Source of the DNA: Rhodoferax sp. TH121
GTDB lineage: Bacteria; Pseudomonadota; Gammaproteobacteria; Burkholderiales; Burkholderiaceae_C
Direction of reading: 5' to 3'
Assembly (NCBI RefSeq): GCF_002251855.1
Contig: NZ_NOXW01000020.1
Location: 620,001 to 684,000, forward strand
Length of the DNA stretch: 64,000 bases
Below are positions 1-64,000 of this stretch, in pieces. A model generated the notes under the pieces. That model saw only the letters and a program-made list of their open reading frames with translations, did not search any database and had not been told where the DNA came from. Every line of letters starts with the position of its first letter. Position 1 is the first letter of the stretch. Position numbers and translations under genes: made by a program.

Positions 1-401
1 CAATCTTGGTCGAATTGGTGGCGAGCTCCGTCAAGTCCTTTGGCGGATCTGGAGCCATAAATTCAGCACCTTGTTTTCTCCACTTTATTTCTTAGGTGAT
101 TTGCCTATCCCCCCACGAAGAATGTGGAGGAAGTGGAGGGCATATCCAAACAGATGGTGTTTCTTCTTTTTTCTAATGAAGAAAAAAGAAACACCATTCG
201 TCATCAAGCTCCGGTAAACATCTTCCACTTCCTCCACTTTTTTGTCGTGGGGGAGGGAGCAACAGGATGGATTAACTCGCAGTGCGACGTTAACTCAATG
301 CTGATAGTTCTTTTCCGCTAAAAAATGCCCCTGATTTGGCGGAAACGGGCTTCCCGTTTGTCGGCTTAATCACCTTCATTGCAACTCGAACGAAAGGTGA
401 T
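1..401. other. Gene-free left edge of the integrated element
   Basis: I see no convincing gene here; the short open frames are unlike known proteins and overlap a large palindrome. The stretch is AT-richer than the host DNA to the right. It contains the nested inverted repeat described separately, an extra CTCCACTTT at 79-87 that resembles the palindrome arm, and the ribosome binding site AAGGTG just before the AlpA-like gene. It is a candidate replication or regulatory region of the element. Confidence 0.5.
109..253. repeat. Large nested palindrome, candidate origin or structured site
   Basis: Outer arms at 109-137 and 224-253 are imperfect reverse complements (CCCCCCACGA near one end, TCGTGGGGG near the other; GTGGAGGAAGTGGA opposite TCCACTTCCTCCAC). 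Inner arms at 154-174 and 180-197 (ATGGTGTTTCTT... opposite ...AAGAAACACCAT) pair around a five-base loop. The GTGGAGGAAGTGGAGG motif is itself a tandem of GTGGAG-like units, like iterons. The site lies upstream of alpA and the primase-helicase gene. P4-type elements carry origins bound by their alpha protein, so an origin is plausible, but this is inference from position and symmetry. Confidence 0.6.
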
Positions 402-668
402 ATGAGCGACATTAAAAAGCAGCCAATTTCCCGGATAACAGGGCCGGGTAAAAGCAAATCCGTAGATGTAGACCATCCGATTCTTCCGCACACTGGATTG
501 TTAAGACTCCCTCAAGTGTTGAAGTTCATCCCGGTCAGTCCTTCCCAGTTCTGGGCTGGTGTCAAAAGTGGTCAATACCCGGCGAGCAAAAAGTTGTCCG
601 CAAGGGTGACCGTATGGACCGCTGAGTCAATACGGGCGTATTTGGAACGCGTTAGCGCCCAGGACTAG
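402..668 (+). CDS. AlpA-family phage/element transcriptional regulator
   Basis: This 88-aa protein has the layout of AlpA/excisionase-like MerR-superfamily regulators of P4-type elements: a short segment (LLRLPQVLKFIPVSPSQFW, about residues 32-50) forming the helix-turn-helix, then a wing and SARVTVWTAESIRAYLE, matching the usual pattern in which the arginine/tryptophan region precedes the C-terminal helix. The start at 402 is chosen because AAAGGTG lies four bases upstream; an upstream in-frame start at 336 lacks a site. Such proteins usually activate integrase expression or assist excision. It lies just ahead of the primase-helicase gene on the same strand, so the two may be co-transcribed. 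Confidence 0.75.
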   Translation: MSDIKKQPISRITGPGKSKSVDVDHPILPHTGLLRLPQVLKFIPVSPSQFWAGVKSGQYPASKKLSARVTVWTAESIRAYLERVSAQD

Positions 669-798
669 GGCATTGCAGAAGCGCTCCTGGGATGCGGGCG
701 TTCATTGCCAATTGTTGGGGGTGTTGACGAAGGTCGTGCCCCATTTTCATTCACGTCCGAGCAGGACCAAATCTGACAGCCTAAGGCTTGTAGAGATC

Positions 799-3096
799 AT
801 GAGAAAAGTTAACAAAATCAGTAAGACAGGCAGCCGCGCAAAAGGCGACTCAATTGCGAAAGTAGAACCTGACCGCAAGATGATGGCGCTGGGTAAGCGG
901 ATAGTGCTGGGTAGCAAAAAGGCTGTGTTCGGTATTCACAAAGAAATGGATGGAAGTCCAGAGGTCAGCCGCTTTCTTTATGGGTCATACACAGGTAGCA
1001 AGCTTGAGCTTGAACAAGCAAACCTTGGTGGTGCTCGCGTCACCTTCTTGCCTCAAATAACCGATGGCAAAGGGGCAAAAGCAAAGAACGTCATCAAGAT
1101 CAATTCCGTCTTTATTGACATCGACAATGATTTTGAGCGAAGTCTGAAAAAACTCAGTAACTCCAAGTTTCCCCCCGACGTTGTGGTTAGCACTTCAAAG
1201 AATCGTGGTCTTGTCATGTGGCTCGTTAAGAACTGCCCATTGGAAGATTTTCCAAGAGTTCAGAAGGCTTTGGCTAAGTTCGTTGGCGGAGATTTATCCC
1301 GTACCAGCCCAGCGTCAACTGTCCGTTTGGCCGGATCGCTCCACCACAAAAAAGGCACTCACCTAGTCAAATTGTTGGTAGCCAATATCAAGGCATCCCA
1401 CAAAGATGTTTGGAAGTTGTGCAAGGGACTTGGCGTGAAGGTGCCGGAACAACCTTCCGATTCAAATGTGGTCGCAAAGCCAGATGACAGCAAGGTACCC
1501 ATTGAAGACATTCGTCGTGCGTTGGGGGTGATACCACCGGCCGAAATCAAGGGCCGCGAAATGTGGCTAAAACTGATGATGGCAGTGCACTCAGCGGTAC
1601 CAAATGACGAAGGCTACAAGGCATACCAGGATTTCTGCAAGGGGGAGCCTGGCTATGTTGAGAAGGACCAGCAAAAGGCTTGGAAAAGTTTGAAGTCCAA
1701 CGGCCGCGTAACGGTGGCAACGCTATTCGACTTGGCATCGAAATACTCTCCAAGTCAGGTGAAGGCGGATGTGATGCCTGCATTCGTGGATAGTTTTGCA
1801 GTTCTAGATCGCTTTGCCGAAGAAGCCAAGGACACTCTGCGATACGACGCAGGACGGAAGGCATGGCTGGTTTGGCAGGAATCTGTGTGGACGGTAGACC
1901 CTGCGCTCGTTGAGCAGCGGGCCAGACATATCGCTCAAAAGATTGCAACAGATTTGTATGCGACTGGTGAACAGTTCAATCGAAAACAGGCGAGTTCTCT
2001 ACGCTCAATGGCGGCAGTTCGCGCATTGCTGGGCAGCGCAACAACACATCCGCTATTGTCCGCGACGTCGGAAATGTTCGATGCCAATCCATACCTTCTG
2101 GCCGTGAAGAATGGTGTTATTGATCTAAGAACAGGTGAGTTTCGTCCGTCAACACCCCAGGACATGCTCGTTGTTCAGGCGAACGTTGTGTTTGACCATC
2201 AGGCTACCGCGCCCAAGTTTAAGAAGTTTATGAATTTTTTTACCTGCGGGAGACCAAAGCTAGAGGAGTATTTACAGCGCGTTTTGGGCTATATGCTTTT
2301 GGGGCATGGAAAAGAACAGGTTGCATTTATCTTGTTGGGTGACACAGAAAACGGCAAGGGTGTACTTAGTCGCGTGATGGAGTTTGTACTTGGGAAATAT
2401 GTAATTTCGATAGCTCCCAATTTATTGACTAAGGCATATTCGGGTAATCCGAACTCGCCAACACCGGCGTTGATGGCACTGCGAGGTGCTCGAATGTATT
2501 TGTGTGGGGAGGGGCAGGAGGGCAAGCCGTTTGACGCAGCATTCTTCAAGCAGCTTTCTGGTAACGATACATTCACGGCCCGAGATGGGTATGCATCCCA
2601 AGGCGAATTTCGTCCTGTAGGAAAGCTTTGGCTTTCAACAAATGAGCTGCCCGACGTTGATCGTCAACAAAAAGCCATATGGCGCCGTATGGTCATCATT
2701 CCTTGCGATGGAAAGGTAGAGAAGGTTAACCGCAACTTAGATGACGAGCTAGCGCAGGAGGCCTCGGGGGTGCTCAACTGGCTGATCGAGGGCACAAAGG
2801 CTTACCGAAAAAATGGATTGGGTAGTTGCGAAGAGGTAGATCAAGCAAAAAAAACCGCCATGGCGAAAAGTGATTCGGTGGCCAATTGGATCGCTGAAAA
2901 GTGTTCGACTGGATCGAAAAAGAAGGTGCAGGCATCAGTCGCCTACAAAGACTACATTCAGTTCATCCGTAGTACGGGGCGGGTTGCACTATCGATTCAG
3001 CGCTTCCATAAAGCCATGGTAAAAAAGGGGCATCCAACCAAACGCCGTAACGGGTACAACACATTTCTCGGCATTGACCTCAAGCTAGAAAAATAG
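799..3096 (+). CDS. P4-type DNA primase-helicase (D5/SF3)
   Basis: The product (765 aa) should start and drive replication of the element. The N-terminal half has an archaeo-eukaryotic-type primase signature: acidic FIDIDND at about 105-111, and a conserved RLAGSLHHKKG near 176-186. A PriCT-2-like segment (GREMWLKLMMAVHS) follows. The C-terminal half is an SF3/D5 helicase: Walker A GDTENGKG at about 514-521, a Walker B-like ARMYLCGEGQEG, a sensor-like KLWLSTNELPD, and an arginine-rich RRMVIIP. The frame is open upstream to 673, but the earlier residues look unlike the family; 799 is the more likely start, though its ribosome site is weak. It closely follows alpA and ends at a bidirectional terminator. 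Lower GC than host genes supports transfer. Confidence 0.85.
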   Translation: MRKVNKISKTGSRAKGDSIAKVEPDRKMMALGKRIVLGSKKAVFGIHKEMDGSPEVSRFLYGSYTGSKLELEQANLGGARVTFLPQITDGKGAKAKNVIKINSVFIDIDNDFERSLKKLSNSKFPPDVVVSTSKNRGLVMWLVKNCPLEDFPRVQKALAKFVGGDLSRTSPASTVRLAGSLHHKKGTHLVKLLVANIKASHKDVWKLCKGLGVKVPEQPSDSNVVAKPDDSKVPIEDIRRALGVIPPAEIKGREMWLKLMMAVHSAVPNDEGYKAYQDFCKGEPGYVEKDQQKAWKSLKSNGRVTVATLFDLASKYSPSQVKADVMPAFVDSFAVLDRFAEEAKDTLRYDAGRKAWLVWQESVWTVDPALVEQRARHIAQKIATDLYATGEQFNRKQASSLRSMAAVRALLGSATTHPLLSATSEMFDANPYLLAVKNGVIDLRTGEFRPSTPQDMLVVQANVVFDHQATAPKFKKFMNFFTCGRPKLEEYLQRVLGYMLLGHGKEQVAFILLGDTENGKGVLSRVMEFVLGKYVISIAPNLLTKAYSGNPNSPTPALMALRGARMYLCGEGQEGKPFDAAFFKQLSGNDTFTARDGYASQGEFRPVGKLWLSTNELPDVDRQQKAIWRRMVIIPCDGKVEKVNRNLDDELAQEASGVLNWLIEGTKAYRKNGLGSCEEVDQAKKTAMAKSDSVANWIAEKCSTGSKKKVQASVAYKDYIQFIRSTGRVALSIQRFHKAMVKKGHPTKRRNGYNTFLGIDLKLEK

Positions 3097-3100
3097 GTTA

Positions 3101-3130
3101 AAAATGACGCCCTGCGGGGCGTCATTTATT
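3101..3130. terminator. Bidirectional terminator after the primase-helicase
   Basis: ATGACGCC and GGCGTCAT form a stem around a short GC-rich loop, with A-tract on the left and T-rich sequence on the right, so it can act for the plus-strand primase gene and for the converging minus-strand gene, whose stop codon lies within its right flank. Confidence 0.8.
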
Positions 3131-4118
3131 TTCGTTTGGATACCGATTTACGAGGGACCGCTTTGCTCTTGACTTGAGAAAGCACTAGTCCTGTATATCC
3201 GCCACCTGCAAGGTCTAGAGCTTCTCGGTAAATGTCGCTTGCTCTCTTATCAGGATCCACATTGGAATCTTCACTTGGAGTGTATGGGTGCTGTGGATTT
3301 AGTACGTCAAAAATTTGCCCGCCGTTCAGCGAGGTGCTCACTTTAAGGTCGAGACATCGAATCATTTTAAGAAGCTCCTCAGGAGAATATGGTCTTGGAT
3401 TGGTGGTTTTATTTCGGCTCGTGTCTTCAAGATAAATACCCCTAAGAAGCCTTCCAAAATCCCGCAATCGATCCTCAGCATCTTTGAGCTGTTTTGCCAA
3501 GCTGCCTTCAAGGTTGAAAAGCATCGGTGCGATCTTGAATGTGATAGCAACATCGTCATGACCTAACTTGATCGACAGACGGCGGTCATCTTGAATTTCC
3601 TGTCCTTTGGCTCGTAGAAGGTGAACTTCCGAAAACTGCTCCCGCTTCGGATAAGAGGTGATGCTGACCAAAAAGCGTGGTGGATTGGGTTCGTATTCTT
3701 CGGCGTGGGGTTTGTAGGTTTGCAAGAAATGCTCGGCGGCCGCGGTCGTCATATCGGAAGTTTCATCTTTGGCGTATTCTTGGTACCGCTTGTCCCGTCG
3801 CAGGAATTCCCACATCCACATTTCCGTTTGCCATTTCTCCCAGTTGGAGTACTCATTCAGGTTCTTTCCTGTTGGACGTCTCCATTGGCCCACTTTATTG
3901 GTCAAGTGGAGAGGGCGATGCGGTCGATCACCATCAGAATCTGCGCTACCGTCGCTACTAGAAAATCGGCTTCGCCATTTAAGTGCCAGTGGCCCAGCAG
4001 GGGTATGAAGTTCGCGCTCGTCACCAGGACCACTAGTGATATGCAAAGTTGTTGGATCTTTCCGTGACCGTCCAAGCAATGGACGAGATGTGGCTTTACG
4101 GTCTTTCCTTTTTTTCAT
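3126..4118 (-). CDS. Hypothetical element protein with WxWEFLRR motif
   Basis: I do not recognise this 330-aa protein as a whole. The N-terminus is very basic (MKKRKDRKATSRP), followed by a Ser/Asp-rich linker, and the C-terminus is again basic (KSVSKRK). At about 97-111 it has WMWEFLRRDKRYQEY, resembling the W.WEFLRRNPxY motif of DUF6499-type proteins found on integrative elements, though the rest does not obviously match. The middle contains a likely coiled segment (LAKQLKDAEDRLRDFGRLLR). It lies between the replication gene and the integrase, on the integrase strand, a position where P4-like elements often carry cargo, defence or accessory regulators. DNA binding is suggested by charge only. 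Function unknown. Confidence 0.7.
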   Translation of the reverse strand: MKKRKDRKATSRPLLGRSRKDPTTLHITSGPGDERELHTPAGPLALKWRSRFSSSDGSADSDGDRPHRPLHLTNKVGQWRRPTGKNLNEYSNWEKWQTEMWMWEFLRRDKRYQEYAKDETSDMTTAAAEHFLQTYKPHAEEYEPNPPRFLVSITSYPKREQFSEVHLLRAKGQEIQDDRRLSIKLGHDDVAITFKIAPMLFNLEGSLAKQLKDAEDRLRDFGRLLRGIYLEDTSRNKTTNPRPYSPEELLKMIRCLDLKVSTSLNGGQIFDVLNPQHPYTPSEDSNVDPDKRASDIYREALDLAGGGYTGLVLSQVKSKAVPRKSVSKRK

Positions 4119-4156
4119 ATCAATGATTTTGAGTATGGTGAAGTGACCAATCCCAT

Positions 4157-5497
4157 TCAGGTCGACTTTGTGTGAGCATGATCTTTCTCTACGAACTGAG
4201 CCCAGTCGTTCATCAATTTGCGACGCTTGGCCAACACATCACCACGCCAGTAGGCTTGTTCGGTTTGATCGCCAGGCAAATGTGACAATGCAACCTCCAG
4301 TAGTTCTCTGGGGTGGTCGGTTAGCTCAGCTCCCCAGTCCCTGAACGATGAACGAAAGCCGTGCATGGTGTAAGGCAAGCCCAGTCCTTTGTGTAGAAGG
4401 CTTGTAAATACTGCATCGCTAAAGGCCTTGCCCGTCTTCGGATGGCAAAAGACCAGTTGCCTATTGCCAGTTATCAATCGTGCTTCTTCGAGTATTTCAA
4501 CGCAGCGTGCAGGTAAGGGAACCCTATGTTCTTTGCCAGCTTTCATTCTTGAGCTTGGAATTTTCCATAGTGCTTCGTCTTCGGAAAATTCAGCCCAAGT
4601 CATCAAGCGTGCTTCACCTGAACGTGCAGCTGTAAGAAGAGTGAACTCAAATGCCAGCTTGACAATTGGTCGACTAGCACTTTGACGAAGGGCAGTGACA
4701 ACCTTTGAAACTTGGTCGATAGGGCATGCGGCATGATGTGATTTCTCGCCTGAACGCGCTGAACCAAGTACCCGGTCAATCTGCCCCCACATGGCATGGG
4801 GGTAGTTGGGATACAGGTCCCTTGAGGCAGCCCAATCCAACACGGCATGCATCCGTTGCTTTACGCGACTTGCCGTTTCTGGCTTGACCTTCCATATCGG
4901 TTCAAGCACGCCCAGCACCTCTGGCTTGCCAATGTTGTGCACTTTCATTCTCCCAATTTTTGGAAAAGCATAAGTGCGTAAGGTGTTAATCCATTGCGCA
5001 GCGTGCTTGGCGTTCTTCCAGTTAGTGGCCTCGCGTAGATGGTATTCCTCAGCACATTCCTTGAAAGTAACCTCTGTGGCTCGCTGCAAAGCAAGCTCAC
5101 GGGCGCGTTGTTCTCGTTCGTCAATTGGGTCGCGCTTGTCCCTGACTGTTTGTCGCAGTTTTCTAGCTGCCTCTCGTGCTTCAGCAAGAGTCAAGTCATT
5201 AAGAGAGCCAAGTCCCATGCTGCGAAGCTTGCCCTGTAAACGATATCGAAACACCCACGATTTATTGATTGCTGGACCCGATGCACTTTCAGCTTTGCGC
5301 TTGGAAAGAGATACTTGGAGGTAAAGGCCACCTCCATCGTGGTAAAGATCAGGCGTAGTTAGTCGCTTGATACCTAGTGGCGTTAGCCGATCACGAGCTG
5401 TACTGTAAGGACGCGCATCCGTTGACTTTATGAATGAGGATGGTTCAATACCATCGGGTTCGATGGAGGTTGATTGAATATCTGTATGCATATTCAA
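4157..5497 (-). CDS. P4-like tyrosine site-specific integrase
   Basis: This 446-aa recombinase integrates and excises the element. The N-terminal arm-binding domain (DUF4102-like, LTTPDLYHDGGGLYLQV, residues about 47-63) precedes a SAM-like core-binding domain, and the C-terminal catalytic domain contains the expected residues: Arg about 292 (LTAARSGEARL), Lys about 319, His379-x-x-Arg382 (HGFRSSFRDWG), His406 (LSHLPGD) and the nucleophile Tyr416 (TEQAYWR). Length fits the family, and all catalytic residues are present, so it looks functional. The gene reads into the element, with its start about 130 bases from a tRNA-Ser 3'-end sequence, the normal arrangement for this family. Confidence 0.93.
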   Translation of the reverse strand: MNMHTDIQSTSIEPDGIEPSSFIKSTDARPYSTARDRLTPLGIKRLTTPDLYHDGGGLYLQVSLSKRKAESASGPAINKSWVFRYRLQGKLRSMGLGSLNDLTLAEAREAARKLRQTVRDKRDPIDEREQRARELALQRATEVTFKECAEEYHLREATNWKNAKHAAQWINTLRTYAFPKIGRMKVHNIGKPEVLGVLEPIWKVKPETASRVKQRMHAVLDWAASRDLYPNYPHAMWGQIDRVLGSARSGEKSHHAACPIDQVSKVVTALRQSASRPIVKLAFEFTLLTAARSGEARLMTWAEFSEDEALWKIPSSRMKAGKEHRVPLPARCVEILEEARLITGNRQLVFCHPKTGKAFSDAVFTSLLHKGLGLPYTMHGFRSSFRDWGAELTDHPRELLEVALSHLPGDQTEQAYWRGDVLAKRRKLMNDWAQFVEKDHAHTKST

Positions 5498-5628
5498 TTA
5501 TCTGATGGTCTTGGATAACAATCAACACCATTGGATGAACAGATTGCGCTGTATGTCTCATCTGCTATGGATTTTGTCGCTCAACTGGAGTTTCCGAGAC
5601 TCACTTGGACAACATGGCAAGCGGTCTC

Positions 5629-5639
5629 CGTCTCCGCCA
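5629..5639 (+). other. Putative attachment site: tRNA-Ser 3' end
   Basis: CGTCTCCGCCA matches the 3' acceptor strand (CGTCTCC), discriminator G and encoded CCA of a bacterial tRNA-Ser whose 5' end would read GGAGACG. No tRNA body precedes it, so it is a fragment, consistent with the duplicated core left at the integrase-distal side of a tRNA-targeting insertion. A terminator follows at once, as expected after a tRNA gene. The intact tRNA should lie left of the window. Inferred, not proven, because the other junction is not visible. Confidence 0.6.
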
Positions 5640-5647
5640 AAGTTGAA

Positions 5648-5678
5648 AAATGCCCGATCAATGATCGGGCATTTTTTT
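5648..5678 (+). terminator. Terminator following the tRNA-Ser fragment
   Basis: TGCCCGATCA and TGATCGGGCA form a near-perfect stem followed by ATTTTTTT. It directly follows the tRNA 3'-end fragment and ends no other visible plus-strand gene, so it probably served the interrupted tRNA gene; the A-tract on its left lets it also work in reverse. Confidence 0.8.
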
Positions 5679-5810
5679 CGTCCCTGTGTGACGCACTTCA
5701 CACAAGCCTCCCAATCGCGCCCTGCATGGCAGCTATCATGCAACGCAGCCACATGTGGCTTGGCGTCAGGCGTATTGGCGATTCCGATTTCATTTCAGGA
5801 GGGCGCGTAC

Positions 5811-6620
5811 ATGAACACAGAAGTCATTTGGACATTTCTCACCACGCAAGGCGCGGATTTTGGTTTGAAATTGCTAGGGGCCTTGGGTGCCTGGATTGTT
5901 GGGCGCTGGCTGATATCGCTAGCCTTGCGTTTGCTGGGGGCAGCCTTGCAGCGCGGGGGCAAGGTGGACCAGACCCTAGCCAATTACCTGAATTCCATTT
6001 TGTCCGTGATTCTGAACGTGGTTCTGATCTTGGCGATTTTGGACATATTCGGTGTGCAGACCACTTCATTTGCCGCTTTGCTTGCAGGTGCCGGTCTGGC
6101 AATTGGCACCGCTTGGGGCGGCTTGCTCACCCACTTTGCAGCGGGTGTGTTCATGCAGGTGTTGCGCCCCTACAAGGTGGGTGATTTTGTAACTGCAGGT
6201 GGCGTAACGGGTACCGTCAAGGAGCTGGGTCTGTTTGGTACCACCCTGATCACTGCCGACAATGTGGTCACCATAGTGGGTAATAACACCGTGTTCTCGG
6301 GCTCCATCCAGAACTTCAGTACTTTGGCGTATCGCCGCGTGGATTGCGTAGCCAAGGTGGCCAATGGGGTGGATGTGCTCGACGCCATTGCACGTTTGCG
6401 TGCTGCTGTGGCGGCGATTCCCAACGTGGCTGCGACGCCCGCACCTGACATTGAGATTCTGCAGTTCACTCCAGAGGGCCCATTGCTGTGCGTGCGCCCG
6501 TATACCCATACCGATCACTACTGGCAGGTCTACTTTGACACACACAAAGCAGTGGTAAGTACGTTTGGCGCAGCAGGTTATCCCGTACCAGAGACGCCGA
6601 TAGTGCATCGGACACTATAA
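5811..6620 (+). CDS. MscS-family small-conductance mechanosensitive channel
   Basis: This 269-aa inner-membrane protein should form a heptameric channel that releases solutes on hypo-osmotic shock. Three membrane helices are visible (about 15-37, 55-78 and 80-105); the third is the pore helix, rich in Gly/Ala (AALLAGAGLAIGTAWGGLL), followed by the beta domain with RPYKVGDFV and GTVKELGLFGTTL, typical of MscS. The C-terminal alpha/beta domain is complete. The start at 5811 is chosen for the AGGAGGG site seven bases upstream; the open frame extends further into non-coding sequence. Length is close to E. coli MscS (286 aa). It is the first host gene after the element. Confidence 0.93.
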   Translation: MNTEVIWTFLTTQGADFGLKLLGALGAWIVGRWLISLALRLLGAALQRGGKVDQTLANYLNSILSVILNVVLILAILDIFGVQTTSFAALLAGAGLAIGTAWGGLLTHFAAGVFMQVLRPYKVGDFVTAGGVTGTVKELGLFGTTLITADNVVTIVGNNTVFSGSIQNFSTLAYRRVDCVAKVANGVDVLDAIARLRAAVAAIPNVAATPAPDIEILQFTPEGPLLCVRPYTHTDHYWQVYFDTHKAVVSTFGAAGYPVPETPIVHRTL

Positions 6621-6640
6621 AACAGGGCAACACCAATACA

Positions 6641-6667
6641 AAGGCCGCCTGATAAGGCGGCCTTTTT
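6641..6667. terminator. Bidirectional terminator between convergent genes
   Basis: AAGGCCGCC and GGCGGCCTTTTT pair around GATAA-like loop sequence, located between the convergent mscS and the glutaredoxin-like gene. Confidence 0.88.
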
Positions 6668-6686
6668 GCATGGAGCCAAGCTTGGT

Positions 6687-7328
6687 CTAGAAGGTGATAC
6701 CCGCGGGGTTGGACGGTGCTTGCGCCGGCGGTGCTACAGGTTCTACGGGTGCCTCGGCGGGTTTTGTTGCCGAATTGGTGGGGGTGGTCGGTTTTTGCAC
6801 CGCAACCAGCGGCGTTGGGGAGGCAAAGCGGTAGGCTTTGGGAAGCGCTGAGGCTGCGGGATAGCCGGCCGCATTGAGGTATTGCGACCACTCCAGGTCG
6901 GAGAACCCTTTGAGCTTTTGTCCTCCAATCGTTGCATAGGGGAGGGATTTGTCGCCGGCCAAGCGCTGCAGGGCTTCCAGGTCTTCTTGCGTGCTCACGG
7001 TTCGCTCGGCGAAAGGGATGCCCCGATTTTTCAGCAGCGCACGGCCTGCATCGCAGGGGGCACAGCCGGTTGCTGTGTAAAGGGTAACGGGGTATTTGGA
7101 CGCCACTTGGCGCAATTCGTAAGGGAGGTCGGGGCCAGAGTTGCCACCGCCTGATGCCGTGCCACTTGCGGCTACTTTGCCTTTGTCTGCCGAAGCTGGA
7201 GGCTTGTCGGAAAACGTGACCTTGCCATCCGGCCCCACAATTTTGTAGACCGGTTGGGCCAGGCTGGTCTGGCCTAGCAATGCCAGTGCCAGGGTGCCGA
7301 TGAGGGTGATGCGGGTCTGCATGGTCAT
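6687..7328 (-). CDS. Secreted DUF4124 glutaredoxin-like protein
   Basis: The 213-aa product begins with a signal peptide (MTMQTRITL..., cleavage near SLAQP, residue 24-25), so it is exported. Residues about 25-45 resemble the DUF4124 module (YKIVGPDGKVTFSDKP). Residues about 78-155 are glutaredoxin-like, with the redox motif CAPC (Cys89, Cys92) and a cis-Pro segment SLPYATIGG. The C-terminal 45 residues are a Pro/Ala/Thr tail. A role in envelope thiol exchange is inferred. The start at 7328 is chosen because it begins the signal peptide and has AGGA upstream; the frame is open further upstream. It is separated from prlC by only 35 bases on the same strand and could be co-transcribed. Confidence 0.85.
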   Translation of the reverse strand: MTMQTRITLIGTLALALLGQTSLAQPVYKIVGPDGKVTFSDKPPASADKGKVAASGTASGGGNSGPDLPYELRQVASKYPVTLYTATGCAPCDAGRALLKNRGIPFAERTVSTQEDLEALQRLAGDKSLPYATIGGQKLKGFSDLEWSQYLNAAGYPAASALPKAYRFASPTPLVAVQKPTTPTNSATKPAEAPVEPVAPPAQAPSNPAGITF

Positions 7329-7362
7329 GGGGTTATCCTGCAAGGTGTGTGTCAACAAGAAT

Positions 7363-9408
7363 TCAGGGCTGCGCCATGCCTTGGTGGCGTAGCAGTGCAT
7401 CCAGTGAAGGTTCACGGCCACGGAAGGCCTTGAACGACTCCATGGCCGGACGGCTACCGCCCGCCTCGAGAATGGCCTTCCGGTATTGTCGGCCGGTTTC
7501 GGGGTTGGGCACGCCCTGGGCATCGGCAGATTCTTCAAATGCGGCGTAAGCGTCCGCACTCAGTACCTCCGCCCATTTGTAGCTGTAGTAACCCGCGGCA
7601 TAACCGCCCGCAAAAATATGGCTGAAAGTGTTGGCGGTCCGGCTCCAGGCAGGAGGCTGCAAGACCGCAACCTCTTGGCGCACTTGCTCTAGCAGGGGCA
7701 TGAAGTCAGCTGCAGGGTCGTGGTCGGTATGCAGCAGCATGTCGAACAGTGAAAACTCGATTTGGCGCAAGGTCTGCATACCGCTCTGGAAGTTTTTGGC
7801 CGCCAGCATTTTGTCAAACAATGCACGGGGCAGTGTCTCACCGGTGTCCACGTGGGCTGTCATGTGTTGCAGCACACGCCATTCCCAGCAAAAGTTTTCC
7901 ATGAACTGGCTAGGTAGCTCCACCGCATCCCACTCTACGCCGCTAATGCCAGACACATCGCGTTCGTTCACTTGTGTCAGCATGTGGTGCAGGCCGTGAC
8001 CGAATTCGTGGAACAGGGTGGTGACGTCATCGTGTGTGAGTAGCGCGGGCTTGCCGTCTACGCTTTCCGCAAAGTTGCAGACCAGATGGGCTACCGGGGT
8101 TTGCAGTTGGCCAGTGTCGGGGCGCAGCCAGCGCGTGCGCACATCGTCCATCCAGGCGCCGCCACGCTTGCTACTGCGGGCCGTGGGGTCCAGGTAGAAC
8201 TGGCCCACCAGTTGCAGGCCTTGGGCATTACGTCGTTCGATCCGGTAAAACTTCACACCGGCATTCCACACAGGGGCGTTGTCTTCGCGGATTTCCACGT
8301 CGAAGAGGGTTTCCACAATCTTGAACAGGCCTGCCAGCACTTTGGGTGCCGTGAAGTACTGTTTGACTTCCTGTTCGCTGAAAGCGTAGCGCGCTTCCTT
8401 GAGCTTTTCAGAGATATAGGGCCAGTCCCAGGCCTGCGGGTCGTTCAGGCCGAGCTCAGTACGGGCAAAGGCGCGCAGGTCGGCAATGTCTTGCTCGGCA
8501 AAGGGGCGTGCCTTGCGCGCCAAGTCACGTAGAAATGCGATCACCGTGGCAGGAGAATCCGCCATCTTGGGCACTACGGACAGTGCGCCAAAGTTGGCGT
8601 ATCCCAGCAGATGTGCCTCCTCTTGGCGCAAGGCCAACAGCTCGCGGATGATGGTGCTGTTGTCGAATTTTTGGAACTCGGGCTCTGCTTCGGTGGAGGC
8701 GCGGGTGACGTAGGCACGGTACAGCACAGCCCGTAGGGCGCTGCTCGTGGCAAACTGCATCACGGGCAGGTAGCAGGGCATCTTCAGTGTGAGTTTGTAG
8801 CCTGCTTTGCCTTCGGCCTGGGCCGCGGCATGTGCTGCTTGCACCACATCGGGTGGTACACCGTCCAGCTCAGCCTCGCTGGCGTAGTAGGCAAAGGCAT
8901 CAGTGGCGTCCAGGGTGTTTTCGCTGAACTTCTGACCAAGTTCGGCCTGCTTTTCCTGGATGGCTGCAAAACGCTCGCGCTCGGCACCTTGAAGCTCGGC
9001 ACCGCCCAGTACAAAGTTGCGCACAGCGTTTTTGTGGGCCTGCAGTTGCTCGGGGTTCAACGCCGTGGTGTCAATGGCTTTGTATTTGGCGTAGAGGCGC
9101 TCATCTGCCCCCAGGCGAGTCCAAAATTCGGTCACTTTGGGCAGCGCCTCATTGTAGGCCGCACGCAATTCTGGTGTGTCGGCCACGCTATTGAGGTGGC
9201 TTACCGCGCCCCAAGCCATGCCGAGCTTTTCAGTGGCGACGTCAAGTGTCCGGGCGATGGCATCCCATTCGGCGGGGAAATCGGTGGCTGCCACAGTCTC
9301 CAATGCCTCTTCGGCCTGGGCCAGCAGCGCGTCTACGGCGGGTTCCACATGTTCTGGCCGGATTTGGTCGAACAGGGGCAGGCCGGTGGCGTTTAACAAA
9401 GGATTCAT
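7363..9408 (-). CDS. Oligopeptidase A (M3 metallopeptidase)
   Basis: This 681-aa cytoplasmic zinc peptidase degrades oligopeptides, including cleaved signal peptides. The zinc site HEFGH is at about 467-471, with the third ligand Glu expected in the following segment (GVEWDAVELPSQFMEN). Length matches E. coli PrlC (680 aa) and the sequence is complete. The start at 9408 gives the typical N-terminus (MNPLLNATGLPLFDQI); an extension to 9486 is open but unlike the family. It lies downstream of folD, 52 bases away on the same strand, so the two may form an operon. Confidence 0.94.
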   Translation of the reverse strand: MNPLLNATGLPLFDQIRPEHVEPAVDALLAQAEEALETVAATDFPAEWDAIARTLDVATEKLGMAWGAVSHLNSVADTPELRAAYNEALPKVTEFWTRLGADERLYAKYKAIDTTALNPEQLQAHKNAVRNFVLGGAELQGAERERFAAIQEKQAELGQKFSENTLDATDAFAYYASEAELDGVPPDVVQAAHAAAQAEGKAGYKLTLKMPCYLPVMQFATSSALRAVLYRAYVTRASTEAEPEFQKFDNSTIIRELLALRQEEAHLLGYANFGALSVVPKMADSPATVIAFLRDLARKARPFAEQDIADLRAFARTELGLNDPQAWDWPYISEKLKEARYAFSEQEVKQYFTAPKVLAGLFKIVETLFDVEIREDNAPVWNAGVKFYRIERRNAQGLQLVGQFYLDPTARSSKRGGAWMDDVRTRWLRPDTGQLQTPVAHLVCNFAESVDGKPALLTHDDVTTLFHEFGHGLHHMLTQVNERDVSGISGVEWDAVELPSQFMENFCWEWRVLQHMTAHVDTGETLPRALFDKMLAAKNFQSGMQTLRQIEFSLFDMLLHTDHDPAADFMPLLEQVRQEVAVLQPPAWSRTANTFSHIFAGGYAAGYYSYKWAEVLSADAYAAFEESADAQGVPNPETGRQYRKAILEAGGSRPAMESFKAFRGREPSLDALLRHQGMAQP

Positions 9409-9460
9409 GGTGGTTGGGACGGGGCAGTGAAACTCAAAAGCAGATGGGGTCTGGCCGGGC

Positions 9461-10333
9461 TTATGCAAGATCACGCAGGGCCGCATCGCGCTCTGCGGCT
9501 TCCAACGTGTTGACCAGCAACATGGTGATGGTCATGGGGCCCACGCCACCAGGCACCGGGGTGATGTAGCCGGCTACTTCGCTCACGCCAGCAAAATCCA
9601 CGTCGCCGCAGAGTTTGCCCGCGTCATCGCGGTTCATGCCCACGTCGATGACCACGGTGCCGGGTTTGACCATGTCGGCGGTGAGCACATTGCGCTTGCC
9701 TACGGCGGCCACGATCACGTCAGCTTGCAGGGTCATGGCTTTCAAGTTGACGGTGCCGCTGTGGCAGATGGTGACGGTGGCATTTTGTTGCAACAGCATC
9801 ATGGCCATGGGCTTGCCCACGATGTTGGAGCGACCAATGACGACGGCATGCTTGCCCTTGAGGCTGTAGCCAATGCTTTCCAGCATCTTCATGCAACCGT
9901 AGGGGGTGCAGGGCCAAAAACCGGGTTGGCCCACCATGAGCGCGCCAGCACTCGCTACGTGGAATCCGTCCACGTCTTTGGCGGGCGAGATGGCCTCGAT
10001 CACCTTGTGCGCGTCAATGTGTGCAGGCAAAGGCAGCTGCACCAGGATGCCGTGGATGCTGGGGTCATTGTTCAGCGCGTCCACGCGGGCCAGCAATTCA
10101 GCCTCGGTCATGGAGGCCTCATACTTTTCCAGTATGGAATGCAATCCGGCATCTGTGCAGGCCTTGACCTTGTTGCGAACATAGACTTGGCTGGCTTGGT
10201 TGTCGCCAACCAGGACCACGGCCAGCCCGGGAGTGAGTCCGCGGGCCTTGAGGGCTGCGGTACGGGTGGCGACGTCGCCGCGGAGTTGGGCCGCCAGGGC
10301 GTTGCCGTCAATGGTCTGTGCGGGAACTGTCAT
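9461..10333 (-). CDS. Methylenetetrahydrofolate dehydrogenase/cyclohydrolase
   Basis: FolD (290 aa) interconverts 5,10-methylene-, methenyl- and 10-formyl-tetrahydrofolate with NADP+, supplying one-carbon units for purines and formyl-Met. The conserved [14 protein letters not shown] segment with the catalytic Lys (about 55), the family signature ending in VQLPLP, the [10 protein letters not shown] region, the Rossmann motif [14 protein letters not shown] and the C-terminal [11 protein letters not shown] signature are all present. Length fits E. coli FolD (288 aa). A terminator at 10351-10382 isolates it from the response regulator upstream. Confidence 0.97.
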
Positions 10334-10350
10334 GGTCGATTATTCAAGTA

Positions 10351-10382
10351 AAAACGCCCGCAGCGGAGGCAGAGCGGGCGTA
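10351..10382 (-). terminator. Terminator after the FixJ-type regulator
   Basis: On the minus strand ACGCCCGC and GCGGGCGT form the stem and the right arm is followed by a T run. It lies between the response regulator gene and folD and should end the sensor kinase/regulator transcript. Confidence 0.8.
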
Positions 10383-10404
10383 AAGTGCTATAAAAAGTGA
10401 AGTT

Positions 10405-11031
10405 TCAGGTTTTTGGGGCGTTCTGGCCCAAGGCAATCTTGAGCAGATCGGCCACCGTGTTTGCGCTGAGTTTTTCCATGATGTTGGCGCGGTGCGCCTC
10501 CACCGTTTTGATGCTGATGCCCAAGTCGTCGGCAATCTGCTTGTTCAGGCGGCCGGCAACAATGCGTTCCAGAACCTGGCTTTCGCGCAAGGTGAGCTTG
10601 GAGAGAAGTGCGTCGCGGCTGACGGCGAGCTGGTAGTCGGCAAAGGTGTCCTTGGCGTGCTCCAGCATGCGTTCCACCAGGCTGACCAGTTGGTCTTCTT
10701 TGAAGGGCTTCTGGATGAAATCCATGGCGCCCTTTTTCATGCTGTCCACGGCCATCGGCACGTCACCGTGGCCGGTGATGAAGACGATGGGCAGGGGAGA
10801 CTTGGCTTCGATGAGGCGGCTTTGCAGTTCCAGGCCGGTCATGCCACCCATGCGGATGTCGACAATCAGGCATGCCACCTCGCGCGCGTCGTAGCGGCTC
10901 AAAAACGATTCGGCGGAATCAAAGCAGCGAACCCGATACCCCTTACCCTCCAGCAGCCACTGCAGGGAGTCCCGCACTGCTTCGTCGTCATCGACTACGT
11001 AAACCGTTCCTTTTTTGGGGATCAAGCTCAT
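10405..11031 (-). CDS. FixJ/NarL-type response regulator
   Basis: This 208-aa DNA-binding regulator has an N-terminal receiver domain (acidic pocket VVDDDE about 12-17, phospho-acceptor Asp58 in LIVDIRMG, Lys near 109 in FIQKPF) and a C-terminal LuxR-type helix-turn-helix (LTLRESQVLERIVAGRLNK and GISIKTVEAHRANIMEKL). It starts four bases after the stop of the sensor kinase gene, so kinase and regulator are co-transcribed and presumably partners. The position next to aceE, transcribed divergently, suggests but does not prove control of the pyruvate dehydrogenase genes. Other FixJ-type regulators act on C4-dicarboxylate uptake or anaerobic genes, so the target is uncertain. Confidence 0.9.
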   Translation of the reverse strand: MSLIPKKGTVYVVDDDEAVRDSLQWLLEGKGYRVRCFDSAESFLSRYDAREVACLIVDIRMGGMTGLELQSRLIEAKSPLPIVFITGHGDVPMAVDSMKKGAMDFIQKPFKEDQLVSLVERMLEHAKDTFADYQLAVSRDALLSKLTLRESQVLERIVAGRLNKQIADDLGISIKTVEAHRANIMEKLSANTVADLLKIALGQNAPKT

Positions 11032-11035
11032 TCAG

Positions 11036-13582
11036 TTATCCGAGGTTGGGTTGGGGGGCAGGAGGCTCTGCATAGGTCAGGGCGCTACCTTCGGTCAGAG
11101 GCACCCAAAAAGAGAAGCGGCACCCTGACACTTCCGTGCCATTGTAGATGTTCTCCGCAGTCATTCGCCCAAGGTGAGACTCGACAATGGAGCGGCACAA
11201 AGAGAGGCCAATCCCCATGCCATCGGCCTTGGTGGAATAGAAAGCTTCGTAGAGCCTCGCCATGACTTCGGGTGCCAGGCCTTTGCCTGTGTCCTGCACT
11301 GAAAACTCGATGACAGGCTTGTTGTCAATGTGGCGCGGCAATACCCTCAGTTCGACGATGCGATCTGCGGTTTGGCGCAGTGCTGAATCAATGGATTCGG
11401 CCGCATTGCGCAGCAGGTTGACCAGCACTTGCTCGATAAGGATGGGGTCCACCATGACCATGGGCAGGCGCGCTGCCACATAGTGGTTCAAGCGCACATT
11501 GAAACGGCGCAGCTCGATTTCAGCCAGCTCCACGGCTTCAGCCACCATGATCGCCACTTCGGAAGGCGTGCGGTTAGGCTCGCTGCGTTTTACGAAGGAA
11601 CGAATGCGCTGGATGATCTGGCCCGCGCGCTGGGCCTGTTTGGCAGTCTTTTCCAAGGCTCCCAGCAGGTCCTCCTCGGATATCTGCTTTTCTTTGATGC
11701 GCGACACCATACCATTGCAGTAGTTGTTGATGGCGGTCAGGGGCTGGTTCAGCTCGTGGGCCACGCTCGAGGCCATCTCGCCCATAGTGATGAGCCGGCT
11801 GGAGGTTTGTGCCCGCTCGGCCTGGATGGCCGCCTGCTCTTCGGCCAAACGGCGGGTGGTGATGTCGGTGGCAATCACCATCTGCGCCAAGCGACCATCG
11901 ACCCAGCTCAGATACCGGGTGCGCACTTCCAGCCATTTGCCCAGCGCCGTGATGAAGATTTCTGCACTCTCTGAATCGCTGTCTGGCAAAGCGGTGGTGG
12001 GCAGGCCGGCAAACGAGTCCACGCTGTCTGACGCTTCGTCATTGGTCGTGTTCATGGGTACGCCAGCCTCTGCCACCAGCTGCAAGTGGCCACCTGCCTG
12101 TACCCCAAACCATTGGCGGTACAGTTTGTTGGCGAACAGCAGCTCGTCGCTGCCCAGTGGTGCCACAGAGATGGAGGCGTCCAACGCCTCTAGCACGGTG
12201 GTGAAGCGTTGGTGTGATGCCGAGAGCTGCTCGCGCACCCGGTTCGGCTCGGTGATGTCGGTCATGGACGTGACCCAACCTGTTTGTGTCCCCATCGCGT
12301 CAATCAGCGGCGACACATACAGCCGGGCGTCGAAAAGTGTGTTGTCACGCCGTTTGACGCGGACCTGAATGCCGCCCGGCGTCGTGTTGCCATGCATTTC
12401 TTCTTCCAGACGAGAAGCCAGATTGTCCCGGTCACTGTCGGGCCAATAGGGGAAGGGGGCTGTCCGGCCCACCAGGTCGGATTCGCTCCAGCCTGTCATC
12501 TGGCAAAACGCAGCGTTGACGTAGGTGATTCGGCCTTGCAGGTCCATGGCGCGCATGCCGGTGAGCATGGAGTTTTCCATGGCGCGGCGGAAGTTGGTCT
12601 CCGACATCAGGGCTTGTTGTGCCTGTACGCGGCGGCGGGTGTGGCGCCAATTGGCAATCAGCATCCAAGCTGTCATCACGCTCAGGGCGCTGACCAGCCA
12701 AAACAGACCACTGCCGATGACCCCCAGCGAGGCCCGGTAGGCCTGCGCCCGGATCACCAGCCCAGCGCCTACTGGCGAGACCGGCATGGCGTATTCATTG
12801 GCAGGGTTGCTCCAGGGCATCACACGGCCTACCAATTTGCGGTCCGGAATGCTGGTGCCGGCCAAAAGTTTGCCATTGGCGTCTTGCAGCGAAACCGCGT
12901 AGCGCGCGGAAACTTCCGATGGCACCCCATAGCGGTAGAGGCCATCCACCGAGTATTCCGTCAGTAGCACCCCTGAGAAACGTCCCCGTTCGTTCAGCGG
13001 GACGAACATTTGCAGCATGGGTGCCTCGTCCTTGGCCCGTGGGGGCTGGATGTACAGGGGCTGGTTGACTTCGCGCGTCAGGGTGTAGCCCGCTTCACGT
13101 GCGCCAAAGGACAGTACGTCGTTGCTGGACTGCAAGCTGCCCGAGAAATTGCCACCCATACCCAAGCTAGCGCGGGTGCGTTGTTTGTCATCCACCCAGG
13201 CCATGCCCTGTACCTCGGGGTACTGGTCCAGCATGGCGGCGGCACGTTGCCGGAAATCGTCCAGGTCCAACTCGCGGTTCGAGATTTCGCGGGCTATCCG
13301 CATGATTTGTTCTTGCCGCTCCAGCAGGCGCAGGCGCAGGCGCTGTTGGGTGTACTCCACATCCCGTTGTACGGCTTCTTGCTCGCGGTCCATCTCTTCC
13401 ACGCGCAAATAGCCCAGTGCCGAAACAATGGCTGCAAAAAACAACAACACGGCCGCCAGCGGAGCCAACATGGCCACACGGTCTTGGCGGTGTGGCGTGA
13501 GCCGATGCCACCAACGGCGTGCGCCATCGACGGAGGGCAGGGCGATGGGTTTTGGCAATGAGATCACTTTGTGCAAGGGCAT
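11036..13582 (-). CDS. PAS-domain sensor histidine kinase
   Basis: This 848-aa membrane sensor has a first membrane helix at about 38-60, a periplasmic sensor region of roughly 225 residues resembling a CHASE-like or double-PAS fold, and a second helix near 288-310. Two cytoplasmic PAS domains follow (about 325-450 with ITYVNAAFCQMTGWSESDLVGR, and about 455-575), then the HisKA box VAHELNQPLTAINNY and a complete HATPase domain (N box LLRNAAESI, G1 DTGKGLAP, G2 GMGIGLSL). The H-box type (HELNQPL) matches FixL/DctB-like kinases. It is followed by its likely partner regulator after four bases. Ligand unknown; proximity to aceE points to carbon metabolism. Confidence 0.9.
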   Translation of the reverse strand: MPLHKVISLPKPIALPSVDGARRWWHRLTPHRQDRVAMLAPLAAVLLFFAAIVSALGYLRVEEMDREQEAVQRDVEYTQQRLRLRLLERQEQIMRIAREISNRELDLDDFRQRAAAMLDQYPEVQGMAWVDDKQRTRASLGMGGNFSGSLQSSNDVLSFGAREAGYTLTREVNQPLYIQPPRAKDEAPMLQMFVPLNERGRFSGVLLTEYSVDGLYRYGVPSEVSARYAVSLQDANGKLLAGTSIPDRKLVGRVMPWSNPANEYAMPVSPVGAGLVIRAQAYRASLGVIGSGLFWLVSALSVMTAWMLIANWRHTRRRVQAQQALMSETNFRRAMENSMLTGMRAMDLQGRITYVNAAFCQMTGWSESDLVGRTAPFPYWPDSDRDNLASRLEEEMHGNTTPGGIQVRVKRRDNTLFDARLYVSPLIDAMGTQTGWVTSMTDITEPNRVREQLSASHQRFTTVLEALDASISVAPLGSDELLFANKLYRQWFGVQAGGHLQLVAEAGVPMNTTNDEASDSVDSFAGLPTTALPDSDSESAEIFITALGKWLEVRTRYLSWVDGRLAQMVIATDITTRRLAEEQAAIQAERAQTSSRLITMGEMASSVAHELNQPLTAINNYCNGMVSRIKEKQISEEDLLGALEKTAKQAQRAGQIIQRIRSFVKRSEPNRTPSEVAIMVAEAVELAEIELRRFNVRLNHYVAARLPMVMVDPILIEQVLVNLLRNAAESIDSALRQTADRIVELRVLPRHIDNKPVIEFSVQDTGKGLAPEVMARLYEAFYSTKADGMGIGLSLCRSIVESHLGRMTAENIYNGTEVSGCRFSFWVPLTEGSALTYAEPPAPQPNLG

Positions 13583-13749
13583 ACGCCGAGTGTAGGGGAG
13601 GGGCGCCGTAGCCCACGGCGCATGTGCTGCAAAGCAGCAATAAATTCCACAATAAGAAATGGGTTGGCATGATTTGAAATTCTCAAATAAATATGAGAAA
13701 CTAGGTACACCGCACTAAATTACGCCAAAGTACCAAGAAGGAGACATCG
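13583..13749 (+). promoter_or_regulatory. aceE leader with inverted repeats
   Basis: This divergent intergenic region separates the sensor kinase from aceE. TTCTCA at 13680-13685 and TGAGAA at 13694-13699 form an inverted repeat with an eight-base AT-rich spacer, shaped like a dimeric regulator operator, 50 bases before aceE. A second perfect hairpin TGCTGC-AAA-GCAGCA lies at 13625-13639. A TTGGCA at 13664-13669 could be a -35 element, but no convincing -10 is at the right spacing. AAGGAG at 13737-13742 is the aceE ribosome site. The binding protein is not identifiable from sequence. Confidence 0.45.
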
Positions 13750-16458
13750 ATGGCTGCAGTTCCCCAAAACCCTTTGGGTACGTCCGATGTGGACGGTCAG
13801 GAAACCCGTGAATGGATGGACGCGCTCAGTGCCGTCATCGAAGCTGAAGGCCCCGAACGCGCCCATTTCCTGCTGGAGCAACTGCTCGAGCACGCACGCC
13901 AAAAGAGCATCGACATGCCTTTCTCGGCTACCACCGGCTACGTGAACACCATTGAGCCCCAGGACGAGGAACGTTCCCCCGGCAATCTGGAAATTGAAGA
14001 GCGCCTGCGCGCCTATATGCGCTGGAATGCCATGGCCATGGTTGTGAAGGCCAACCGCCACAACCCCGCAGATGGTGGGGACTTGGGTGGTCACATCGGC
14101 TCTTTTGCATCGCTGGCCAGCCTGTTCGGCGCCGGCTTCAACCACTTCTGGCACGCTGAAAGCGAAAACCACGGTGGCGACTGCCTCTACATCCAGGGTC
14201 ACGTGTCCCCCGGTGTGTATGCCCGCGCCTACCTGGAAGGCCGCCTGACCGAAGAGCAGTTGCTCAACTTCCGCCAGGAAGTGGACGGCAAGGGCTTGTC
14301 GAGCTACCCGCACCCCAAGTTGATGCCCGAGTTCTGGCAGTTCCCCACTGTGTCCATGGGCTTGGGCCCATTGATGGCGATTTACCAGGCCCGTTTCCTG
14401 AAATACCTGCACGCCCGCGGCATTGCCAACACCGAAAACCGCAAGGTCTGGGTGTTCTGCGGCGACGGCGAAATGGACGAAGTGGAATCCTTGGGCGCCA
14501 TCGGCCTGGCTGCCCGTGAAGGCTTGGACAACCTGGTCTTCGTAATCAACTGCAACTTGCAGCGTCTGGACGGCCCGGTGCGCGGCAACGGCAAGATCAT
14601 CCAGGAACTCGAAGGCGAATTCCGCGGCGCCGGCTGGAACGTGATCAAGCTGCTGTGGGGCTCCGGTTGGGATCCTTTGCTGGCCCGCGACAAGGAAGGC
14701 GCCCTCAAGAAAATAATGATGGAAACGCTGGATGGCGACTACCAGGCCATGAAGGCCAACGACGGTGCCTACGTGCGCAAGCATTTCTTCGGCAAGGACC
14801 CCCGCACGCTGGAGATGGTCTCCAAAATGTCCGATGAAGAAATCTTCGATCTGCGCCGCGGTGGCCACGATTCCAAGAAGGTGTACGCCGCCTTCCACAA
14901 GGCCGTAAACCACAAGGGCGAACCGACGGTCTTGTTGATCAAGACCGTCAAGGGCTTCGGCATGGGCAAAGCCGGTGAAGGCAAGAACACCGTGCACCAG
15001 ACCAAGAAGCTGACCGACGAAGACATCAAGGCCTTCCGCGACCGCTTCAATATCCCCGTGCCGGACAGCGAGTTGCCCAAGGTGCCGTTCTACAAGCCTG
15101 CAGACGACACCCCTGAAATGAAGTACCTGCATGAGCGCCGCAAGGCCTTGGGTGGCTATCTGCCGCACCGCCGTACCAAAGCGGACGAGAGCTTCACCGT
15201 GCCGTCCCTGGAAACCTTCAAGGCTGTGATCGAACCCACTGCCGAAGGCCGTGAGATTTCCACCACCCAAGCCTATGTGCGCTTCCTGACCCAATTGTTG
15301 CGCGACCAGGCTTTGGGCCCCCGCGTGGTGCCGATTCTGGTGGATGAGGCCCGTACCTTCGGTATGGAAGGCTTGTTCCGCCAAGTGGGTATCTACAACC
15401 CCGCAGGCCAGCAGTACACCCCGGTCGACAAAGACCAGGTCATGTACTACAAGGAAGACAAGGCCGGCCAGATCCTGCAAGAGGGTATCAACGAAGCCGG
15501 CGGCATGAGCAGCTGGATTGCAGCGGCCACCAGTTACTCCACCAGCAACCGCATCATGGTGCCGTTCTACGTGTACTACTCGATGTTCGGCTTCCAGCGC
15601 ATTGGTGACTTGGCCTGGGCGGCTGGCGACATGCAAGCCCGTGGCTTCTTGTTGGGCGGCACTTCCGGCCGTACCACCCTGAACGGAGAGGGTTTGCAGC
15701 ACGAGGATGGCCACAGCCACATCATGGCCGGCACTATCCCGAACTGCATCTCGTACGACCCGACCTTCGCCCACGAAGTCGGCGTGATCCTGCACCACGG
15801 TTTGAAGCGCATGGTCGAGAAGCAAGACAACGTCTTCTACTACCTGACCCTGTTGAATGAAAACTACCCCATGCCCGGCCTGCAGCCCGGCACGGAAGAG
15901 CAAATCATCAAAGGCATGTACCAGTGCAAGGCCGGCCCTGCGCTCACCAAGAAGGCTCCCCGCGTACAACTTTTGGGCTCCGGCACCATCCTGCGCGAAA
16001 GCATTGCGGCGCAAGAGTTGCTGGAAAAAGACTGGGGCATCGGCGCCGACGTGTGGAGCTGCCCAAGCTTTAACGAACTGACCCGCGACGGCCAGGACGC
16101 TGACCGCTGGAACCTGCTGCACCCGCTGGAAACACCGCGTGTGCCTTTCGTGGCCGAGCAACTCAACAAGTCCACCGGCCCCGTGATCGCGTCTACCGAC
16201 TACATGAAGGCCTATGCCGAGCAGATCCGTCCGTTCGTGCCCAAGGGCCGTACGTACAAAGTGCTGGGTACCGATGGCTTCGGCCGCTCCGACTTCCGCA
16301 GCAAGCTGCGTGAGCACTTCGAGGTGAACCGCCATTACATCGTGGTTGCCGCCCTGAAGGCCCTGAGCGAAGACGGTACCGTGCCGGTGGCCAAGGTGGC
16401 GGAAGCCATCGCCAAGTACGGCATCAACGCTGACAAAGTGAACCCCCTGTACGCCTAA
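13750..16458 (+). CDS. Pyruvate dehydrogenase E1 component (homodimeric)
   Basis: AceE (902 aa) decarboxylates pyruvate with thiamine diphosphate and passes the acetyl group to the lipoyl domains of E2. It is the long homodimeric type found in proteobacteria (E. coli 887 aa). The thiamine-binding motif GDGEMDE...NLVFVINCNLQRLDGPV lies at about 238-278, and the trailing transketolase-like domains are intact. The start has a strong AAGGAG. It heads the aceE-aceF-lpd operon, with 18 bases to aceF. Codon use is strongly GC-biased, in keeping with a highly expressed core gene. Confidence 0.98.
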   Translation: MAAVPQNPLGTSDVDGQETREWMDALSAVIEAEGPERAHFLLEQLLEHARQKSIDMPFSATTGYVNTIEPQDEERSPGNLEIEERLRAYMRWNAMAMVVKANRHNPADGGDLGGHIGSFASLASLFGAGFNHFWHAESENHGGDCLYIQGHVSPGVYARAYLEGRLTEEQLLNFRQEVDGKGLSSYPHPKLMPEFWQFPTVSMGLGPLMAIYQARFLKYLHARGIANTENRKVWVFCGDGEMDEVESLGAIGLAAREGLDNLVFVINCNLQRLDGPVRGNGKIIQELEGEFRGAGWNVIKLLWGSGWDPLLARDKEGALKKIMMETLDGDYQAMKANDGAYVRKHFFGKDPRTLEMVSKMSDEEIFDLRRGGHDSKKVYAAFHKAVNHKGEPTVLLIKTVKGFGMGKAGEGKNTVHQTKKLTDEDIKAFRDRFNIPVPDSELPKVPFYKPADDTPEMKYLHERRKALGGYLPHRRTKADESFTVPSLETFKAVIEPTAEGREISTTQAYVRFLTQLLRDQALGPRVVPILVDEARTFGMEGLFRQVGIYNPAGQQYTPVDKDQVMYYKEDKAGQILQEGINEAGGMSSWIAAATSYSTSNRIMVPFYVYYSMFGFQRIGDLAWAAGDMQARGFLLGGTSGRTTLNGEGLQHEDGHSHIMAGTIPNCISYDPTFAHEVGVILHHGLKRMVEKQDNVFYYLTLLNENYPMPGLQPGTEEQIIKGMYQCKAGPALTKKAPRVQLLGSGTILRESIAAQELLEKDWGIGADVWSCPSFNELTRDGQDADRWNLLHPLETPRVPFVAEQLNKSTGPVIASTDYMKAYAEQIRPFVPKGRTYKVLGTDGFGRSDFRSKLREHFEVNRHYIVVAALKALSEDGTVPVAKVAEAIAKYGINADKVNPLYA

Positions 16459-16476
16459 GCACCGGAGACAAACAAT

Positions 16477-18147
16477 ATGGCAATCGTAGAAGTACAAGTC
16501 CCGGACATTGGCGACCTCGACGAGGTGGCGGTGATCGAGGTAATGGTCAAAGTCGGGGACACGGTCAAGGCCGAGCAAAGCCTGATCACCGTGGAGAGCG
16601 ACAAGGCCTCCATGGAAATCCCTTCCAGCACCGCCGGTGTGGTCAAAGAGATCAAGGTCAAGCTGGGCGACAAGGTCAAGCAAGGTTCTGTGGTGTTGGT
16701 GCTGGAAGCCGAAGGTGCTGCTGCAGCTCCGGCTGCGGAATCAAAAGCGGCTCCAGCGCCGGCAGCGTCTGCGCCAGCAGCTCCTGTTTCTGTAGCGGCA
16801 GCCCCGGTTACAGCGCCAGCGGCCTCCGGCCCTGTGAATGTGCTGGTGCCCGACATCGGCGACTTCAAAGACGTGGCCGTCATCGAACTGCTGGTCAAAG
16901 TTGGCGACACCGTTAAGGTGGAGCAGAGCCTGATCACCGTGGAGTCGGACAAGGCTTCCATGGAGATTCCTTCCAGCACCGCCGGTGTGGTGAAGGAAAT
17001 CAAGGTCAAGCTGGGTGACACCGTCAACATCGGTGACTTGGTGGTGATTCTGGAAGGCGTGGCTGGTGCCGCAGCCGCCCCTGCTGCGGCTCCCGCTGCG
17101 GTTGCCGCCATGCCTGCTACCCCCGCCGCAGCTCTGGCGCCTGTGGCTGCTGCTGTGGCAGCGCCTGTCGCTGTGGCCGTGCCCGCGCACGCGCCCGGAG
17201 GCACCACGCTTGGTTTGCCCCATGCATCCCCATCCGTGCGCAAGTTCGCCCGCGAACTGGGCGTGCCGCTGAACGAAGTCAAGGGTTCCGGCCTCAAGGG
17301 CCGTATCACCGAGGCTGACGTGCAAGGCTTCACCCGTTCCGTGATGAGTGGTGCGGTACAGACCTTGGCCATTGCAGCCCAAGCCAAGGTTGCCGGCAGC
17401 AACGACGGCGCCGGCCTAGGCTTGATCCCTTGGCCGAAGGTGGACTTTGCCAAGTTCGGCCCGATCGAGCGCAAGGAAATGTCCCGCATCAAGAAGATCA
17501 GCGGTGCCAACCTGCTGCGCAACGCGGTCATGATTCCGGCCGTCACCAATCACGACGACGCCGACATCACCGACCTCGAAGCCTTCCGCGTCTCTACCAA
17601 TAAAGAGAACGAGAAGTCGGGCATCAAGGTCACCATGCTGGCTTTCCTGATCAAGGCCTGCGTGGCTGCGCTCAAGAAGTTCCCCGAGTTCAACAGCTCG
17701 CTGGACGGCGATGCGCTGATCTACAAGCAGTACTACCACATCGGTTTTGCGGCCGACACGCCTAACGGCTTGGTGGTGCCTGTGATCAAGGATGCCGACA
17801 AAAAAGGCATCTTCCAGATCAGCCAGGAAATGGGTGAGCTGGCCAAGAAGGCCCGTGATGGCAAGCTCGGCCCTGCCGACATGAGCGGCGCGACCTTCAC
17901 CATCTCTTCATTGGGTGGCATTGGTGGCCGTTACTTCACGCCCATCATCAACGCGCCTGAAGTCGCTATTCTGGGCGTCTGCAAGAGCCAGATGGAACCC
18001 GTGTGGGATGGCAAGGCTTTCCAGCCACGCCTGATGCTGCCCTTGTCGCTGACCTGGGACCACCGCGTGATCGACGGCGCCGCGGCTGCCCGCTTTAACG
18101 TGTACCTGGGCCAGATCCTGGGTGACTTCCGCCGCGTGCTGCTCTAA
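16477..18147 (+). CDS. Dihydrolipoyl acetyltransferase, PDH E2
   Basis: AceF (556 aa) carries the acetyl group from E1 to CoA. It has two lipoyl domains (about 3-77 and 125-200), each with the lipoylated Lys in [12 protein letters not shown], joined by Ala/Pro-rich mobile linkers. An E3-binding domain (SVRKFARELGVPLNEVKGSG, about 250-285) and the catalytic domain with the HRVIDGAAAARF motif (active His near 529) follow. E. coli has three lipoyl domains; two is common in betaproteobacteria. The first linker contains a reversed copy of the dispersed repeat. GGAG lies eight bases upstream of the start. It is 15 bases ahead of lpd. Confidence 0.97.
   Translation: MAIVEVQVPDIGDLDEVAVIEVMVKVGDTVKAEQSLITVESDKASMEIPSSTAGVVKEIKVKLGDKVKQGSVVLVLEAEGAAAAPAAESKAAPAPAASAPAAPVSVAAAPVTAPAASGPVNVLVPDIGDFKDVAVIELLVKVGDTVKVEQSLITVESDKASMEIPSSTAGVVKEIKVKLGDTVNIGDLVVILEGVAGAAAAPAAAPAAVAAMPATPAAALAPVAAAVAAPVAVAVPAHAPGGTTLGLPHASPSVRKFARELGVPLNEVKGSGLKGRITEADVQGFTRSVMSGAVQTLAIAAQAKVAGSNDGAGLGLIPWPKVDFAKFGPIERKEMSRIKKISGANLLRNAVMIPAVTNHDDADITDLEAFRVSTNKENEKSGIKVTMLAFLIKACVAALKKFPEFNSSLDGDALIYKQYYHIGFAADTPNGLVVPVIKDADKKGIFQISQEMGELAKKARDGKLGPADMSGATFTISSLGGIGGRYFTPIINAPEVAILGVCKSQMEPVWDGKAFQPRLMLPLSLTWDHRVIDGAAAARFNVYLGQILGDFRRVLL
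16738..16796 (-). repeat. Dispersed repeat copy inside the aceF linker (reverse)
   Basis: Read on the minus strand, this begins GCTACAGAAACAGGAGCTGC and continues TGGCGCAGA, ending GGAGCCGCTTTTGATTC. It matches both ends of the intergenic repeat at 62213-62267; 32 of 54 positions agree ungapped by hand count. It is translated on the plus strand as the linker [11 protein letters not shown]. The last 29 bases (16768-16796) are identical to the lpd linker. Common origin with the repeat is inferred; chance convergence in an Ala/Pro linker is the alternative. Confidence 0.5.
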
Positions 18148-18162
18148 GACAGGAACCTGAAT

Positions 18163-19998
18163 ATGGCAATCGTAGAAATCAAGGTTCCGGACATCGGTGA
18201 CTTCGACGAAGTCGCGGTTATCGAACTGCTGGTCAAGGTCGGCGACACCATCAAGCCCGAGCAAAGCCTGATCACCGTGGAGTCCGACAAGGCCTCCATG
18301 GAGATCCCGGCCAGCCACGGCGGTGTGGTCACCGAGCTCAAAGTCAAGCTGGGCGATAAGGTCAAAGAAGGCTCTGTGGTCGTGTTGCTCGATGCAGTCG
18401 GCGCAGTTTCTGAGGCAAAATCGGCTGCAGCGCCCGCCGCATCTGCGCCAGCAGCTCCTGTTTCTGTAGCAGCCCCGGCGGCTTCGGCCCCAGTGGCCAG
18501 CAGCTTTGGCGGCAGTGCAGATCTGGAGTGCGATGTGGTCGTCATCGGTGGCGGCCCCGGCGGTTACTCCGCGGCATTCCGCGCGGCAGACTTGGGCCTC
18601 AAGGTCATCGTTGTCGAGCGCTACGCCACCTTGGGCGGCGTGTGCCTGAACGTGGGTTGCATTCCTTCCAAGGCGCTGTTGCACGTGGCGGCGGTCATGG
18701 ACGAAGTTAGCCACATGGCGGACCTGGGTGTGGACTTTGGCGCACCCGTGGTCAACATTGACAAGCTGCGCGGCCACAAAGAAAAGGTCATCGGCAAGCT
18801 GACCGGTGGCTTGGCTGCCATGGCCAAAATGCGCAAGGTCACCACCGTGCGCGGCTACGGCAACTTTGTGGGTGCGAACCACCTTGAAGTCGAAGAAACC
18901 AGCGGCACCGCCCAAGAGAAGACCGGCAGCAAGAAAGTTATCACCTTTAAGCGCGCCATCATTGCGGCCGGCTCGCAAGCCGTGCGTTTGCCTTTCATGC
19001 CCAACGACCCGCGCGTCGTGGACTCCACCGGCGCTTTGGAGCTCAAGGAAGTTCCCAAGCGCATGTTGATTTTGGGTGGCGGCATCATCGGCTTGGAAAT
19101 GGGCACCGTTTACAGCACGCTGGGCGCCCGCCTGGACGTGGTGGAAATGATGGACGGCCTGATGCAGGGAGCCGATCGCGACCTGGTCAAGATCTGGCAG
19201 AAGATGAACGCCAAGCGCTTCGACAACATCATGCTCAAGACCAAGACCGTGTCCGCACGCGCCTTGCCTGAAGGCATTGAAGTGACATTTGCAGCAGCGG
19301 AAGAGGGCGGTACTGCCCCCGCACCGCAGGTGTACGACTTGGTGCTGCAAGCCGTGGGCCGCACGCCCAATGGCAAAAAGATCAGCGCAGAGAAGGCCGG
19401 TGTGGCGGTGACAGACCGTGGCTTCATCAACGTCGACATCCAGATGCGCACCAACGTGCCGCACATCTTCGCCATCGGCGACATCGTGGGCCAGCCCATG
19501 CTGGCGCACAAGGCGGTGCATGAAGCGCACGTGGCAGCCGAAGTGATTGCCGGTGAACTCCAAGGTAACAAGGAATTGGCCGCTGCGGCATTCAACGCCC
19601 GCGTCATTCCTAGCGTGGCCTACACCGACCCCGAAGTGGCATGGGTGGGCCTTACCGAAGACCAGGCCAAGGCGCAAGGCATCAAGGTCAAGAAGGGCCT
19701 GTTCCCCTGGACCGCCTCTGGCCGCGCCATCGCCAACGGCCGCGACGAAGGCGTGACCAAACTGCTGTTCGACGACTCGCCCGAGGCCCATGGCCACGGC
19801 AAGATCCTGGGCGGCGGCATGGTGGGCACCCATGCGGGCGACATGATTGGCGAGATCGCCTTGGCGATCGAGATGGGCGCTGATGCAGTAGATATCGGCA
19901 AGACCATTCACCCGCACCCCACACTGGGCGAGAGCATAGGCATGGCGGCGGAGATTGCGCATGGCAGCTGCACGGATGTGCTGCCGCAGAAGAAGTAA
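18163..19998 (+). CDS. Dihydrolipoyl dehydrogenase with N-terminal lipoyl domain
   Basis: Lpd (611 aa), the E3 of the pyruvate dehydrogenase complex, reoxidises dihydrolipoamide with FAD and NAD+. Unlike the usual ~475-aa enzyme it has an N-terminal lipoyl domain (about 3-78, with [10 protein letters not shown]) and an Ala/Pro linker, then the FAD motif [13 protein letters not shown], the redox disulfide [13 protein letters not shown], the NAD motif [11 protein letters not shown] and the C-terminal dimer motif HPHPTLGES with the catalytic His-Glu pair. Lipoyl-E3 fusions are known in betaproteobacteria and Neisseria. The linker contains a reversed copy of the dispersed repeat. Confidence 0.97.
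18412..18470 (-). repeat. Dispersed repeat copy inside the lpd linker (reverse)
   Basis: The minus strand reads GCTACAGAAACAGGAGCTGC then TGGCGCAGAT and ends GCAGCCGATTTT, sharing the terminal GCCGATTT with the intergenic copy at 62213-62267; 33 of 54 positions match ungapped by hand. It is translated on the plus strand as the Ala/Pro linker. The 29 bases 18442-18470 equal aceF 16768-16796. Confidence 0.5.
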
Positions 19999-20010
19999 TC
20001 ACTAAAAACT

Positions 20011-20067
20011 GCTACTAATTCAGTACCTGGCTGCGCAGATTCCGTAAGGGCTGTGCGGCCTTTTTTT
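20011..20067 (+). repeat. Dispersed repeat copy acting as lpd terminator
   Basis: GCTACTAATTCAGTACCTGG then CTGCGCAGATTCCGTAAGGG: a member of the ~55-bp repeat family, 13 bases after the lpd stop. Its 3' half pairs GGCTGCGCAG with CTGTGCGGCC and is followed by seven Ts, so it can serve as the terminator of the PDH operon. Confidence 0.75.
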
Positions 20068-20177
20068 CTTCGAAAGTTCTCTCTTGCCAAACTACCCTCC
20101 GTACCATTGGACTTCCTGTCCGTCCCAATTGATCGTCGGCTAGACTGTTTGGCCTGTCACCTACAACGGAGTACCAC

Positions 20178-21002
20178 GTGGCAACGACCCCCAAGGAGAT
20201 TAAACAGCTGCTTGACCGATTGATCGAGCGCCAGAACCTGCCCTTTGACGAGGTGCTGTCGATCTTCGCAGACCGGGGCGGCAAGTTCAGGCCTGGGGCG
20301 GTGCGGGAGCGCTTGCACTTTCTGTGGAACCGAGACCTGTTCGTACTGCTCGACGAGGCTGGCGAGCCGTCCTCGTGGGACGATGACGGGCCCTTCAAGT
20401 CGCCCGCGGCCTACACGCTGCGTTTCCTGGGCATCGCCGGCCGCGAAGAGGTCTACTCCGAATCTTTCGCCGACATCGTGGATCAGGACGACGTGCAGCA
20501 GATCGTGCCAGGCTATGTCTGGGTTGGTTTGAAGCGGCGCAGTGAACTGCGTATCGTGGGCGAACAGGCGACGGCGACGCTGCTCGCCGAGCGGCTGCGA
20601 GCCTTCACGCACCAGTTCTCTTTTCACTTGGTGACTGGGCAGCACGGGCCGCTTGCCCCATTGTTCTCCTCCAAGGCTGTCAAAGGCCAGAACTTGGAGA
20701 CACTGTTGACACGGATCAGAAACCTTGAAACCGAGTATGGGCCTCTCGACTACTTCGATCACGTGCAGGTGATGCAGGTGCTCAATGGAGATACCTCCAT
20801 GATGAAAGAAGGAGATGGCAATTTCAGGATGGATGTTCCTAAAAGCATCTCGCTCGATGCGATTCGCGGCTGGACGCAGTTCAAGCTCATAAGCGTGCGC
20901 ACGCCGCATGGCGTGGCGGTGCACGACGTGACGGTCATGCTGAAGATTGTGGAAGAGGAGGGGTTCTTCCGCATCGTTGACGCCACGGTCGTCAGTAGCT
21001 AA
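20178..21002 (+). CDS. Hypothetical protein, 274 aa
   Basis: I do not recognise this protein family. The sequence is soluble, evenly mixed and without signal peptide or membrane segment, so it is probably cytoplasmic. It starts with a helical, charged segment (KEIKQLLDRLIERQNLPFDE), followed by a mixed alpha/beta body and a C-terminal beta-rich end (AVHDVTVMLKIVEEEGFFRIVD). The GTG start at 20178 has GGAG six bases upstream. It stands alone, with a copy of the dispersed repeat on each side (20011-20067 and 21008-21060), in the same orientation. Slightly lower GC than the PDH genes. A real gene by codon pattern; function unknown. Confidence 0.75.
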   Translation: MATTPKEIKQLLDRLIERQNLPFDEVLSIFADRGGKFRPGAVRERLHFLWNRDLFVLLDEAGEPSSWDDDGPFKSPAAYTLRFLGIAGREEVYSESFADIVDQDDVQQIVPGYVWVGLKRRSELRIVGEQATATLLAERLRAFTHQFSFHLVTGQHGPLAPLFSSKAVKGQNLETLLTRIRNLETEYGPLDYFDHVQVMQVLNGDTSMMKEGDGNFRMDVPKSISLDAIRGWTQFKLISVRTPHGVAVHDVTVMLKIVEEEGFFRIVDATVVSS

Positions 21003-21007
21003 CGAAT

Positions 21008-21060
21008 TACTGCAAACTCAGTAGCTGGACGCGCAAATTCCATGAGGGCTGCGTGAATCT
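21008..21060 (+). repeat. Dispersed repeat copy after the hypothetical gene
   Basis: TGCAAACTCAGTAGCTGGAC then GCGCAAATTCCATGAGGGCT. It starts six bases after the stop of the hypothetical gene and lacks a T-tract, so it does not look like a terminator. Confidence 0.75.
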
Positions 21061-21551
21061 TCAATAACAATGCCATTACGCCTTGCATGGGTGGTCTGGT
21101 ACTGAATCGCTCTTGCATCCTTAAGGCCCTTGCGCTTCAAATCTCAGGCCTCTTTGTAAGCGCCAGAAAAAAACTACAAGCGTCGAAGTGATTTGATCTC
21201 TGTCACCTGCATCCCGAGGAAATCGCGCTCTGTCATGCCATTTTTGCTTTGATACTCAACGGAGACAACTTCTTCGAAACCGCCGTCCACTACCTTGCCG
21301 CGATCCATGTGGATCACGATGTCTTCAATCGCGAGAACCTCATTCCTTACCTAGAGACCCGCTGCCCACCAACGGAATTGCTGCAGAAACTTGCGTCCCA
21401 TTCCGCCCAGCTTGCCGTGGGTACGAGGAGTATCTTGAGGGATGAGGGCTCCAAGCTAGAGGCAGGAAAATGGGAGCCAATGTCGGACAATAGCGGCCTA
21501 TCGTAGAAATTGATGCGGTCCATAAGTGTTCTGAGCGAGTTAAACCATCCC
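21061..21551. other. Stretch without an intact gene
   Basis: Apart from the minus-strand remnant at 21174-21350, I see no gene. The longest plus-strand frame (21249-21506) and the minus-strand frames at 21340-21645 look like shadows or decay products and lack ribosome sites or family motifs. Base composition is lower in GC than the neighbours, in keeping with degenerating or acquired DNA. Confidence 0.5.
21174..21350 (-). pseudogene. Remnant of an unidentified gene (C-terminal end)
   Basis: Reading leftward from 21350 to the stop at 21174-21176 gives 58 codons with a protein-like composition, ending DRGKVVDGGFEEVV, then ERDFLGMQVTEIKSLRRL. The only ATG is at 21308, with no good ribosome site, and an in-frame stop at 21351-21353 closes the frame upstream. 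It may be the last part of a broken gene, perhaps joined by a frameshift to the open frame at 21347-21553. The family is not recognised. Confidence 0.3.
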
Positions 21552-22496
21552 ATGACTTATCTAACCCAGGAACTAGCCCAAACGGAATTGCTGTCCAACT
21601 TGCCCGATTCCATTTTGGAGCAGGTCGCCGGGCATGCGACCCCACGGTTGTTGGCGGCTGGCGAGGTTTTGCTGACGCCTGACCAGGACAACGCTTATGT
21701 TTACCTCGTGTTGAGCGGTGCGCTGACCATTCACTTTGACACCCTAGATTCTCCGGCCATCCGTGAAGTAGCGCCGGGTGGATCCGTTGGAGAGATGTCG
21801 GTCATGGACGGCACACGACCCTCGGCGTTTGTGGTGGCCAAGGTTCCGAGCCGGGTATTCGGCATACACAGGGACCTGATTCAGGAAATGGTGGCCAATA
21901 CCCATTCAGTGGCGGGTAATCTGCTGCGGCTGCTGACCCGGTGGCTGAAGGAGAACACGCACCGCATCGTCCGCGACCGTTTGCAGATTCAGGAACTCAC
22001 AGACCATGTCGATGTCGATGCGCTGACTCGCCTCTACAACCGGCGTTGGCTCGACAATGCGATGGAGCGTCTGCTGGAGCAGTCGATCAAGGGTCAGCAG
22101 GGCTTGGGTGTTTTGCTGATTGATGTTGACCATTTCAAGCAATACAACGACACCCATGGACACCAGGGTGGCGACCAGGCCTTGGTCGCATTGAGCAATG
22201 TGCTAAAGACTACGGTGCGGCCCTATGACTTTGCGACCCGCTATGGTGGTGAAGAGTTTTTGGTCTTGCTGCCCAACACGACACTGCCCGAGGCCATCGC
22301 CACGGCACAACGCATGTGCGACGCCGCGCAGTCCATGGCAGTGGTGTCGCCAACGGGTTCCAGGTTGCCCGGCATCACGGTGTCGATCGGCGTCGCCGTG
22401 AGCGATGCGTCTTCCACGCCCCAGTCGCTGGTCGCTGCGGCTGACGCGAAGCTCTATCTGGCCAAACATGGCGGCCGCAACAGCGTGCGCTTCTGA
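21552..22496 (+). CDS. Diguanylate cyclase with cyclic-nucleotide-binding domain
   Basis: This 314-aa cytoplasmic protein should make c-di-GMP from GTP under control of a bound nucleotide. Residues about 5-125 form a cNMP-binding fold (LSGALTIHF, phosphate-cassette-like GEMSVMDGTRPSAFVVA). Residues about 155-314 are a GGDEF domain with the active motif GGEEF, the metal-binding IDVDHFKQYND, and an inhibitory RxxD site (RPYD) five residues ahead of GGEEF, so product feedback is expected. The start is uncertain: TTG/ATG codons at 21510/21513 are also in frame and none has a strong ribosome site. Confidence 0.88.
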   Translation: MTYLTQELAQTELLSNLPDSILEQVAGHATPRLLAAGEVLLTPDQDNAYVYLVLSGALTIHFDTLDSPAIREVAPGGSVGEMSVMDGTRPSAFVVAKVPSRVFGIHRDLIQEMVANTHSVAGNLLRLLTRWLKENTHRIVRDRLQIQELTDHVDVDALTRLYNRRWLDNAMERLLEQSIKGQQGLGVLLIDVDHFKQYNDTHGHQGGDQALVALSNVLKTTVRPYDFATRYGGEEFLVLLPNTTLPEAIATAQRMCDAAQSMAVVSPTGSRLPGITVSIGVAVSDASSTPQSLVAAADAKLYLAKHGGRNSVRF

Positions 22497-22606
22497 GCGG
22501 GCGGTCGCTTCCTCGCAAGTCGCAATTTGATGGGCGCAAAGAACCCGACCTATCGACAAGTTTTTCGGTTGGCCTATTTTTTTCGCTCCTTATAGTTGCT
22601 GTTATC

Positions 22607-22660
22607 GCTATAAATTCAGTAGCTGGCCGCGCATATCCCGAAACGTCTGCGGGTCTTTTT
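22607..22660 (+). repeat. Dispersed repeat copy, possible terminator
   Basis: GCTATAAATTCAGTAGCTGG followed by CCGCGCATATCCCG. A short CCGC/GCGG pairing and GTCTTTTT at its end may stop transcription from the diguanylate cyclase gene, 110 bases upstream. It lies 31 bases before the methyltransferase gene. Confidence 0.7.
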
Positions 22661-22691
22661 CATTCGCAATCGCCAGAGCGCATAATGGCCA

Positions 22692-23750
22692 ATGACCGAC
22701 GCTTCTCCTCCCCACAAGCGCCGCGTGCGTTACGCTGGCACCCACCCCCGCCAGTTTGAAGACAAATACAAAGAACTGGACCCTGTGCGCCATGCGGCCG
22801 AGGTAGAGAAGGTCATGCAGCGCGGGCAAACGCCTGCGGGTATGCACCGCTCCATTTGCGTCGATGAAATCCTGGCCATCCTGAAACCCTTGCCCGGCGA
22901 AACCGGCCTGGATTTGACCCTGGGCTTTGGCGGCCACACGCTGGCCATGCTGCCGCTGGTGCAGCCCGGTGGACGCGTGTTTGGCATGGATGTGGACCCG
23001 ATTGAACTGCCCCGCACCACAGCACGGCTTCGTACTTTGGGTTTTGGTGAAGAAACGCTCATCGTCCACCGCGCCAACTTCAGTGAATTGGCCACTTTGC
23101 TACCACAAGCGGGCGGTGGCTTTGACTTTGTGCTGGCCGACCTGGGGGTGTCGTCCATGCAGATCGACAACCCAGCACGGGGCTTCAGTTTCCGGGCGGA
23201 TGGTCCGTTGGATTTGCGCCTGGATCCCAGCAGTGGCCAGTCTGCCAGCGAGCTGCTGCTGTGTGTGACCCGGCACCGGCTGCGCGACTTGTTGACCGAC
23301 AACTCTGACGAGCCTTTTGCGATCCCCTTGGCCGCAGCCCTGCAAGGCCAGTATCTGGAAACCACGGTGCAGCTCGCCGATCTGGTGCGGGCCACCATGG
23401 AGCTGGCCTATAAGCGCAGCATGCCGTTTGAGGAGCGCCAAGTGGAGACCAAGAAGGTGCTGCAGCGCACCTTCCAGGCGCTACGCATTGAGGTGAATGA
23501 CGAGTTTGGTGTGCTGGACAAAATGTTGCTGAACCTGCCCGCCTGCCTCAAGCCCGGTGGTCGGGTGGCCATCCTGAGCTTTCACTCCGGGGAAGACCGG
23601 CGCGTGAAAAAGTGCTTTCAATCTGGCGAACGCAACGGCATGTTCAGCAGTGTGGCCGCCGACCCGATTCGCGCGTCGTACGACGAGCAGCGCAGCAATC
23701 CCCGCTCCTCATCAGCAAAATTGCGCTGGGCGGTACGGGCGATGCATTGA
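22692..23750 (+). CDS. RsmH (MraW)-family rRNA methyltransferase paralogue
   Basis: This 352-aa protein has the RsmH fold: SAM motif LDLTLGFGGHTLAML near 75-90, GMDVDPIE, the family motif FDFVLADLGVSSMQID, ARGFSFRADGPLDLRLD and the C-terminal LKPGGRVAILSFHSGEDRRVK. RsmH methylates N4 of C1402 in 16S rRNA. It differs from canonical RsmH in a basic N-terminal extension (KRRVRYAGTHPRQFEDKYKE) and in lying outside the division/cell-wall cluster, where the normal rsmH sits. It may therefore be a second, divergent family member with a different site or target, although this cannot be settled from the window. No strong ribosome site is visible. Confidence 0.88.
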   Translation: MTDASPPHKRRVRYAGTHPRQFEDKYKELDPVRHAAEVEKVMQRGQTPAGMHRSICVDEILAILKPLPGETGLDLTLGFGGHTLAMLPLVQPGGRVFGMDVDPIELPRTTARLRTLGFGEETLIVHRANFSELATLLPQAGGGFDFVLADLGVSSMQIDNPARGFSFRADGPLDLRLDPSSGQSASELLLCVTRHRLRDLLTDNSDEPFAIPLAAALQGQYLETTVQLADLVRATMELAYKRSMPFEERQVETKKVLQRTFQALRIEVNDEFGVLDKMLLNLPACLKPGGRVAILSFHSGEDRRVKKCFQSGERNGMFSSVAADPIRASYDEQRSNPRSSSAKLRWAVRAMH

Positions 23751-23877
23751 GGCTTGGCCTAGGTGAAGTGGTAGTCTGCAGATACAGGGATGCGCACGGA
23801 CAGTGCGCACTGAAAGCGCTCCATTTTTGGGGGGGGTACAGATTGACTCTTGGATTGATGTGGAGAGAATCGTCAGC

Positions 23878-24702
23878 ATGAACACGCTCAACCCGTCGCG
23901 GTCCAATCCGTCCTTTCCTGTTCACTTTGTGCCTTTCAGCGGCACTCGGCAGGACTGCGATGAATGCGAAAAAGCCGAACGCCTGGGCTTTCAGTTTGAA
24001 TATGCCTATCAGCCCATTGTTGATTTGCAAAACCGCAGCGTTTTTGCCCATGAGGCCCTGGTGAGGGGCCCTGGTGGCGAAGGCGCTGCCACCGTGTTGT
24101 CCCAGGTCAACGACCAGAATCGCTACCGATTTGATCAGTCATGCCGCGTCAAGGCGATCAAAGGTGCCGCAGAGTTGGGCATGACCCAGCCGGTATCCAT
24201 CAATTTTTTGCCCAATGCCATCTACAAACCAGAGGTGTGTATCCGCACTACGCTGGAGGCCGCCCGGGTACACAGTTTCCCGCTGGAACAAATTATCTTT
24301 GAGGTGACTGAAGGGGAGCGAATTGACGATGGACCGTGGTTTGCATCCATCTTGCGCGAGTACAAACGCTGCGGTTTCAAAACGGCGATTGACGACTTTG
24401 GTGCAGGTTATGCCGGGCTCAAACTGCTGTCGGATTTTCAGCCTGACATTATCAAAATTGACATGGACTTGATCCGCAACGTCGATACCAACCGCGCCCG
24501 TCAAGCCATTGTGCGCAGCCTGGTTTCTCTGTGCCAAGACATGAATATCCAAGTTGTGGCCGAGGGCATCGAAACGGCAGGGGAGCGCGACTTCTTGTTT
24601 GACGCAGGCATCCACCTGATGCAGGGGTATCTGTTTGCCAAACCGGCTTTCCGTGCCATCGCAGAAATATCCCCGGCTGCTTGGAGCACCCAGAAATTCT
24701 AG
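23878..24702 (+). CDS. EAL-domain c-di-GMP phosphodiesterase
   Basis: This 274-aa protein is essentially one EAL domain with a short N-terminal region containing a CDEC pair (about 24-27). The catalytic set is intact: EALVRG, Asn in SINFLPN, Glu in FEVTEGE, DDFGAGYAG, Lys in IKIDMDLI and Glu in VAEGIET, so c-di-GMP hydrolysis to pGpG is expected. No membrane segment is visible. The start at 23878 follows GAGAG and gives a compact N-terminus; the frame is open to 23803. It sits between the RsmH paralogue and a large GGDEF-EAL protein, all on the plus strand, with gaps too large for an obvious operon. Confidence 0.9.
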   Translation: MNTLNPSRSNPSFPVHFVPFSGTRQDCDECEKAERLGFQFEYAYQPIVDLQNRSVFAHEALVRGPGGEGAATVLSQVNDQNRYRFDQSCRVKAIKGAAELGMTQPVSINFLPNAIYKPEVCIRTTLEAARVHSFPLEQIIFEVTEGERIDDGPWFASILREYKRCGFKTAIDDFGAGYAGLKLLSDFQPDIIKIDMDLIRNVDTNRARQAIVRSLVSLCQDMNIQVVAEGIETAGERDFLFDAGIHLMQGYLFAKPAFRAIAEISPAAWSTQKF

Positions 24703-24874
24703 CCACTGGCTGTGCATTCGCAGTGTGGTTGCCACCGGCTTGCACAGGCGTGTGTTGGCCTAATACCCGCGGCATGGACAGCGCTTTGTGCTCACCATTG
24801 CGTGACCTTGTTCCTTGCAATCTGCGCCGTGTCTTGTTTCGTATGATGTGTGACGATTTCCCTCAGAGGGTGCC

Positions 24875-27292
24875 ATGAATATCGAAACAGCATCGTGGGT
24901 TCGGGATATGGGAATGAATGCGGGGATGCTGTCGTTTCTGGCAGCACTCTACGGTCTTGCCCATAGCAATGCGCGCCCCTCCGATTTGATTTTGCGCGCG
25001 AGACGGCAGCGTCTGTTGCCTTGGGTGACGGGCTTGCTGTTTGGCGTGACGGGTGTTCTCACCATGCTGGTGCCGCTTCGCTTGAGTGAAGGAGTGATCG
25101 TGGATGCCCGGCTGGTGGTGGCGGGCCTCGCCGGCGCCTACCTGCCGCCGGTGGGTGCGTTGCTGTGTGCGGCGGTACTGGCCACGTACCGTATTGCGCT
25201 GGGTGGCATAGGCACCGGTCCCGCGATGGTGGGCATTGTCTTGTGCGCCGGGATCGGCTGGCTATGGCAGCGCTACCGTCCGCTGTTTTCCGGTCGTCGC
25301 AATACAGCGTTGGCCGATGGATTTTGGCTGATCGGGCTGGGGCTTAGTTTGGCGGCAGGCGGGATGCTGGCCATCCAAACCCTGCCGGCCGATATCGCCC
25401 GCATGGTGACAGATCGAACCTGGCTCGCAGTCGTCCTGGTCTACCCCTTCGGGGCGTGCTTGCTTGGCTATTTGCTGGACAACGTTCACACACTGCATCT
25501 GCGTGAGGATGCGTTGGAGCGCACCGCCCAAAAGCTGAAAGACCTGTTGGCCGAAGCCCGACAGGCCGCCAGTGTTTTCATCAATAGCAAAGATGCGATT
25601 GCGATCATGTCGCCTGACGGCGTTGTGCTGGATGTCAACCCCACCTATTGCTCAATGCTGGGGTATTCCCGTGAAGAACTGATTGGCAAGACATCGGCCT
25701 TGTTACGTGTCGATGAAGGGGGAGAGTCCACGTTTTTGCGCCGGGTTTCGCAGAGCATTGAACACGATGGCCGTTGGCATGGGGAAGTGGTCCGACGTCG
25801 TAAAAATGGCGAGATATTTGTCTCTGAAGTCACAATAGAAGGCGTTCGGGACACTGCCGGGACCGTGTGCAACTGGGTATCTATTGGCAAGGATGTGACA
25901 GAGCAACGGCGGCTGGAACTCGCGCTGCAACAGTTCGGGAATTACGATGCACTGACAGGCTTGCCCAGTCGTCTGCTCTTCACCAAAGAACTCAATGCCG
26001 CCTTGCTTGATGTGGAAGATGCCAACAAGCTTTTGGTGCTGTGCCTTTTGGACATCGATCAATTCAAGGAGCTCAACGACATGTGGGGATTGCTGGTGGC
26101 GGACCAGTACCTGCGTTTGTTTGCACAGCGTCTCAAAAAAGAAGCCGGGGAGGGCAGTCTAGTCGGGCGCATTGGTGGCGATGAATTTGTTGTGGTGTTG
26201 CAGCATTGCCAGAGCGCCGAATCTGCCATGCAGCGGCTGCAAGCATTGCGTGGGGTGCTGGCGCAGACCGCGAGCCTGGACGGGAATGAGGTCCGGTTGA
26301 CGTGCAGCGGGGGGGTAACCTTCTACCCGGATGACGATGCCGACGCCGATGGCTTGCTGCGCCACGCGGACCTTGCCTTGTATGCGGCCAAGGAGCAAGG
26401 CAAGGACCGTCTCGTGGTGTTCGATGTCAAGCAGGGCCAGCGCAGGCAGGCGCGCAGGCAGTCCGCCAAGCTGGTGGAGGAGGCGCTGCAACGCGGTGAA
26501 ATGGAGCTATTTTTTCAGCCCAAGGTCAGGATCAGCGATGGGCAAGTGGTTGGCGCTGAATCGCTGATCCGGTGGCGCCACCCAGAGCGGGGACTTTTGG
26601 CGCCGGGGGCCTTTCTCGAGGACATCGCAGGCACGCCAGTCAGCAACCAGCTGGACTACTGGGTGATGGAGGCCGCCTTCAAGGCCGGGCAAACCTTGGC
26701 CGCCAACGGCCAGCCGGTGGCACTGAGCATCAACCTCACCGTCTCTACCCTGATCGACAGCCACTTCCAACTCAAGGTTGCCCAGTTGCAGGCCCAGTAT
26801 CCCGAGCTGCCTAACCGTTTCCTGGAGGTCGAGTTGTTGGAGACAGAGACGTTCAACGATCTGTCCGCAGTGGCCTATGTCATCCGGGGTCTGGATGCTG
26901 TCGGTATCCAGTGCGCGATTGACGACTTTGGTACGGGCTACTCTTCACTGACCTACCTGCAGCGCTTGCCGGCGCAAATCGTGAAGATTGACCAGTCTTT
27001 TGTGCGTGACATGTTGAACAACGAACGCGATTCCCGGTTGGTGCGCGGCATCATCAGCCTCGCCCGTGCCTTTGAGCGGCAAGTGGTGGCCGAGGGGGTG
27101 GAGACGCTGGCCCATGCGGAAACGCTGTGTGAGATGGGATGCGACATTTTGCAGGGGTATGGCATTGCACGCCCCATGCCTTTGCCGGATCTGAAGGTGT
27201 GGCTTAAGGATTGGCGACCACCTCCCGAGCTCTTACGTGCCATGCCGGGCAAGCGGAGTGGTCGCCGTGCTGGTGACGCCATTGCAAAGTAG
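24875..27292 (+). CDS. Membrane 5TMR-PAS-GGDEF-EAL c-di-GMP protein
   Basis: This 805-aa sensor has an N-terminal membrane domain of about six helices (residues 10-200) resembling the 5TM-LYT/LytS type (AYLPPVGALLCAAVLATYRI), a PAS domain (about 230-340, IAIMSPDGVVLDVNPTYCSMLGYS split over two motifs), a GGDEF domain with intact IGGDEF near 434 and an EAL domain. EAL is written ESL (AESLIRW), a tolerated variant, and the other catalytic residues (NLTV, LLETE, DDFGTGYSS, KIDQS, AEGVET) are present, so it may both make and break c-di-GMP. No RxxD inhibitory site precedes GGDEF. Complete; AGAGGG upstream of the start. Confidence 0.9.
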   Translation: MNIETASWVRDMGMNAGMLSFLAALYGLAHSNARPSDLILRARRQRLLPWVTGLLFGVTGVLTMLVPLRLSEGVIVDARLVVAGLAGAYLPPVGALLCAAVLATYRIALGGIGTGPAMVGIVLCAGIGWLWQRYRPLFSGRRNTALADGFWLIGLGLSLAAGGMLAIQTLPADIARMVTDRTWLAVVLVYPFGACLLGYLLDNVHTLHLREDALERTAQKLKDLLAEARQAASVFINSKDAIAIMSPDGVVLDVNPTYCSMLGYSREELIGKTSALLRVDEGGESTFLRRVSQSIEHDGRWHGEVVRRRKNGEIFVSEVTIEGVRDTAGTVCNWVSIGKDVTEQRRLELALQQFGNYDALTGLPSRLLFTKELNAALLDVEDANKLLVLCLLDIDQFKELNDMWGLLVADQYLRLFAQRLKKEAGEGSLVGRIGGDEFVVVLQHCQSAESAMQRLQALRGVLAQTASLDGNEVRLTCSGGVTFYPDDDADADGLLRHADLALYAAKEQGKDRLVVFDVKQGQRRQARRQSAKLVEEALQRGEMELFFQPKVRISDGQVVGAESLIRWRHPERGLLAPGAFLEDIAGTPVSNQLDYWVMEAAFKAGQTLAANGQPVALSINLTVSTLIDSHFQLKVAQLQAQYPELPNRFLEVELLETETFNDLSAVAYVIRGLDAVGIQCAIDDFGTGYSSLTYLQRLPAQIVKIDQSFVRDMLNNERDSRLVRGIISLARAFERQVVAEGVETLAHAETLCEMGCDILQGYGIARPMPLPDLKVWLKDWRPPPELLRAMPGKRSGRRAGDAIAK

Positions 27293-27376
27293 TGGAAAAT
27301 AGCGGGTTTTCTGCCATTGACACCCCAGCAGGAAATCACTCGGTCTTCCAACCCCTTTGCTCGATTGCGCCTGTCC

Positions 27377-28798
27377 ATGTCTGACATCAATTCCTCCAAG
27401 ATCTCTGTCGAGAAAATCGGCGGCACTTCCATGACCGCCTTTGGCGATGTGCTGCGCCACATCGTGCTGCACGACCCCAAACGCATCTACGGCCGCATTT
27501 ACGTGGTGTCTGCCTACTCTGGCGTGACCAACCAGTTACTGGAGCACAAAAAGACGGGCGAACGCGGTATTTATGCGTTGTTTGCCGAGGGCAAGGGTTA
27601 CCAGGACGCACTAACCGGTCTGGCAGTCAGCCTGAAGAAGCTCAACGCAGGGTACGCCGATATCGGCTTGCCACTGGCCGTGGCCGATGCCTTCATTGAC
27701 CAGCGCATTGCCCAGGCCCGCGAATACCTAGGTGCCATGCAGCACGTGCTGGCCAGCGGCTACCTGAGCCGCAAGGATGTGCTGTTGGCTGCGCGTGAAG
27801 TGCTGGCCTCCATCGGTGAATCCCATAGCGCGTTCAACTCGGTGGAGATTCTCAAAGCCAACGGCGTGAATGCCGTCCTGATGGATCTGGCAGGTTTTGA
27901 CGACAACGAGGCCTGGACGATCGACGAACGCATTGCCAACAGCTTCAAAGATCTGGACTTGGTGAACAACGTGATCGTGGCCACTGGTTACACCAAGGGC
28001 ACCGAAGGCATCATGCGTGAGTTCGACCGCGGATACTCGGAAGTTACCTTCAGCAAAATCGCCGTGGAAGTGCGCCCGGCCGAGGCAGTGATCCACAAGG
28101 AATTCCACTTGTCTTCTGCCGACCCCAACCTCGTGGGTCTGGAAAACGCTATCGTGGTGGGCGCCACCAACTACGACGTGGCCGACCAGTTGGCTGATGT
28201 GGGCATGGAAGCCATCCACCCTAAGGCTGCCAAGCCCATGGAGCTGGCCGGTATTCCCATCCGCCTGAAGAACACGTTTGAGCCCGACCACCCTGGCACC
28301 TTGATCACCAAAGATTTTGTGGGCGAGCGCGCCCGCGTGGAAATCGTGACCGGTACCGACAAGGTCACGCTGATCGAGATTCACGACCCCAGCATGGTGG
28401 GCACCGTGGGCTTTGATGCCAGCCTGATGCAGGTGTTTTGCAAACACGACATCAGCTACATCCTGAAAGCGACCAACGCCAATTCCATTGCCCACTTGGT
28501 GTGGGATAGCCAGGTCACGCCTGAACTCGTGGCCGAATTGGAGACCTTGTACCAGGTGGTCACCGTCAAGCCAAGCGCCATTGTCTGCACCATCGGCTCC
28601 AACATCGGCATTCCCGGCGTGCTGGCCAAGGCGGCGCAGGCGCTGGCAGATGCGGAGGTCAACGTCAACTGCGTGTCGCAAACGCTGCGCCAGGTAAACA
28701 TGCAGTTCGTGATTGAGCGCGCCGATTACAAAACCGCCATCAAGGCACTCAATATGGCCTTGTGCGTCAACTCCGGGACGCCCGTACCCCGCGTCTGA
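27377..28798 (+). CDS. Aspartokinase, ectoine-type (Ask_Ect-like)
   Basis: This 473-aa enzyme phosphorylates L-aspartate, the first step to lysine, threonine, methionine or ectoine. The N-terminal kinase motif VEKIGGTSMTAF differs from the usual KFGGTSV of LysC and matches the Ask_Ect type; the central domain retains GYTKGTEGIMREFDRGYSE. The C-terminal part has two ACT-like domains (KVTLIEIHDPSMVG and SAIVCTIGSNIG). No ect genes are in this window. The start at 27377 is chosen to match the family N-terminus; a TTG at 27317 is also open. It ends in a strong repeat-derived terminator. Confidence 0.85.
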   Translation: MSDINSSKISVEKIGGTSMTAFGDVLRHIVLHDPKRIYGRIYVVSAYSGVTNQLLEHKKTGERGIYALFAEGKGYQDALTGLAVSLKKLNAGYADIGLPLAVADAFIDQRIAQAREYLGAMQHVLASGYLSRKDVLLAAREVLASIGESHSAFNSVEILKANGVNAVLMDLAGFDDNEAWTIDERIANSFKDLDLVNNVIVATGYTKGTEGIMREFDRGYSEVTFSKIAVEVRPAEAVIHKEFHLSSADPNLVGLENAIVVGATNYDVADQLADVGMEAIHPKAAKPMELAGIPIRLKNTFEPDHPGTLITKDFVGERARVEIVTGTDKVTLIEIHDPSMVGTVGFDASLMQVFCKHDISYILKATNANSIAHLVWDSQVTPELVAELETLYQVVTVKPSAIVCTIGSNIGIPGVLAKAAQALADAEVNVNCVSQTLRQVNMQFVIERADYKTAIKALNMALCVNSGTPVPRV

Positions 28799-28812
28799 TT
28801 GGCTCTCGTAAC

Positions 28813-28867
28813 GCTACTAATTTAGTAGCTGGCCGCGCAGTATCTACGAGCATTGCGCGGCTTTTTT
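28813..28867 (+). repeat. Dispersed repeat copy forming the aspartokinase terminator
   Basis: GCTACTAATTTAGTAGCTGG begins this family member. Its second half forms a perfect eight-base stem, GCCGCGCA with TGCGCGGC, followed by TTTTTT (28832-28867). It is 15 bases after the aspartokinase stop, an exact rho-independent terminator. Confidence 0.85.
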
Positions 28868-28882
28868 ATGCCCAACGCAGCG

Positions 28883-29416
28883 TCAAACCCGTTGCTTGTC
28901 CAGTTTGCGGCTCAGCGTGCGGCGGTGCATGCCCAAGCGCCGGGCAGCTTCCGAGATATTGAAATCGCTCTCCGCCAGCACCTGGTGGATGCGTTCCCAT
29001 TCCAGGGTCTTGATGGAGCTGGAGCGGTTGGTCAGCGCGACTTCCGGGTTGCCTTCTTGTTGGCCAAAAGCAGCCTCAATGTCATCGGTGTTGGATGGCT
29101 TGGCCAGGTACTGACTGGCGCCCAGCTTGACGGCTTCGACCGCCGTGGCAATGCTGGCAAAACCGGTGAGTACCACGATGCGTGTCGTCGCGCTGTGTGC
29201 GTGCAGGGCGCGCACGCACGCCAGGCCCGTAGCTTCGCCCTTGAGTTTGAGGTCTACCACCGCGTACTGGGGGGTGTGCAGTGCCAGCAGGGCGTCCATG
29301 GCGGCCATGCCATCGGCGTGCAGCACGCGGTAGCCGCGCCGTTCGAATGAACGGGCCAAGGTACGTGCAAAGGCCTCGTCGTCCTCCACGATGAGCAGCA
29401 GGCGTTCAGAGTCCAT
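28883..29416 (-). CDS. RegA/PrrA/ActR-type redox response regulator
   Basis: This 177-aa regulator has a receiver domain (VEDDE at about 10-14, phospho-acceptor Asp55 in YAVVDLKLKGE, Lys near 104 in YLAKPSN) and a C-terminal Fis-type helix-turn-helix (NISEAARRLGMHRRTLSRKL), the hallmark of the RegA family. RegA proteins respond to the redox state of the quinone pool and control respiratory, photosynthetic and carbon or nitrogen fixation genes. Its start overlaps the end of the regB-like gene by 11 bases, so it is coupled to its kinase and is the last gene of the cyo run. The start at 29416 excludes a non-conserved extension. Confidence 0.92.
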   Translation of the reverse strand: MDSERLLLIVEDDEAFARTLARSFERRGYRVLHADGMAAMDALLALHTPQYAVVDLKLKGEATGLACVRALHAHSATTRIVVLTGFASIATAVEAVKLGASQYLAKPSNTDDIEAAFGQQEGNPEVALTNRSSSIKTLEWERIHQVLAESDFNISEAARRLGMHRRTLSRKLDKQRV

Positions 29417-30767
29417 GGTCTTCCTGGTTAGCATCTTGCAGGGTAATGGCCGAGAGCGACAAGGTGATGGTGACTTCTGCGCCCCCCTCGGGGCGGTTGC
29501 GGGCGACCACGCTGCCACCCAAGGTGCGCGCCACATTCATCGACAAAAACAGTCCCAGGCCACCGCCCGGGCGCCCCTTGGTGGACTGGTATGGAGTGCC
29601 GATGTGCGCGAGCAATTCAGGTGCGAAGCCGGGCCCGCGGTCGCTCACCACAATGCGCAGCGTATCAACATCGCGCTCAGCGTGGAGCTGCACCCAGTGC
29701 GGTGAGGCGTCGCGCGCGTTGTCCAGCACATTGAACACCATTTGCTCCAGTGTGGTGTCGGCCACCATGGGGCTGTCGTGCAGGATGTGGTTGTCATACA
29801 CAAACTGGTTCACCGAGCGGGTGGTGCGCCAGTCCTTCACCAACGTGTCCAGAAACTGCCGCACGGTGGTCTGCACAGAGGACTCACCTCGCGTCTCGCC
29901 CGCCGAAAGCAGGATGCCGCTGACGATGCTCTTGCAGCGTTTGACTTGGGCCTCCATCTCGGCAATGTCTTCTTGCAGCGTTGTGTCGGCGCTTAGCGCG
30001 GGAACACGTTTCCAGTCGCCCAAGATGACGGCCATGGTGGCCAGCGGGGTGCCAAGTTCGTGTGCGGCGCCCGATGCCAGCAGGCCCATACGCACGATGT
30101 GCTCTTCTTCTGCAGCACGCTGGCGGGCCGTGGCCAGGCGAGCGTCTTGGCGGCGCAAGTTTTGGTTGATTCGGGTGATGAAGATCACCACCAGGATGGC
30201 GTTGAGCGCAAAACACACCAAAAGGCCCACCACATAGGGGCTGCTCCAGCCCTCCTGCAAATTGGGCGCCAGCGGCAGAGGGCGGCTGTGCTCGGCCAAT
30301 AAAACCACGCAGGCCGACGCTGCCAACACGATGGACCAGAGGTAGCCACCGCGCAACAGCATGGCTCCCACAGCAATTTGCAGCAGGTAGAGGAAGACAA
30401 AGGGGTTGCTGATGCCGCCGCTGAGGTACAACTGTGCAGTCAAAGCGGCTACATCCACCAGCAGGGCAATAAAGAGCTCCACCTCGTGCACCCGGCGGCG
30501 CACCCGCCAGCGCAACAGGCTCACCAAGTTGAACACCACCATACACGCCACGATGGCCAGCATGGCCTGCAGTGGCAAAGCCAAGCGCAGGCTGTAGTGC
30601 GTCACTTCAATGGTCAGCAACTGCCCCACCACGGCAATCCAGCGCAGCTGGATAAGCTGCTGCAGGTTTTTTCGCCCCGCCGATGCGCCGGCGGTGCGGG
30701 CCTTGCGCAGGGGTGTTTGGGTGGGTTCAGTCGTGCGTGTCATGGTCGGGGTGATGGACAGCGGCAT
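29406..30767 (-). CDS. RegB/PrrB-type redox sensor histidine kinase
   Basis: This 453-aa membrane kinase has about six transmembrane helices (38-200). Between them lies GGISNPF (about 117-123), matching the quinone-binding GGxxNPF motif conserved in RegB. The H-box reads ASGAAHELGTPLATM with His about 236, as in RegB, and a Cys about 278 (KRCKS) occupies the place of the redox-active RegB cysteine. The ATPase domain is complete (N box NVLDNARDAS, G boxes DRGPGF and GGGLGLFLS). The start is uncertain (30767 or 30743), as no strong ribosome site is visible. It overlaps surf1 upstream and regA downstream, tying a redox sensor to the quinol oxidase it is likely to monitor. Confidence 0.92.
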   Translation of the reverse strand: MPLSITPTMTRTTEPTQTPLRKARTAGASAGRKNLQQLIQLRWIAVVGQLLTIEVTHYSLRLALPLQAMLAIVACMVVFNLVSLLRWRVRRRVHEVELFIALLVDVAALTAQLYLSGGISNPFVFLYLLQIAVGAMLLRGGYLWSIVLAASACVVLLAEHSRPLPLAPNLQEGWSSPYVVGLLVCFALNAILVVIFITRINQNLRRQDARLATARQRAAEEEHIVRMGLLASGAAHELGTPLATMAVILGDWKRVPALSADTTLQEDIAEMEAQVKRCKSIVSGILLSAGETRGESSVQTTVRQFLDTLVKDWRTTRSVNQFVYDNHILHDSPMVADTTLEQMVFNVLDNARDASPHWVQLHAERDVDTLRIVVSDRGPGFAPELLAHIGTPYQSTKGRPGGGLGLFLSMNVARTLGGSVVARNRPEGGAEVTITLSLSAITLQDANQEDHGL

Positions 30768-31572
30768 GCTGTCGACGTTCGTAGCGTGCCACAAGCACAG
30801 CTGCACCTACAACCATCAGGGCCAGCCCAAACCAGGTAAGCGCGTATACCAAGTGGCTGTTGGAGAAACGAACCACGGTCAGGCCAGGGCGTGGCCAGGG
30901 CCCCACGGGGTTGGGGGCCAATTCTGCGGAGCTGGCTTCCAGCAAGGCAGGGAGACCTGCGTCCACGAAGAAGGGGGCGGCCTGCGGCAACTGTTGGGCC
31001 AAGGCGATGGCAGCAACATCCCTTGAATGCCAGCGTTGCTGGGATGGGTCATTGCTGCGCAAAAAACCACCATCGGGCTCCGTTTTGCGCAGCAGGCCAA
31101 CGACGCTCAGATGCTTGTGGTCAGGTTCTGCCGGGGCCAGCCACTCTGCGCGTTGGGAGGCGGGCACAAAGCCGCGATTGACCAGCACCTGTGTCCCGTC
31201 TGTCTGTTGCAACGGGGTTAGCACCCAATAGCCGGCGCCCAGAACAGTGCTGGCCTGCGTGAGTACGGTTTTGTTGCTCAGCCAATGACCTTCCAGGCGC
31301 ACCGCCAGGTATTCCAGCTTGGCAACATCCAGCCCGGGCCATTGGCCAGCGGTGGGGGGCGCAACAGGCGCCGCTTGGATGCGTTCGGTGACGCGGTTGA
31401 TCAGGTCCAGCTTCCAAGCCCGGCGCTGCAGCTGCCAAACCCCCAAGGTGCTGAAGCCGACCAGCAACGCCAAGCCCAGCACGGCGAGTGTTGCCAGCAT
31501 CCAGGCCGGACGCTGCTTGCTGCTGCGCGGTGGCGTGTTGGACACCTGGTGGTCAGGTCGGGGCTGGCGCAA
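30727..31572 (-). CDS. SURF1-family oxidase assembly protein
   Basis: This 281-aa inner-membrane protein belongs to the SURF1 family, which assists haem insertion into haem-copper oxidases. It has the N-terminal membrane helix and the family motif LGVWQLQRRAWK (about 43-54), the central VLVNRGFVP near 130, and a C-terminal membrane helix (LVYALTWFGLALMVVGAA). It overlaps cyoD by 20 bases and the regB-like gene by about 40, so it is part of the same transcript. Given its place it probably serves the bo-type oxidase. Confidence 0.93.
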   Translation of the reverse strand: MRQPRPDHQVSNTPPRSSKQRPAWMLATLAVLGLALLVGFSTLGVWQLQRRAWKLDLINRVTERIQAAPVAPPTAGQWPGLDVAKLEYLAVRLEGHWLSNKTVLTQASTVLGAGYWVLTPLQQTDGTQVLVNRGFVPASQRAEWLAPAEPDHKHLSVVGLLRKTEPDGGFLRSNDPSQQRWHSRDVAAIALAQQLPQAAPFFVDAGLPALLEASSAELAPNPVGPWPRPGLTVVRFSNSHLVYALTWFGLALMVVGAAVLVARYERRQHAAVHHPDHDTHD

Positions 31573-31930
31573 CGACCGGCAGCGTCGGGTGCTCGGGCAT
31601 CATGTTGGTGTTCATGTGGAACATGACCCACAAGGTGCCAGCAATGGCAATGGCCACAAAGACTACGGTAAAGATGGTGGACAGGAGTGTCCAGCCACCT
31701 TCTACCTTGCCGTTCATGTGCAGAAAGTACACCATGTGCACCACGATCTGCACTACTGCAAAGGCGCCCAGCACCAACACGGCGGTATTGCGGTCGGCAA
31801 TCACTTTGGCCATGACCAGCCAGAAGGGGATGGCCGTGAGGATGATAGACAACACAAAACCAGTCATGTAGCCCGAGAAGGTGCTGTGCGGTTCAGTGTT
31901 GCCGTGGTGGTCGTCATGTGCGGCGCTCAT
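31553..31930 (-). CDS. Cytochrome bo quinol oxidase subunit IV
   Basis: CyoD (125 aa) is the small three-helix subunit of the bo3-type quinol oxidase (helices near 22-42, 49-70 and 80-103), believed to help assembly of the CuB centre. Family motifs HMVYFLHM (about 65-72) and the surrounding VVQIVV are clear. Length is near E. coli CyoD (109 aa). It starts directly after cyoC ends, with no gap. Confidence 0.95.
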   Translation of the reverse strand: MSAAHDDHHGNTEPHSTFSGYMTGFVLSIILTAIPFWLVMAKVIADRNTAVLVLGAFAVVQIVVHMVYFLHMNGKVEGGWTLLSTIFTVVFVAIAIAGTLWVMFHMNTNMMPEHPTLPVVAPAPT

Positions 31931-32563
31931 TTACAGCACTCCCATCAGGTAGACAAAGGTAAAGACGCCGATCCAGACTACGTCCAGAAAGTGCCAGAAC
32001 ATGGACAGGCACATCAGGCGGCGCGTGTTGGCAGGGATCAGGCCGTGTTTGCTGATCTGGACCATCAGTACCACCAGCCAGATGAGGCCGAAGGTAACGT
32101 GCAAGCCGTGTGTGCCCACCAGAGTGAAGAAAGCCGACAGAAACGCACTGCGCTGGGGTGTGGCGCCTTGGTGTATCAGGTGGTAGAACTCATACAGCTC
32201 CAGGCCCAGGAAACACAGGCCGAAAAAGCCGGTCACAGCCAGCCACAGCAGCGTGCCTTTCACGTCGCCCAGTTGTTTGCGCAGCATGGCAAAGCCGAAG
32301 GTGATGGACGACAGCAGCAGAAACGCCGTGTTGATGGCCACCAGTGTCAGGTCAAACAGTTGGGCACCGGTGGGGCCTGCAGCATAGCTGCGGCCCAGTA
32401 CGCCGTAGGTGGCAAACAAGGCGGCAAAGATGAGGCAGTCGCTCATCAGGTAGAGCCAGAAGCCCAGGGCCGTGCCGTTCTCGGGGTGGGGCTCGTGGGC
32501 GAGGTGGTACTCGCGCACGGCCATGGCGCCAGCGGCGCTTGTGTGCAGGGTGGTATCAGACAT
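31931..32563 (-). CDS. Cytochrome bo quinol oxidase subunit III
   Basis: CyoC (210 aa) is the five-helix subunit III of the bo3 quinol oxidase. Family motifs [51 protein letters not shown] and the C-terminal [20 protein letters not shown] are present. E. coli CyoC is 204 aa. The start at 32563 overlaps the cyoB stop by eight bases; the longer open frame is read-through into cyoB. Confidence 0.96.
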
Positions 32564-34571
32564 GGCGGGCCAGTTGCAGTGTGCGGACTTCTTCGCTGGC
32601 AGCCACGTCGGCTGCAGGGATGTAGAAGTCACGCTGGTAATTGAAAGTGTGGGCGATGCATGCGAGCAGCAGCGCGGCAAACGACACGCCGGCCAGCAGC
32701 CACATGTGCCAGATCAGTGCAAAGCCAAACACCAGCGACAGGGCCGAGATCACTACACCGGCACCGGTGTTGGCAGGCATGTGGATCGCCTGGTAGCCGC
32801 GCAGCGGGCGCTGGTAGCCGTGTTTTTTCATGTCCCACCAGGCATCAATGCTGTGCACCACGGGGGTGAAGGCAAAGTTGTAGTCGGGCGGGGGCGAGGA
32901 AGTGGCCCACTCCAGCGTGCGTGCATCCCAGGGGTCGCCGGTGTGGTCGCGCAGTTCTTCTCGCTTGAGGTAGCTCACCACCAGCTGGATCAGGAAGCAG
33001 GCAATACCCGCCGCAATCATGGCAGCGCCGATAGCAGCCACCACGAAGTAGGGCTGCAGGGAAGCGTCTTCAAAATGGTTGGCACGGCGGGTCACGCCCA
33101 TCAGGCCCAACACATAGAGTGGGCCAAACGCGACCCAGAAGCCCACCACCCACAGCCAGAACGAGCGCACGCCCCAGGTGCGGTCCAGCTTGTAGCCAAA
33201 AGCCTTGGGGTACCAATAGTTGATGCCGGCAAACAGGCCGAACAACACACCGCCGATGATCACGTTGTGGAAGTGGGCGATCAGGAACAGGCTGTTGTGC
33301 AGCACAAAGTCAGCCGGTGGCACCGCCAGCAGCACGCCGGTCATCCCGCCAATGGCAAAGGTAATCATGAAAGCCACGGTCCACATCATGGGCAGCTCAA
33401 AGCGGATGCGGCCCTTGTACATGGTGAACAGCCAATTGAAGATCTTGGCCCCCGTGGGGATCGAGATGATCATGGTCGTGATGCCGAAGAAGGTGTTCAC
33501 GCTGGCGCCGGAGCCCATGGTGAAGAAGTGGTGCAACCACACCAAGTACGACAAGATGGTGATCACCACAGTGGCGTACACCATGGAGGTATAGCCAAAC
33601 AGGCGTTTCTTGCAGAACGTAGCCACCACCTCGGAGAAGATGCCGAAGCAGGGCAGGATCAGGATGTAGACCTCGGGGTGGCCCCAGATCCAGATCAGGT
33701 TCACGTAGAGCATGGGATTGCCACCCAGCTCGTTGGTAAAGAAATTGGTGCCCACATAGCGGTCCAGCGACATCAGCACCAGGGCAGCGGTCAACACGGG
33801 GAAGGACGCCACGATCAGTGCATTGGTGCACAGGGCGGTCCAGGTGAACACAGGCATCTTCATCAGGCTCATGCCGGGTGCGCGCATCTTGATGATGGTG
33901 ACGATCAGGTTGATGCCCGAGAGCGTGGTGCCCACCCCGGCAATCTGCAGCGCCCAGATGTAGTAGTCCAGCCCGGTGCTGGGGTTTTGCGCCCCCAAGT
34001 TAGACAAAGCCAGCCAGCCGGACGTAGAGAACTCGCCCAGGAACAGCGACACCATCACCAGCACGGCGCCTGCGGTGGTCATCCAGAAACTGAAGTTGTT
34101 CAGAAAAGGAAACGACACGTCGCGCGCACCGATCTGCAACGGGACCAAGTAGTTCATCAGGCCCGTGACCAGCGGCATGGCCACGAAGAAGATCATGATC
34201 ACGCCGTGGGCGGTGAAGATCTGGTCGTAGTGGTGCGGTGGCAGGTAGCCCATGTTGTCGCCAAAGGCCATGGCCTGTTGCAGGCGCATCATCACGGCGT
34301 CGGCAAAGCCGCGCAGCAGCATCACCAGGCCCAGGATCATGTACATGATCCCGATCTTCTTGTGGTCGATGCTGCAGATCCAGTCGCGCCACAAGGGGCC
34401 CCACAGACGGAACTTGGTGATGGCGGCCATCACGGCCAGACCGCCCAGCACCACGGCGATAAAGGTCCACAGCACGATGGGCTCGTGTGCCATGGGCACG
34501 GCGTCCCAGTTCAGCCGGCCCAAGGCCCAGTGGGAGGGGGAGACAGTTTCAGAGGACATAGGAATGCTCAT
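32556..34571 (-). CDS. Cytochrome bo quinol oxidase subunit I
   Basis: CyoB (671 aa) holds low-spin haem b, high-spin haem o and CuB, reduces oxygen to water and pumps protons. The haem-copper core is intact: [12 protein letters not shown], the CuB region [14 protein letters not shown] with the His-Tyr pair, [10 protein letters not shown] and the haem-ligand segment [13 protein letters not shown]. Fifteen or so helices are visible. Length fits E. coli (663 aa). The start at 34571 overlaps cyoA by four bases (ATGA type); 34559 is also possible. Confidence 0.97.
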
Positions 34572-35614
34572 TGACGGATGCTGGCGCGCGACGTGGCGCG
34601 GGTTTCGAGCGCGGCCATTTGCTGGGGCGCGTTCTGTGGTGTGCAAATGTCCTGGGGCAGGTTCAGGCCGGCTGAGCGCACATAGGCGTCGCCGCCTTGG
34701 GCGTCGATGGCCATCATGTGGTGCATGCACATCTTGCCGTCTTCGACGCAGCGGTTGAGCACCTTGTCGTACAGGCCTTCCTCGACACTGGAAAACCGCT
34801 GCACCGGATCACGTTCGCTGGGTTGTACCAAGGCTTGGTAGGTATTGCGGTCCAGGGCCTTGCCCTCGGCCTTGGCCGTTTGCACCCATTGGGAAAAATC
34901 CTTTTCGCTCAGGCCGTGGAACTTGAACGTCATGCCTGAAAAGCCGGCGCCGCTGTAGTGCGAAGACATGCCTTTGTACACGCCGGGCTTGTTGATCACG
35001 GCGTTGAGCTCGGTCTGCATGCCGGGCATGGCGTAAATCATGCCGGCCAGGTCTGGCACGTAGAAGGCATTCATGGTCGATGTAGCCGTTAGCTTGAAGA
35101 GAATGGGGCGGTCCACCGGGGCAGCCAGTTCGTTCACCGTGGCGATACCTTGCTCGGGGTAAAAGAACAGCCATTTCCAGTCCATGGCTACCACGTACAC
35201 CTCCATTGGCTTGCTATCGGCGGGTAGCGGGCGCTGGGCGTCGATCCGGTCCAAGGGGCGGTATGGGTCCAGCTTGTGGGTACCGATCCAGGTTAATGCC
35301 CCGAGTGCAATGATGATCAGCAAAGGAACCGTCCAGATCACCAGCTCTAGCGATGTGGAGTGGTGCCACTCGGGGTCATATTCGGCCTCTGTATTGCTTT
35401 GGCGGTACTTCCAGGCAAAAAACAAGGTCAGTGCAATGACCGGAACAATGATGATGAGCATCAACAAAGTTGCGGTGATGACCATTTGGCCTTGTTGGGC
35501 GGCAATGTCGCCTGCCGGGTTGAGCACAACAGCCTTGCTGCAGCCGCTCAGGGCGACACTCAGGGCAATGGCAGCCAGGCAGGCGGGTCTGCGGAGTTCC
35601 AGGGTTTTGGGCAT
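34568..35614 (-). CDS. Cytochrome bo quinol oxidase subunit II
   Basis: CyoA (348 aa) is the membrane-anchored cupredoxin-fold subunit, here as in E. coli a lipoprotein (LSGCSKA, lipidated Cys near 25) with two membrane helices (about 44-67 and 90-110). The periplasmic domain has [20 protein letters not shown] and lacks the CuA ligands of cytochrome c oxidases, confirming a quinol oxidase. The C-terminal part has CMHHMMAID. It is the first gene of the run cyoABCD-surf1-regBA; no cyoE (haem o synthase) is in the window. Confidence 0.96.
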
Positions 35615-35914
35615 GCTAGGGGCGCAAAGGAAATGCGCTTAGGGGTAAACGCGGTTGACTTGATGCGGTGAATGTATCGGGGCTAGCAAATTTGTCGATT
35701 GGACATTTTGTCCAAGATCAAGGGCGGCGCGATAGGGCCGCCGGCCAGTGCCGCAATTTCCTACCTTTTACCGCATTGCGAAATTTGAAGGCGTTTAGCT
35801 TGTCCGCCTCAGGGTTTTCCTGTGCGCCTCCGGGCCAAATGCAGCTGGTGCGCGGTGTAGAAAGGAGCCATGGCCTGAAGCGGGCCGGTTTTTTAGTTTT
35901 CAGGAGCAAGCGAT
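35615..35914. other. Divergent promoter region between cyoA and the MFS gene
   Basis: No gene is supported in these 300 bases. They separate two divergent transcription units, carry the palindrome at 35699-35715 and a GGCGG/CCGCC hairpin near 35718-35742, and end with CAGGAG before the MFS start. I could not place confident -10/-35 elements. Confidence 0.6.
35699..35715. promoter_or_regulatory. Perfect inverted repeat upstream of cyoA
   Basis: TTGGACA-TTT-TGTCCAA has two perfect seven-base arms. It lies 85 bases upstream of the cyoA start and about 200 bases from the MFS gene, the right place for an operator. The binding protein is not identifiable; it does not resemble the RegA sites I know of. 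Confidence 0.5.
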
Positions 35915-37249
35915 ATGGTGAGCCAAGGTTCTGCAGTGCTGTCTGCACCCGGTATGGAGAGTGCGGTGTCCCTGGCCCGGGCGCACACCGACGAGGATGT
36001 GACTCCCAGCGAGATCGCGGTCGGCGTGATCATCGGCCGCGCCTCCGAGTACTTTGATTTCTTTGTCTTTGGGATTGCCTGTGTGCTGGTGTTTCCCTCG
36101 CTCTTGTTTCCCTTTATGTCCCGGCTGGATGGCACTCTGGTGTCCTTTGCCATTTTTTCCTTGGCTTTCATCGCGCGGCCAGTGGGGACGGCAATGTCTA
36201 TGGCGGTGCAGCGGCGCTGGGGGCGGGGCACCAAGCTGACGATCTCGCTGTTTGTGTTGGGAGCCAGCACCGCTGGCATTGCGTTTTTGCCCAGCCACGC
36301 TTCTGCCGGGACCATGGCCATTGCAGCTTTGGTCATCTTGCGCATTGGCCAGGGTCTGGCTCTGGGGGGTTCTTGGGATGGTCTGCCTTCCTTGTTGGCC
36401 ATGAGTGCCCCTGAGCACCGGCGCGGCTGGTTCTCCATGATTGGTCAACTGGGCGCACCGGTGGGTTTTGTGCTGGCCGCCAGCCTGTTTGCCTATCTGT
36501 TGAGCAGCCTGAGCAACACCGAGTTCTTGAACTGGGGCTGGCGCTACCCCTTCTTCGTGGCGTTTGCCATCAACGTGGTGGCCCTGTTTGCGCGCTTGCG
36601 CTTGGTGGTGGGCCAGTCCTACGCCGAGCTGCTGCAGCAGCGCGAGCTGCAGCCTGTGCCGGTAAGCAAGGTGCTGCGGGACGAAGGCCACAACGTACTG
36701 CTGGGCGCCTTTGCGGCACTGGCCAGCTTCGCACTGTTTCACCTGGCGACTGTCTTCCCGCTGTCGTGGATTGTGATTTACTCCGAACAGCCCATCACCG
36801 AGGTGCTGCAGGTGCAGATCGTTGGCGCCGTGCTGGCAGCCTTGGCCATTTTGTTGTCGGGCTGGCTCGCTGACCGTGTGGGCCGACGCCGCCTTCTGGG
36901 TAGCATGGCCGTGCTGATTGGTCTCTTCAGTTTCGCCACGCCCTGGCTGCTGGGAGCGGGCGTGTGGGGCAACAACGTGTTTTTGCTACTGGGCTTTGTG
37001 CTGCTGGGCTTGTCGTATGGCCAAGCTTCAGGCACGGTAACCGCCAATTTCTCGGCCCACTACCGCTACACCGGTGCCGCCTTGTCGGCTGATCTCGCTT
37101 GGCTGCTGGGGGCAGGCTTTGCGCCCTTGGTAGCCCTGGGGCTGTCGGCCAAATTTGGTTTGGGCGCTGTGTCCTTGTATCTGCTCTCCGGCGTCGTTTG
37201 CACGCTGGCCGCCCTGCGCATCAACCGCTTGGTCGAGCACAAAGACTAA
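35915..37249 (+). CDS. MFS transporter, metabolite:H+ symporter type
   Basis: This 444-aa inner-membrane transporter has 12 predicted helices. The N-terminal ASEYFDFFVFGIACVLVFP and IARPVGTAMSMAVQRRWGR resemble the MHS family (ProP, ShiA, KgtP and citrate carriers), and the loop motif GWLADRVGRRRLLG occurs at the middle of the second half. The substrate cannot be told from sequence. CAGGAG lies nine bases upstream of the start. It is divergent from cyoA, with no catabolic gene nearby that suggests a substrate. Confidence 0.85.
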   Translation: MVSQGSAVLSAPGMESAVSLARAHTDEDVTPSEIAVGVIIGRASEYFDFFVFGIACVLVFPSLLFPFMSRLDGTLVSFAIFSLAFIARPVGTAMSMAVQRRWGRGTKLTISLFVLGASTAGIAFLPSHASAGTMAIAALVILRIGQGLALGGSWDGLPSLLAMSAPEHRRGWFSMIGQLGAPVGFVLAASLFAYLLSSLSNTEFLNWGWRYPFFVAFAINVVALFARLRLVVGQSYAELLQQRELQPVPVSKVLRDEGHNVLLGAFAALASFALFHLATVFPLSWIVIYSEQPITEVLQVQIVGAVLAALAILLSGWLADRVGRRRLLGSMAVLIGLFSFATPWLLGAGVWGNNVFLLLGFVLLGLSYGQASGTVTANFSAHYRYTGAALSADLAWLLGAGFAPLVALGLSAKFGLGAVSLYLLSGVVCTLAALRINRLVEHKD

Positions 37250-37609
37250 GCTGCCCCCGTATCCCCACGGTGAGGGTCCGCGTGCAGCCCTCGGTGGGGC
37301 ATGCACGCCGCGGACCCAGGCGGCACCGCACCCAAGATGCCAAGTGTGATGATGGCTGCTATGAAAATAGTAGCTGCTTGCGCACACTCCAAAAGGGCTT
37401 TAAGCACTTTTGATGCCAAAATACCATCCGCCGAACAAGGTCGCGGCCTGCCCATTGATGGAGATGTTCCCATGCGCTGGGGGCGTCCCATTTGTCGATA
37501 TATTCCAGTGTCGAGTTCTATGGAATCTGCCTGTGCGACTGTTCGCTCCCACTGCCTGTTCACGCTTGCCCGCACCTAGTGCTGCCACCTTGCCGCGGGT
37601 GGGTACTGC
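37250..37609. other. Gene-free stretch before the SWIM-protein cluster
   Basis: No supported gene. It contains a dispersed repeat copy (37358-37417) and, at about 37502-37526, ATTCCA and TGGAAT as weak inverted arms that could be regulatory. Short frames here have no family features. Confidence 0.55.
37358..37417 (+). repeat. Dispersed repeat copy before the SWIM-protein gene
   Basis: GCTATGAAAATAGTAGCTGC then TTGCGCACACTCCAAAAGGG: a good match to the repeat family, about 110 bases after the MFS stop. No terminator-like T-tract follows. Confidence 0.8.
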
Positions 37610-38968
37610 ATGAGCCGTATTCCCCTCACCGCAGACGCGGTGCTGGCCTTGTCCCCCGACGATGCATCGACCAAGGCCGCGCGCGGTCTGGTGGCACCGG
37701 CCAAGTGGCCCATGCTGGGCGCCAGCGACGCGGCGGTGTGGGGTGAGTGCCAGGGCAGCGGCAGCAAGCCCTACCAAACGCAGGTGGACGTGTCGGGCGC
37801 GGGGCCTACGTTCCGCTGCAGTTGCCCCAGCCGCAAGTTCCCGTGCAAACATGGCCTGGCCTTGCTGTTGTTGCAAGCGCAAACCCCGCAAACGTTTACC
37901 GCCGCAGAGCCGACCTGGGTCAGCGAATGGCTGGCATCGCGTCTGGAGCGGGCCGAGAAAAAAGAAGCCAAGGCCGCTGCTGCACCAGCAGTGGCCGACC
38001 CCGCCGCCGGTGCCAAACGCGAAGCCCAGCGTCTGCAACGCATGGCCGCCGGCGCGCAAGAGCTGGCGCTGTGGCTGGACGACACCAGCCGCAAGGGCTT
38101 GGCCACTGTGTCCGACAGCGACGGGCCTGCGTGGGCCACCATGGCGGCGCGCATGGTCGATGCCCAAGCGCCGGGTTTGGGCGAACGTGTGCGGCAGGCG
38201 TTTGCGGTGGTCGGGCAGGGGCGCGATTGGCCTGCGCGTCTGCTGGGGCGTTTGGGCAATTTGCAGCTGCTGGTGGACGCCGTGGCGCAGCGCGAGCACC
38301 TGCCGCCCGGTCTGCAGGCCGATCTGCGCCAGGCCCTGGGTTGGCCCCTGGAGCGAGACGAGGTGCTGGCCAGCGGTGAGCGCGTCAGCGACCAGTGGCA
38401 GGTGTTGGCCCAGGTGCTGGTAGAGCGCGAGGCGCGCCTCACCGAGCGGCGTGTCTGGCTGCAGGGCACGCGCAGCCAGCGCCGTGCCTTGCTGGTGGAT
38501 TTTTCGTTTGCTGGCAAGGCGTTTGAGCAGGGCTGGAGCGTGGGCGTTCCGCACAGTGGCACGCTGGCGTTCTACCCCAGTGCCGACCCGCTGCGTGCGC
38601 TGCTTGCGGAGAGCAAACCGGCGCCAGATGCGACACCCTTGCGCCAGGCGCCAAGCCGCACTGCCGAATGGACCGCACTGGCCACACGCATGGCCGCCAA
38701 CCCCTGGGCGCAAAGTTGGCCGCTGTGGCTGGAGACCGTGCAGTTGCAATACACGGCCGATGCCGAAAACCCGTGGTGGCTGTGGGCGGATGCAGGCGCC
38801 ATCCCGCTGGCCATTGGTGAGGCCGATGCCTGGCAGCTGATGGCCATGGCCGCTGGTGGGCCGGTAGCCGTGTTTGGGGAGTGGACCGGTGAACTGTTGC
38901 GCCCCCTGACCGCCTGGTGTGATGCCGACCGCTGGTCCGCCAGCAGTGTGCAAGGAGACCCGGCATGA
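37610..38968 (+). CDS. SWIM zinc-finger protein of a yeh-type cluster
   Basis: This 452-aa protein has a SWIM zinc finger near the N-terminus: Cys70, Cys72, Cys79 and His81 (FRCSCPSRKFPCKHGLAL), fitting CxCx(n)CxH. SWIM domains bind DNA or proteins. The rest is Ala- and Arg-rich and mainly helical, with an alpha/beta C-terminal region rich in Trp (ENPWWLWADAGAIPLAIGEADAW). It resembles the SWIM protein YehQ of E. coli in domain type. It overlaps the next gene by four bases (ATGA), so it is the first gene of a coupled five-gene operon. Confidence 0.85.
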   Translation: MSRIPLTADAVLALSPDDASTKAARGLVAPAKWPMLGASDAAVWGECQGSGSKPYQTQVDVSGAGPTFRCSCPSRKFPCKHGLALLLLQAQTPQTFTAAEPTWVSEWLASRLERAEKKEAKAAAAPAVADPAAGAKREAQRLQRMAAGAQELALWLDDTSRKGLATVSDSDGPAWATMAARMVDAQAPGLGERVRQAFAVVGQGRDWPARLLGRLGNLQLLVDAVAQREHLPPGLQADLRQALGWPLERDEVLASGERVSDQWQVLAQVLVEREARLTERRVWLQGTRSQRRALLVDFSFAGKAFEQGWSVGVPHSGTLAFYPSADPLRALLAESKPAPDATPLRQAPSRTAEWTALATRMAANPWAQSWPLWLETVQLQYTADAENPWWLWADAGAIPLAIGEADAWQLMAMAAGGPVAVFGEWTGELLRPLTAWCDADRWSASSVQGDPA

Positions 38969-40578
38969 ACGACTGGAACGCCTTGTTGCAGGCTGCGTTG
39001 CTGGGTGCGGAGAGGCCGTGGAGCTTGCCCGCCCTTGCACAGGATGGTGCTGCGGACCCTGTGGCCCGCCTGCTGCGCGACGCCCGTGTGCAATCCGCCA
39101 CCGATGTCCCCGGCCTGCTGCTGCGTCTGGCCGGTGCCAAAGCCGTATGCCAACGCGCTGGCTGGACGGCAGCTGCTGCGCCACGTGCGCCGATGGCACC
39201 GGCCGCACCCGAGTCGCGTATGCCCGCTGATGCCGTCTGGAGTACGTTGTTGTCCCAGGCCTTGGCTCTGGGCGTGCCGCGTTTGCAACACCAGGTTTTG
39301 TTTGCCATGGACGCCGCAAGCCTGCATGCACCGCCTGCCGTGTTGCCGGTTTTGCTACACGCCGGGCGCCAGAGCGTTGCATTGCGCAACCATTTGCTGC
39401 CCGTGCTGGGTGAGCGTGGCCGTTGGCTGGCACAGCAGAACCCGGAGTGGGCCTACGCCTGTGGCGCGCAAGAACAGGCCGACACCCAAACGCATTGGGC
39501 GCATGGCAGCCTGGAGCAACGCTGCGCCGTGTTGCGCACCGAGCGCGCCAGCGCACCCGCAGCGGCCCGCGAACGCCTGCAGGCCGATTGGGACAACCTG
39601 GCCGCCAAAGACCGCGTCGCGCTGATTACCATCCTGCGCGTTGATCTGTGCTTGGATGACGAGACCTTCTTGAACACCCAGCTCAAAGATCGCGCACTGG
39701 ACGTGCGTCGCACGGCAGCCAAGTTGCTGGCCGCCTTGCCTAGCAGTGACTACGCCCAGCGCATCACGGCACGCATGGTGCCGCTGGTGGTGCGCAGCCA
39801 GGTCGAGCCTGGGTTGTTGGGGCGCATGCTGGGGCGATCGGCCACGGAGCAGCGCGTCACGCTGGATGCCCCGACGCAGCCCGACGCCGACTGGAAGACA
39901 GACCTGCTGGAGCCGGAGCGCCCCACCCACGAGTCGCTCGGTGAGCGCGCGTGGTGGCTGTACCAGCTCACCAGCCGCACGCCCTTGGCTTGGTGGACCG
40001 CGCATACCGGGCTGGCACCGGCAGAGCTTTTGGCGCTGGCTCAGCGCAGCGACTGGACGGAAGCCCTGGTACGCGGCTGGACGGATGCCCTGCTGTGGCA
40101 GCGTGATCCGGCGTGGGCGCAAGCGCTGCTCGACCATGCGGGGGATCTGCGCGGCGACCACCGGGCCGAGCTGTTGGCGATGTTGTCCGCACCGCAGCGG
40201 GAAGCGTTTTTGCTGCAGCAACTGGGTGAGCCAAAGCAGCTGTACGAAGTGGTTGCTGCGTGTTTGGCGGGTTGTGCCTTGCACGCCTCCCTGGGGCCGG
40301 CGGTATCAACGCGGCTGGCGCAGTTGCTGCGCCAGCAGATCGACCGCGGTGCGCTGCTAGACAACTACAGCTTGCGCAGCCTGCTGCCAGAGGTGGTGTG
40401 TGCGCTGCATCCAGGCACCGCGCACCCGCTGATGCATTTGCCACGCAGTGCCGAAGAAACCACTTCCCTGACCGAAGCCTTGACCCTGCTGGAGCAGGTG
40501 CTCCACAGCCGCCAGCATTTGATCCAATTGACTGAATCCACGATTGAAGCAACCTCTACGGAAGCCCAAACACCATGA
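38965..40578 (+). CDS. DUF5691-family protein
   Basis: This 537-aa protein matches DUF5691 in context and general form: mostly helical, repeat-like segments (RLQHQVLFAMDAASLH..., VALITILRVDLCLDDETFLNTQLKDRALDVRRTAAKLLAALP) that resemble HEAT-like solenoids. It has no catalytic motif I can see and no membrane segment. It lies between the SWIM gene and the MoxR ATPase, each overlapping it by four bases, so it is translated together with both. A scaffold or adaptor role is inferred from the helical repeat form. Function unknown. Confidence 0.75.
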   Translation: MNDWNALLQAALLGAERPWSLPALAQDGAADPVARLLRDARVQSATDVPGLLLRLAGAKAVCQRAGWTAAAAPRAPMAPAAPESRMPADAVWSTLLSQALALGVPRLQHQVLFAMDAASLHAPPAVLPVLLHAGRQSVALRNHLLPVLGERGRWLAQQNPEWAYACGAQEQADTQTHWAHGSLEQRCAVLRTERASAPAAARERLQADWDNLAAKDRVALITILRVDLCLDDETFLNTQLKDRALDVRRTAAKLLAALPSSDYAQRITARMVPLVVRSQVEPGLLGRMLGRSATEQRVTLDAPTQPDADWKTDLLEPERPTHESLGERAWWLYQLTSRTPLAWWTAHTGLAPAELLALAQRSDWTEALVRGWTDALLWQRDPAWAQALLDHAGDLRGDHRAELLAMLSAPQREAFLLQQLGEPKQLYEVVAACLAGCALHASLGPAVSTRLAQLLRQQIDRGALLDNYSLRSLLPEVVCALHPGTAHPLMHLPRSAEETTSLTEALTLLEQVLHSRQHLIQLTESTIEATSTEAQTP

Positions 40579-41654
40579 GCCAAGTCCTACGCCAACACGC
40601 CGAACACCAATTTGCCGAAGAGCTGGCCAACCTGCAGCAGGTCGACAAACGCCAGCGCCCCGCCAACTGGAAGCTGTCGCCCTGGGCCGTGGTGACCTAT
40701 CTGATGGGTGGCAAGCTCGACAACGGTTTTGAGGTGACGCCCAAATACATCGGCAACCAGCGCCTGATGGAGATCGCAGTCTCCACGCTGGCTACTGACC
40801 GCGCGCTGCTGCTGTATGGCGTGCCGGGCACGGCCAAGTCCTGGGTGTCCGAGCACCTGGCCGCTGCGGTCAGTGGCGACTCCACCATGCTGATCCAGGG
40901 CACGGCCGGCACCAGCGAAGAGCAGCTGCGCTACGGTTGGAACTATGCCGAGCTGTTGGCCCATGGCCCGTCCGACAAGGCCCTGGTGATCAGCCCGCTG
41001 GTCAGCGCCATGCGCCTGGGCAAGATCGCCCGCATCGAAGAACTGACCCGTATCCCTGCCGATGTGCAAGACGCGTTGATTACGGTGTTGTCCGAAAAGA
41101 CCATGCCCATCCCCGAGCTGGGCAGCGAGGTGCAGGCCACGCGTGGTTTCTCGGTGATAGCCACGGCCAACAACCGCGACAAGGGTGTCAACGAGTTGTC
41201 CAGCGCGCTCAAGCGCCGCTTCAACACCGTGGTGCTGCCTGTGCCCGATACCGAGGACGAAGAGGTGCGCATCGTCGCCAAACGTGTGGCCGAGCTGGGC
41301 CGTGCGCTGGAGCTGCCCGCCGAGCCGCCGGCGCTGAAAGAAATCCGCCGCGTGGTGCAAATCTTCCGCGAACTGCGCAACGGTCTCACGGCCGATGGCA
41401 AGACGCGTATCAAGTCGCCCACCTCCACGCTGTCTACGGCGGAAGCTATCTCCGTTATCAACAGCGGCATGGCCCTGGCTGGGCACTTTGGCGATGGTGT
41501 GTTACATGCGCGCGACATTGCATCGGGCCTGCTGGGCGCCGTCGTCAAAGACCCGGTGCAAGACCAGGTGGTGTGGAAGGAGTACCTGGAAACCGTGGTC
41601 AAGGAGCGCAGCGATTGGAAAGAGCTGTACCGCGCCTGTCGTGAGCAGTTGTGA
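40575..41654 (+). CDS. MoxR-family AAA+ ATPase (YehL-like)
   Basis: This 359-aa ATPase has Walker A GVPGTAKS (82-89), a Walker B-like RIEELTRIP near 155-163, sensor-1 SVIATANNRDKG near 194-205, and the arginine-finger region ALKRRFNTVVLPVP, all typical of MoxR-type AAA+ proteins. These usually act with VWA-domain partners as chaperones or metal-insertion or disassembly factors. The E. coli YehL subfamily shares this gene neighbourhood. It overlaps the DUF5691 gene by four bases and is 22 bases ahead of the DUF5682 gene. Confidence 0.92.
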   Translation: MSQVLRQHAEHQFAEELANLQQVDKRQRPANWKLSPWAVVTYLMGGKLDNGFEVTPKYIGNQRLMEIAVSTLATDRALLLYGVPGTAKSWVSEHLAAAVSGDSTMLIQGTAGTSEEQLRYGWNYAELLAHGPSDKALVISPLVSAMRLGKIARIEELTRIPADVQDALITVLSEKTMPIPELGSEVQATRGFSVIATANNRDKGVNELSSALKRRFNTVVLPVPDTEDEEVRIVAKRVAELGRALELPAEPPALKEIRRVVQIFRELRNGLTADGKTRIKSPTSTLSTAEAISVINSGMALAGHFGDGVLHARDIASGLLGAVVKDPVQDQVVWKEYLETVVKERSDWKELYRACREQL

Positions 41655-41676
41655 GCACCCCGCACCGCCTTGTGTG

Positions 41677-44010
41677 ATGGAAGATTCCACCGTTCACTAC
41701 TTCGGCATACGCCACCACGGCCCGGGATGCGCGCGCAGCCTGCACGCTGCGCTGGCCGCCTTGCAGCCCGACTGTCTGCTGATCGAAGGCCCGCCCGATG
41801 CCGATGGGCTGTTGCCCTTTGTGACCCACGCCGGCCTGCAGCCACCGGTGGCCCTGCTGGTGCACAGCCCGGACGACACGCACGCCTCCGCCTTCTACCC
41901 CTTCGCTGCGTTCTCGCCCGAATGGCAGGCGTTGCAACACGGCGTGCAGCGCGGCATTCCCACCCGCTTTATCGACCTGCCGCAAGCAGTGCGACTGGCG
42001 CAAAACAAGGTGTACCGTGAAAAAGAAGATGCTATTGAAAAGATAGCTGCCGGCGCAGATGTGACGGGGGCTGGTGCCGAAAAAGGCTTGGAATCTGCTG
42101 TGGAGGCCGTTTTCCCGCAGCACCATGATCCCATGGACGCGCTGGCCCACGCGGCCGGCTTTGCCGATGGCGAGAGCTGGTGGAACCAACTGGTGGAAGA
42201 GCGCGGCGACAGCGAAGACCTGTTTGCCGCCATCCACGAAGCCATGGCCGCGCTGCGCGAAGATTGGCCCGACGACGCCCGCGGCCCACGCGCCGCCGAG
42301 CGCGAGGTGCAGCGCGAAGCCCATATGCGCCAGTGCATACGCGAGGCTGTGGGCCAGGGCCATGCGCGCATCGCCGTGGTCTGCGGCGCCTGGCACGTGC
42401 CCGCACTGCAAGCCAAACACACGGCCAAGGCCGATGCGGCCCTGCTCAAGGGCCTGCCCAAGATCAAGGTCAGCGCCACCTGGGTGCCCTGGACCTACCG
42501 CCACCTGACCTGGGCCAGCGGTTATGGCGCCGGAGTAGATTCCCCCGGCTGGTACGACTACCTGTGGCAACGCAGCCAGGGCGGTGGTGATGCCGAGCCA
42601 TCGCGTGCGGTGGTTTCGCGCGCCAGCGGCTGGCTGGCCCGCGTAGCCCGTTTGCTGCGTGCGCACCAGCTGGACTGCTCGTCAGCCCACATTATCGAAG
42701 CCTCGCGCCTGTCCGACACGCTGGCCGCGCTGCGCGGCCGTACCGAGCCGGGCCTGGAAGAGTTGAACGAAGCCGTGCGCACCGTGGTCTGCATGGGCGC
42801 GTCGGCCCCGCTGGAGCTGATCCACCGCGCGCTGACGGTGAGCGACCGCATGGGCCAGGTGCCGCCCGAGGTGCCCGCCGTGCCGCTGCAACGCGACATC
42901 GAACAGGCGCAAAAGAGCCTGCGCCTCAAGCCCGAGGCGCTGGAGCGCACGCTGGACCTGGACCTGCGTACTGCCAACGACCTGGCCCGCAGCCACCTGC
43001 TGCACCGCCTGCGCTTGCTGTCCATCCCCTGGGGGGAACCCGCCCGCAGCGACCGCGCCAACCGCGGCACCTTCCGCGAAACCTGGCGCCTGCAATGGCA
43101 GCCCGAGTTTGCGCTGCGCATCATCGAGGCCACACGCTTCGGCCCCACGGTGGAGCTGGCGGCCAATGCTTGCGTGGCCGAGCAGTGCGCCACGCTGACG
43201 CGCCTGGACGCATTGGCCGAACTGGTGGACACCGTGTTGCTGGCCGACCTGGGCACGGCGGTGCAAGCGGTGAGCCACGCCTTGCAAACCCAAGCCGCCA
43301 TCACCGGCGACGCGGTGCAGCTCATCAGCGCGGTGCCACCGCTGGCCCGCGTGTTCCGCTACGGCAGCGTGCGCCAGATGGATGGCGACCTGCTGGCAAA
43401 AATTCTGGACGGTCTGATCACCCGCGGCGCCATCGGCCTGTCGCTGGCCTGCCACAGCCTGGACGACAGCGCCGCAGAGGCATTGCGCGAGACTTTGCTG
43501 CCCGCACACGATGCAGTGGGGCTGCGCGACAGTGCGGAGCCCACGCAAGCCTGGCAGCAGGCCTTGCAGCAGATCGCAGTAGGCGACGCATGCCACGCGC
43601 TGCTGCGCGGCCTGTGCTGCCGCTTGCTGATGGATGCCGGCCATATCGACCAGACCCAGGCGGCCGTGCAGTTGTCGCGCAACCTGTCGGCCGGCGCATT
43701 GCCGTTAGAGGCCGCGCAGTGGCTGGATGGATTCTTGAACCGCAACGCCATGGTGCTGTTGCACGATGCGGCCGTGTGGAGTTTGGTCGACGCATGGCTG
43801 GCCGATCTGGCGGATGTACATTTTCTGCAAGTCGTGCCGCTGCTGCGCCGCAGCTTTGCGAACTTTTCGCAATCGGAGCGGCGTGAGCTGGGTGCGCGTG
43901 CGGCGCAGGGCGTCAAGGTCGCGCCTGTGGTTGTTGCCAGCGAAGGCGATGCGGTGCGTGCCGCGCTGCCGGTGCCTACCTTGCGCCTATTGTTAGGACT
44001 GCCTGCATGA
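41677..44010 (+). CDS. DUF5682-family protein (YehM-like)
   Basis: This 777-aa protein begins with YFGIRHHGPGCARSLHAALA, characteristic of DUF5682, and has a segment IAVVCGAWHVPAL near 230 reminiscent of TraB/PrgY-type folds, followed by a long helical C-terminal half. Its length is near that of E. coli YehM. The start at 41677 gives the conserved N-terminus; the open frame upstream overlaps the ATPase gene. At codons 119-139 it contains the dispersed repeat as in-frame sequence (DAIEKIAAGADVTGAGAEKG). It overlaps the VWA gene by four bases. Function unknown; a partner of the MoxR ATPase is inferred from neighbourhood. Confidence 0.82.
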   Translation: MEDSTVHYFGIRHHGPGCARSLHAALAALQPDCLLIEGPPDADGLLPFVTHAGLQPPVALLVHSPDDTHASAFYPFAAFSPEWQALQHGVQRGIPTRFIDLPQAVRLAQNKVYREKEDAIEKIAAGADVTGAGAEKGLESAVEAVFPQHHDPMDALAHAAGFADGESWWNQLVEERGDSEDLFAAIHEAMAALREDWPDDARGPRAAEREVQREAHMRQCIREAVGQGHARIAVVCGAWHVPALQAKHTAKADAALLKGLPKIKVSATWVPWTYRHLTWASGYGAGVDSPGWYDYLWQRSQGGGDAEPSRAVVSRASGWLARVARLLRAHQLDCSSAHIIEASRLSDTLAALRGRTEPGLEELNEAVRTVVCMGASAPLELIHRALTVSDRMGQVPPEVPAVPLQRDIEQAQKSLRLKPEALERTLDLDLRTANDLARSHLLHRLRLLSIPWGEPARSDRANRGTFRETWRLQWQPEFALRIIEATRFGPTVELAANACVAEQCATLTRLDALAELVDTVLLADLGTAVQAVSHALQTQAAITGDAVQLISAVPPLARVFRYGSVRQMDGDLLAKILDGLITRGAIGLSLACHSLDDSAAEALRETLLPAHDAVGLRDSAEPTQAWQQALQQIAVGDACHALLRGLCCRLLMDAGHIDQTQAAVQLSRNLSAGALPLEAAQWLDGFLNRNAMVLLHDAAVWSLVDAWLADLADVHFLQVVPLLRRSFANFSQSERRELGARAAQGVKVAPVVVASEGDAVRAALPVPTLRLLLGLPA
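42031..42091 (+). repeat. Dispersed repeat copy within the DUF5682 coding sequence
   Basis: GCTATTGAAAAGATAGCTGC then CGGCGCAGAT and GGGGGCTGGTGCCGA align with the intergenic copy at 62213-62267; 34 of 54 positions match ungapped by hand, and a one-base gap improves the 3' end. It is in frame and reads as part of the protein, between KVYREKE and VFPQHHDPM. Confidence 0.6.
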
Positions 44011-45218
44011 CCACATCCTCAGATTCCGACACTACCTCCGCCGCACCCGTGGAGCACACGGACCGCCTGCAACGCTGGCGCCTGGTGCTGGGTGGCGAGG
44101 CCGATGCTAGTTGCGGTGCCGCCAGCGGCAGTCTGCGCGAAATGGACCAGGCGCTTGCCGCGTTGTATGAACCCGAAGGCGCCAATGGCCTGGGCAAACG
44201 CAAAGGCGGGCGCGGCAATTCGTCGCCCAGCGTGGCGCGCTGGCTGGGTGATATCCGCAAATACTTCCCCAGCTCGGTGGTGCAAATCATGCAGCACGAC
44301 GCCATGCAGCGCCTCAACCTGCGTGAGATGCTGCTGCAACCCGAAATGCTGGAGACCGCCCATGCCGACGTGCATCTGGTGGCCAATCTGGTGGCGCTCT
44401 CAAACGTGATCCCCGATGGCACCAAGGACACCGCGCGCCAGGTGGTGCGCACCGTGGTGGACCAACTGCTGGAGCGCCTGCAGGAGCCCATGCGCAGCGC
44501 CGTCAGCGGGGCTCTGAACCGCAGCCAGCGCAACCGCCGCCCGCGCCACGCCGAGATCGACTGGAACCGCACCTTGCGCGCCAACCTGCAGCACTGGCAG
44601 CCGGACTACCGCACCATCATTCCGCAAACCCTGGTGGGTTATGGCCGCAAGGCCCGCAGGCCGCAGCGTGAGGTGATTTTGTGCATCGACCAAAGCGGCT
44701 CCATGTCGGCCTCGGTCGTCTACTCCAGCATCTTCGGCGCCGTGATGGCCAGCCTGCCGGCCGTGGCCACCAAGCTTGTCGTGTTTGACACCGTGGTGGT
44801 GGACATGACCGAGAAGCTGGACGACCCGGTGGACCTGCTGTTTGGCGTGCAACTGGGCGGCGGCACCGACATCAATGGCGCGGTGGGTTATTGCCAAAGC
44901 ATCATCCAGGAGCCGCGCAACACCATCCTGGTGCTGATCTCTGACCTGTACGAAGGCGGTGTCGAAGCCGGCCTGTTGCGCCGCGCGCAAGAGCTGGTGG
45001 AGGCCGGCGTGCAGTTCATCACACTGCTGGCCCTGAGCGACGAAGGCGCGCCGTCCTACGACCGCGAACTGGCCGCGAAATTGGCCGCGCTGGGCGTCCC
45101 CAGCTTTGCTTGCACACCCGATGCCTTTCCCGGCCTGATGGCGGCCGCCATCCGGCGGGACGATGTGGGTGCGTGGGCCGCGGGGCAGGGCATCAAGACG
45201 AGCCGGCCAGTCGGCTAG
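44007..45218 (+). CDS. VWA-domain protein (YehP/CoxE-like)
   Basis: This 403-aa protein has a von Willebrand factor A domain in its C-terminal half. The MIDAS metal site is intact: Asp228, Ser230 and Ser232 (CIDQSGSMSAS), a Thr in GGGTDIN near 290 and Asp in LISDLYEGG near 313. The N-terminal half is helical and charged. VWA proteins of this type partner MoxR ATPases. It is the last gene of the cluster, overlapping the DUF5682 gene by four bases, and faces the YceI gene across a repeat copy. Confidence 0.9.
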   Translation: MTTSSDSDTTSAAPVEHTDRLQRWRLVLGGEADASCGAASGSLREMDQALAALYEPEGANGLGKRKGGRGNSSPSVARWLGDIRKYFPSSVVQIMQHDAMQRLNLREMLLQPEMLETAHADVHLVANLVALSNVIPDGTKDTARQVVRTVVDQLLERLQEPMRSAVSGALNRSQRNRRPRHAEIDWNRTLRANLQHWQPDYRTIIPQTLVGYGRKARRPQREVILCIDQSGSMSASVVYSSIFGAVMASLPAVATKLVVFDTVVVDMTEKLDDPVDLLFGVQLGGGTDINGAVGYCQSIIQEPRNTILVLISDLYEGGVEAGLLRRAQELVEAGVQFITLLALSDEGAPSYDRELAAKLAALGVPSFACTPDAFPGLMAAAIRRDDVGAWAAGQGIKTSRPVG

Positions 45219-45254
45219 GGGGACTGGTGTTGTCGTGAAGTGGGGTGTTTTTTT

Positions 45255-45310
45255 GCTATTGATTTAGTAGCTTCTTGCGCAGACTCCACAAGGGTTAGAG
45301 GTCGTTTTTG
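45255..45310 (+). repeat. Dispersed repeat copy between VWA and yceI genes
   Basis: GCTATTGATTTAGTAGCTTC then TTGCGCAGACTCCACAAGGG. It ends two bases before the stop codon of the minus-strand YceI gene. The T-rich end may help transcription stop. Confidence 0.85.
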
Positions 45311-45311
45311 T

Positions 45312-46031
45312 TCAAAAATGACTGCCTGTGGCCAGTAATGAAAACTTGATCTTGACCGTGTCCACCACCAGCAGTGCCCCCATGGCAATGCTCAGCGGGG
45401 TGATGCCAAAGTCGCTTTGTTTGATCTCGAACCCACCGGTGACCCGCAGGCCCCCATCGGTGGTCTGCAGCGTCACCGGCACGGTGACCTGGCGCGTCTG
45501 GTCGCGTATGCGCAGCGCCGCGATGACCACGGGCGCCTTGGCGTCACCCTGTATCCTCACCGAGGTGATGCGAATCTCCGGGTAACGCGCACCGTCCAGC
45601 AAGGTTTCGCGCAGCATATTGGCCTTGGTGCCTTGTTTGGCGTCTTCGCTTATGTTGGCGGGGAAGTCTTCGCCTTCGGCGGCGCGTGCTGCGTTGTCGT
45701 CCACCACCAGTTCATTCACCGGCACCGTGATCTCAAAGCCCGCGTCTTCCAGCGCAGCGCCTTGCCACACACGGCCTTGCAGGTTCTGCGAACTCACCAC
45801 ATGGTTGTGGCCCAGCCGGGCCATGGGGCCACCACGGTAGACCAAGATGTGTAGCGTGGAGGCTGCAGGGTCCACCTGGTACATCTTGGCCGGGGACGAT
45901 GCGGCAACCGACTGCGCTGCTGCAATTGGTGGTGCGGCATCCGCTGGTGCAACTCCCGTGGGTGCAGCGCTGCACCCCGCCAGCACGGCGATACACACCA
46001 GCAGCAGACCATGCAGCCTAGGGCGCTCCAT
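45312..46031 (-). CDS. YceI-family lipoprotein
   Basis: This 239-aa protein has a lipoprotein signal (VLAGCSAA, lipidated Cys near 20) followed by a flexible Ala/Pro segment and a YceI-type lipocalin-like beta-barrel (MYQVDPAASTLHILVYRGGPMA, LGHNHVVSS, then FEIKQSDFGITPLS). YceI proteins bind long isoprenoid or similar lipids in the periplasm or outer membrane. The start at 46031 is just downstream of the dehydrogenase stop at 46037, so it may be the last gene of the sugar-acid operon, although its function does not fit sugar metabolism. Confidence 0.88.
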   Translation of the reverse strand: MERPRLHGLLLVCIAVLAGCSAAPTGVAPADAAPPIAAAQSVAASSPAKMYQVDPAASTLHILVYRGGPMARLGHNHVVSSQNLQGRVWQGAALEDAGFEITVPVNELVVDDNAARAAEGEDFPANISEDAKQGTKANMLRETLLDGARYPEIRITSVRIQGDAKAPVVIAALRIRDQTRQVTVPVTLQTTDGGLRVTGGFEIKQSDFGITPLSIAMGALLVVDTVKIKFSLLATGSHF

Positions 46032-46036
46032 GTGGT

Positions 46037-47044
46037 TCAGCACTCCACAATCGCCTTGATCACGCCCTCCTTGGGATCCAATAAGTCCTGGAACTTGGTG
46101 GGCACTTCGGCCAGAGTCAGGCGGTGGGTATTCAAGGCCTGTGGAATCAGCCCGGCGCGCATGGCTTTTAGTACGGTCTCAAAGTCTTCGGCGGTAGCGT
46201 TGCGGCTGCCCATGAGGGTCATTTCACGTTTGTGAAACTCGGGGTCGGAGAAAGTGATGTTCGCCCCCACCACCGAAATCAGCACATAAGTGCCACCGTG
46301 CGCCACGAACTTGAAGCCGCGCTCCATGGCTTTGGGGTTGCCCGTTGCGTCAAACACCACGTCATAAAACTCATTGTTCGTCAGCGCAGCCAGCTGTGCT
46401 TCATCGGTATCGCCCAAGGCAACGCCTGCACCCACACCCAGTGATTGGGTGCAAAAGTCCAAGCGGTCTTGGCGCCCGTCTAGCGCGGTGACGACCGCAC
46501 CCTGCAGTTGCGCAAAAATCATCGCAGCCATCCCGATCGGGCCTGCACCCACGACCAGCACCCGTTGGCCTTTGCCTACACCGCTGCGGCGCACGGCGTG
46601 GGCGCCAATGGACAAAAACTCCACCATGGCCGCCTGGTCCAGCGACACGCCTTCCGCCTTGTGCACAAACTGCTGGGGCACGCTCAGGTATTCGGTAAAC
46701 GCGCCATCGGTATGCACACCCAGCACCTGGATGCGGGTGCAGCAATTGGTCTTGCCGGCCCGGCAGGCAATGCAGGTGCCACACGACAGGTAGGGCATCA
46801 CGTACACCGTGTCGCCGGTTTGGAGTGCGCTGCCTTCGGGGGCAGTTTCCACAATGCCGGACAGCTCATGCCCCATGACCCGTGGGTAGCTCAGGTAGGG
46901 CTGGTTGCCGGTGAAGATATGCAGGTCGGTCCCACATACGCCCACCCGTTTGACGCGCAGCAGCACTTCGTTGGCCGCACGTTGCGGTAAGGGGCGGTCG
47001 TGGGCACGCAGGGTGCCGGGGGTTTCGCAAACAACGGTCAGCAT
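46037..47044 (-). CDS. Zinc-dependent polyol/aldonate dehydrogenase
   Basis: This 335-aa medium-chain dehydrogenase has the catalytic zinc set (Cys near 37 in GVCGTDLH, His near 59 in MGHELSG), the structural zinc Cys cluster (CGTCIACRAGKTNC, about 88-101) and the NAD motif VVGAGPIGMAA. In this setting it probably oxidises an aldonate such as L-gulonate or L-galactonate at C5 to D-fructuronate or D-tagaturonate (RspB/LgoD-like), feeding UxuB or UxaA. Alternatives include sorbitol or idonate dehydrogenase. It follows the KDG kinase gene by 15 bases. Confidence 0.85.
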   Translation of the reverse strand: MLTVVCETPGTLRAHDRPLPQRAANEVLLRVKRVGVCGTDLHIFTGNQPYLSYPRVMGHELSGIVETAPEGSALQTGDTVYVMPYLSCGTCIACRAGKTNCCTRIQVLGVHTDGAFTEYLSVPQQFVHKAEGVSLDQAAMVEFLSIGAHAVRRSGVGKGQRVLVVGAGPIGMAAMIFAQLQGAVVTALDGRQDRLDFCTQSLGVGAGVALGDTDEAQLAALTNNEFYDVVFDATGNPKAMERGFKFVAHGGTYVLISVVGANITFSDPEFHKREMTLMGSRNATAEDFETVLKAMRAGLIPQALNTHRLTLAEVPTKFQDLLDPKEGVIKAIVEC

Positions 47045-47059
47045 GATGGGTTCCTTAGT

Positions 47060-48019
47060 TCATTCCAGATTCTGTGCGCTGAGTTCAGCGCGGGTGGGCA
47101 GGCCTTCCATGTCACCCACCACTTGCAGGGCGCGTGAGGCAATCCAATTGGCACGTCGCAAGGCCTGAGGCCAGCCCAGACCTTCGAGCTGCGCGCTGAT
47201 GATGCCCACCGCAAACGCGTCACCCGCGCCCACGGTGTCCACCACCACCGGCACGGGCACGCCAGGCACCTGCCCCTGTTCGCCGCTGGCGGTGTGGAAG
47301 TAGGCGCCTTTTGCGCCTTGTTTGATGACCACTGCCTTGGCACCCCGGTCCAGGTACCACGCGGCAATGTCGGCCGGGGTGCTCTGTCCGGTGAGCAACT
47401 TGCCTTCCTCGATACCGGGTAGCACCCAGTCCGCGTGGCGGGCCAGGTCGTTGAGGGTGTTGCGCATGGTGGCTGTATCTGGCCACAGGCTGGGGCGCAG
47501 GTTGGGGTCAAAGGACACGCTGCGGCCCGCTGTGCGCAGCGTTTGCATGGCGTGGGCCACCAGCTCGCGGGCCGCAGGCGACAGGGCGGGCGTGATGCCG
47601 GTGGTGTGCACATGCCGGGCGCGCAAAGCGTAGTCGGTGTTCAGGTGCGCCACGCTGAGCTGGCTGGCTGCTGAACCCCGTCGGTAGTACTCGATGGATG
47701 GGTCGCTGCCATCCACGCTGCGCGACTTGAGCATGAAACCGGTGGAGCGTTGCGGGTCAGTCTCGACTTGCGAGGTGTCCACACCTTCCGCCTCCACCGT
47801 TTTGCGCACATAGCTACCGAATGAATCCGACCCCAAGCGGCTTACCCAGCCGACTTTGAAGCCCAGACGGGCCAGGCCGATGGCCACATTGGTGTCGGCC
47901 CCTGCAATACGCTTGCTGAAACTATGTACCTCCGCCAAGGGGCCGGGCTCTTGTGCCACCAGCAGCGCCATGGTTTCGCCCATGGACAGCACGTCGAGTG
48001 CGTTTGCCCTGTCGTTCAC
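47060..48019 (-). CDS. 2-keto-3-deoxygluconate kinase (PfkB family)
   Basis: This 319-aa ribokinase-family protein has the PfkB signatures GADTNVAIGLARLG and DTVGAGDAFAVGI (with the catalytic Asp), fitting KdgK, which phosphorylates KDG to KDPG for the Entner-Doudoroff aldolase. Its place next to ManD, UxaA and UxuB supports this substrate. It overlaps uxuB by four bases (ATGA type). No KDPG aldolase gene is in this window. Confidence 0.9.
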   Translation of the reverse strand: MNDRANALDVLSMGETMALLVAQEPGPLAEVHSFSKRIAGADTNVAIGLARLGFKVGWVSRLGSDSFGSYVRKTVEAEGVDTSQVETDPQRSTGFMLKSRSVDGSDPSIEYYRRGSAASQLSVAHLNTDYALRARHVHTTGITPALSPAARELVAHAMQTLRTAGRSVSFDPNLRPSLWPDTATMRNTLNDLARHADWVLPGIEEGKLLTGQSTPADIAAWYLDRGAKAVVIKQGAKGAYFHTASGEQGQVPGVPVPVVVDTVGAGDAFAVGIISAQLEGLGWPQALRRANWIASRALQVVGDMEGLPTRAELSAQNLE

Positions 48020-49524
48020 GCTGCCAACTCCCCGCGGTTCACTGCTTCCAGAGTGGCTGCGACGCCGACTGTCTGTAGCGATTGCAACAGCGGAATCAAC
48101 GCGGCGGTGAGCGTTCCGTTACCAGCCAAGTCTCCAAACACCGGCGCATAAGCCAGCATTGCTTCTACAGATTGCTTGTTCACGTCCTGACCGAGGCTCT
48201 GCTGGTAAAGCGCGGTGAGTGTCGTCGCATGCGGGTCGTCAATGCGGTAGGCCTGACCCAGTTCGTCCACGCCGCGCAGATAGTGCATCCAAGCGGCCAG
48301 ACCCAAGGCCATGCGGGTGACGGATAGTCCACGCGCCAAGCGGTCACGCAAGGTGCCCAGCAGGCGCTGCGGCAGCTTTTGTGAGCCATCCATGGCGATC
48401 TGGTGGGTGCGGTGGGCCAAGGCGGGGTTGGCGTAGCGGGCCAGCAGGTTGTTGCGGTAGGCCGCCAGGTCCAGGCCGGGTAAAGCGGGCAGGGTGGGTT
48501 CAATTTCGTCGCGCATCAGCGCTTCGATGTGCGCGCGCAGGGCGGGCTGTGCGATGGCCTTGTCCACGGTCTGCCAGCCGGCCATGGCACCCAGGTAGGC
48601 CAGGCTGGAGTGGGTGCCGTTGACCATGCGCAGCTTGAGTCGCTCAAACGGCTCCGCATCGGGCACAAAGCGTGCGCCGCCCAGCGCCCAGTCCGGGCGG
48701 TCGGCAGCAAATTGGTCGCCGATGGCCCAGTCAAAAAACGGCTCGCCCAGCACGGGCCAGGCATCTGCCAGTCCCAGCGCTTGGCTGACTGCTGCGCGGT
48801 CGCCATCGGTGGTTTTGGGCACGATGCGGTCCACCATGGAGCAGGGAAAACGGCACTCCGATGCTATGCGCTTGGCCAAGTCCAGATTCACCTGCTCTGC
48901 AAAACGCAGCACGGCAGAGCGCAGTACGCGCCCATTGGCGGGCAGGTTGTCCAGCGACATCAGCGTGATCGGGGGCTTGCCCAGGGCGTAGCGCTGTTGC
49001 AAGCCATACACCAGGATCCCGATGGCCGAGCGGGGGGCGTGGGGGTGCGCCAGATCGAACACGATGTCCGGATGGTCCAGTCGCAGGGTGCCGGTGGCCG
49101 GGTCGTGGCAGTAGCCTTTTTCGGTCACCGTCAGGCTGACAATGCGGGTGTCTGCGGCAGCGATGGCATCCAGCACGGCTTGCGGGTTTTCAGGCGCTAC
49201 CAGCAGCTTGCGTACGGCACCTATGACGTGCAAACGTTGGCGTGGTTGGCCCTGGTCGTCCGCATCCCGAATCGCCAAGGTATAGAGACCGTCTTGCGCC
49301 GCCAGCGCATCGCGCGTGTCGGGCTGGCGCAACGACACACCGGTGATACCCCAGCGCAAATCCCCAGCAGCAATGGCAGCCTCCGTGGCCGCCGCCATGT
49401 GGGCGCGCATAAAAGCGCCTATGCCCAGATGCACGATGCCGGTTTTCAGCGCCCGGCGGTCGTAAGCCGGGCGGGCCACGGCGGCGGGCAGGGTCGTGAC
49501 CGTGGCGTCATTCAATCGGTTCAT
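48016..49524 (-). CDS. Fructuronate reductase / mannitol dehydrogenase family
   Basis: This 502-aa enzyme of the mannitol dehydrogenase family best fits UxuB, which interconverts D-fructuronate and D-mannonate with NADH. Visible features are the Rossmann start IVHLGIGAFMRAH, the conserved VTEKGYCHDP region, SLDNLPANGRVL, VDRIVPKT and the family Lys-containing segment KLRMVNGTHSSLAYLG. The ATG at 49524 is preferred; a GTG at 49536 overlaps the manD stop. The family also includes tagaturonate reductase (UxaB) and polyol dehydrogenases, so it may accept both uronates. Confidence 0.88.
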   Translation of the reverse strand: MNRLNDATVTTLPAAVARPAYDRRALKTGIVHLGIGAFMRAHMAAATEAAIAAGDLRWGITGVSLRQPDTRDALAAQDGLYTLAIRDADDQGQPRQRLHVIGAVRKLLVAPENPQAVLDAIAAADTRIVSLTVTEKGYCHDPATGTLRLDHPDIVFDLAHPHAPRSAIGILVYGLQQRYALGKPPITLMSLDNLPANGRVLRSAVLRFAEQVNLDLAKRIASECRFPCSMVDRIVPKTTDGDRAAVSQALGLADAWPVLGEPFFDWAIGDQFAADRPDWALGGARFVPDAEPFERLKLRMVNGTHSSLAYLGAMAGWQTVDKAIAQPALRAHIEALMRDEIEPTLPALPGLDLAAYRNNLLARYANPALAHRTHQIAMDGSQKLPQRLLGTLRDRLARGLSVTRMALGLAAWMHYLRGVDELGQAYRIDDPHATTLTALYQQSLGQDVNKQSVEAMLAYAPVFGDLAGNGTLTAALIPLLQSLQTVGVAATLEAVNRGELAA

Positions 49525-49532
49525 ATTCAGTA

Positions 49533-50744
49533 TCACCAGTTGGTCAGCGTGCCGTCGTGTTGCAGGCGGTTGACCGGCAGGTAGGCACGTTGGTAGGGGT
49601 ACTTGGCGGCGAGCGCTTCATCGATGGTCACGCCATGGCCGGGCGCCTCGCCAGGGTGCATGAAGCCATCCTTGAAGCTGTAGGCATGGGGAAACACGGC
49701 GTCAGTCACGTCGGTATGGCGCATGTACTCCTGAATGCCGAAGTTGGGCACCCACAGGTCGAAGTTCAGCGCAGCGCCCATGCACACGGGCGACAGATCA
49801 GTGGCGCCGTGCGAACCGGTGCGCACTTGGTAAAGCGCGGCCAAATCCGCAATACGGCGCAGGTGGGTGATGCCGCCTGCATGGACCACGGTAGTGCGGA
49901 TGTAGTCGATCAGCTGGTTCTCGATCAGGTCCTTGCAGTCCCAGATGGTGTTGAAAATCTCGCCCACGGCCAGCGGCGTGGTGGTGTGCTGGCGGATCAG
50001 GCGGAAGGCTTCCTGGTTCTCGGCGGGGGTGGCGTCTTCCATCCAGAACAGGCGGTAGGGCTCCAGGTCTTTGCCCAGTCGGCCTGCTTCGATCGGGGTG
50101 AGGCGATGGTGCACATCGTGCAGCAGGTGAATCTCCGGGCCCACGGCAGCGCGTACCTTGTCAAACAGCTCGGGCGTGTGGCGCAGGTACTTTTCGGTAG
50201 ACCAGTCGTGTTCGCTGGGCAGGTCGGCATCGGCAGGTTCGTAGAACATGGTGCCGCGGCCTACGCCGTACACCTTTTCAAGGCCGGGCACGCCGCTTTG
50301 GGCGCGGATGGCCTTGTAGCCCATCTCCTTGTAGCGCAGCACTTCTTCCACGGTTTGGCTGATGTCTTTGCCGTTGGCGTGGCCGTAGACCATGACGCCG
50401 GTGCGGCTCTTGCCGCCCAGCAACTGGTACAGCGGCATGTTGGCGGCCTTGGCCTTGATGTCCCACAGGGCGGTATCCACGCCGGCGATTGCACTCATGG
50501 TGACCGGGCCGCGGCGCCAGTAGGCGCCTTTGTAAAGGTACTGCCAGATGTCTTCAATCTGCTGCGGGTCGCGGCCAATCAGGCAGGGAATGACGTGCTC
50601 CGTCAGGTAGCTGGCCACGGCCAGCTCGCGGCCATTGAGGGTGGCGTCGCCGATGCCGGTCAGGCCCTCGTCGGTTTCGATTTTGAGGGTGACAAAGTTG
50701 CGACTCGGTGCGCAGACGATGACTTTGGCGGAAGTGATTTTCAT
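49533..50744 (-). CDS. D-mannonate dehydratase, enolase superfamily (ManD/RspA)
   Basis: This 403-aa enolase-superfamily protein dehydrates D-mannonate to 2-keto-3-deoxygluconate. It has the ManD signatures: the N-terminal [23 protein letters not shown], the Arg/Tyr loop ([17 protein letters not shown]), metal and catalytic residues in [23 protein letters not shown] and AVGEIFN, and [15 protein letters not shown]. Full length matches RspA/ManD proteins. Some ManD-group members also act on D-gluconate. It overlaps the upstream enolase gene by four bases. Confidence 0.93.
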
Positions 50745-51826
50745 GGTGTGATTTCTTTCAGTGTCGATTCCTTGAATCGGAAGCCCCAGCCAGCGCCTTC
50801 GCGCGGCAGAGCCAGCCCGTTTTCAATGGACAAGGGGGTGTCGATGAGTGCGTCGATCCAGTCAAAGCTCTCGGCAGCCAGACCGTTGGGGATGCTGCAC
50901 AAAAGGGGCACGTCGTAGTCGCGGTAGTAGTGGGGGAGTACGGGCAGGTGGTGGGCCTGCGCCAGCGCGGCAGATGCACGCCACGCCTCCACACTGCCTA
51001 TGCGCAGCAAGTCGGGCTGCCAAAGGTCGATGCCGTCCGCCGCAATCAGGGCTTGCAGGGTGCGGGTGTCGTATTCCCGCTCACCCATGGCCAAGCTCAT
51101 GCCGCACTGGCGGCGCAGCGTGGCGTAGCCCGCAACGTCGTAGTGGTGCAGCGGCTCTTCGAACCAGGTGATGCCCAGCGGCATGGCCGCGCGCGACAAG
51201 GCCAGGGCTCCGGCCAAGTCGCAGCCTTGGTTGGCGTCCATCATGACGCGCACCTGCGGGCCCACGGCATCGCGCACCAGGCGCAGGCGCTCCATGTCGC
51301 GGCGCACGTCGGGCGAGCCCACTTTGATCTTGACGGCATCAAAGCCCCGGCCCACATAGCCGCGCACTTCGTCCACCAACTCCGCGTCGCTATAGGACAG
51401 CCAGCCGCCCGAGCCATACACCGGCACACTGCGGCGCGTTTGGCCCAAGAGCCGGTGCATGGGCGCGTCCAGGCTGCGGGCCCAAGCGTCCCACATGGCA
51501 ATGTTGATCAGGCCCACGGCCCAGCGCTGCACGCCTTCGTGGCCAAAATACTCGTGGCCTCGTTCAGCCTGCGCAATAAATTCACCGGTAGCCGCCGCAT
51601 CGAATCCGTGCACCAGCGGCGCGATGTCGCGCAGTGCGCCCCGAATGGCTTCGCGGGAGTAATGGAAGGCCAGCAGGTAGCCCTGGCCCCGCACGCCGTT
51701 GGCCAGCACGATTTCCGCCACGATGAATTCAATGGCTGGAATCTGGTGCGTCGCATCGGCAATGGGCTGCGACAGGGTGGAGGTCGCCTCAAAAAAGCGA
51801 AGTTCTTGAATGGTCGTATTGCGCAT
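50741..51826 (-). CDS. Mandelate-racemase-group enolase-superfamily enzyme
   Basis: This 361-aa protein has the mandelate racemase group layout: catalytic Lys pair in VKIKVG (about 165-170), metal ligands in VMMDANQG (near 194), FEEP (near 221) and MGERE (near 247), and the His of LPHYYRD near 298. Such enzymes are acid-sugar dehydratases, lactone cycloisomerases or racemases. The substrate cannot be read from the sequence; the operon suggests an aldonate, aldarate or lactone entering the same KDG pathway. It begins four bases after the uxaA stop and overlaps manD by four. Confidence 0.88.
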
Positions 51827-51830
51827 AGCG

Positions 51831-53354
51831 TTACATCACCGCGCCCAGCGCCCAGGGTACAAATTCGTTCTGGCCGTAGCCATGCAGCTCGCTCTTGGTT
51901 TTGCGGCCAGAGGCGGCGGCCAGCATCTCCTGAAAAATGCGCTCTCCCAACTGCTCCACGCTCTCGCTGCCGTCGATCACGGTGCCGCAGTTGATGTCCA
52001 TGTCCTCCTCCTGCTTGGCCCACAGCGCGTTGTTGGTGGCCAGCTTGAGGGACGGTGAGGGGGCGCAGCCGTAGGCCGAGCCACGCCCGGTGGTGAAGCA
52101 AATGAGGTTGGCGCCACCGGCCACCTGGCCGGTGGCCGATACCGGGTCATAGCCCGGTGTGTCCATGTAGACGAAGCCTTTGGCGCTGATGGGCTGCGCG
52201 TATTCGTACACGTCCACCATGGGCGTGGTGCCACCCTTGGCAATAGCGCCCAGCGATTTTTCGAGGATGGTGGTCAGGCCCCCAGCCTTGTTGCCCGCAG
52301 ACGGGTTGTTGTCCATCTCCGCGTGATGGCGGGCGCAGTAGTCGGTCCACCACTGCAATCGAGCCTCCAGTTTGTCGGCCACGGCTTGCGACACGGCGCG
52401 TTGCAACAGCAGGTGTTCGCCGCCATAGATCTCAGGGGTTTCAGACAGCACGGCGGTACCGCCATGGCGCACCACCAAGTCCACCGCTGCGCCCAGGCCG
52501 GGGTTGGCGCTGATGCCCGAATAGCCGTCCGAGCCGCCGCATTGCAGGCCGACGATGAGGTGGCTGGCAGGCACGGGCTCACGCTTTACCGCGTTGGCCT
52601 CGGGCAGCAATTGCTTCACCACCTCGATACCGCGCGCCACGCTTTTGGCCGTACCACCGGTGTCCTGGATGCTGAAGGTCACCAGCTTGGCCCCTTCGCG
52701 CAAGCCTTCTTGTGCCAGCAGGCCCTGGATCTGGTTGGTCTCGCAGCCCAGGCCCACCACGATGACGGCGGCAAAGTTGGCGTGGCGGGCGTAACCGGCC
52801 AGCGTGCGGCGCAGCACCTGCAGGCCTTCGCCCTCGCTGTCGGTGGCGCAACCGGCACCGTGGGTCAGTGCCACGATGCCATCCACATTCGGGAATGCGG
52901 CCAGCGCTTCGGGGTGGATGTCGCGGCGGAAATGGTCTGCAATGGCGCGCGCCACAGTGGCCGAGCAGTTCACGCTGGTCAGCACGCCGATGTAGTTGCG
53001 GGTAGCCACGCGGCCATCCGGGCGCTTGATACCGTCAAAGGTAGCGGGCTTGTCCACATAGGCCACGGGTCGCACATCGCCACCCACGGTGTGGCCGCGG
53101 TCAAAGCGGCTGAAGGCCAGGTTGTGGGTGTGCACATGTTGGCCGGCGGCGATGGGCTGCGTAGCGGTGCCAATGATCTGGTTGTAGCGCCGCACCGGCT
53201 CGCCCGCTGCGATGGCGCGCACTGCCACCTTGTGACCCGGTGGAATCAGGCCGGAGATGGTGATGCCTTCCGATTCGATGCGGGTGCCGCCCAGCAGTTG
53301 CTGCCGGGCAATCACCACATCGTCCTGCGGGTGGATGCGGATGATCGGGTTCAC
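51831..53354 (-). CDS. D-altronate dehydratase (UxaA/GarD family)
   Basis: This 507-aa protein has an N-terminal SAF-type domain (IIRIHPQDDVVIARQQL) and the large iron-dependent dehydratase domain with RPDGRVATRNYIGVLTSVNC split motifs, ALTHGAGC, GLGCETNQ, LQCGGSDGYSG and TGRGSAYGCAPSPSLKL. UxaA converts D-altronate to KDG; the family also contains galactarate dehydratase. The GTG start at 53354 overlaps the TRAP permease stop by four bases (GTGA) and gives the conserved N-terminus; the longer frame is a shadow of dctM. Confidence 0.92.
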   Translation of the reverse strand: MNPIIRIHPQDDVVIARQQLLGGTRIESEGITISGLIPPGHKVAVRAIAAGEPVRRYNQIIGTATQPIAAGQHVHTHNLAFSRFDRGHTVGGDVRPVAYVDKPATFDGIKRPDGRVATRNYIGVLTSVNCSATVARAIADHFRRDIHPEALAAFPNVDGIVALTHGAGCATDSEGEGLQVLRRTLAGYARHANFAAVIVVGLGCETNQIQGLLAQEGLREGAKLVTFSIQDTGGTAKSVARGIEVVKQLLPEANAVKREPVPASHLIVGLQCGGSDGYSGISANPGLGAAVDLVVRHGGTAVLSETPEIYGGEHLLLQRAVSQAVADKLEARLQWWTDYCARHHAEMDNNPSAGNKAGGLTTILEKSLGAIAKGGTTPMVDVYEYAQPISAKGFVYMDTPGYDPVSATGQVAGGANLICFTTGRGSAYGCAPSPSLKLATNNALWAKQEEDMDINCGTVIDGSESVEQLGERIFQEMLAAASGRKTKSELHGYGQNEFVPWALGAVM

Positions 53355-54757
53355 TTGGTCAGCCCCATCTGCTGCGGCAGCCACAGGGTGAGCGCCGGGA
53401 TGTACGTGATGGCCACCAGCGCCAGCATCAGCGGAATCAGCCACGGCAGGATGGCCATGGTGGTGCGCTCCACCGACAGCTTGGAGATGCGTGCCAGCAC
53501 AAACAGCACCATGCCCAGCGGCGGGTGCAGCAGGCCGATCATCAGGTTCAGCGTCATGATCAGGCCGAACTGGATGGGGTCAATACCCAGCTTGAGCACG
53601 ATGGGCAGCAGGATGGGCACCAGGATGGTGATGGCGGCAATCGTGTCAATGAAACAACCTACAAACAGAATCAGCAGGTTGGCCAGCAGCAGGAACACCC
53701 ACTTGTTGCTGGTGATGGACAGAATCCAGTCCGCCAAGGCTTGGGCCGCTTGTGTGGTGGTGAGCAACCAGGCAAAGATGGATGCGGCAGTGACGATGAA
53801 CAAGACCGAGGCCGTGGTTTCAATGGTCTCAAAGGTGGCCTGTGCCAACGTGCGGATGGTCATGGAGCGGTAGCGCACCAGGCCCAGGAACAGCGCCCAG
53901 ATCACCGCGGCCACTGCGGCTTCGGTGGGGGTGAACCAGCCCATGGTCATGCCGCCAATCAAGATGACAGGTGCCATCAGGGCCAGCACGGCGGAGAAGT
54001 TGTAACGCCAATCCAGCACCAGCAGCGCCACAAACGCGGCGCCTGCTGCCATGTTCACTGAGGCCCCGGCCTTGACTGCCAGCCATACGGCCATCGGGAA
54101 GGCCAGCACCACCAGAATTTCCAGGGTGGCGCCCCCCAGGCGACCCCAGTGGAACGCCACATCGCCACCCCAGCCGTTGCGGTGGGCGAAGTAGGCCACG
54201 GTAGCCATCATCAGTCCGGTCATGAACAGGCCGGGCAGGATGCCCGCCACAAACAGGGCGCCGATGGACACGTTGGCCATCATGCCGTAGATCACAAAGG
54301 GCAGAGAGGGCGGAATGATGGGGCCCAGCGTTGCTGACGCTGCGGTCACCCCCACCGCAAATTCGGTGCTGTAGCCATGCTCTTTCATGGCCTTGATCTC
54401 GATGGAGCCCAGGCCTGCGGCGTCTGCAATGGCGGTGCCCGACATGCCCGAGAAAATCACCGAACCGATGATGTTGACCTGCCCCAAGCCACCCCGCATC
54501 CAGCCCACCAGGGCCACGGCAAAGTTGTAAATGCGACTGGTGATGCCCGCAATGTTCATCAGGTTGCCCGCGAGAATGAAGAAGGGTACGGCCAGCAGCG
54601 GGAAGGATTCAATGCCCGCAATCATGCGCTGGGCCAGCACGATGTCGGGCACGGTGCCGGAAACCAAGATATAGACCAGCGAGCCGCCCGCCATGGCTAC
54701 CGCCACCGGCAGGCCGCAGAGCATCAGGCCCAGAAAAGAAAAAATGAGTATCAGCAT
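53351..54757 (-). CDS. TRAP transporter large permease (DctM)
   Basis: This 468-aa protein is the 12-helix DctM/SiaM-type channel subunit of a sodium- or proton-driven TRAP transporter, with motifs PLLAVPFFILAGNLMNIAG, GSVIFSGMSGTAIADAAGLG, the Gly/Pro-rich LGPIIPPSLPFVIYG, and GCFIDTIAAITILVPILLPI. It works with DctQ and the periplasmic DctP just upstream, probably importing sugar acids. Confidence 0.95.
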   Translation of the reverse strand: MLILIFSFLGLMLCGLPVAVAMAGGSLVYILVSGTVPDIVLAQRMIAGIESFPLLAVPFFILAGNLMNIAGITSRIYNFAVALVGWMRGGLGQVNIIGSVIFSGMSGTAIADAAGLGSIEIKAMKEHGYSTEFAVGVTAASATLGPIIPPSLPFVIYGMMANVSIGALFVAGILPGLFMTGLMMATVAYFAHRNGWGGDVAFHWGRLGGATLEILVVLAFPMAVWLAVKAGASVNMAAGAAFVALLVLDWRYNFSAVLALMAPVILIGGMTMGWFTPTEAAVAAVIWALFLGLVRYRSMTIRTLAQATFETIETTASVLFIVTAASIFAWLLTTTQAAQALADWILSITSNKWVFLLLANLLILFVGCFIDTIAAITILVPILLPIVLKLGIDPIQFGLIMTLNLMIGLLHPPLGMVLFVLARISKLSVERTTMAILPWLIPLMLALVAITYIPALTLWLPQQMGLTK

Positions 54758-54769
54758 GGGTGGGTCCGT

Positions 54770-55381
54770 TCAGTCGTCCGAGCCGTCAAAGAAGCCCGGG
54801 TTTTGCAGCGCGGAAAAACCGCGGCGCCAGTTCTCTATGCCCACCTGCAGGGCACGCACGCTCATCAGTGCAAAGCCTGCAAAGGCCAGCCAGTACACAT
54901 GGCTCTTGTTCCAGTTGATGGTGGTCATGGGCTCGTTGTCCACGGCCAGCGCATAACGCGCCACCAGCCAGGCAGCGTAGCTGTAGAAGGCGAGTGCCGC
55001 AATATCCACGGCGGTGGAGAGCGCCCGACCTGCAGGTACCGGCAGGTAGCGGTAAATCAGGTTGACCTGGATGTGCCGCACCCGGCGCACACACATGGAC
55101 GCCCCAATGAACACCACCGGCATCAGGCAGTACACGGCGAGTTCTTCGGTCCAGGCAAACGAGTCGTTCAGCACATAGCGGGTGAAAAACTGCAGAAACA
55201 CCAGGCCGGCCATGGTCCAGAAAAAGCCCAGGCAAATCCAGTCCTCGACGCCGTAGCCCGAGAGGTCGACCGTGTGCTGGTCGGCCTCTGCGAAGCTGGC
55301 GACCAGCGCTTCCGCGCTGGTCTCGACGGGACGTGATTCGGCTGCGCCGCCCGACAAGGGCAGAGAGCTGTGAAGCGTCAT
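54770..55381 (-). CDS. TRAP transporter small permease (DctQ)
   Basis: This 203-aa subunit has four membrane helices (about 47-70, 82-102, 124-144 and 160-182) after an extended, acidic, cytoplasmic N-terminus (about 45 residues) longer than in most DctQ proteins. Family features are TMAGLVFLQFFTRYVLNDSFAWTEELA (split) and the hydrophobic VFIGASMCVRRVRHIQVN. It lies 12 bases upstream of dctM and directly follows dctP. Confidence 0.92.
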   Translation of the reverse strand: MTLHSSLPLSGGAAESRPVETSAEALVASFAEADQHTVDLSGYGVEDWICLGFFWTMAGLVFLQFFTRYVLNDSFAWTEELAVYCLMPVVFIGASMCVRRVRHIQVNLIYRYLPVPAGRALSTAVDIAALAFYSYAAWLVARYALAVDNEPMTTINWNKSHVYWLAFAGFALMSVRALQVGIENWRRGFSALQNPGFFDGSDD

Positions 55382-55392
55382 GTCGTGTCGCC

Positions 55393-56361
55393 TTACTTGA
55401 TGGCCTGGATGCGGTCCCAGTCAGCCTTCTGGTAGCCGAACTGCTCAAACGCCACGTTCTTGAGCACCGTGTCGCGGAACTCGCCGGTGTTCACATCGGT
55501 CACGCTCACGCCCTTGCTGCGGAAGATGGCAGCCAGCTCGCCTTCACGCGCAGCCACTTCCTTGGAGGCCTTGGCAGCGGCTTCGAGGGCCACATCGGTA
55601 AAGATCTTCTTGTCAGCCTCCGAGAGCTTTTTCCACAGGCCGCCGGCCACCACGGTGTTCAGGTGGTCCACGATGTGACCGGTCAGCACGATGTGCTTTT
55701 GCACTTCATAGAACTTCTTGGCTTCGATGGTGGGCAGCGGGTTTTCCTGCGCTTCCACGGTGCCGTTTTGCAGGGCGAGGTAGACCTCGGCAAACGCAAT
55801 CGGCGAGGTGTTGGCACCGCAGGCACGCGGCATCGCCAGGTAGGCGGGCACGTCAGGCACGCGCATCTTCAGGCCCTTCATGTCTGCGCACTTGGCAATC
55901 GGCTTGTTGCTGGTGGTGTGGCGGGTGCCGTAGTAGGTGGTGGCAATGATTTCATTGCCGCTCTTTTGCTCGTAACCGGCAGTCAGCTCTTTGTAGATGT
56001 CGCTCTTGGTGTAGGCCAGCAGGTGGTCCACGTTGCGGAAGGTGTAGGGGTAGTAGGTGACACCGATGCGGGGGAAGGCCTTGGCCGCAAAGCTGGAGCC
56101 CGAAATGATGATGTCCACCGTGCCCAGGCTCAGGCCCTGGTTGATGTCGTTTTCTTTGCCCAACTGCGAGGCAGGATACACATCAATCTGGTAGCGCCCG
56201 TTGGTGCGCTTCTGGATCTCTTGCGCAGCCCAGACGGAGGCGGTATGGAAGGGCTCGCCCGGCTCGTAGACGTGGGCCCATTTGAGCTTGGTCTGTGCGA
56301 ATGCGGGGGCGGCGACCACCAGGCTTGCAGCCAGGGCCAGTGAAATGCGTTTGAATGTCAT
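55393..56361 (-). CDS. TRAP transporter solute-binding protein (DctP)
   Basis: This 322-aa periplasmic protein has a signal peptide (MTFKRISLALAASLVVAAP, cleavage after AFA) and the DctP fold: LKWAHVYEPGEPFH, DVYPASQLGKE, the conserved Arg region LKMRVPDVPAYL that salt-bridges the ligand carboxylate, and FAEVYLALQNGTVEAQENPL. Ligand probably a hexuronate or aldonate, judged by the operon. AGGAG lies eight bases upstream of the start. Confidence 0.94.
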   Translation of the reverse strand: MTFKRISLALAASLVVAAPAFAQTKLKWAHVYEPGEPFHTASVWAAQEIQKRTNGRYQIDVYPASQLGKENDINQGLSLGTVDIIISGSSFAAKAFPRIGVTYYPYTFRNVDHLLAYTKSDIYKELTAGYEQKSGNEIIATTYYGTRHTTSNKPIAKCADMKGLKMRVPDVPAYLAMPRACGANTSPIAFAEVYLALQNGTVEAQENPLPTIEAKKFYEVQKHIVLTGHIVDHLNTVVAGGLWKKLSEADKKIFTDVALEAAAKASKEVAAREGELAAIFRSKGVSVTDVNTGEFRDTVLKNVAFEQFGYQKADWDRIQAIK

Positions 56362-56414
56362 GCTCTTTGTCTCCTCTTGTTGTGAATGGTGTGCAGCCGG
56401 GTCGTTACCGGGGT

Positions 56415-57428
56415 CTAACCGGGAACGAGCTGCACCTTGGTACTGCGGCCTCTGTCCAAAGCCAAATCGAAGGCCGCTTTCGATTGGCTGATCGGCAACT
56501 GGGCGCTGATGAGCGGGCGCACATCAGCCCGCCGGCTGCGAATGGCCTGCACGGCCCAGTCAAATTCAATGTCGGCGCGGAAAGCGCCCACGTAGTCCAG
56601 CTCGCGCGACATGATGTCGTTGGCCGGAAAAGGAATTTCTGCGGGCAGCGTACCCACCTGCACCACCCGCCCGCCACGGCGCACCGCAGCCAGGCAACTG
56701 GCCAGCGCAGCCGGGTGGCCGGCGGCTTCCAGTGCTACATCGACGCAGCCCTTCCATGTGGAGGCATCGGGCAAAGCTTCGTCAGCGCCCACGGTCAAGG
56801 CCATCTCGCGCGCCCGCTCGCTGGGGTCGCAGGCAATCACGCGGCCGGCACCGGCCAGGCGCGCGGCAATCACCGACATGCAGCCAATGGTGCCAGCCCC
56901 GGTCACCAGCACGGTAGCGCCCAGCACTTCACCCGCGCGGCGCACCGCGTGCAGGCCGACCGACAGCGGCTCGGCGCAGGCAATCTCACCCAGGCTCACG
57001 TCCTCGTCGATGCCGGTGAGCTGGGCTTCATTCATCACAAAGTGCTCGCGGAAGAAGCCGGGGATGTGCGGGAAGATGGCCGCACTGCCCAAAAAAACCA
57101 TCTTCTCGCACAGGTTGCTGCGCCCTGCGCGGCAGGCAGGGCACACGCCGCAGGGGTGGGCCGGGTTCACAGCCACTTTCTGGCCCGCTTTCACCTTCGT
57201 CACGCCTTCGCCCACTGCGTCCACCACACCCGACGCTTCGTGCCCGGGCACAAAGGGCGCGCGGATGGCGAAGATGCCGGCACGGCCGTGCTGGTAGTAG
57301 TGCAGGTCCGACCCGCAGATGCCACCAGCGCCCAAGCGCAGGCGCACCTGGCCGGGGCCTGGCTCCTGGGTGCTGAGTTGCTCGATGCTCAGGTTCAGCG
57401 GGCCGTTGAGGGTGCAGGCAAGGCTCAT
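56415..57428 (-). CDS. Zinc-dependent L-idonate/aldonate 5-dehydrogenase
   Basis: This 337-aa medium-chain dehydrogenase has the catalytic zinc residues (Cys near 38 in GICGSDLHYYQHG, His near 63 in PGHEASG), the structural zinc cluster (CGVCPACRAGRSNLC) and the NAD motif VTGAGTIGCMS. It resembles L-idonate 5-dehydrogenase (IdnD), which makes 5-ketogluconate, but may act on other aldonates. It lies between the GntR regulator and the TRAP genes and is the first structural gene of the operon; it differs clearly from the dehydrogenase at 46037-47044. Confidence 0.86.
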   Translation of the reverse strand: MSLACTLNGPLNLSIEQLSTQEPGPGQVRLRLGAGGICGSDLHYYQHGRAGIFAIRAPFVPGHEASGVVDAVGEGVTKVKAGQKVAVNPAHPCGVCPACRAGRSNLCEKMVFLGSAAIFPHIPGFFREHFVMNEAQLTGIDEDVSLGEIACAEPLSVGLHAVRRAGEVLGATVLVTGAGTIGCMSVIAARLAGAGRVIACDPSERAREMALTVGADEALPDASTWKGCVDVALEAAGHPAALASCLAAVRRGGRVVQVGTLPAEIPFPANDIMSRELDYVGAFRADIEFDWAVQAIRSRRADVRPLISAQLPISQSKAAFDLALDRGRSTKVQLVPG

Positions 57429-57445
57429 GGTGGTGTCCGGTGGGG

Positions 57446-58144
57446 TTAGGCTTCGGCGGGCGTGGTCCAGCCGGCCGAGAAACGTTGGTGCGATTTGTCC
57501 AGGTGGCCACTCATGGCGGCGCGGGCCATGTCGGAGTCGTGGGCGGCAATGGCTCGCACCACGGCGCGGTGCTCGTCCACCGCCTCCTTCCAGGTGGCTT
57601 CGCGCTCAAAGTGGCCGCCCAGGGTGGTGAACAGCGGGCCATTGCGCTCGTCAAACAGCTGGGTCACCACCGCTTGCAAGGCGCTGTTGTCGCTGGCCTG
57701 CGCAATGCGAATGTGAAAGGCCCGGTCGCCACGGATGGGCAATGTGCGCGCCGCAATGTCGGCTTCCATGTCGCGCAGGGTTTCCAGCAGGTCAGGCACC
57801 AGCGTGGGGTCTGTGCTTTTGGCGGCCAGAGCGGCCAGCTCACATTCGATCAGCTGGCGCGCGCGAATGATTTCCAGCGGACCGGGGGTGTTGTCCAGCA
57901 TACGCACGCTCTCACGGCCCACCACCACGATGCCGGAGCCCATGCGCACTTCGATCAAGCCTTCCACTTCCAGCGCAATCAGCGCCTCACGCACGGAAGG
58001 GCGGGACACGCCCATCTTGGTGGCTAAGTCGCGCTCGGCCGGCAGTTTGCTGCCTACCGCAAATTCACCGCTCTGGATCAATTGGCGCAGCTGATCGGCA
58101 ATCTGGCGGTACAGCCGGCGTGGCTCTATGGGCTGGAAGGGCAT
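57446..58144 (-). CDS. GntR/FadR-type regulator of the sugar-acid operon
   Basis: This 232-aa repressor has a winged helix (LYRQIADQLRQLIQSGEFAVGSKLPAERDLA, signature PSVREALIALEVEGLIEVR, about 10-75) and an all-helical FCD effector domain (about 88-225) with likely metal ligands Asp and His (HIRIAQASDN; GHLDKSH). UxuR/ExuR-type FCD regulators bind sugar acids and repress uronate genes. It is transcribed first, 17 bases ahead of the dehydrogenase gene, so it probably controls its own operon through the operator at 58169-58183. Confidence 0.92.
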   Translation of the reverse strand: MPFQPIEPRRLYRQIADQLRQLIQSGEFAVGSKLPAERDLATKMGVSRPSVREALIALEVEGLIEVRMGSGIVVVGRESVRMLDNTPGPLEIIRARQLIECELAALAAKSTDPTLVPDLLETLRDMEADIAARTLPIRGDRAFHIRIAQASDNSALQAVVTQLFDERNGPLFTTLGGHFEREATWKEAVDEHRAVVRAIAAHDSDMARAAMSGHLDKSHQRFSAGWTTPAEA

Positions 58145-58168
58145 GCGGGGGATTTGGCTAAAAGGTAA

Positions 58169-58183
58169 ATTGGTCTGACCAGT
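58169..58183. promoter_or_regulatory. Putative GntR/FCD operator
   Basis: TGGTC-T-GACCA (58171-58181), an odd-spaced perfect palindrome flanked by AT-rich bases, resembles operators of UxuR/ExuR/FadR-type regulators (TGGTnnnACCA). It lies 25 bases upstream of the GntR gene start, so autoregulation of the whole sugar-acid operon is likely. Confidence 0.7.
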
Positions 58184-58253
58184 TGGCCGGATTGTGGGAT
58201 GAATCCGGCCACAGGCGTTCTAGGGTTTTCCCGACAGCGTGTGCTGCAGGCGT

Positions 58254-58277
58254 AAAAAAACCGCCAAGAAGGCGGTT
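58254..58277 (-). terminator. Terminator of the vanAB operon
   Basis: On the minus strand ACCGCC-TTCTT-GGCGGT is followed by seven Ts. It lies about 60 bases after the vanB stop. The A-tract in the other direction could allow weak bidirectional action. Confidence 0.88.
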
Positions 58278-58280
58278 TGT

Positions 58281-58336
58281 GCTATCAAGTTAGGAGCTGT
58301 TCGCGCAGTTCCTATGAGGGCTAGGTGCCAATTTGA
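58281..58336 (+). repeat. Dispersed repeat copy abutting the vanB stop
   Basis: GCTATCAAGTTAGGAGCTGT then TCGCGCAGTTCCTATGAGGG. Its right end is one base from the vanB stop codon (58337-58339). 40 of 54 positions match the copy at 62213-62267 by hand count, ungapped. Confidence 0.85.
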
Positions 58337-59305
58337 CTATAAATCCAGCACCAGCCGCGCACTGCTGGCGCGCGAGCAGCAGGGCAAGAACTGGTCGTTC
58401 GCAGCCTGCTCGTCGGGCTCCAGGTACTGGTCGCGGTGGTCCGGCGTACCGGCCTTGATGCGCGTGAGGCAGGTGCCGCACACGCCCTGTTCGCAGGACA
58501 TGGGAATGTCAATGCCGGCGGCATGCAGCGCCGCCAGCGCGGTTTGGTCGGGCAGCACCTTGATCACCTTGCCCGTGCTGGCAATCTCCAGCTCAAAGCT
58601 GCCGTCCTTGCTATGGTCCACCGGGGCGGCGCCAAAGTATTCGCGGTGCAAACGCTCTTCGGGCCAGCCGGCAGCGCGGCCGGCGTTCAGCACGGCGTCC
58701 ATAAAGCCCTGCGGGCCGCACACATACAGGTGCGTGCCGGCTGGCGCGCTGGCCAGCGTGGCGGCAATGTCCAGCTTTTGCGCGGCATCGCCGTCGTCAA
58801 AGTGATGGTGGCTGTGGGCGGCAAACGGCGCTGCGCTCAGCCGCTCCACAAACGCCGTGCGCGCGCGGCTGCGGTTGCAGTGGTGCAGTGCGAAGGATTG
58901 GTCCGTGGCGGCCAAGTGCTCGGCCATGGCCAGCATGGGGGTGATGCCAATGCCACCGGCCAGCAGCAGGTGGTGCGGCGCCGCAGCCTCCAGCGCAAAC
59001 AGGTTGCGCGGCGTGCTGATGGTCAGCGTGCTGCCCTCGGCTACCAGGTCGTGCACTGCGGCCGAGCCACCGCGCGACGCCGCATCGCGCAGCACGCCAA
59101 TCACATAGCGGTGCGTTTCACTTGGCGCGTTGCACAGCGAGTATTGGCGCTGCAGGCCATTGGGTAGGTGTACGTCAATATGCGCGCCGGCCGTGAAGGC
59201 GGGCAGGGCACCGCCATCCAGCGCTACCAGCTCCAGGCTGCAGATGTCTTGCGCCTCGGTGCGCTTGCGCGCCACGCGCACCTGCAGGGTGGGGTGGGTA
59301 CTCAT
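58337..59305 (-). CDS. Vanillate O-demethylase reductase subunit (VanB-like)
   Basis: This 322-aa phthalate-dioxygenase-reductase-type protein passes electrons from NADH through FMN to the Rieske oxygenase. It has the flavin domain (RQYSLCNAPSE, FMN-binding near 54-66), the NAD-binding segment LLLAGGIGITPMLAMAEHL, and a C-terminal plant-type 2Fe-2S ferredoxin (CEQGVCGTCLT and a later Cys, near 271-310). The order FMN-NAD-2Fe2S is right for VanB-type reductases. It overlaps the oxygenase gene by four bases. Related reductases serve other phenolic ether or aromatic acid demethylases. Confidence 0.92.
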   Translation of the reverse strand: MSTHPTLQVRVARKRTEAQDICSLELVALDGGALPAFTAGAHIDVHLPNGLQRQYSLCNAPSETHRYVIGVLRDAASRGGSAAVHDLVAEGSTLTISTPRNLFALEAAAPHHLLLAGGIGITPMLAMAEHLAATDQSFALHHCNRSRARTAFVERLSAAPFAAHSHHHFDDGDAAQKLDIAATLASAPAGTHLYVCGPQGFMDAVLNAGRAAGWPEERLHREYFGAAPVDHSKDGSFELEIASTGKVIKVLPDQTALAALHAAGIDIPMSCEQGVCGTCLTRIKAGTPDHRDQYLEPDEQAANDQFLPCCSRASSARLVLDL

Positions 59306-60348
59306 GCTGCCGCTACCGGATTGCGCTCGGCCGCCACGATGCGCTCAATCACTTTGCGCGACTGCACGCCACCGGCGTCAATGTTCAGCATCAGCAGCTT
59401 GCGGTCCGGGTAGGCCAGCAGGTTGTGTTGCTGGCGCTCCAGCATCTCCTGGTCTTCGGCAAAGATCTTGCCCTGGCCTTCACGGATTTGCGCAGTCAGC
59501 GCCGCGTCCTGCGGCTTGAACTTGCGCGCCATGCCCCAGAAGTAGTGGATGGACGTGTCTGTTTCGGGGGTGATGAAGTCCACCACCCAGCTGGCGGCCT
59601 TGAACTCGTCCGGCGCCTTGTAGCCGCCATGGCCATGCAGCGCCACGCCCACTTCGATCATGATGTGGCTGGGCGGCGTGAAGTGGCAAATCTGCCAGCG
59701 GTCCACCAACTGGTCGTCAGGCAGGCCGTTCATGCGCAGCGCCATCTTCCAGAACGGCGGCGCCTCAATGCCTTCCATGAAGCGCTCGGTGATCACATGG
59801 TCGCCGTCCACGCGCGTCTGGCAGGGCACCTCGTCAATTTCCTTCTGGCCGATGCTGGTGCTGTGCACATAGGTTTCGTGCGTCAGATCCATCAGGTTGT
59901 CGATCATCAGGCGGTAGTCGCAGGCGATCTGGTAGAGCCCGCCGCCATAGCCGAACTGCGGGTTGCCCAGCCATTCAAATTTCGGGATGTCGGCCACATT
60001 GGCCTTGGTTGCGTCTCCGGGCCAGACCCAGACGAAGCCGTGTTCCTCGTGGATAGGAAAGCTGCGGATGGCAGGGAAGCCACGCGTACGCTGGCAGGGC
60101 ATGGACACGGTTTTGCCATCGCAGCCCATGGCCAGGCCGTGGTAGCCGCAGACCAGGGTGTCACCCACTACCTTGCCCAGCGAAAGTGGGGCGCCGCGGT
60201 GCGGGCAAAAGTCCTCCACCGCCGCAACAACGCCTGCGCTGTTGCGGAACAGGGCCATGGGCAGATCGCAGATACGGCGGCACATGGGGCGGTCGGTTGG
60301 GACCTCTTCGCTGCGGGCGGCAACGTACCAGGTGTTGAGAGGGAACAT
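59302..60348 (-). CDS. Rieske aromatic O-demethylase oxygenase (VanA-like)
   Basis: This 348-aa oxygenase subunit probably demethylates vanillate to protocatechuate and formaldehyde. The Rieske cluster ligands are Cys48, His50, Cys67 and His70 (DFCPHRGAPL, CGYHGLAMG). The catalytic iron site is in NLMDLTHETYVHSTS (His and His near 156-161, plus a later Asp). Length matches VanA (about 350 aa). It is next to a MarR regulator and an inverted-repeat operator. Substrate could be another methoxy-aromatic acid. Confidence 0.92.
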   Translation of the reverse strand: MFPLNTWYVAARSEEVPTDRPMCRRICDLPMALFRNSAGVVAAVEDFCPHRGAPLSLGKVVGDTLVCGYHGLAMGCDGKTVSMPCQRTRGFPAIRSFPIHEEHGFVWVWPGDATKANVADIPKFEWLGNPQFGYGGGLYQIACDYRLMIDNLMDLTHETYVHSTSIGQKEIDEVPCQTRVDGDHVITERFMEGIEAPPFWKMALRMNGLPDDQLVDRWQICHFTPPSHIMIEVGVALHGHGGYKAPDEFKAASWVVDFITPETDTSIHYFWGMARKFKPQDAALTAQIREGQGKIFAEDQEMLERQQHNLLAYPDRKLLMLNIDAGGVQSRKVIERIVAAERNPVAAA

Positions 60349-60371
60349 GGCGCGGCTCCTTTAATAGTATT

Positions 60372-60391
60372 TCATTCAGTATGCTGAATGA
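60372..60391. promoter_or_regulatory. Perfect inverted repeat upstream of vanA
   Basis: TCATTCAG-TATG-CTGAATGA has perfect eight-base arms. It lies 24 bases upstream of the vanA start, downstream of the MarR gene, and fits a MarR-family operator overlapping the vanAB promoter. Confidence 0.7.
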
Positions 60392-60459
60392 CGCAAATCA
60401 TAGACACAAGTCAAATCCCCGGCTAGGGGGTACGGATGAGGGTTTTCCCTTGCCAGGGT

Positions 60460-60930
60460 TCAGTCGGTGCTCTCAGCCGGGGTGTCGGCCGCCGTCGTAT
60501 TGAGGTGCACAAACTTGCGCAGCAGGCGCAAAAACTCGTCCCGCTCGGCGGGCTCCAGCGCGTCCAGCAACTGGGCATACATGGGCTGCACGCGTGGCAA
60601 CATTTCGGCCAGCACCGCCTCGCCCAACGGCGTGAGGCGCAGCGCGCGTTGGCGCCGGGGCAGCAGTTCCCGCACGATCCAGCCCTTGGTATCCAGCCGC
60701 GCGGCGATGTCGGCGGTGGTGGAGGTGTCCAGCGCCACCCGGTCCGCCAGCGTCACCTGGTCGATGCCCGGGGTGTCCTGCAGGGCACGAAGAATGGCGT
60801 ACTGCACCGGCGTGATCTGCTTGCCATGCGTCTTGGCAAAGGTGCCCACCGCCAATTGGTGCGCCCGCCGTATCAGGTGGCCGGGTTCGGCTTGCAGGGG
60901 GATGGGGGCGGTGCTGGGGCTGTTGGGCAT
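60460..60930 (-). CDS. MarR-family transcriptional regulator
   Basis: This 156-aa winged-helix protein has the MarR signature: ITPVQYAILRALQDTPGIDQ, recognition helix TLADRVALDTSTTADIAARL and the wing RELLPRRQRALRLTPLG. It probably represses vanAB and is released by a phenolic ligand such as vanillate. It is in the same orientation as vanAB and 111 bases upstream. In Pseudomonas the regulator VanR is of GntR type, so MarR control is a different arrangement, seen also in some betaproteobacteria. Confidence 0.9.
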   Translation of the reverse strand: MPNSPSTAPIPLQAEPGHLIRRAHQLAVGTFAKTHGKQITPVQYAILRALQDTPGIDQVTLADRVALDTSTTADIAARLDTKGWIVRELLPRRQRALRLTPLGEAVLAEMLPRVQPMYAQLLDALEPAERDEFLRLLRKFVHLNTTAADTPAESTD

Positions 60931-60987
60931 GGAGAGGAACTATAAAACAGCAGTCATATTGGGCTTTACACCAATTTATATGAAACT

Positions 60988-60997
60988 GATAATTATC
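60988..60997. promoter_or_regulatory. Short palindrome in a divergent promoter region
   Basis: GATAATTATC is a perfect ten-base palindrome in an AT-rich stretch between the MarR gene and the divergent ATPase gene. It might be part of a Fur-like box or simply AT-rich promoter sequence; I cannot choose. Confidence 0.25.
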
Positions 60998-61021
60998 GGA
61001 ATTAGCTAAAAGCGCCTAAAT

Positions 61022-62188
61022 ATGAACACCTCCGACCAGATCTTCCACCGCAAGACCTACGCTGAGCAGATGGCGCAGCAGCTGCTCCAACCCTCACCCT
61101 TGCACATGAACGTTCGCTCGGGTGTCTTTTTATCCGGCATCCGCCGGGTAGGCAAAACCACTTTCTTGCGCCGTGACCTCGTGCCCGCGCTAGAGGCTTT
61201 GGGAGCGCTGGTCATTTATGTAGACCTATGGGCCGACCGCAGCAAAAGTCCTGCCGCCTTGGTGTTGGAAGCCGTGCGCAATACCTTGCTACAGCTGCAA
61301 ACCCCCGGCTCCGGGCTGCTGCAGCGGTTCAAAGGGCTCAACCTGGGCGCTGCGGGCTTTAGCTTCGGGTTTCAGCTCGATAGCCTGGGCACCACCAGCG
61401 GCACCACGCTGGCCCAAGCGTTTGCCGAGCTGGTGGCCAAGGCGCAAGTGAATGTGGTGCTCATCGTGGACGAGGTGCAGCAAGCGCTAGGCAGCGAAGA
61501 CGGCAACAGCCTCCTGCACGCCCTTAAAGCAGCGCGCGATGCGGTGAACTCCCAGCCCGGCACGCCTGGGCATTTCTTGTTTTTGGGCACCGGATCACAC
61601 AAATCGCTGATCACCGACATGGCGACCCGCCGCGCACAGCCGTTCACCGGTGCGCTCACCACGGCGTACCAAGTGTTGGAGCAAGACTTTGTGCAATGGC
61701 AGCTGGACGCCATCGCCACCACGCCCGGTGTGGTGCTGCCCAGCGTGGCGGTGGCTTGGGCGGGGTTTCAGCTCATGGGTCACCGGCCTGAGGAATTGTT
61801 GAAAGCACTGGTGCAACTGCAAACTGGCTCCGCCTCTTCGTCCACTCCTGCTGACCAAGCGTTTCCCATCATCTGCGCCACGCTGGCCTCGGTGGCGGCG
61901 GACGTGGAGCTGCGTGCGATTGAAGAATTCGGCGAACTGGGCCAAGCCATTTTTGCGCGCATTGCCGAGGGTAGTGAGTCCGGTGTGTCGGGTTTGTTTG
62001 GTGAAGAAGCGCTGGCCGCGTATGCCGAGCGCACCGGCTCGCAAGTGCTACCCCCGCAAGTGCAAAACCTGGCCGACCGCATGATCAGCGCCAACCTCAT
62101 TGCCCGCCCGGGCCACGGCGTTTACACCGTGGCCGACCCCTTTGTGCGCAAAGTCTGGCTGGACCGGCACAAGCTGCTCAAGTTGTAA
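61022..62188 (+). CDS. P-loop ATPase, AAA/STAND-like
   Basis: This 388-aa protein has Walker A GIRRVGKTT (about 39-47) and a Walker B hhhhDE-like VNVVLIVDEVQQ near 141-152, followed by a sensor-like FLFLGTGSHKS and a winged-helix-like C-terminus (GVYTVADPFVRKVWLD). It resembles the archaeal/prokaryotic ATPase families (ATPase_2/AAA_16) that contain RRVGKT. There is no N-terminal membrane segment. It is a single gene with no effector domain and no clear partner; the downstream SNF2 helicase gene converges on it. Function unknown. Confidence 0.8.
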   Translation: MNTSDQIFHRKTYAEQMAQQLLQPSPLHMNVRSGVFLSGIRRVGKTTFLRRDLVPALEALGALVIYVDLWADRSKSPAALVLEAVRNTLLQLQTPGSGLLQRFKGLNLGAAGFSFGFQLDSLGTTSGTTLAQAFAELVAKAQVNVVLIVDEVQQALGSEDGNSLLHALKAARDAVNSQPGTPGHFLFLGTGSHKSLITDMATRRAQPFTGALTTAYQVLEQDFVQWQLDAIATTPGVVLPSVAVAWAGFQLMGHRPEELLKALVQLQTGSASSSTPADQAFPIICATLASVAADVELRAIEEFGELGQAIFARIAEGSESGVSGLFGEEALAAYAERTGSQVLPPQVQNLADRMISANLIARPGHGVYTVADPFVRKVWLDRHKLLKL

Positions 62189-62212
62189 ATATGCGCTTGC
62201 AGAGATGAATAT

Positions 62213-62267
62213 GCTATTGATTTGGTAGCTGCTTGCGCACATTCCATGAGGGCTAGAGGCCGATTTA
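62213..62267 (+). repeat. Dispersed repeat copy abutting the SNF2 gene stop
   Basis: GCTATTGATTTGGTAGCTGC then TTGCGCACATTCCATGAGGG and CTAGAGGCCGATTT. I used this copy as reference for hand alignments. It lies between convergent genes, five bases from the SNF2 stop codon (62272-62274). Confidence 0.88.
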
Positions 62268-62271
62268 ATAC

Positions 62272-64000
62272 CTAAACCCCTTCCACCCGGCTCCCCGTCC
62301 GCCCCCAGCGCCGTGCGGCTTCTTCCGGCCTTTGGCCTTGCTCCATGAGCGCGCCTAGCGGCGCCAACAGGGCCTTCAAATCTGCTTCGTCAAACTTGGC
62401 GGCACCCTCGGTGTCATGGCCGAGCACGCTGTCGGACAGGGCGAGTTTGCGGGCCTGCAGTTCCAGCATGCGTTCTTCGATGCTGCCTTCGACCACCAGC
62501 TTGTAGACGAACACTGGCTGGTCCTGGCCGATGCGGTGGGCGCGGGCGGTGGCCTGGTCTTCCACCGCCGGGTTCCACCACGGGTCCATGTGGATGACGG
62601 TATCGGCGGCGGTGAGGTTCAGGCCCACGCCACCGGCTTTGAGGCTGACCAGCAGCACCGGCACCTCTAGGTTTTGAAAACGCTGCACGACCTTGCCGCG
62701 TTGGCCCGGTGAGGTGTTGCCGGTCAGGCTCAAAAACGGCAGACGCAGGGCGGAGAAGGTATCCGCAATCAGCTCCAGCAGCTCGGTAAACTGCGAGAAC
62801 ACCAGCACGCGGCGGCCTTCATCGACCAGCGGGACCAATAGGTCCGTGAGCGCATGCAGTTTGGCGCGTTCCATGTCGGGCGCGATGTCGCTGCCTTTCA
62901 CCAAATAGGGATCGCAACACACCTGCCGCAGCTTGAGCAGGGCATCGAGGATGCTGATCTGTGCCCCGGCAAAGTTCTGGCGTTGCAGCACGCGGCGCAC
63001 TTGTTTGTCGGCGGCAACGCGCACGCTCTCGTACAGCTCGCGCTGGCGGCCCTGCAGTTGCACGCGCTGGATGACTTCGGTGCGCGGTGGCAGCTCGGTG
63101 GCCACGTCTTGCTTGCGGCGGCGCAGGATGAAGGGGCGCACGCGCTGGGCGAGCAGGGCGGCGCGCACCGTTTCGCCGTTTTCTTCAATCGGCTTGCGCC
63201 AGCGGGCGGCAAAGCTGCGCTGATCGCCCAGAAAGCCGGGCATCAGCCAGTCGAACTGGGCCCAGAGTTCGCCCAGGTGGTTTTCCAGCGGCGTGCCGGT
63301 CAGGCACAGGCGGTGGCGGCTATGCAACTGGCGCAGGGCGCGGGCGCTGCGGCTGGCCGCGTTTTTGACCATTTGCGCCTCATCCAGAATGACCAGATGA
63401 AAAGGCTGCGCGGCCAGCGCCTCGATGTCGCGCCACAACAGCGGGTAGGTGGTGAGCACCAGGTCGTGCGCGGGCATGGCTGCAAACAGCGCGGCGCGGT
63501 CCGGGCCGTGCAAGTTCAGCACCCGCAAATCCGGCGCCATGCGGCGGGCCTCGGCCTGCCAGTTGAACAGCAGCGAGGTGGGCAGCACGACCAGCACCGG
63601 GCGGTCCAGCCTGCCAGCCTGTTTCTCCAGCAGCACATGGGCCAGCGCTTGGGCGGTTTTGCCCAAGCCCATGTCGTCGGCCAAGATGCCGCCCAAGTGT
63701 TGTGCGCGCAGGTATTGCAGCCAAGCCAGGCCTTCGAGTTGGTAGGGGCGCAGTTGTACCTGCAAACCGGTAGGCGCAGCTACCGGCTGGGGCTGGCCTA
63801 TGGTGTGCAGGCGTTGGGCCAGCGCGGCCAGGCCCACATCGCCTTCCAACTGCCAGCCTTGGTGTGCGCCTACGCGCGAGGCGTCCAGCAAGCTGGCGCG
63901 CAGGGTGTTGATGCGGCGGGCTTCCCATGCGCCAAGCTGGATGGGGCCCTTGGTCGCCATGCGTTGCGGGTCGGTGAGCAAGTCCACCATGGCGCCCACG
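62272..64000 (-). CDS. SNF2-family DEAD-like helicase, truncated by window edge
   Basis: The C-terminal 575 residues of an SNF2/HepA-type ATPase are visible, and the N-terminus lies beyond the right edge. Motifs: ADDMGLGKTAQALA (Walker A), DEAQ (Walker B), LTGTPLENHLGELW (motif III), VLVFSQFTELLELI, VSLKAGGVGLNLTAADTVIHMDPWWNPAVEDQATARAHRIGQ (motifs V and VI, split). These remodel protein-DNA complexes. The full protein is likely more than 1,000 residues, as in other bacterial SNF2 proteins, often with an N-terminal SWIM finger that I cannot see. It ends five bases from a repeat copy. Confidence 0.93.
   Translation of the reverse strand, partial: VGAMVDLLTDPQRMATKGPIQLGAWEARRINTLRASLLDASRVGAHQGWQLEGDVGLAALAQRLHTIGQPQPVAAPTGLQVQLRPYQLEGLAWLQYLRAQHLGGILADDMGLGKTAQALAHVLLEKQAGRLDRPVLVVLPTSLLFNWQAEARRMAPDLRVLNLHGPDRAALFAAMPAHDLVLTTYPLLWRDIEALAAQPFHLVILDEAQMVKNAASRSARALRQLHSRHRLCLTGTPLENHLGELWAQFDWLMPGFLGDQRSFAARWRKPIEENGETVRAALLAQRVRPFILRRRKQDVATELPPRTEVIQRVQLQGRQRELYESVRVAADKQVRRVLQRQNFAGAQISILDALLKLRQVCCDPYLVKGSDIAPDMERAKLHALTDLLVPLVDEGRRVLVFSQFTELLELIADTFSALRLPFLSLTGNTSPGQRGKVVQRFQNLEVPVLLVSLKAGGVGLNLTAADTVIHMDPWWNPAVEDQATARAHRIGQDQPVFVYKLVVEGSIEERMLELQARKLALSDSVLGHDTEGAAKFDEADLKALLAPLGALMEQGQRPEEAARRWGRTGSRVEGV

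Follow-up and report, generated by a model that had tools for sequence, protein, structure and literature searches.

We propose that five adjoining genes of Rhodoferax sp. TH121 encode one self-contained machine, in which a MoxR ATPase and a CoxE-type VWA protein would use ATP to remodel a DUF5682 protein. The remodelling would load or activate the predicted N-terminal TIKI/TraB/ChaN-fold domain of DUF5682 as a hydrolase, the helical tail of the same protein would be the handle of the motor, and the SWIM and DUF5691 proteins, acting as one recruiting unit, would deliver the target to the enzyme. According to the accessible parts of the literature, the role of other MoxR-VWA pairs is to mature or activate dedicated complexes; by that rule, DUF5682 would be both the client and the output of the pair. 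We give this reading a probability of about 0.42.

MoxR-VWA systems are already known as a kind; the TIKI-fold partner and the split of the module into two versions are new here, and neither was found described in the open literature searched. The same literature, outside which subscription papers mostly lie, gave no function for the yehLMPQ operon of E. coli or for the five-gene module, and no mention of DUF5682 or DUF5691. Placing YehM/DUF5682 in a hydrolase superfamily, with its residues named, would turn an operon of unknown function into a biochemical question. Moreover, a sister version of the module is present in almost every E. coli, the two versions offer natural swap experiments, and fusions of SWIM with DUF5691 hint at a recruiting unit.

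Organization of the operon

The window, that is the whole stretch of 64,000 nucleotides that was analysed, carries the following genes.

37610..38968, + strand: SWIM zinc-finger protein gene, 452 aa (Pfam PF04434, E 1.1e-5)
37817-37852, + strand: SWIM metal ligands C70-x-C72-x6-C79-x-H81
38965..40578, + strand: DUF5691 protein gene, 537 aa (Pfam PF18944, E 5.1e-117)
40575..41654, + strand: YehL-type MoxR AAA+ ATPase gene, 359 aa (AAA_5 PF07728, E 3.8e-37)
41677..44010, + strand: DUF5682 gene, relative of E. coli YehM, 777 aa (PF18934, E 1.9e-254; alignment with YehM)
44007..45218, + strand: CoxE-type VWA protein gene, 403 aa (VWA_CoxE PF05762, E 2.7e-51)

We observed the gene set in this order with intact motifs. 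The initial annotation had described five plus-strand genes with three four-base overlaps, one 22-base gap and the domains named above, and the open reading frames and Pfam confirmed this to the base. By ORF coordinates the overlaps lie exactly at 38965-38968, 40575-40578 and 44007-44010, and the gap separates MoxR from DUF5682. The longest mechanical ORF of DUF5682 starts at 41395; with the start at 41677, the gap is 22 bases and the N-terminus is the one usual for the family. These data support a compact operon of five genes, and because the genes overlap they are probably co-transcribed.

A simple scan detected no sigma-70-like promoter for the operon. Terminator-like sites numbered 12, compared with 5.6 in shuffles, and most were located within genes. 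SOS or Deinococcus damage boxes 5' of SWIM were represented by scattered single matches. An MFS-transporter gene, likewise on the plus strand, precedes SWIM and ends at 37249, leaving 360 bases between the two; on the 3' side a YceI gene faces the operon. Both wider flanks are on the minus strand and look ordinary, with cytochrome/quinol oxidase subunits I and II at 32556-35614, and YceI, alcohol and mannitol dehydrogenases and an enolase-superfamily enzyme at 45312-50744.

Predicted fold of DUF5682

DUF5682 had been regarded as an effector-like part of the system. The analysis supports this and refines it to a predicted TIKI/TraB/ChaN-fold domain followed by a helical-repeat tail.

41677..42582, + strand: DUF5682 residues 1-302, predicted TIKI/TraB/ChaN-fold domain (model pLDDT 91.4, VIA-align Z, ChaN profile match)
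41704..41715, + strand: first GX2H motif, G10-I-R-H13
41785..41787, + strand: conserved Glu37
42313..42327, + strand: R213-E-x-x-M217 motif
42385..42396, + strand: second GX2H motif, G237-A-W-H240
42583..44010, + strand: C-terminal part of DUF5682, a mostly helical, repeat-like tail (model secondary structure, helical-repeat structural matches)

The full DUF5682 model, built from the window protein and 67 relatives, reached pLDDT 91.0 and consisted of an alpha/beta domain followed mostly by helices. A structure search with it returned repeat proteins throughout except at rank 1 (Z 9.8, residues 1-251), and the best structural rows across residues 445-745 were helical-repeat proteins. Because helical repeats crowded this search, the N-domain was folded separately, and residues 1-302 modelled alone gave pLDDT 91.4. 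Against the PDB, the best Foldseek match of this model had E 6.5e-3, and none reached 0.001. When the 345 Foldseek candidates were compared by VIA-align, 12 chains from 11 PDB entries scored Z of at least 5, although Z values of 5-8 may reflect common arrangements, as the tool itself notes.

Tetrahymena complex IV subunit, three entries: Z 10.2-10.4
ChaN 2g5g: Z 9.0 (159 aligned, 4.6 A)
HopBA1 5t09: Z 7.8
EreC 6xcs and 6xcq: Z 6.8 and 6.6
BcR135 2rad and 3b55: Z 6.7 and 6.6
RRSP 6a8j and 5w6l: Z 5.8 and 5.3

The first unrelated row was an aminophenol dioxygenase at Z 4.6. Entry 6a8j was taken as RRSP from its numbering; its title says only 'bacterial protein toxins'. According to the available sections of PMC6254334, RRSP, HopBA1, Bcr135 and ChaN are members of the TIKI superfamily, whose mechanism the Ere family shares. 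The same sections also include peptidases in the superfamily and describe an inactive member, PMT, which lacks the catalytic set. A TraB-family protein is named among the complex IV accessory subunits in a figure legend (PMC10060162, seen in part), and the Tetrahymena chain is probably that subunit. With this assignment, all 11 entries at Z of at least 5 point to the TIKI/TraB/ChaN superfamily as the predicted fold.

Conserved residues and profile comparison

Residues G10, H13, E37, R213, G237 and H240 were kept in at least 90 of 92 DUF5682 rows, and the corresponding set of GX2H, Glu, Arg and GX2H was invariant in the covering rows among 29 TraB sequences compared. The Glu of the ExH motif, two residues before the first His, was present in 18 of 18 ChaN rows; the position is occupied by Ile or Val in DUF5682 and by Thr or Ser in TraB. 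Because this extra Glu is absent, we did not file DUF5682 in the ChaN/Ere ExH subgroup.

We built an N-domain profile from 16 diverse DUF5682 members of both versions of the module (types I and II, described below). Against the ChaN profile (n = 18) it gave a probability of 73.6% and a score of 43.2 over 190 columns, while 60 column shuffles scored at most 19.9; against the TraB profile (n = 29) the values were 19.4% and 31.2, with 60 column shuffles at most 21.9. The four other module profiles matched the N-domain profile with a probability of at most 0.25%. When the profile was limited to type-I rows the match was weak, at 6.2% for ChaN and 1.7% for TraB; joining both row sets gave moderate values of 20.9% and 5.9%, respectively. 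In the alignment with ChaN, GIRH, the Glu region, REAxM and GAWH fell on its equivalent motifs, and in that with TraB, REAxM and GAWH did so. An Ere profile made of only 3 sequences did not match the N-domain (score 17.2). At E of 1 or less the Pfam families TraB PF01963, ChaN PF04187 and Ere PF05139 did not match DUF5682, which was recognized by PF18934 only, and the DUF5682 profile found no credible match among PDB sequences.

By predicted fold and motif, residues 1-302 would belong to the TIKI/TraB superfamily, and DUF5682 may be an active hydrolase. The protein shares with TIKI, TraB, ChaN and Ere the predicted fold and the set of GX2H, Glu and GX2H. It differs from them by its long helical tail, by being locked to a MoxR-VWA operon, and by the missing ExH Glu and Pfam matches.

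The putative motor pair and recruiting unit

The window pair resembles RavA-ViaA, CoxD-CoxE and NorQ-NorD, each of which is a MoxR ATPase with a VWA partner. In those systems, as far as the literature available in part describes them, the clients are respiratory or metal enzymes, and CoxD-CoxE has a role in metal-cluster insertion. In contrast, DUF5682 is the sole enzyme-like partner in the window module, and SWIM and DUF5691 are extra. The accessible portion of PMC3893208 describes MoxR proteins as chaperones that mature complexes and counts YehL as one of two MoxR ATPases in E. coli K-12.

Walker A of the window ATPase (GVPGTAKS) and its sensor and arginine residues were kept in an alignment of 86 rows that included E. 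coli YehL, and Walker B was the variant R-x-E-E in every covering row, YehL too. The VWA protein has the metal-site motif DxSGS, Thr and Asp, of which D228, S230, S232 and D313 were invariant among 88 rows. Intact motifs in both proteins thus support the earlier suggestion that the two form the motor.

The four ligands of the SWIM motif CxCx6CxH were invariant in 77 aligned rows, the distant YehQ type not being among them. In 5 of the 90 loci scanned (L017, L028, L055, L075 and L101) SWIM and DUF5691 are fused into a single reading frame, which supports a joint unit. An alignment of fused and single proteins looked misaligned, with DUF5691 rows 12-20% identical to the fused query. DUF5691 is the most divergent part of the module, with a median identity of 26% vs 72% for MoxR, which would fit a part facing varying targets. 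SWIM-DUF5691 may be the part that selects them. The initial annotation cast SWIM as recognizing a target and DUF5691 as a helical scaffold; both roles are putative.

Conservation of the five-gene set

A DUF5682 profile, searched against one genome per species, gave at least 592 candidates, of which at least 579 were confirmed, and the best 80 loci were used. Since these were ranked by their match to the window DUF5682, the sample favours type I. To call the core genes we used profiles that had been extended from the proteins of the window. Among these best 80 of at least 579 loci, 68 contain the complete set, and 62 carry SWIM, DUF5691, MoxR, DUF5682 and VWA in exactly this order on one strand. 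In the others with all five, genes are split or doubled (L041, L058, L072 and L103) or rearranged (L071 and L096). In seven of the 12 remaining loci the contig stops within or close to the operon (L035, L038, L057, L059, L079, L083 and L091), and two of these, L038 and L091, also have no VWA gene downstream although space allows. Five loci of the 80 are without some parts although space allows (L044, L053, L082, L087 and L095).

The arrangement is not due to chance, because order and strand are the same in 62 of 80 loci. Exact-order loci were found in Variovorax, Leptolyngbya, Anaerolineales, Chitinophaga, Planctomycetota, Arthrobacter, Verrucomicrobiaceae, Trueperaceae, Chthonomonas and Mailhella, which we take to represent about ten phyla. 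A restriction of the set to close relatives would have spoken against the initial annotation; the genes occur together well beyond these, and its view of a common cluster stands. The annotated plasmid copies of Deinococcus, Hymenobacter, Methylosinus and Rhizobium show the exact order too, except for the Methylosinus VWA. A search of viral contigs, with an over-long ORF as the query, gave no DUF5682 match, and one candidate contig was matched in a phage collection.

Two versions of the module

We compared the versions of the module in 299 genomes of the window's phylum, in which the genome handles listed agree between searches. DUF5682 was present in 12 of them. Type-I DUF5682 (658-865 bits) occurred in 6 genomes, exactly the 6 with DUF5691 over the cut-off, and there DUF5691 was always within 2 kb of it. 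Type-II DUF5682 (329-371 bits) occurred in 7 genomes, all 7 with DUF4132, which was on the same contig in 6. One genome (G196) carries one DUF5682 of each type. Two genomes had DUF4132 without DUF5682, and two further genomes had sub-threshold DUF5691 matches without DUF5682. The module therefore exists in two versions, DUF5691 accompanying type I and DUF4132 accompanying type II. The versions are not strictly exclusive, as a DUF4132-family gene lies beside or inside the operon at six Bacteroidota type-I loci; at L094, the only locus so checked, Pfam gave DUF4132 and HEAT matches. As to a possible common origin of the two families, the DUF5691 and DUF4132 profiles scored 32.1 against each other, compared with at most 19.6 in 40 shuffles, with a probability of 3.3%.

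The parallel drawn earlier with E. coli yehLMPQ was correct, but it did not mention that DUF4132 is found there and DUF5691 is absent. The E. coli operon belongs to type II and has WGR/DUF4132 genes upstream. Both systems have adjoining MoxR, DUF5682, VWA and SWIM genes, with the same MoxR and VWA motifs and key DUF5682 residues. They differ in gene order (MoxR-DUF5682-VWA-SWIM in E. coli), and the E. coli DUF5682 is 25% identical to that of the window. In the yeh version it would be SWIM with DUF4132 that brings the targets. We detected yehM in 5284 of 5426 complete E. coli genomes, in 5166 with at least 80% of its length, and 5289 of 5291 places were chromosomal.

The DUF5691 protein at L084 (7300-8910) is matched weakly by the DUF4132 profile (E 0.0016), consistent with helical repeats common to both. 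At the Fusobacterium vincentii locus L024 (6938-8851) a 638-aa protein without a Pfam match lies between SWIM and MoxR, in the place of DUF5691, and this is perhaps a third version of the module.

The probable client of the ATPase and alternative explanations

We compared all against all 4962 non-core ORFs from 90 loci. The top clusters occurred in 14, 9 and 9 loci and lay 2.9-3.9 kb away, while DUF4132 lay at a median of 83 bases from the operon, and besides DUF4132 there was no close, widely recurring outside family among these ORFs. Therefore the likeliest client of the ATPase would be DUF5682 itself. The statement of the initial annotation that no known client is encoded nearby holds for outside genes other than DUF4132, but the client may be the module's own DUF5682. 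A separate scan covered 99 of the 120 nearest neighbours (150-800 aa, loci below 15 kb left out), and no Pfam family occurred in more than 3 of them.

Instead of maturing DUF5682, the MoxR-VWA pair could unfold proteins delivered by SWIM-DUF5691 and feed them to a DUF5682 peptidase. The peptidases within the TIKI superfamily (PMC6254334, in its available part), the intact motifs of the AAA+ partner and the separate adaptor-like genes are consistent with such ATP-dependent proteolysis; the role of MoxR proteins as complex-maturing chaperones (PMC3893208, likewise partial) and the lack of a second catalytic Glu in DUF5682 argue against it, and no feature of a chamber-forming protease was found in the module. 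We consider it unlikely, and we are equally doubtful that the module is a new ATP-driven, adaptor-guided machine, unrelated to Clp, Lon, FtsH and the proteasome, in which MoxR-VWA controls a TIKI-fold peptidase. Somewhat less likely again is that MoxR-VWA puts a metal or haem into DUF5682 and the other proteins merely assist. The CoxE-type VWA, the metal-cluster role of CoxD-CoxE in the partly available literature, and the haem-binding ChaN as the best named bacterial structural match would agree with cofactor insertion, but it leaves SWIM and DUF5691/DUF4132 unexplained.

A conflict system was among the functions suggested initially. In such a system, or in one directed against phages, DUF5682 would be a lethal or target-cleaving effector; we do not favour this reading. 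The patchy spread (12 of 299 genomes) and the plasmid copies would suit it, and other MoxR-vWA ternary systems, which also combine MoxR and vWA with further components (VMAP, iSTAND, beta-propeller), are proposed conflict systems in the available parts of the literature. However, the Pfam search found no VMAP, iSTAND or beta-propeller third component in the module, and the bpMoxR model gave a partial match below its cut-off. PADLOC and NCBIfam models did not match SWIM, DUF5691, DUF5682 or VWA, and matched the ATPase only weakly or below threshold. Defence matches were few among the 99 neighbours, in uncontrolled counts: 39 PADLOC models were matched, and of the 25 listed, which include AbiEi, SspE, a type IV restriction enzyme and a reverse-transcriptase model, none was matched by more than 2 proteins. 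In addition, yehM is nearly universal in E. coli and nearly always chromosomal. We therefore regard this explanation as improbable. The least probable is a genotoxic-stress machine acting on nucleic-acid-bound complexes after DNA damage. According to the available part of PMC8533742, when Deinococcus radiodurans is depleted of DdrO its DUF4132 and WGR genes are strongly raised, and MolR was described as LexA-regulated; but nothing there places those Deinococcus genes with the five-gene module, and we observed no consistent LexA or RDRM site 5' of SWIM. Activation of DUF5682 by the MoxR-VWA pair remains the reading we prefer, with DUF5682 as the likeliest client.

Observations at individual loci

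Genes inserted within some operons differ from locus to locus. Several kb separate MoxR from DUF5682 at L027 (about 5680-9980), including a frame with a weak TPR match, and at L061 (about 6900-9990), including esterase-like and cyclase-like genes. A Desulfovibrio locus (L103, 4123-7313) has two consecutive DUF5691 genes. In the Methylosinus trichosporium plasmid copy (L018, 12169-13394) the VWA gene is split among three reading frames that overlap. Genes for a PDDEXK nuclease and a recombinase follow the operon in the Hymenobacter plasmid copy (L017, 13489-15249), and restriction genes follow it in a plasmid copy of Iodobacter (L021).
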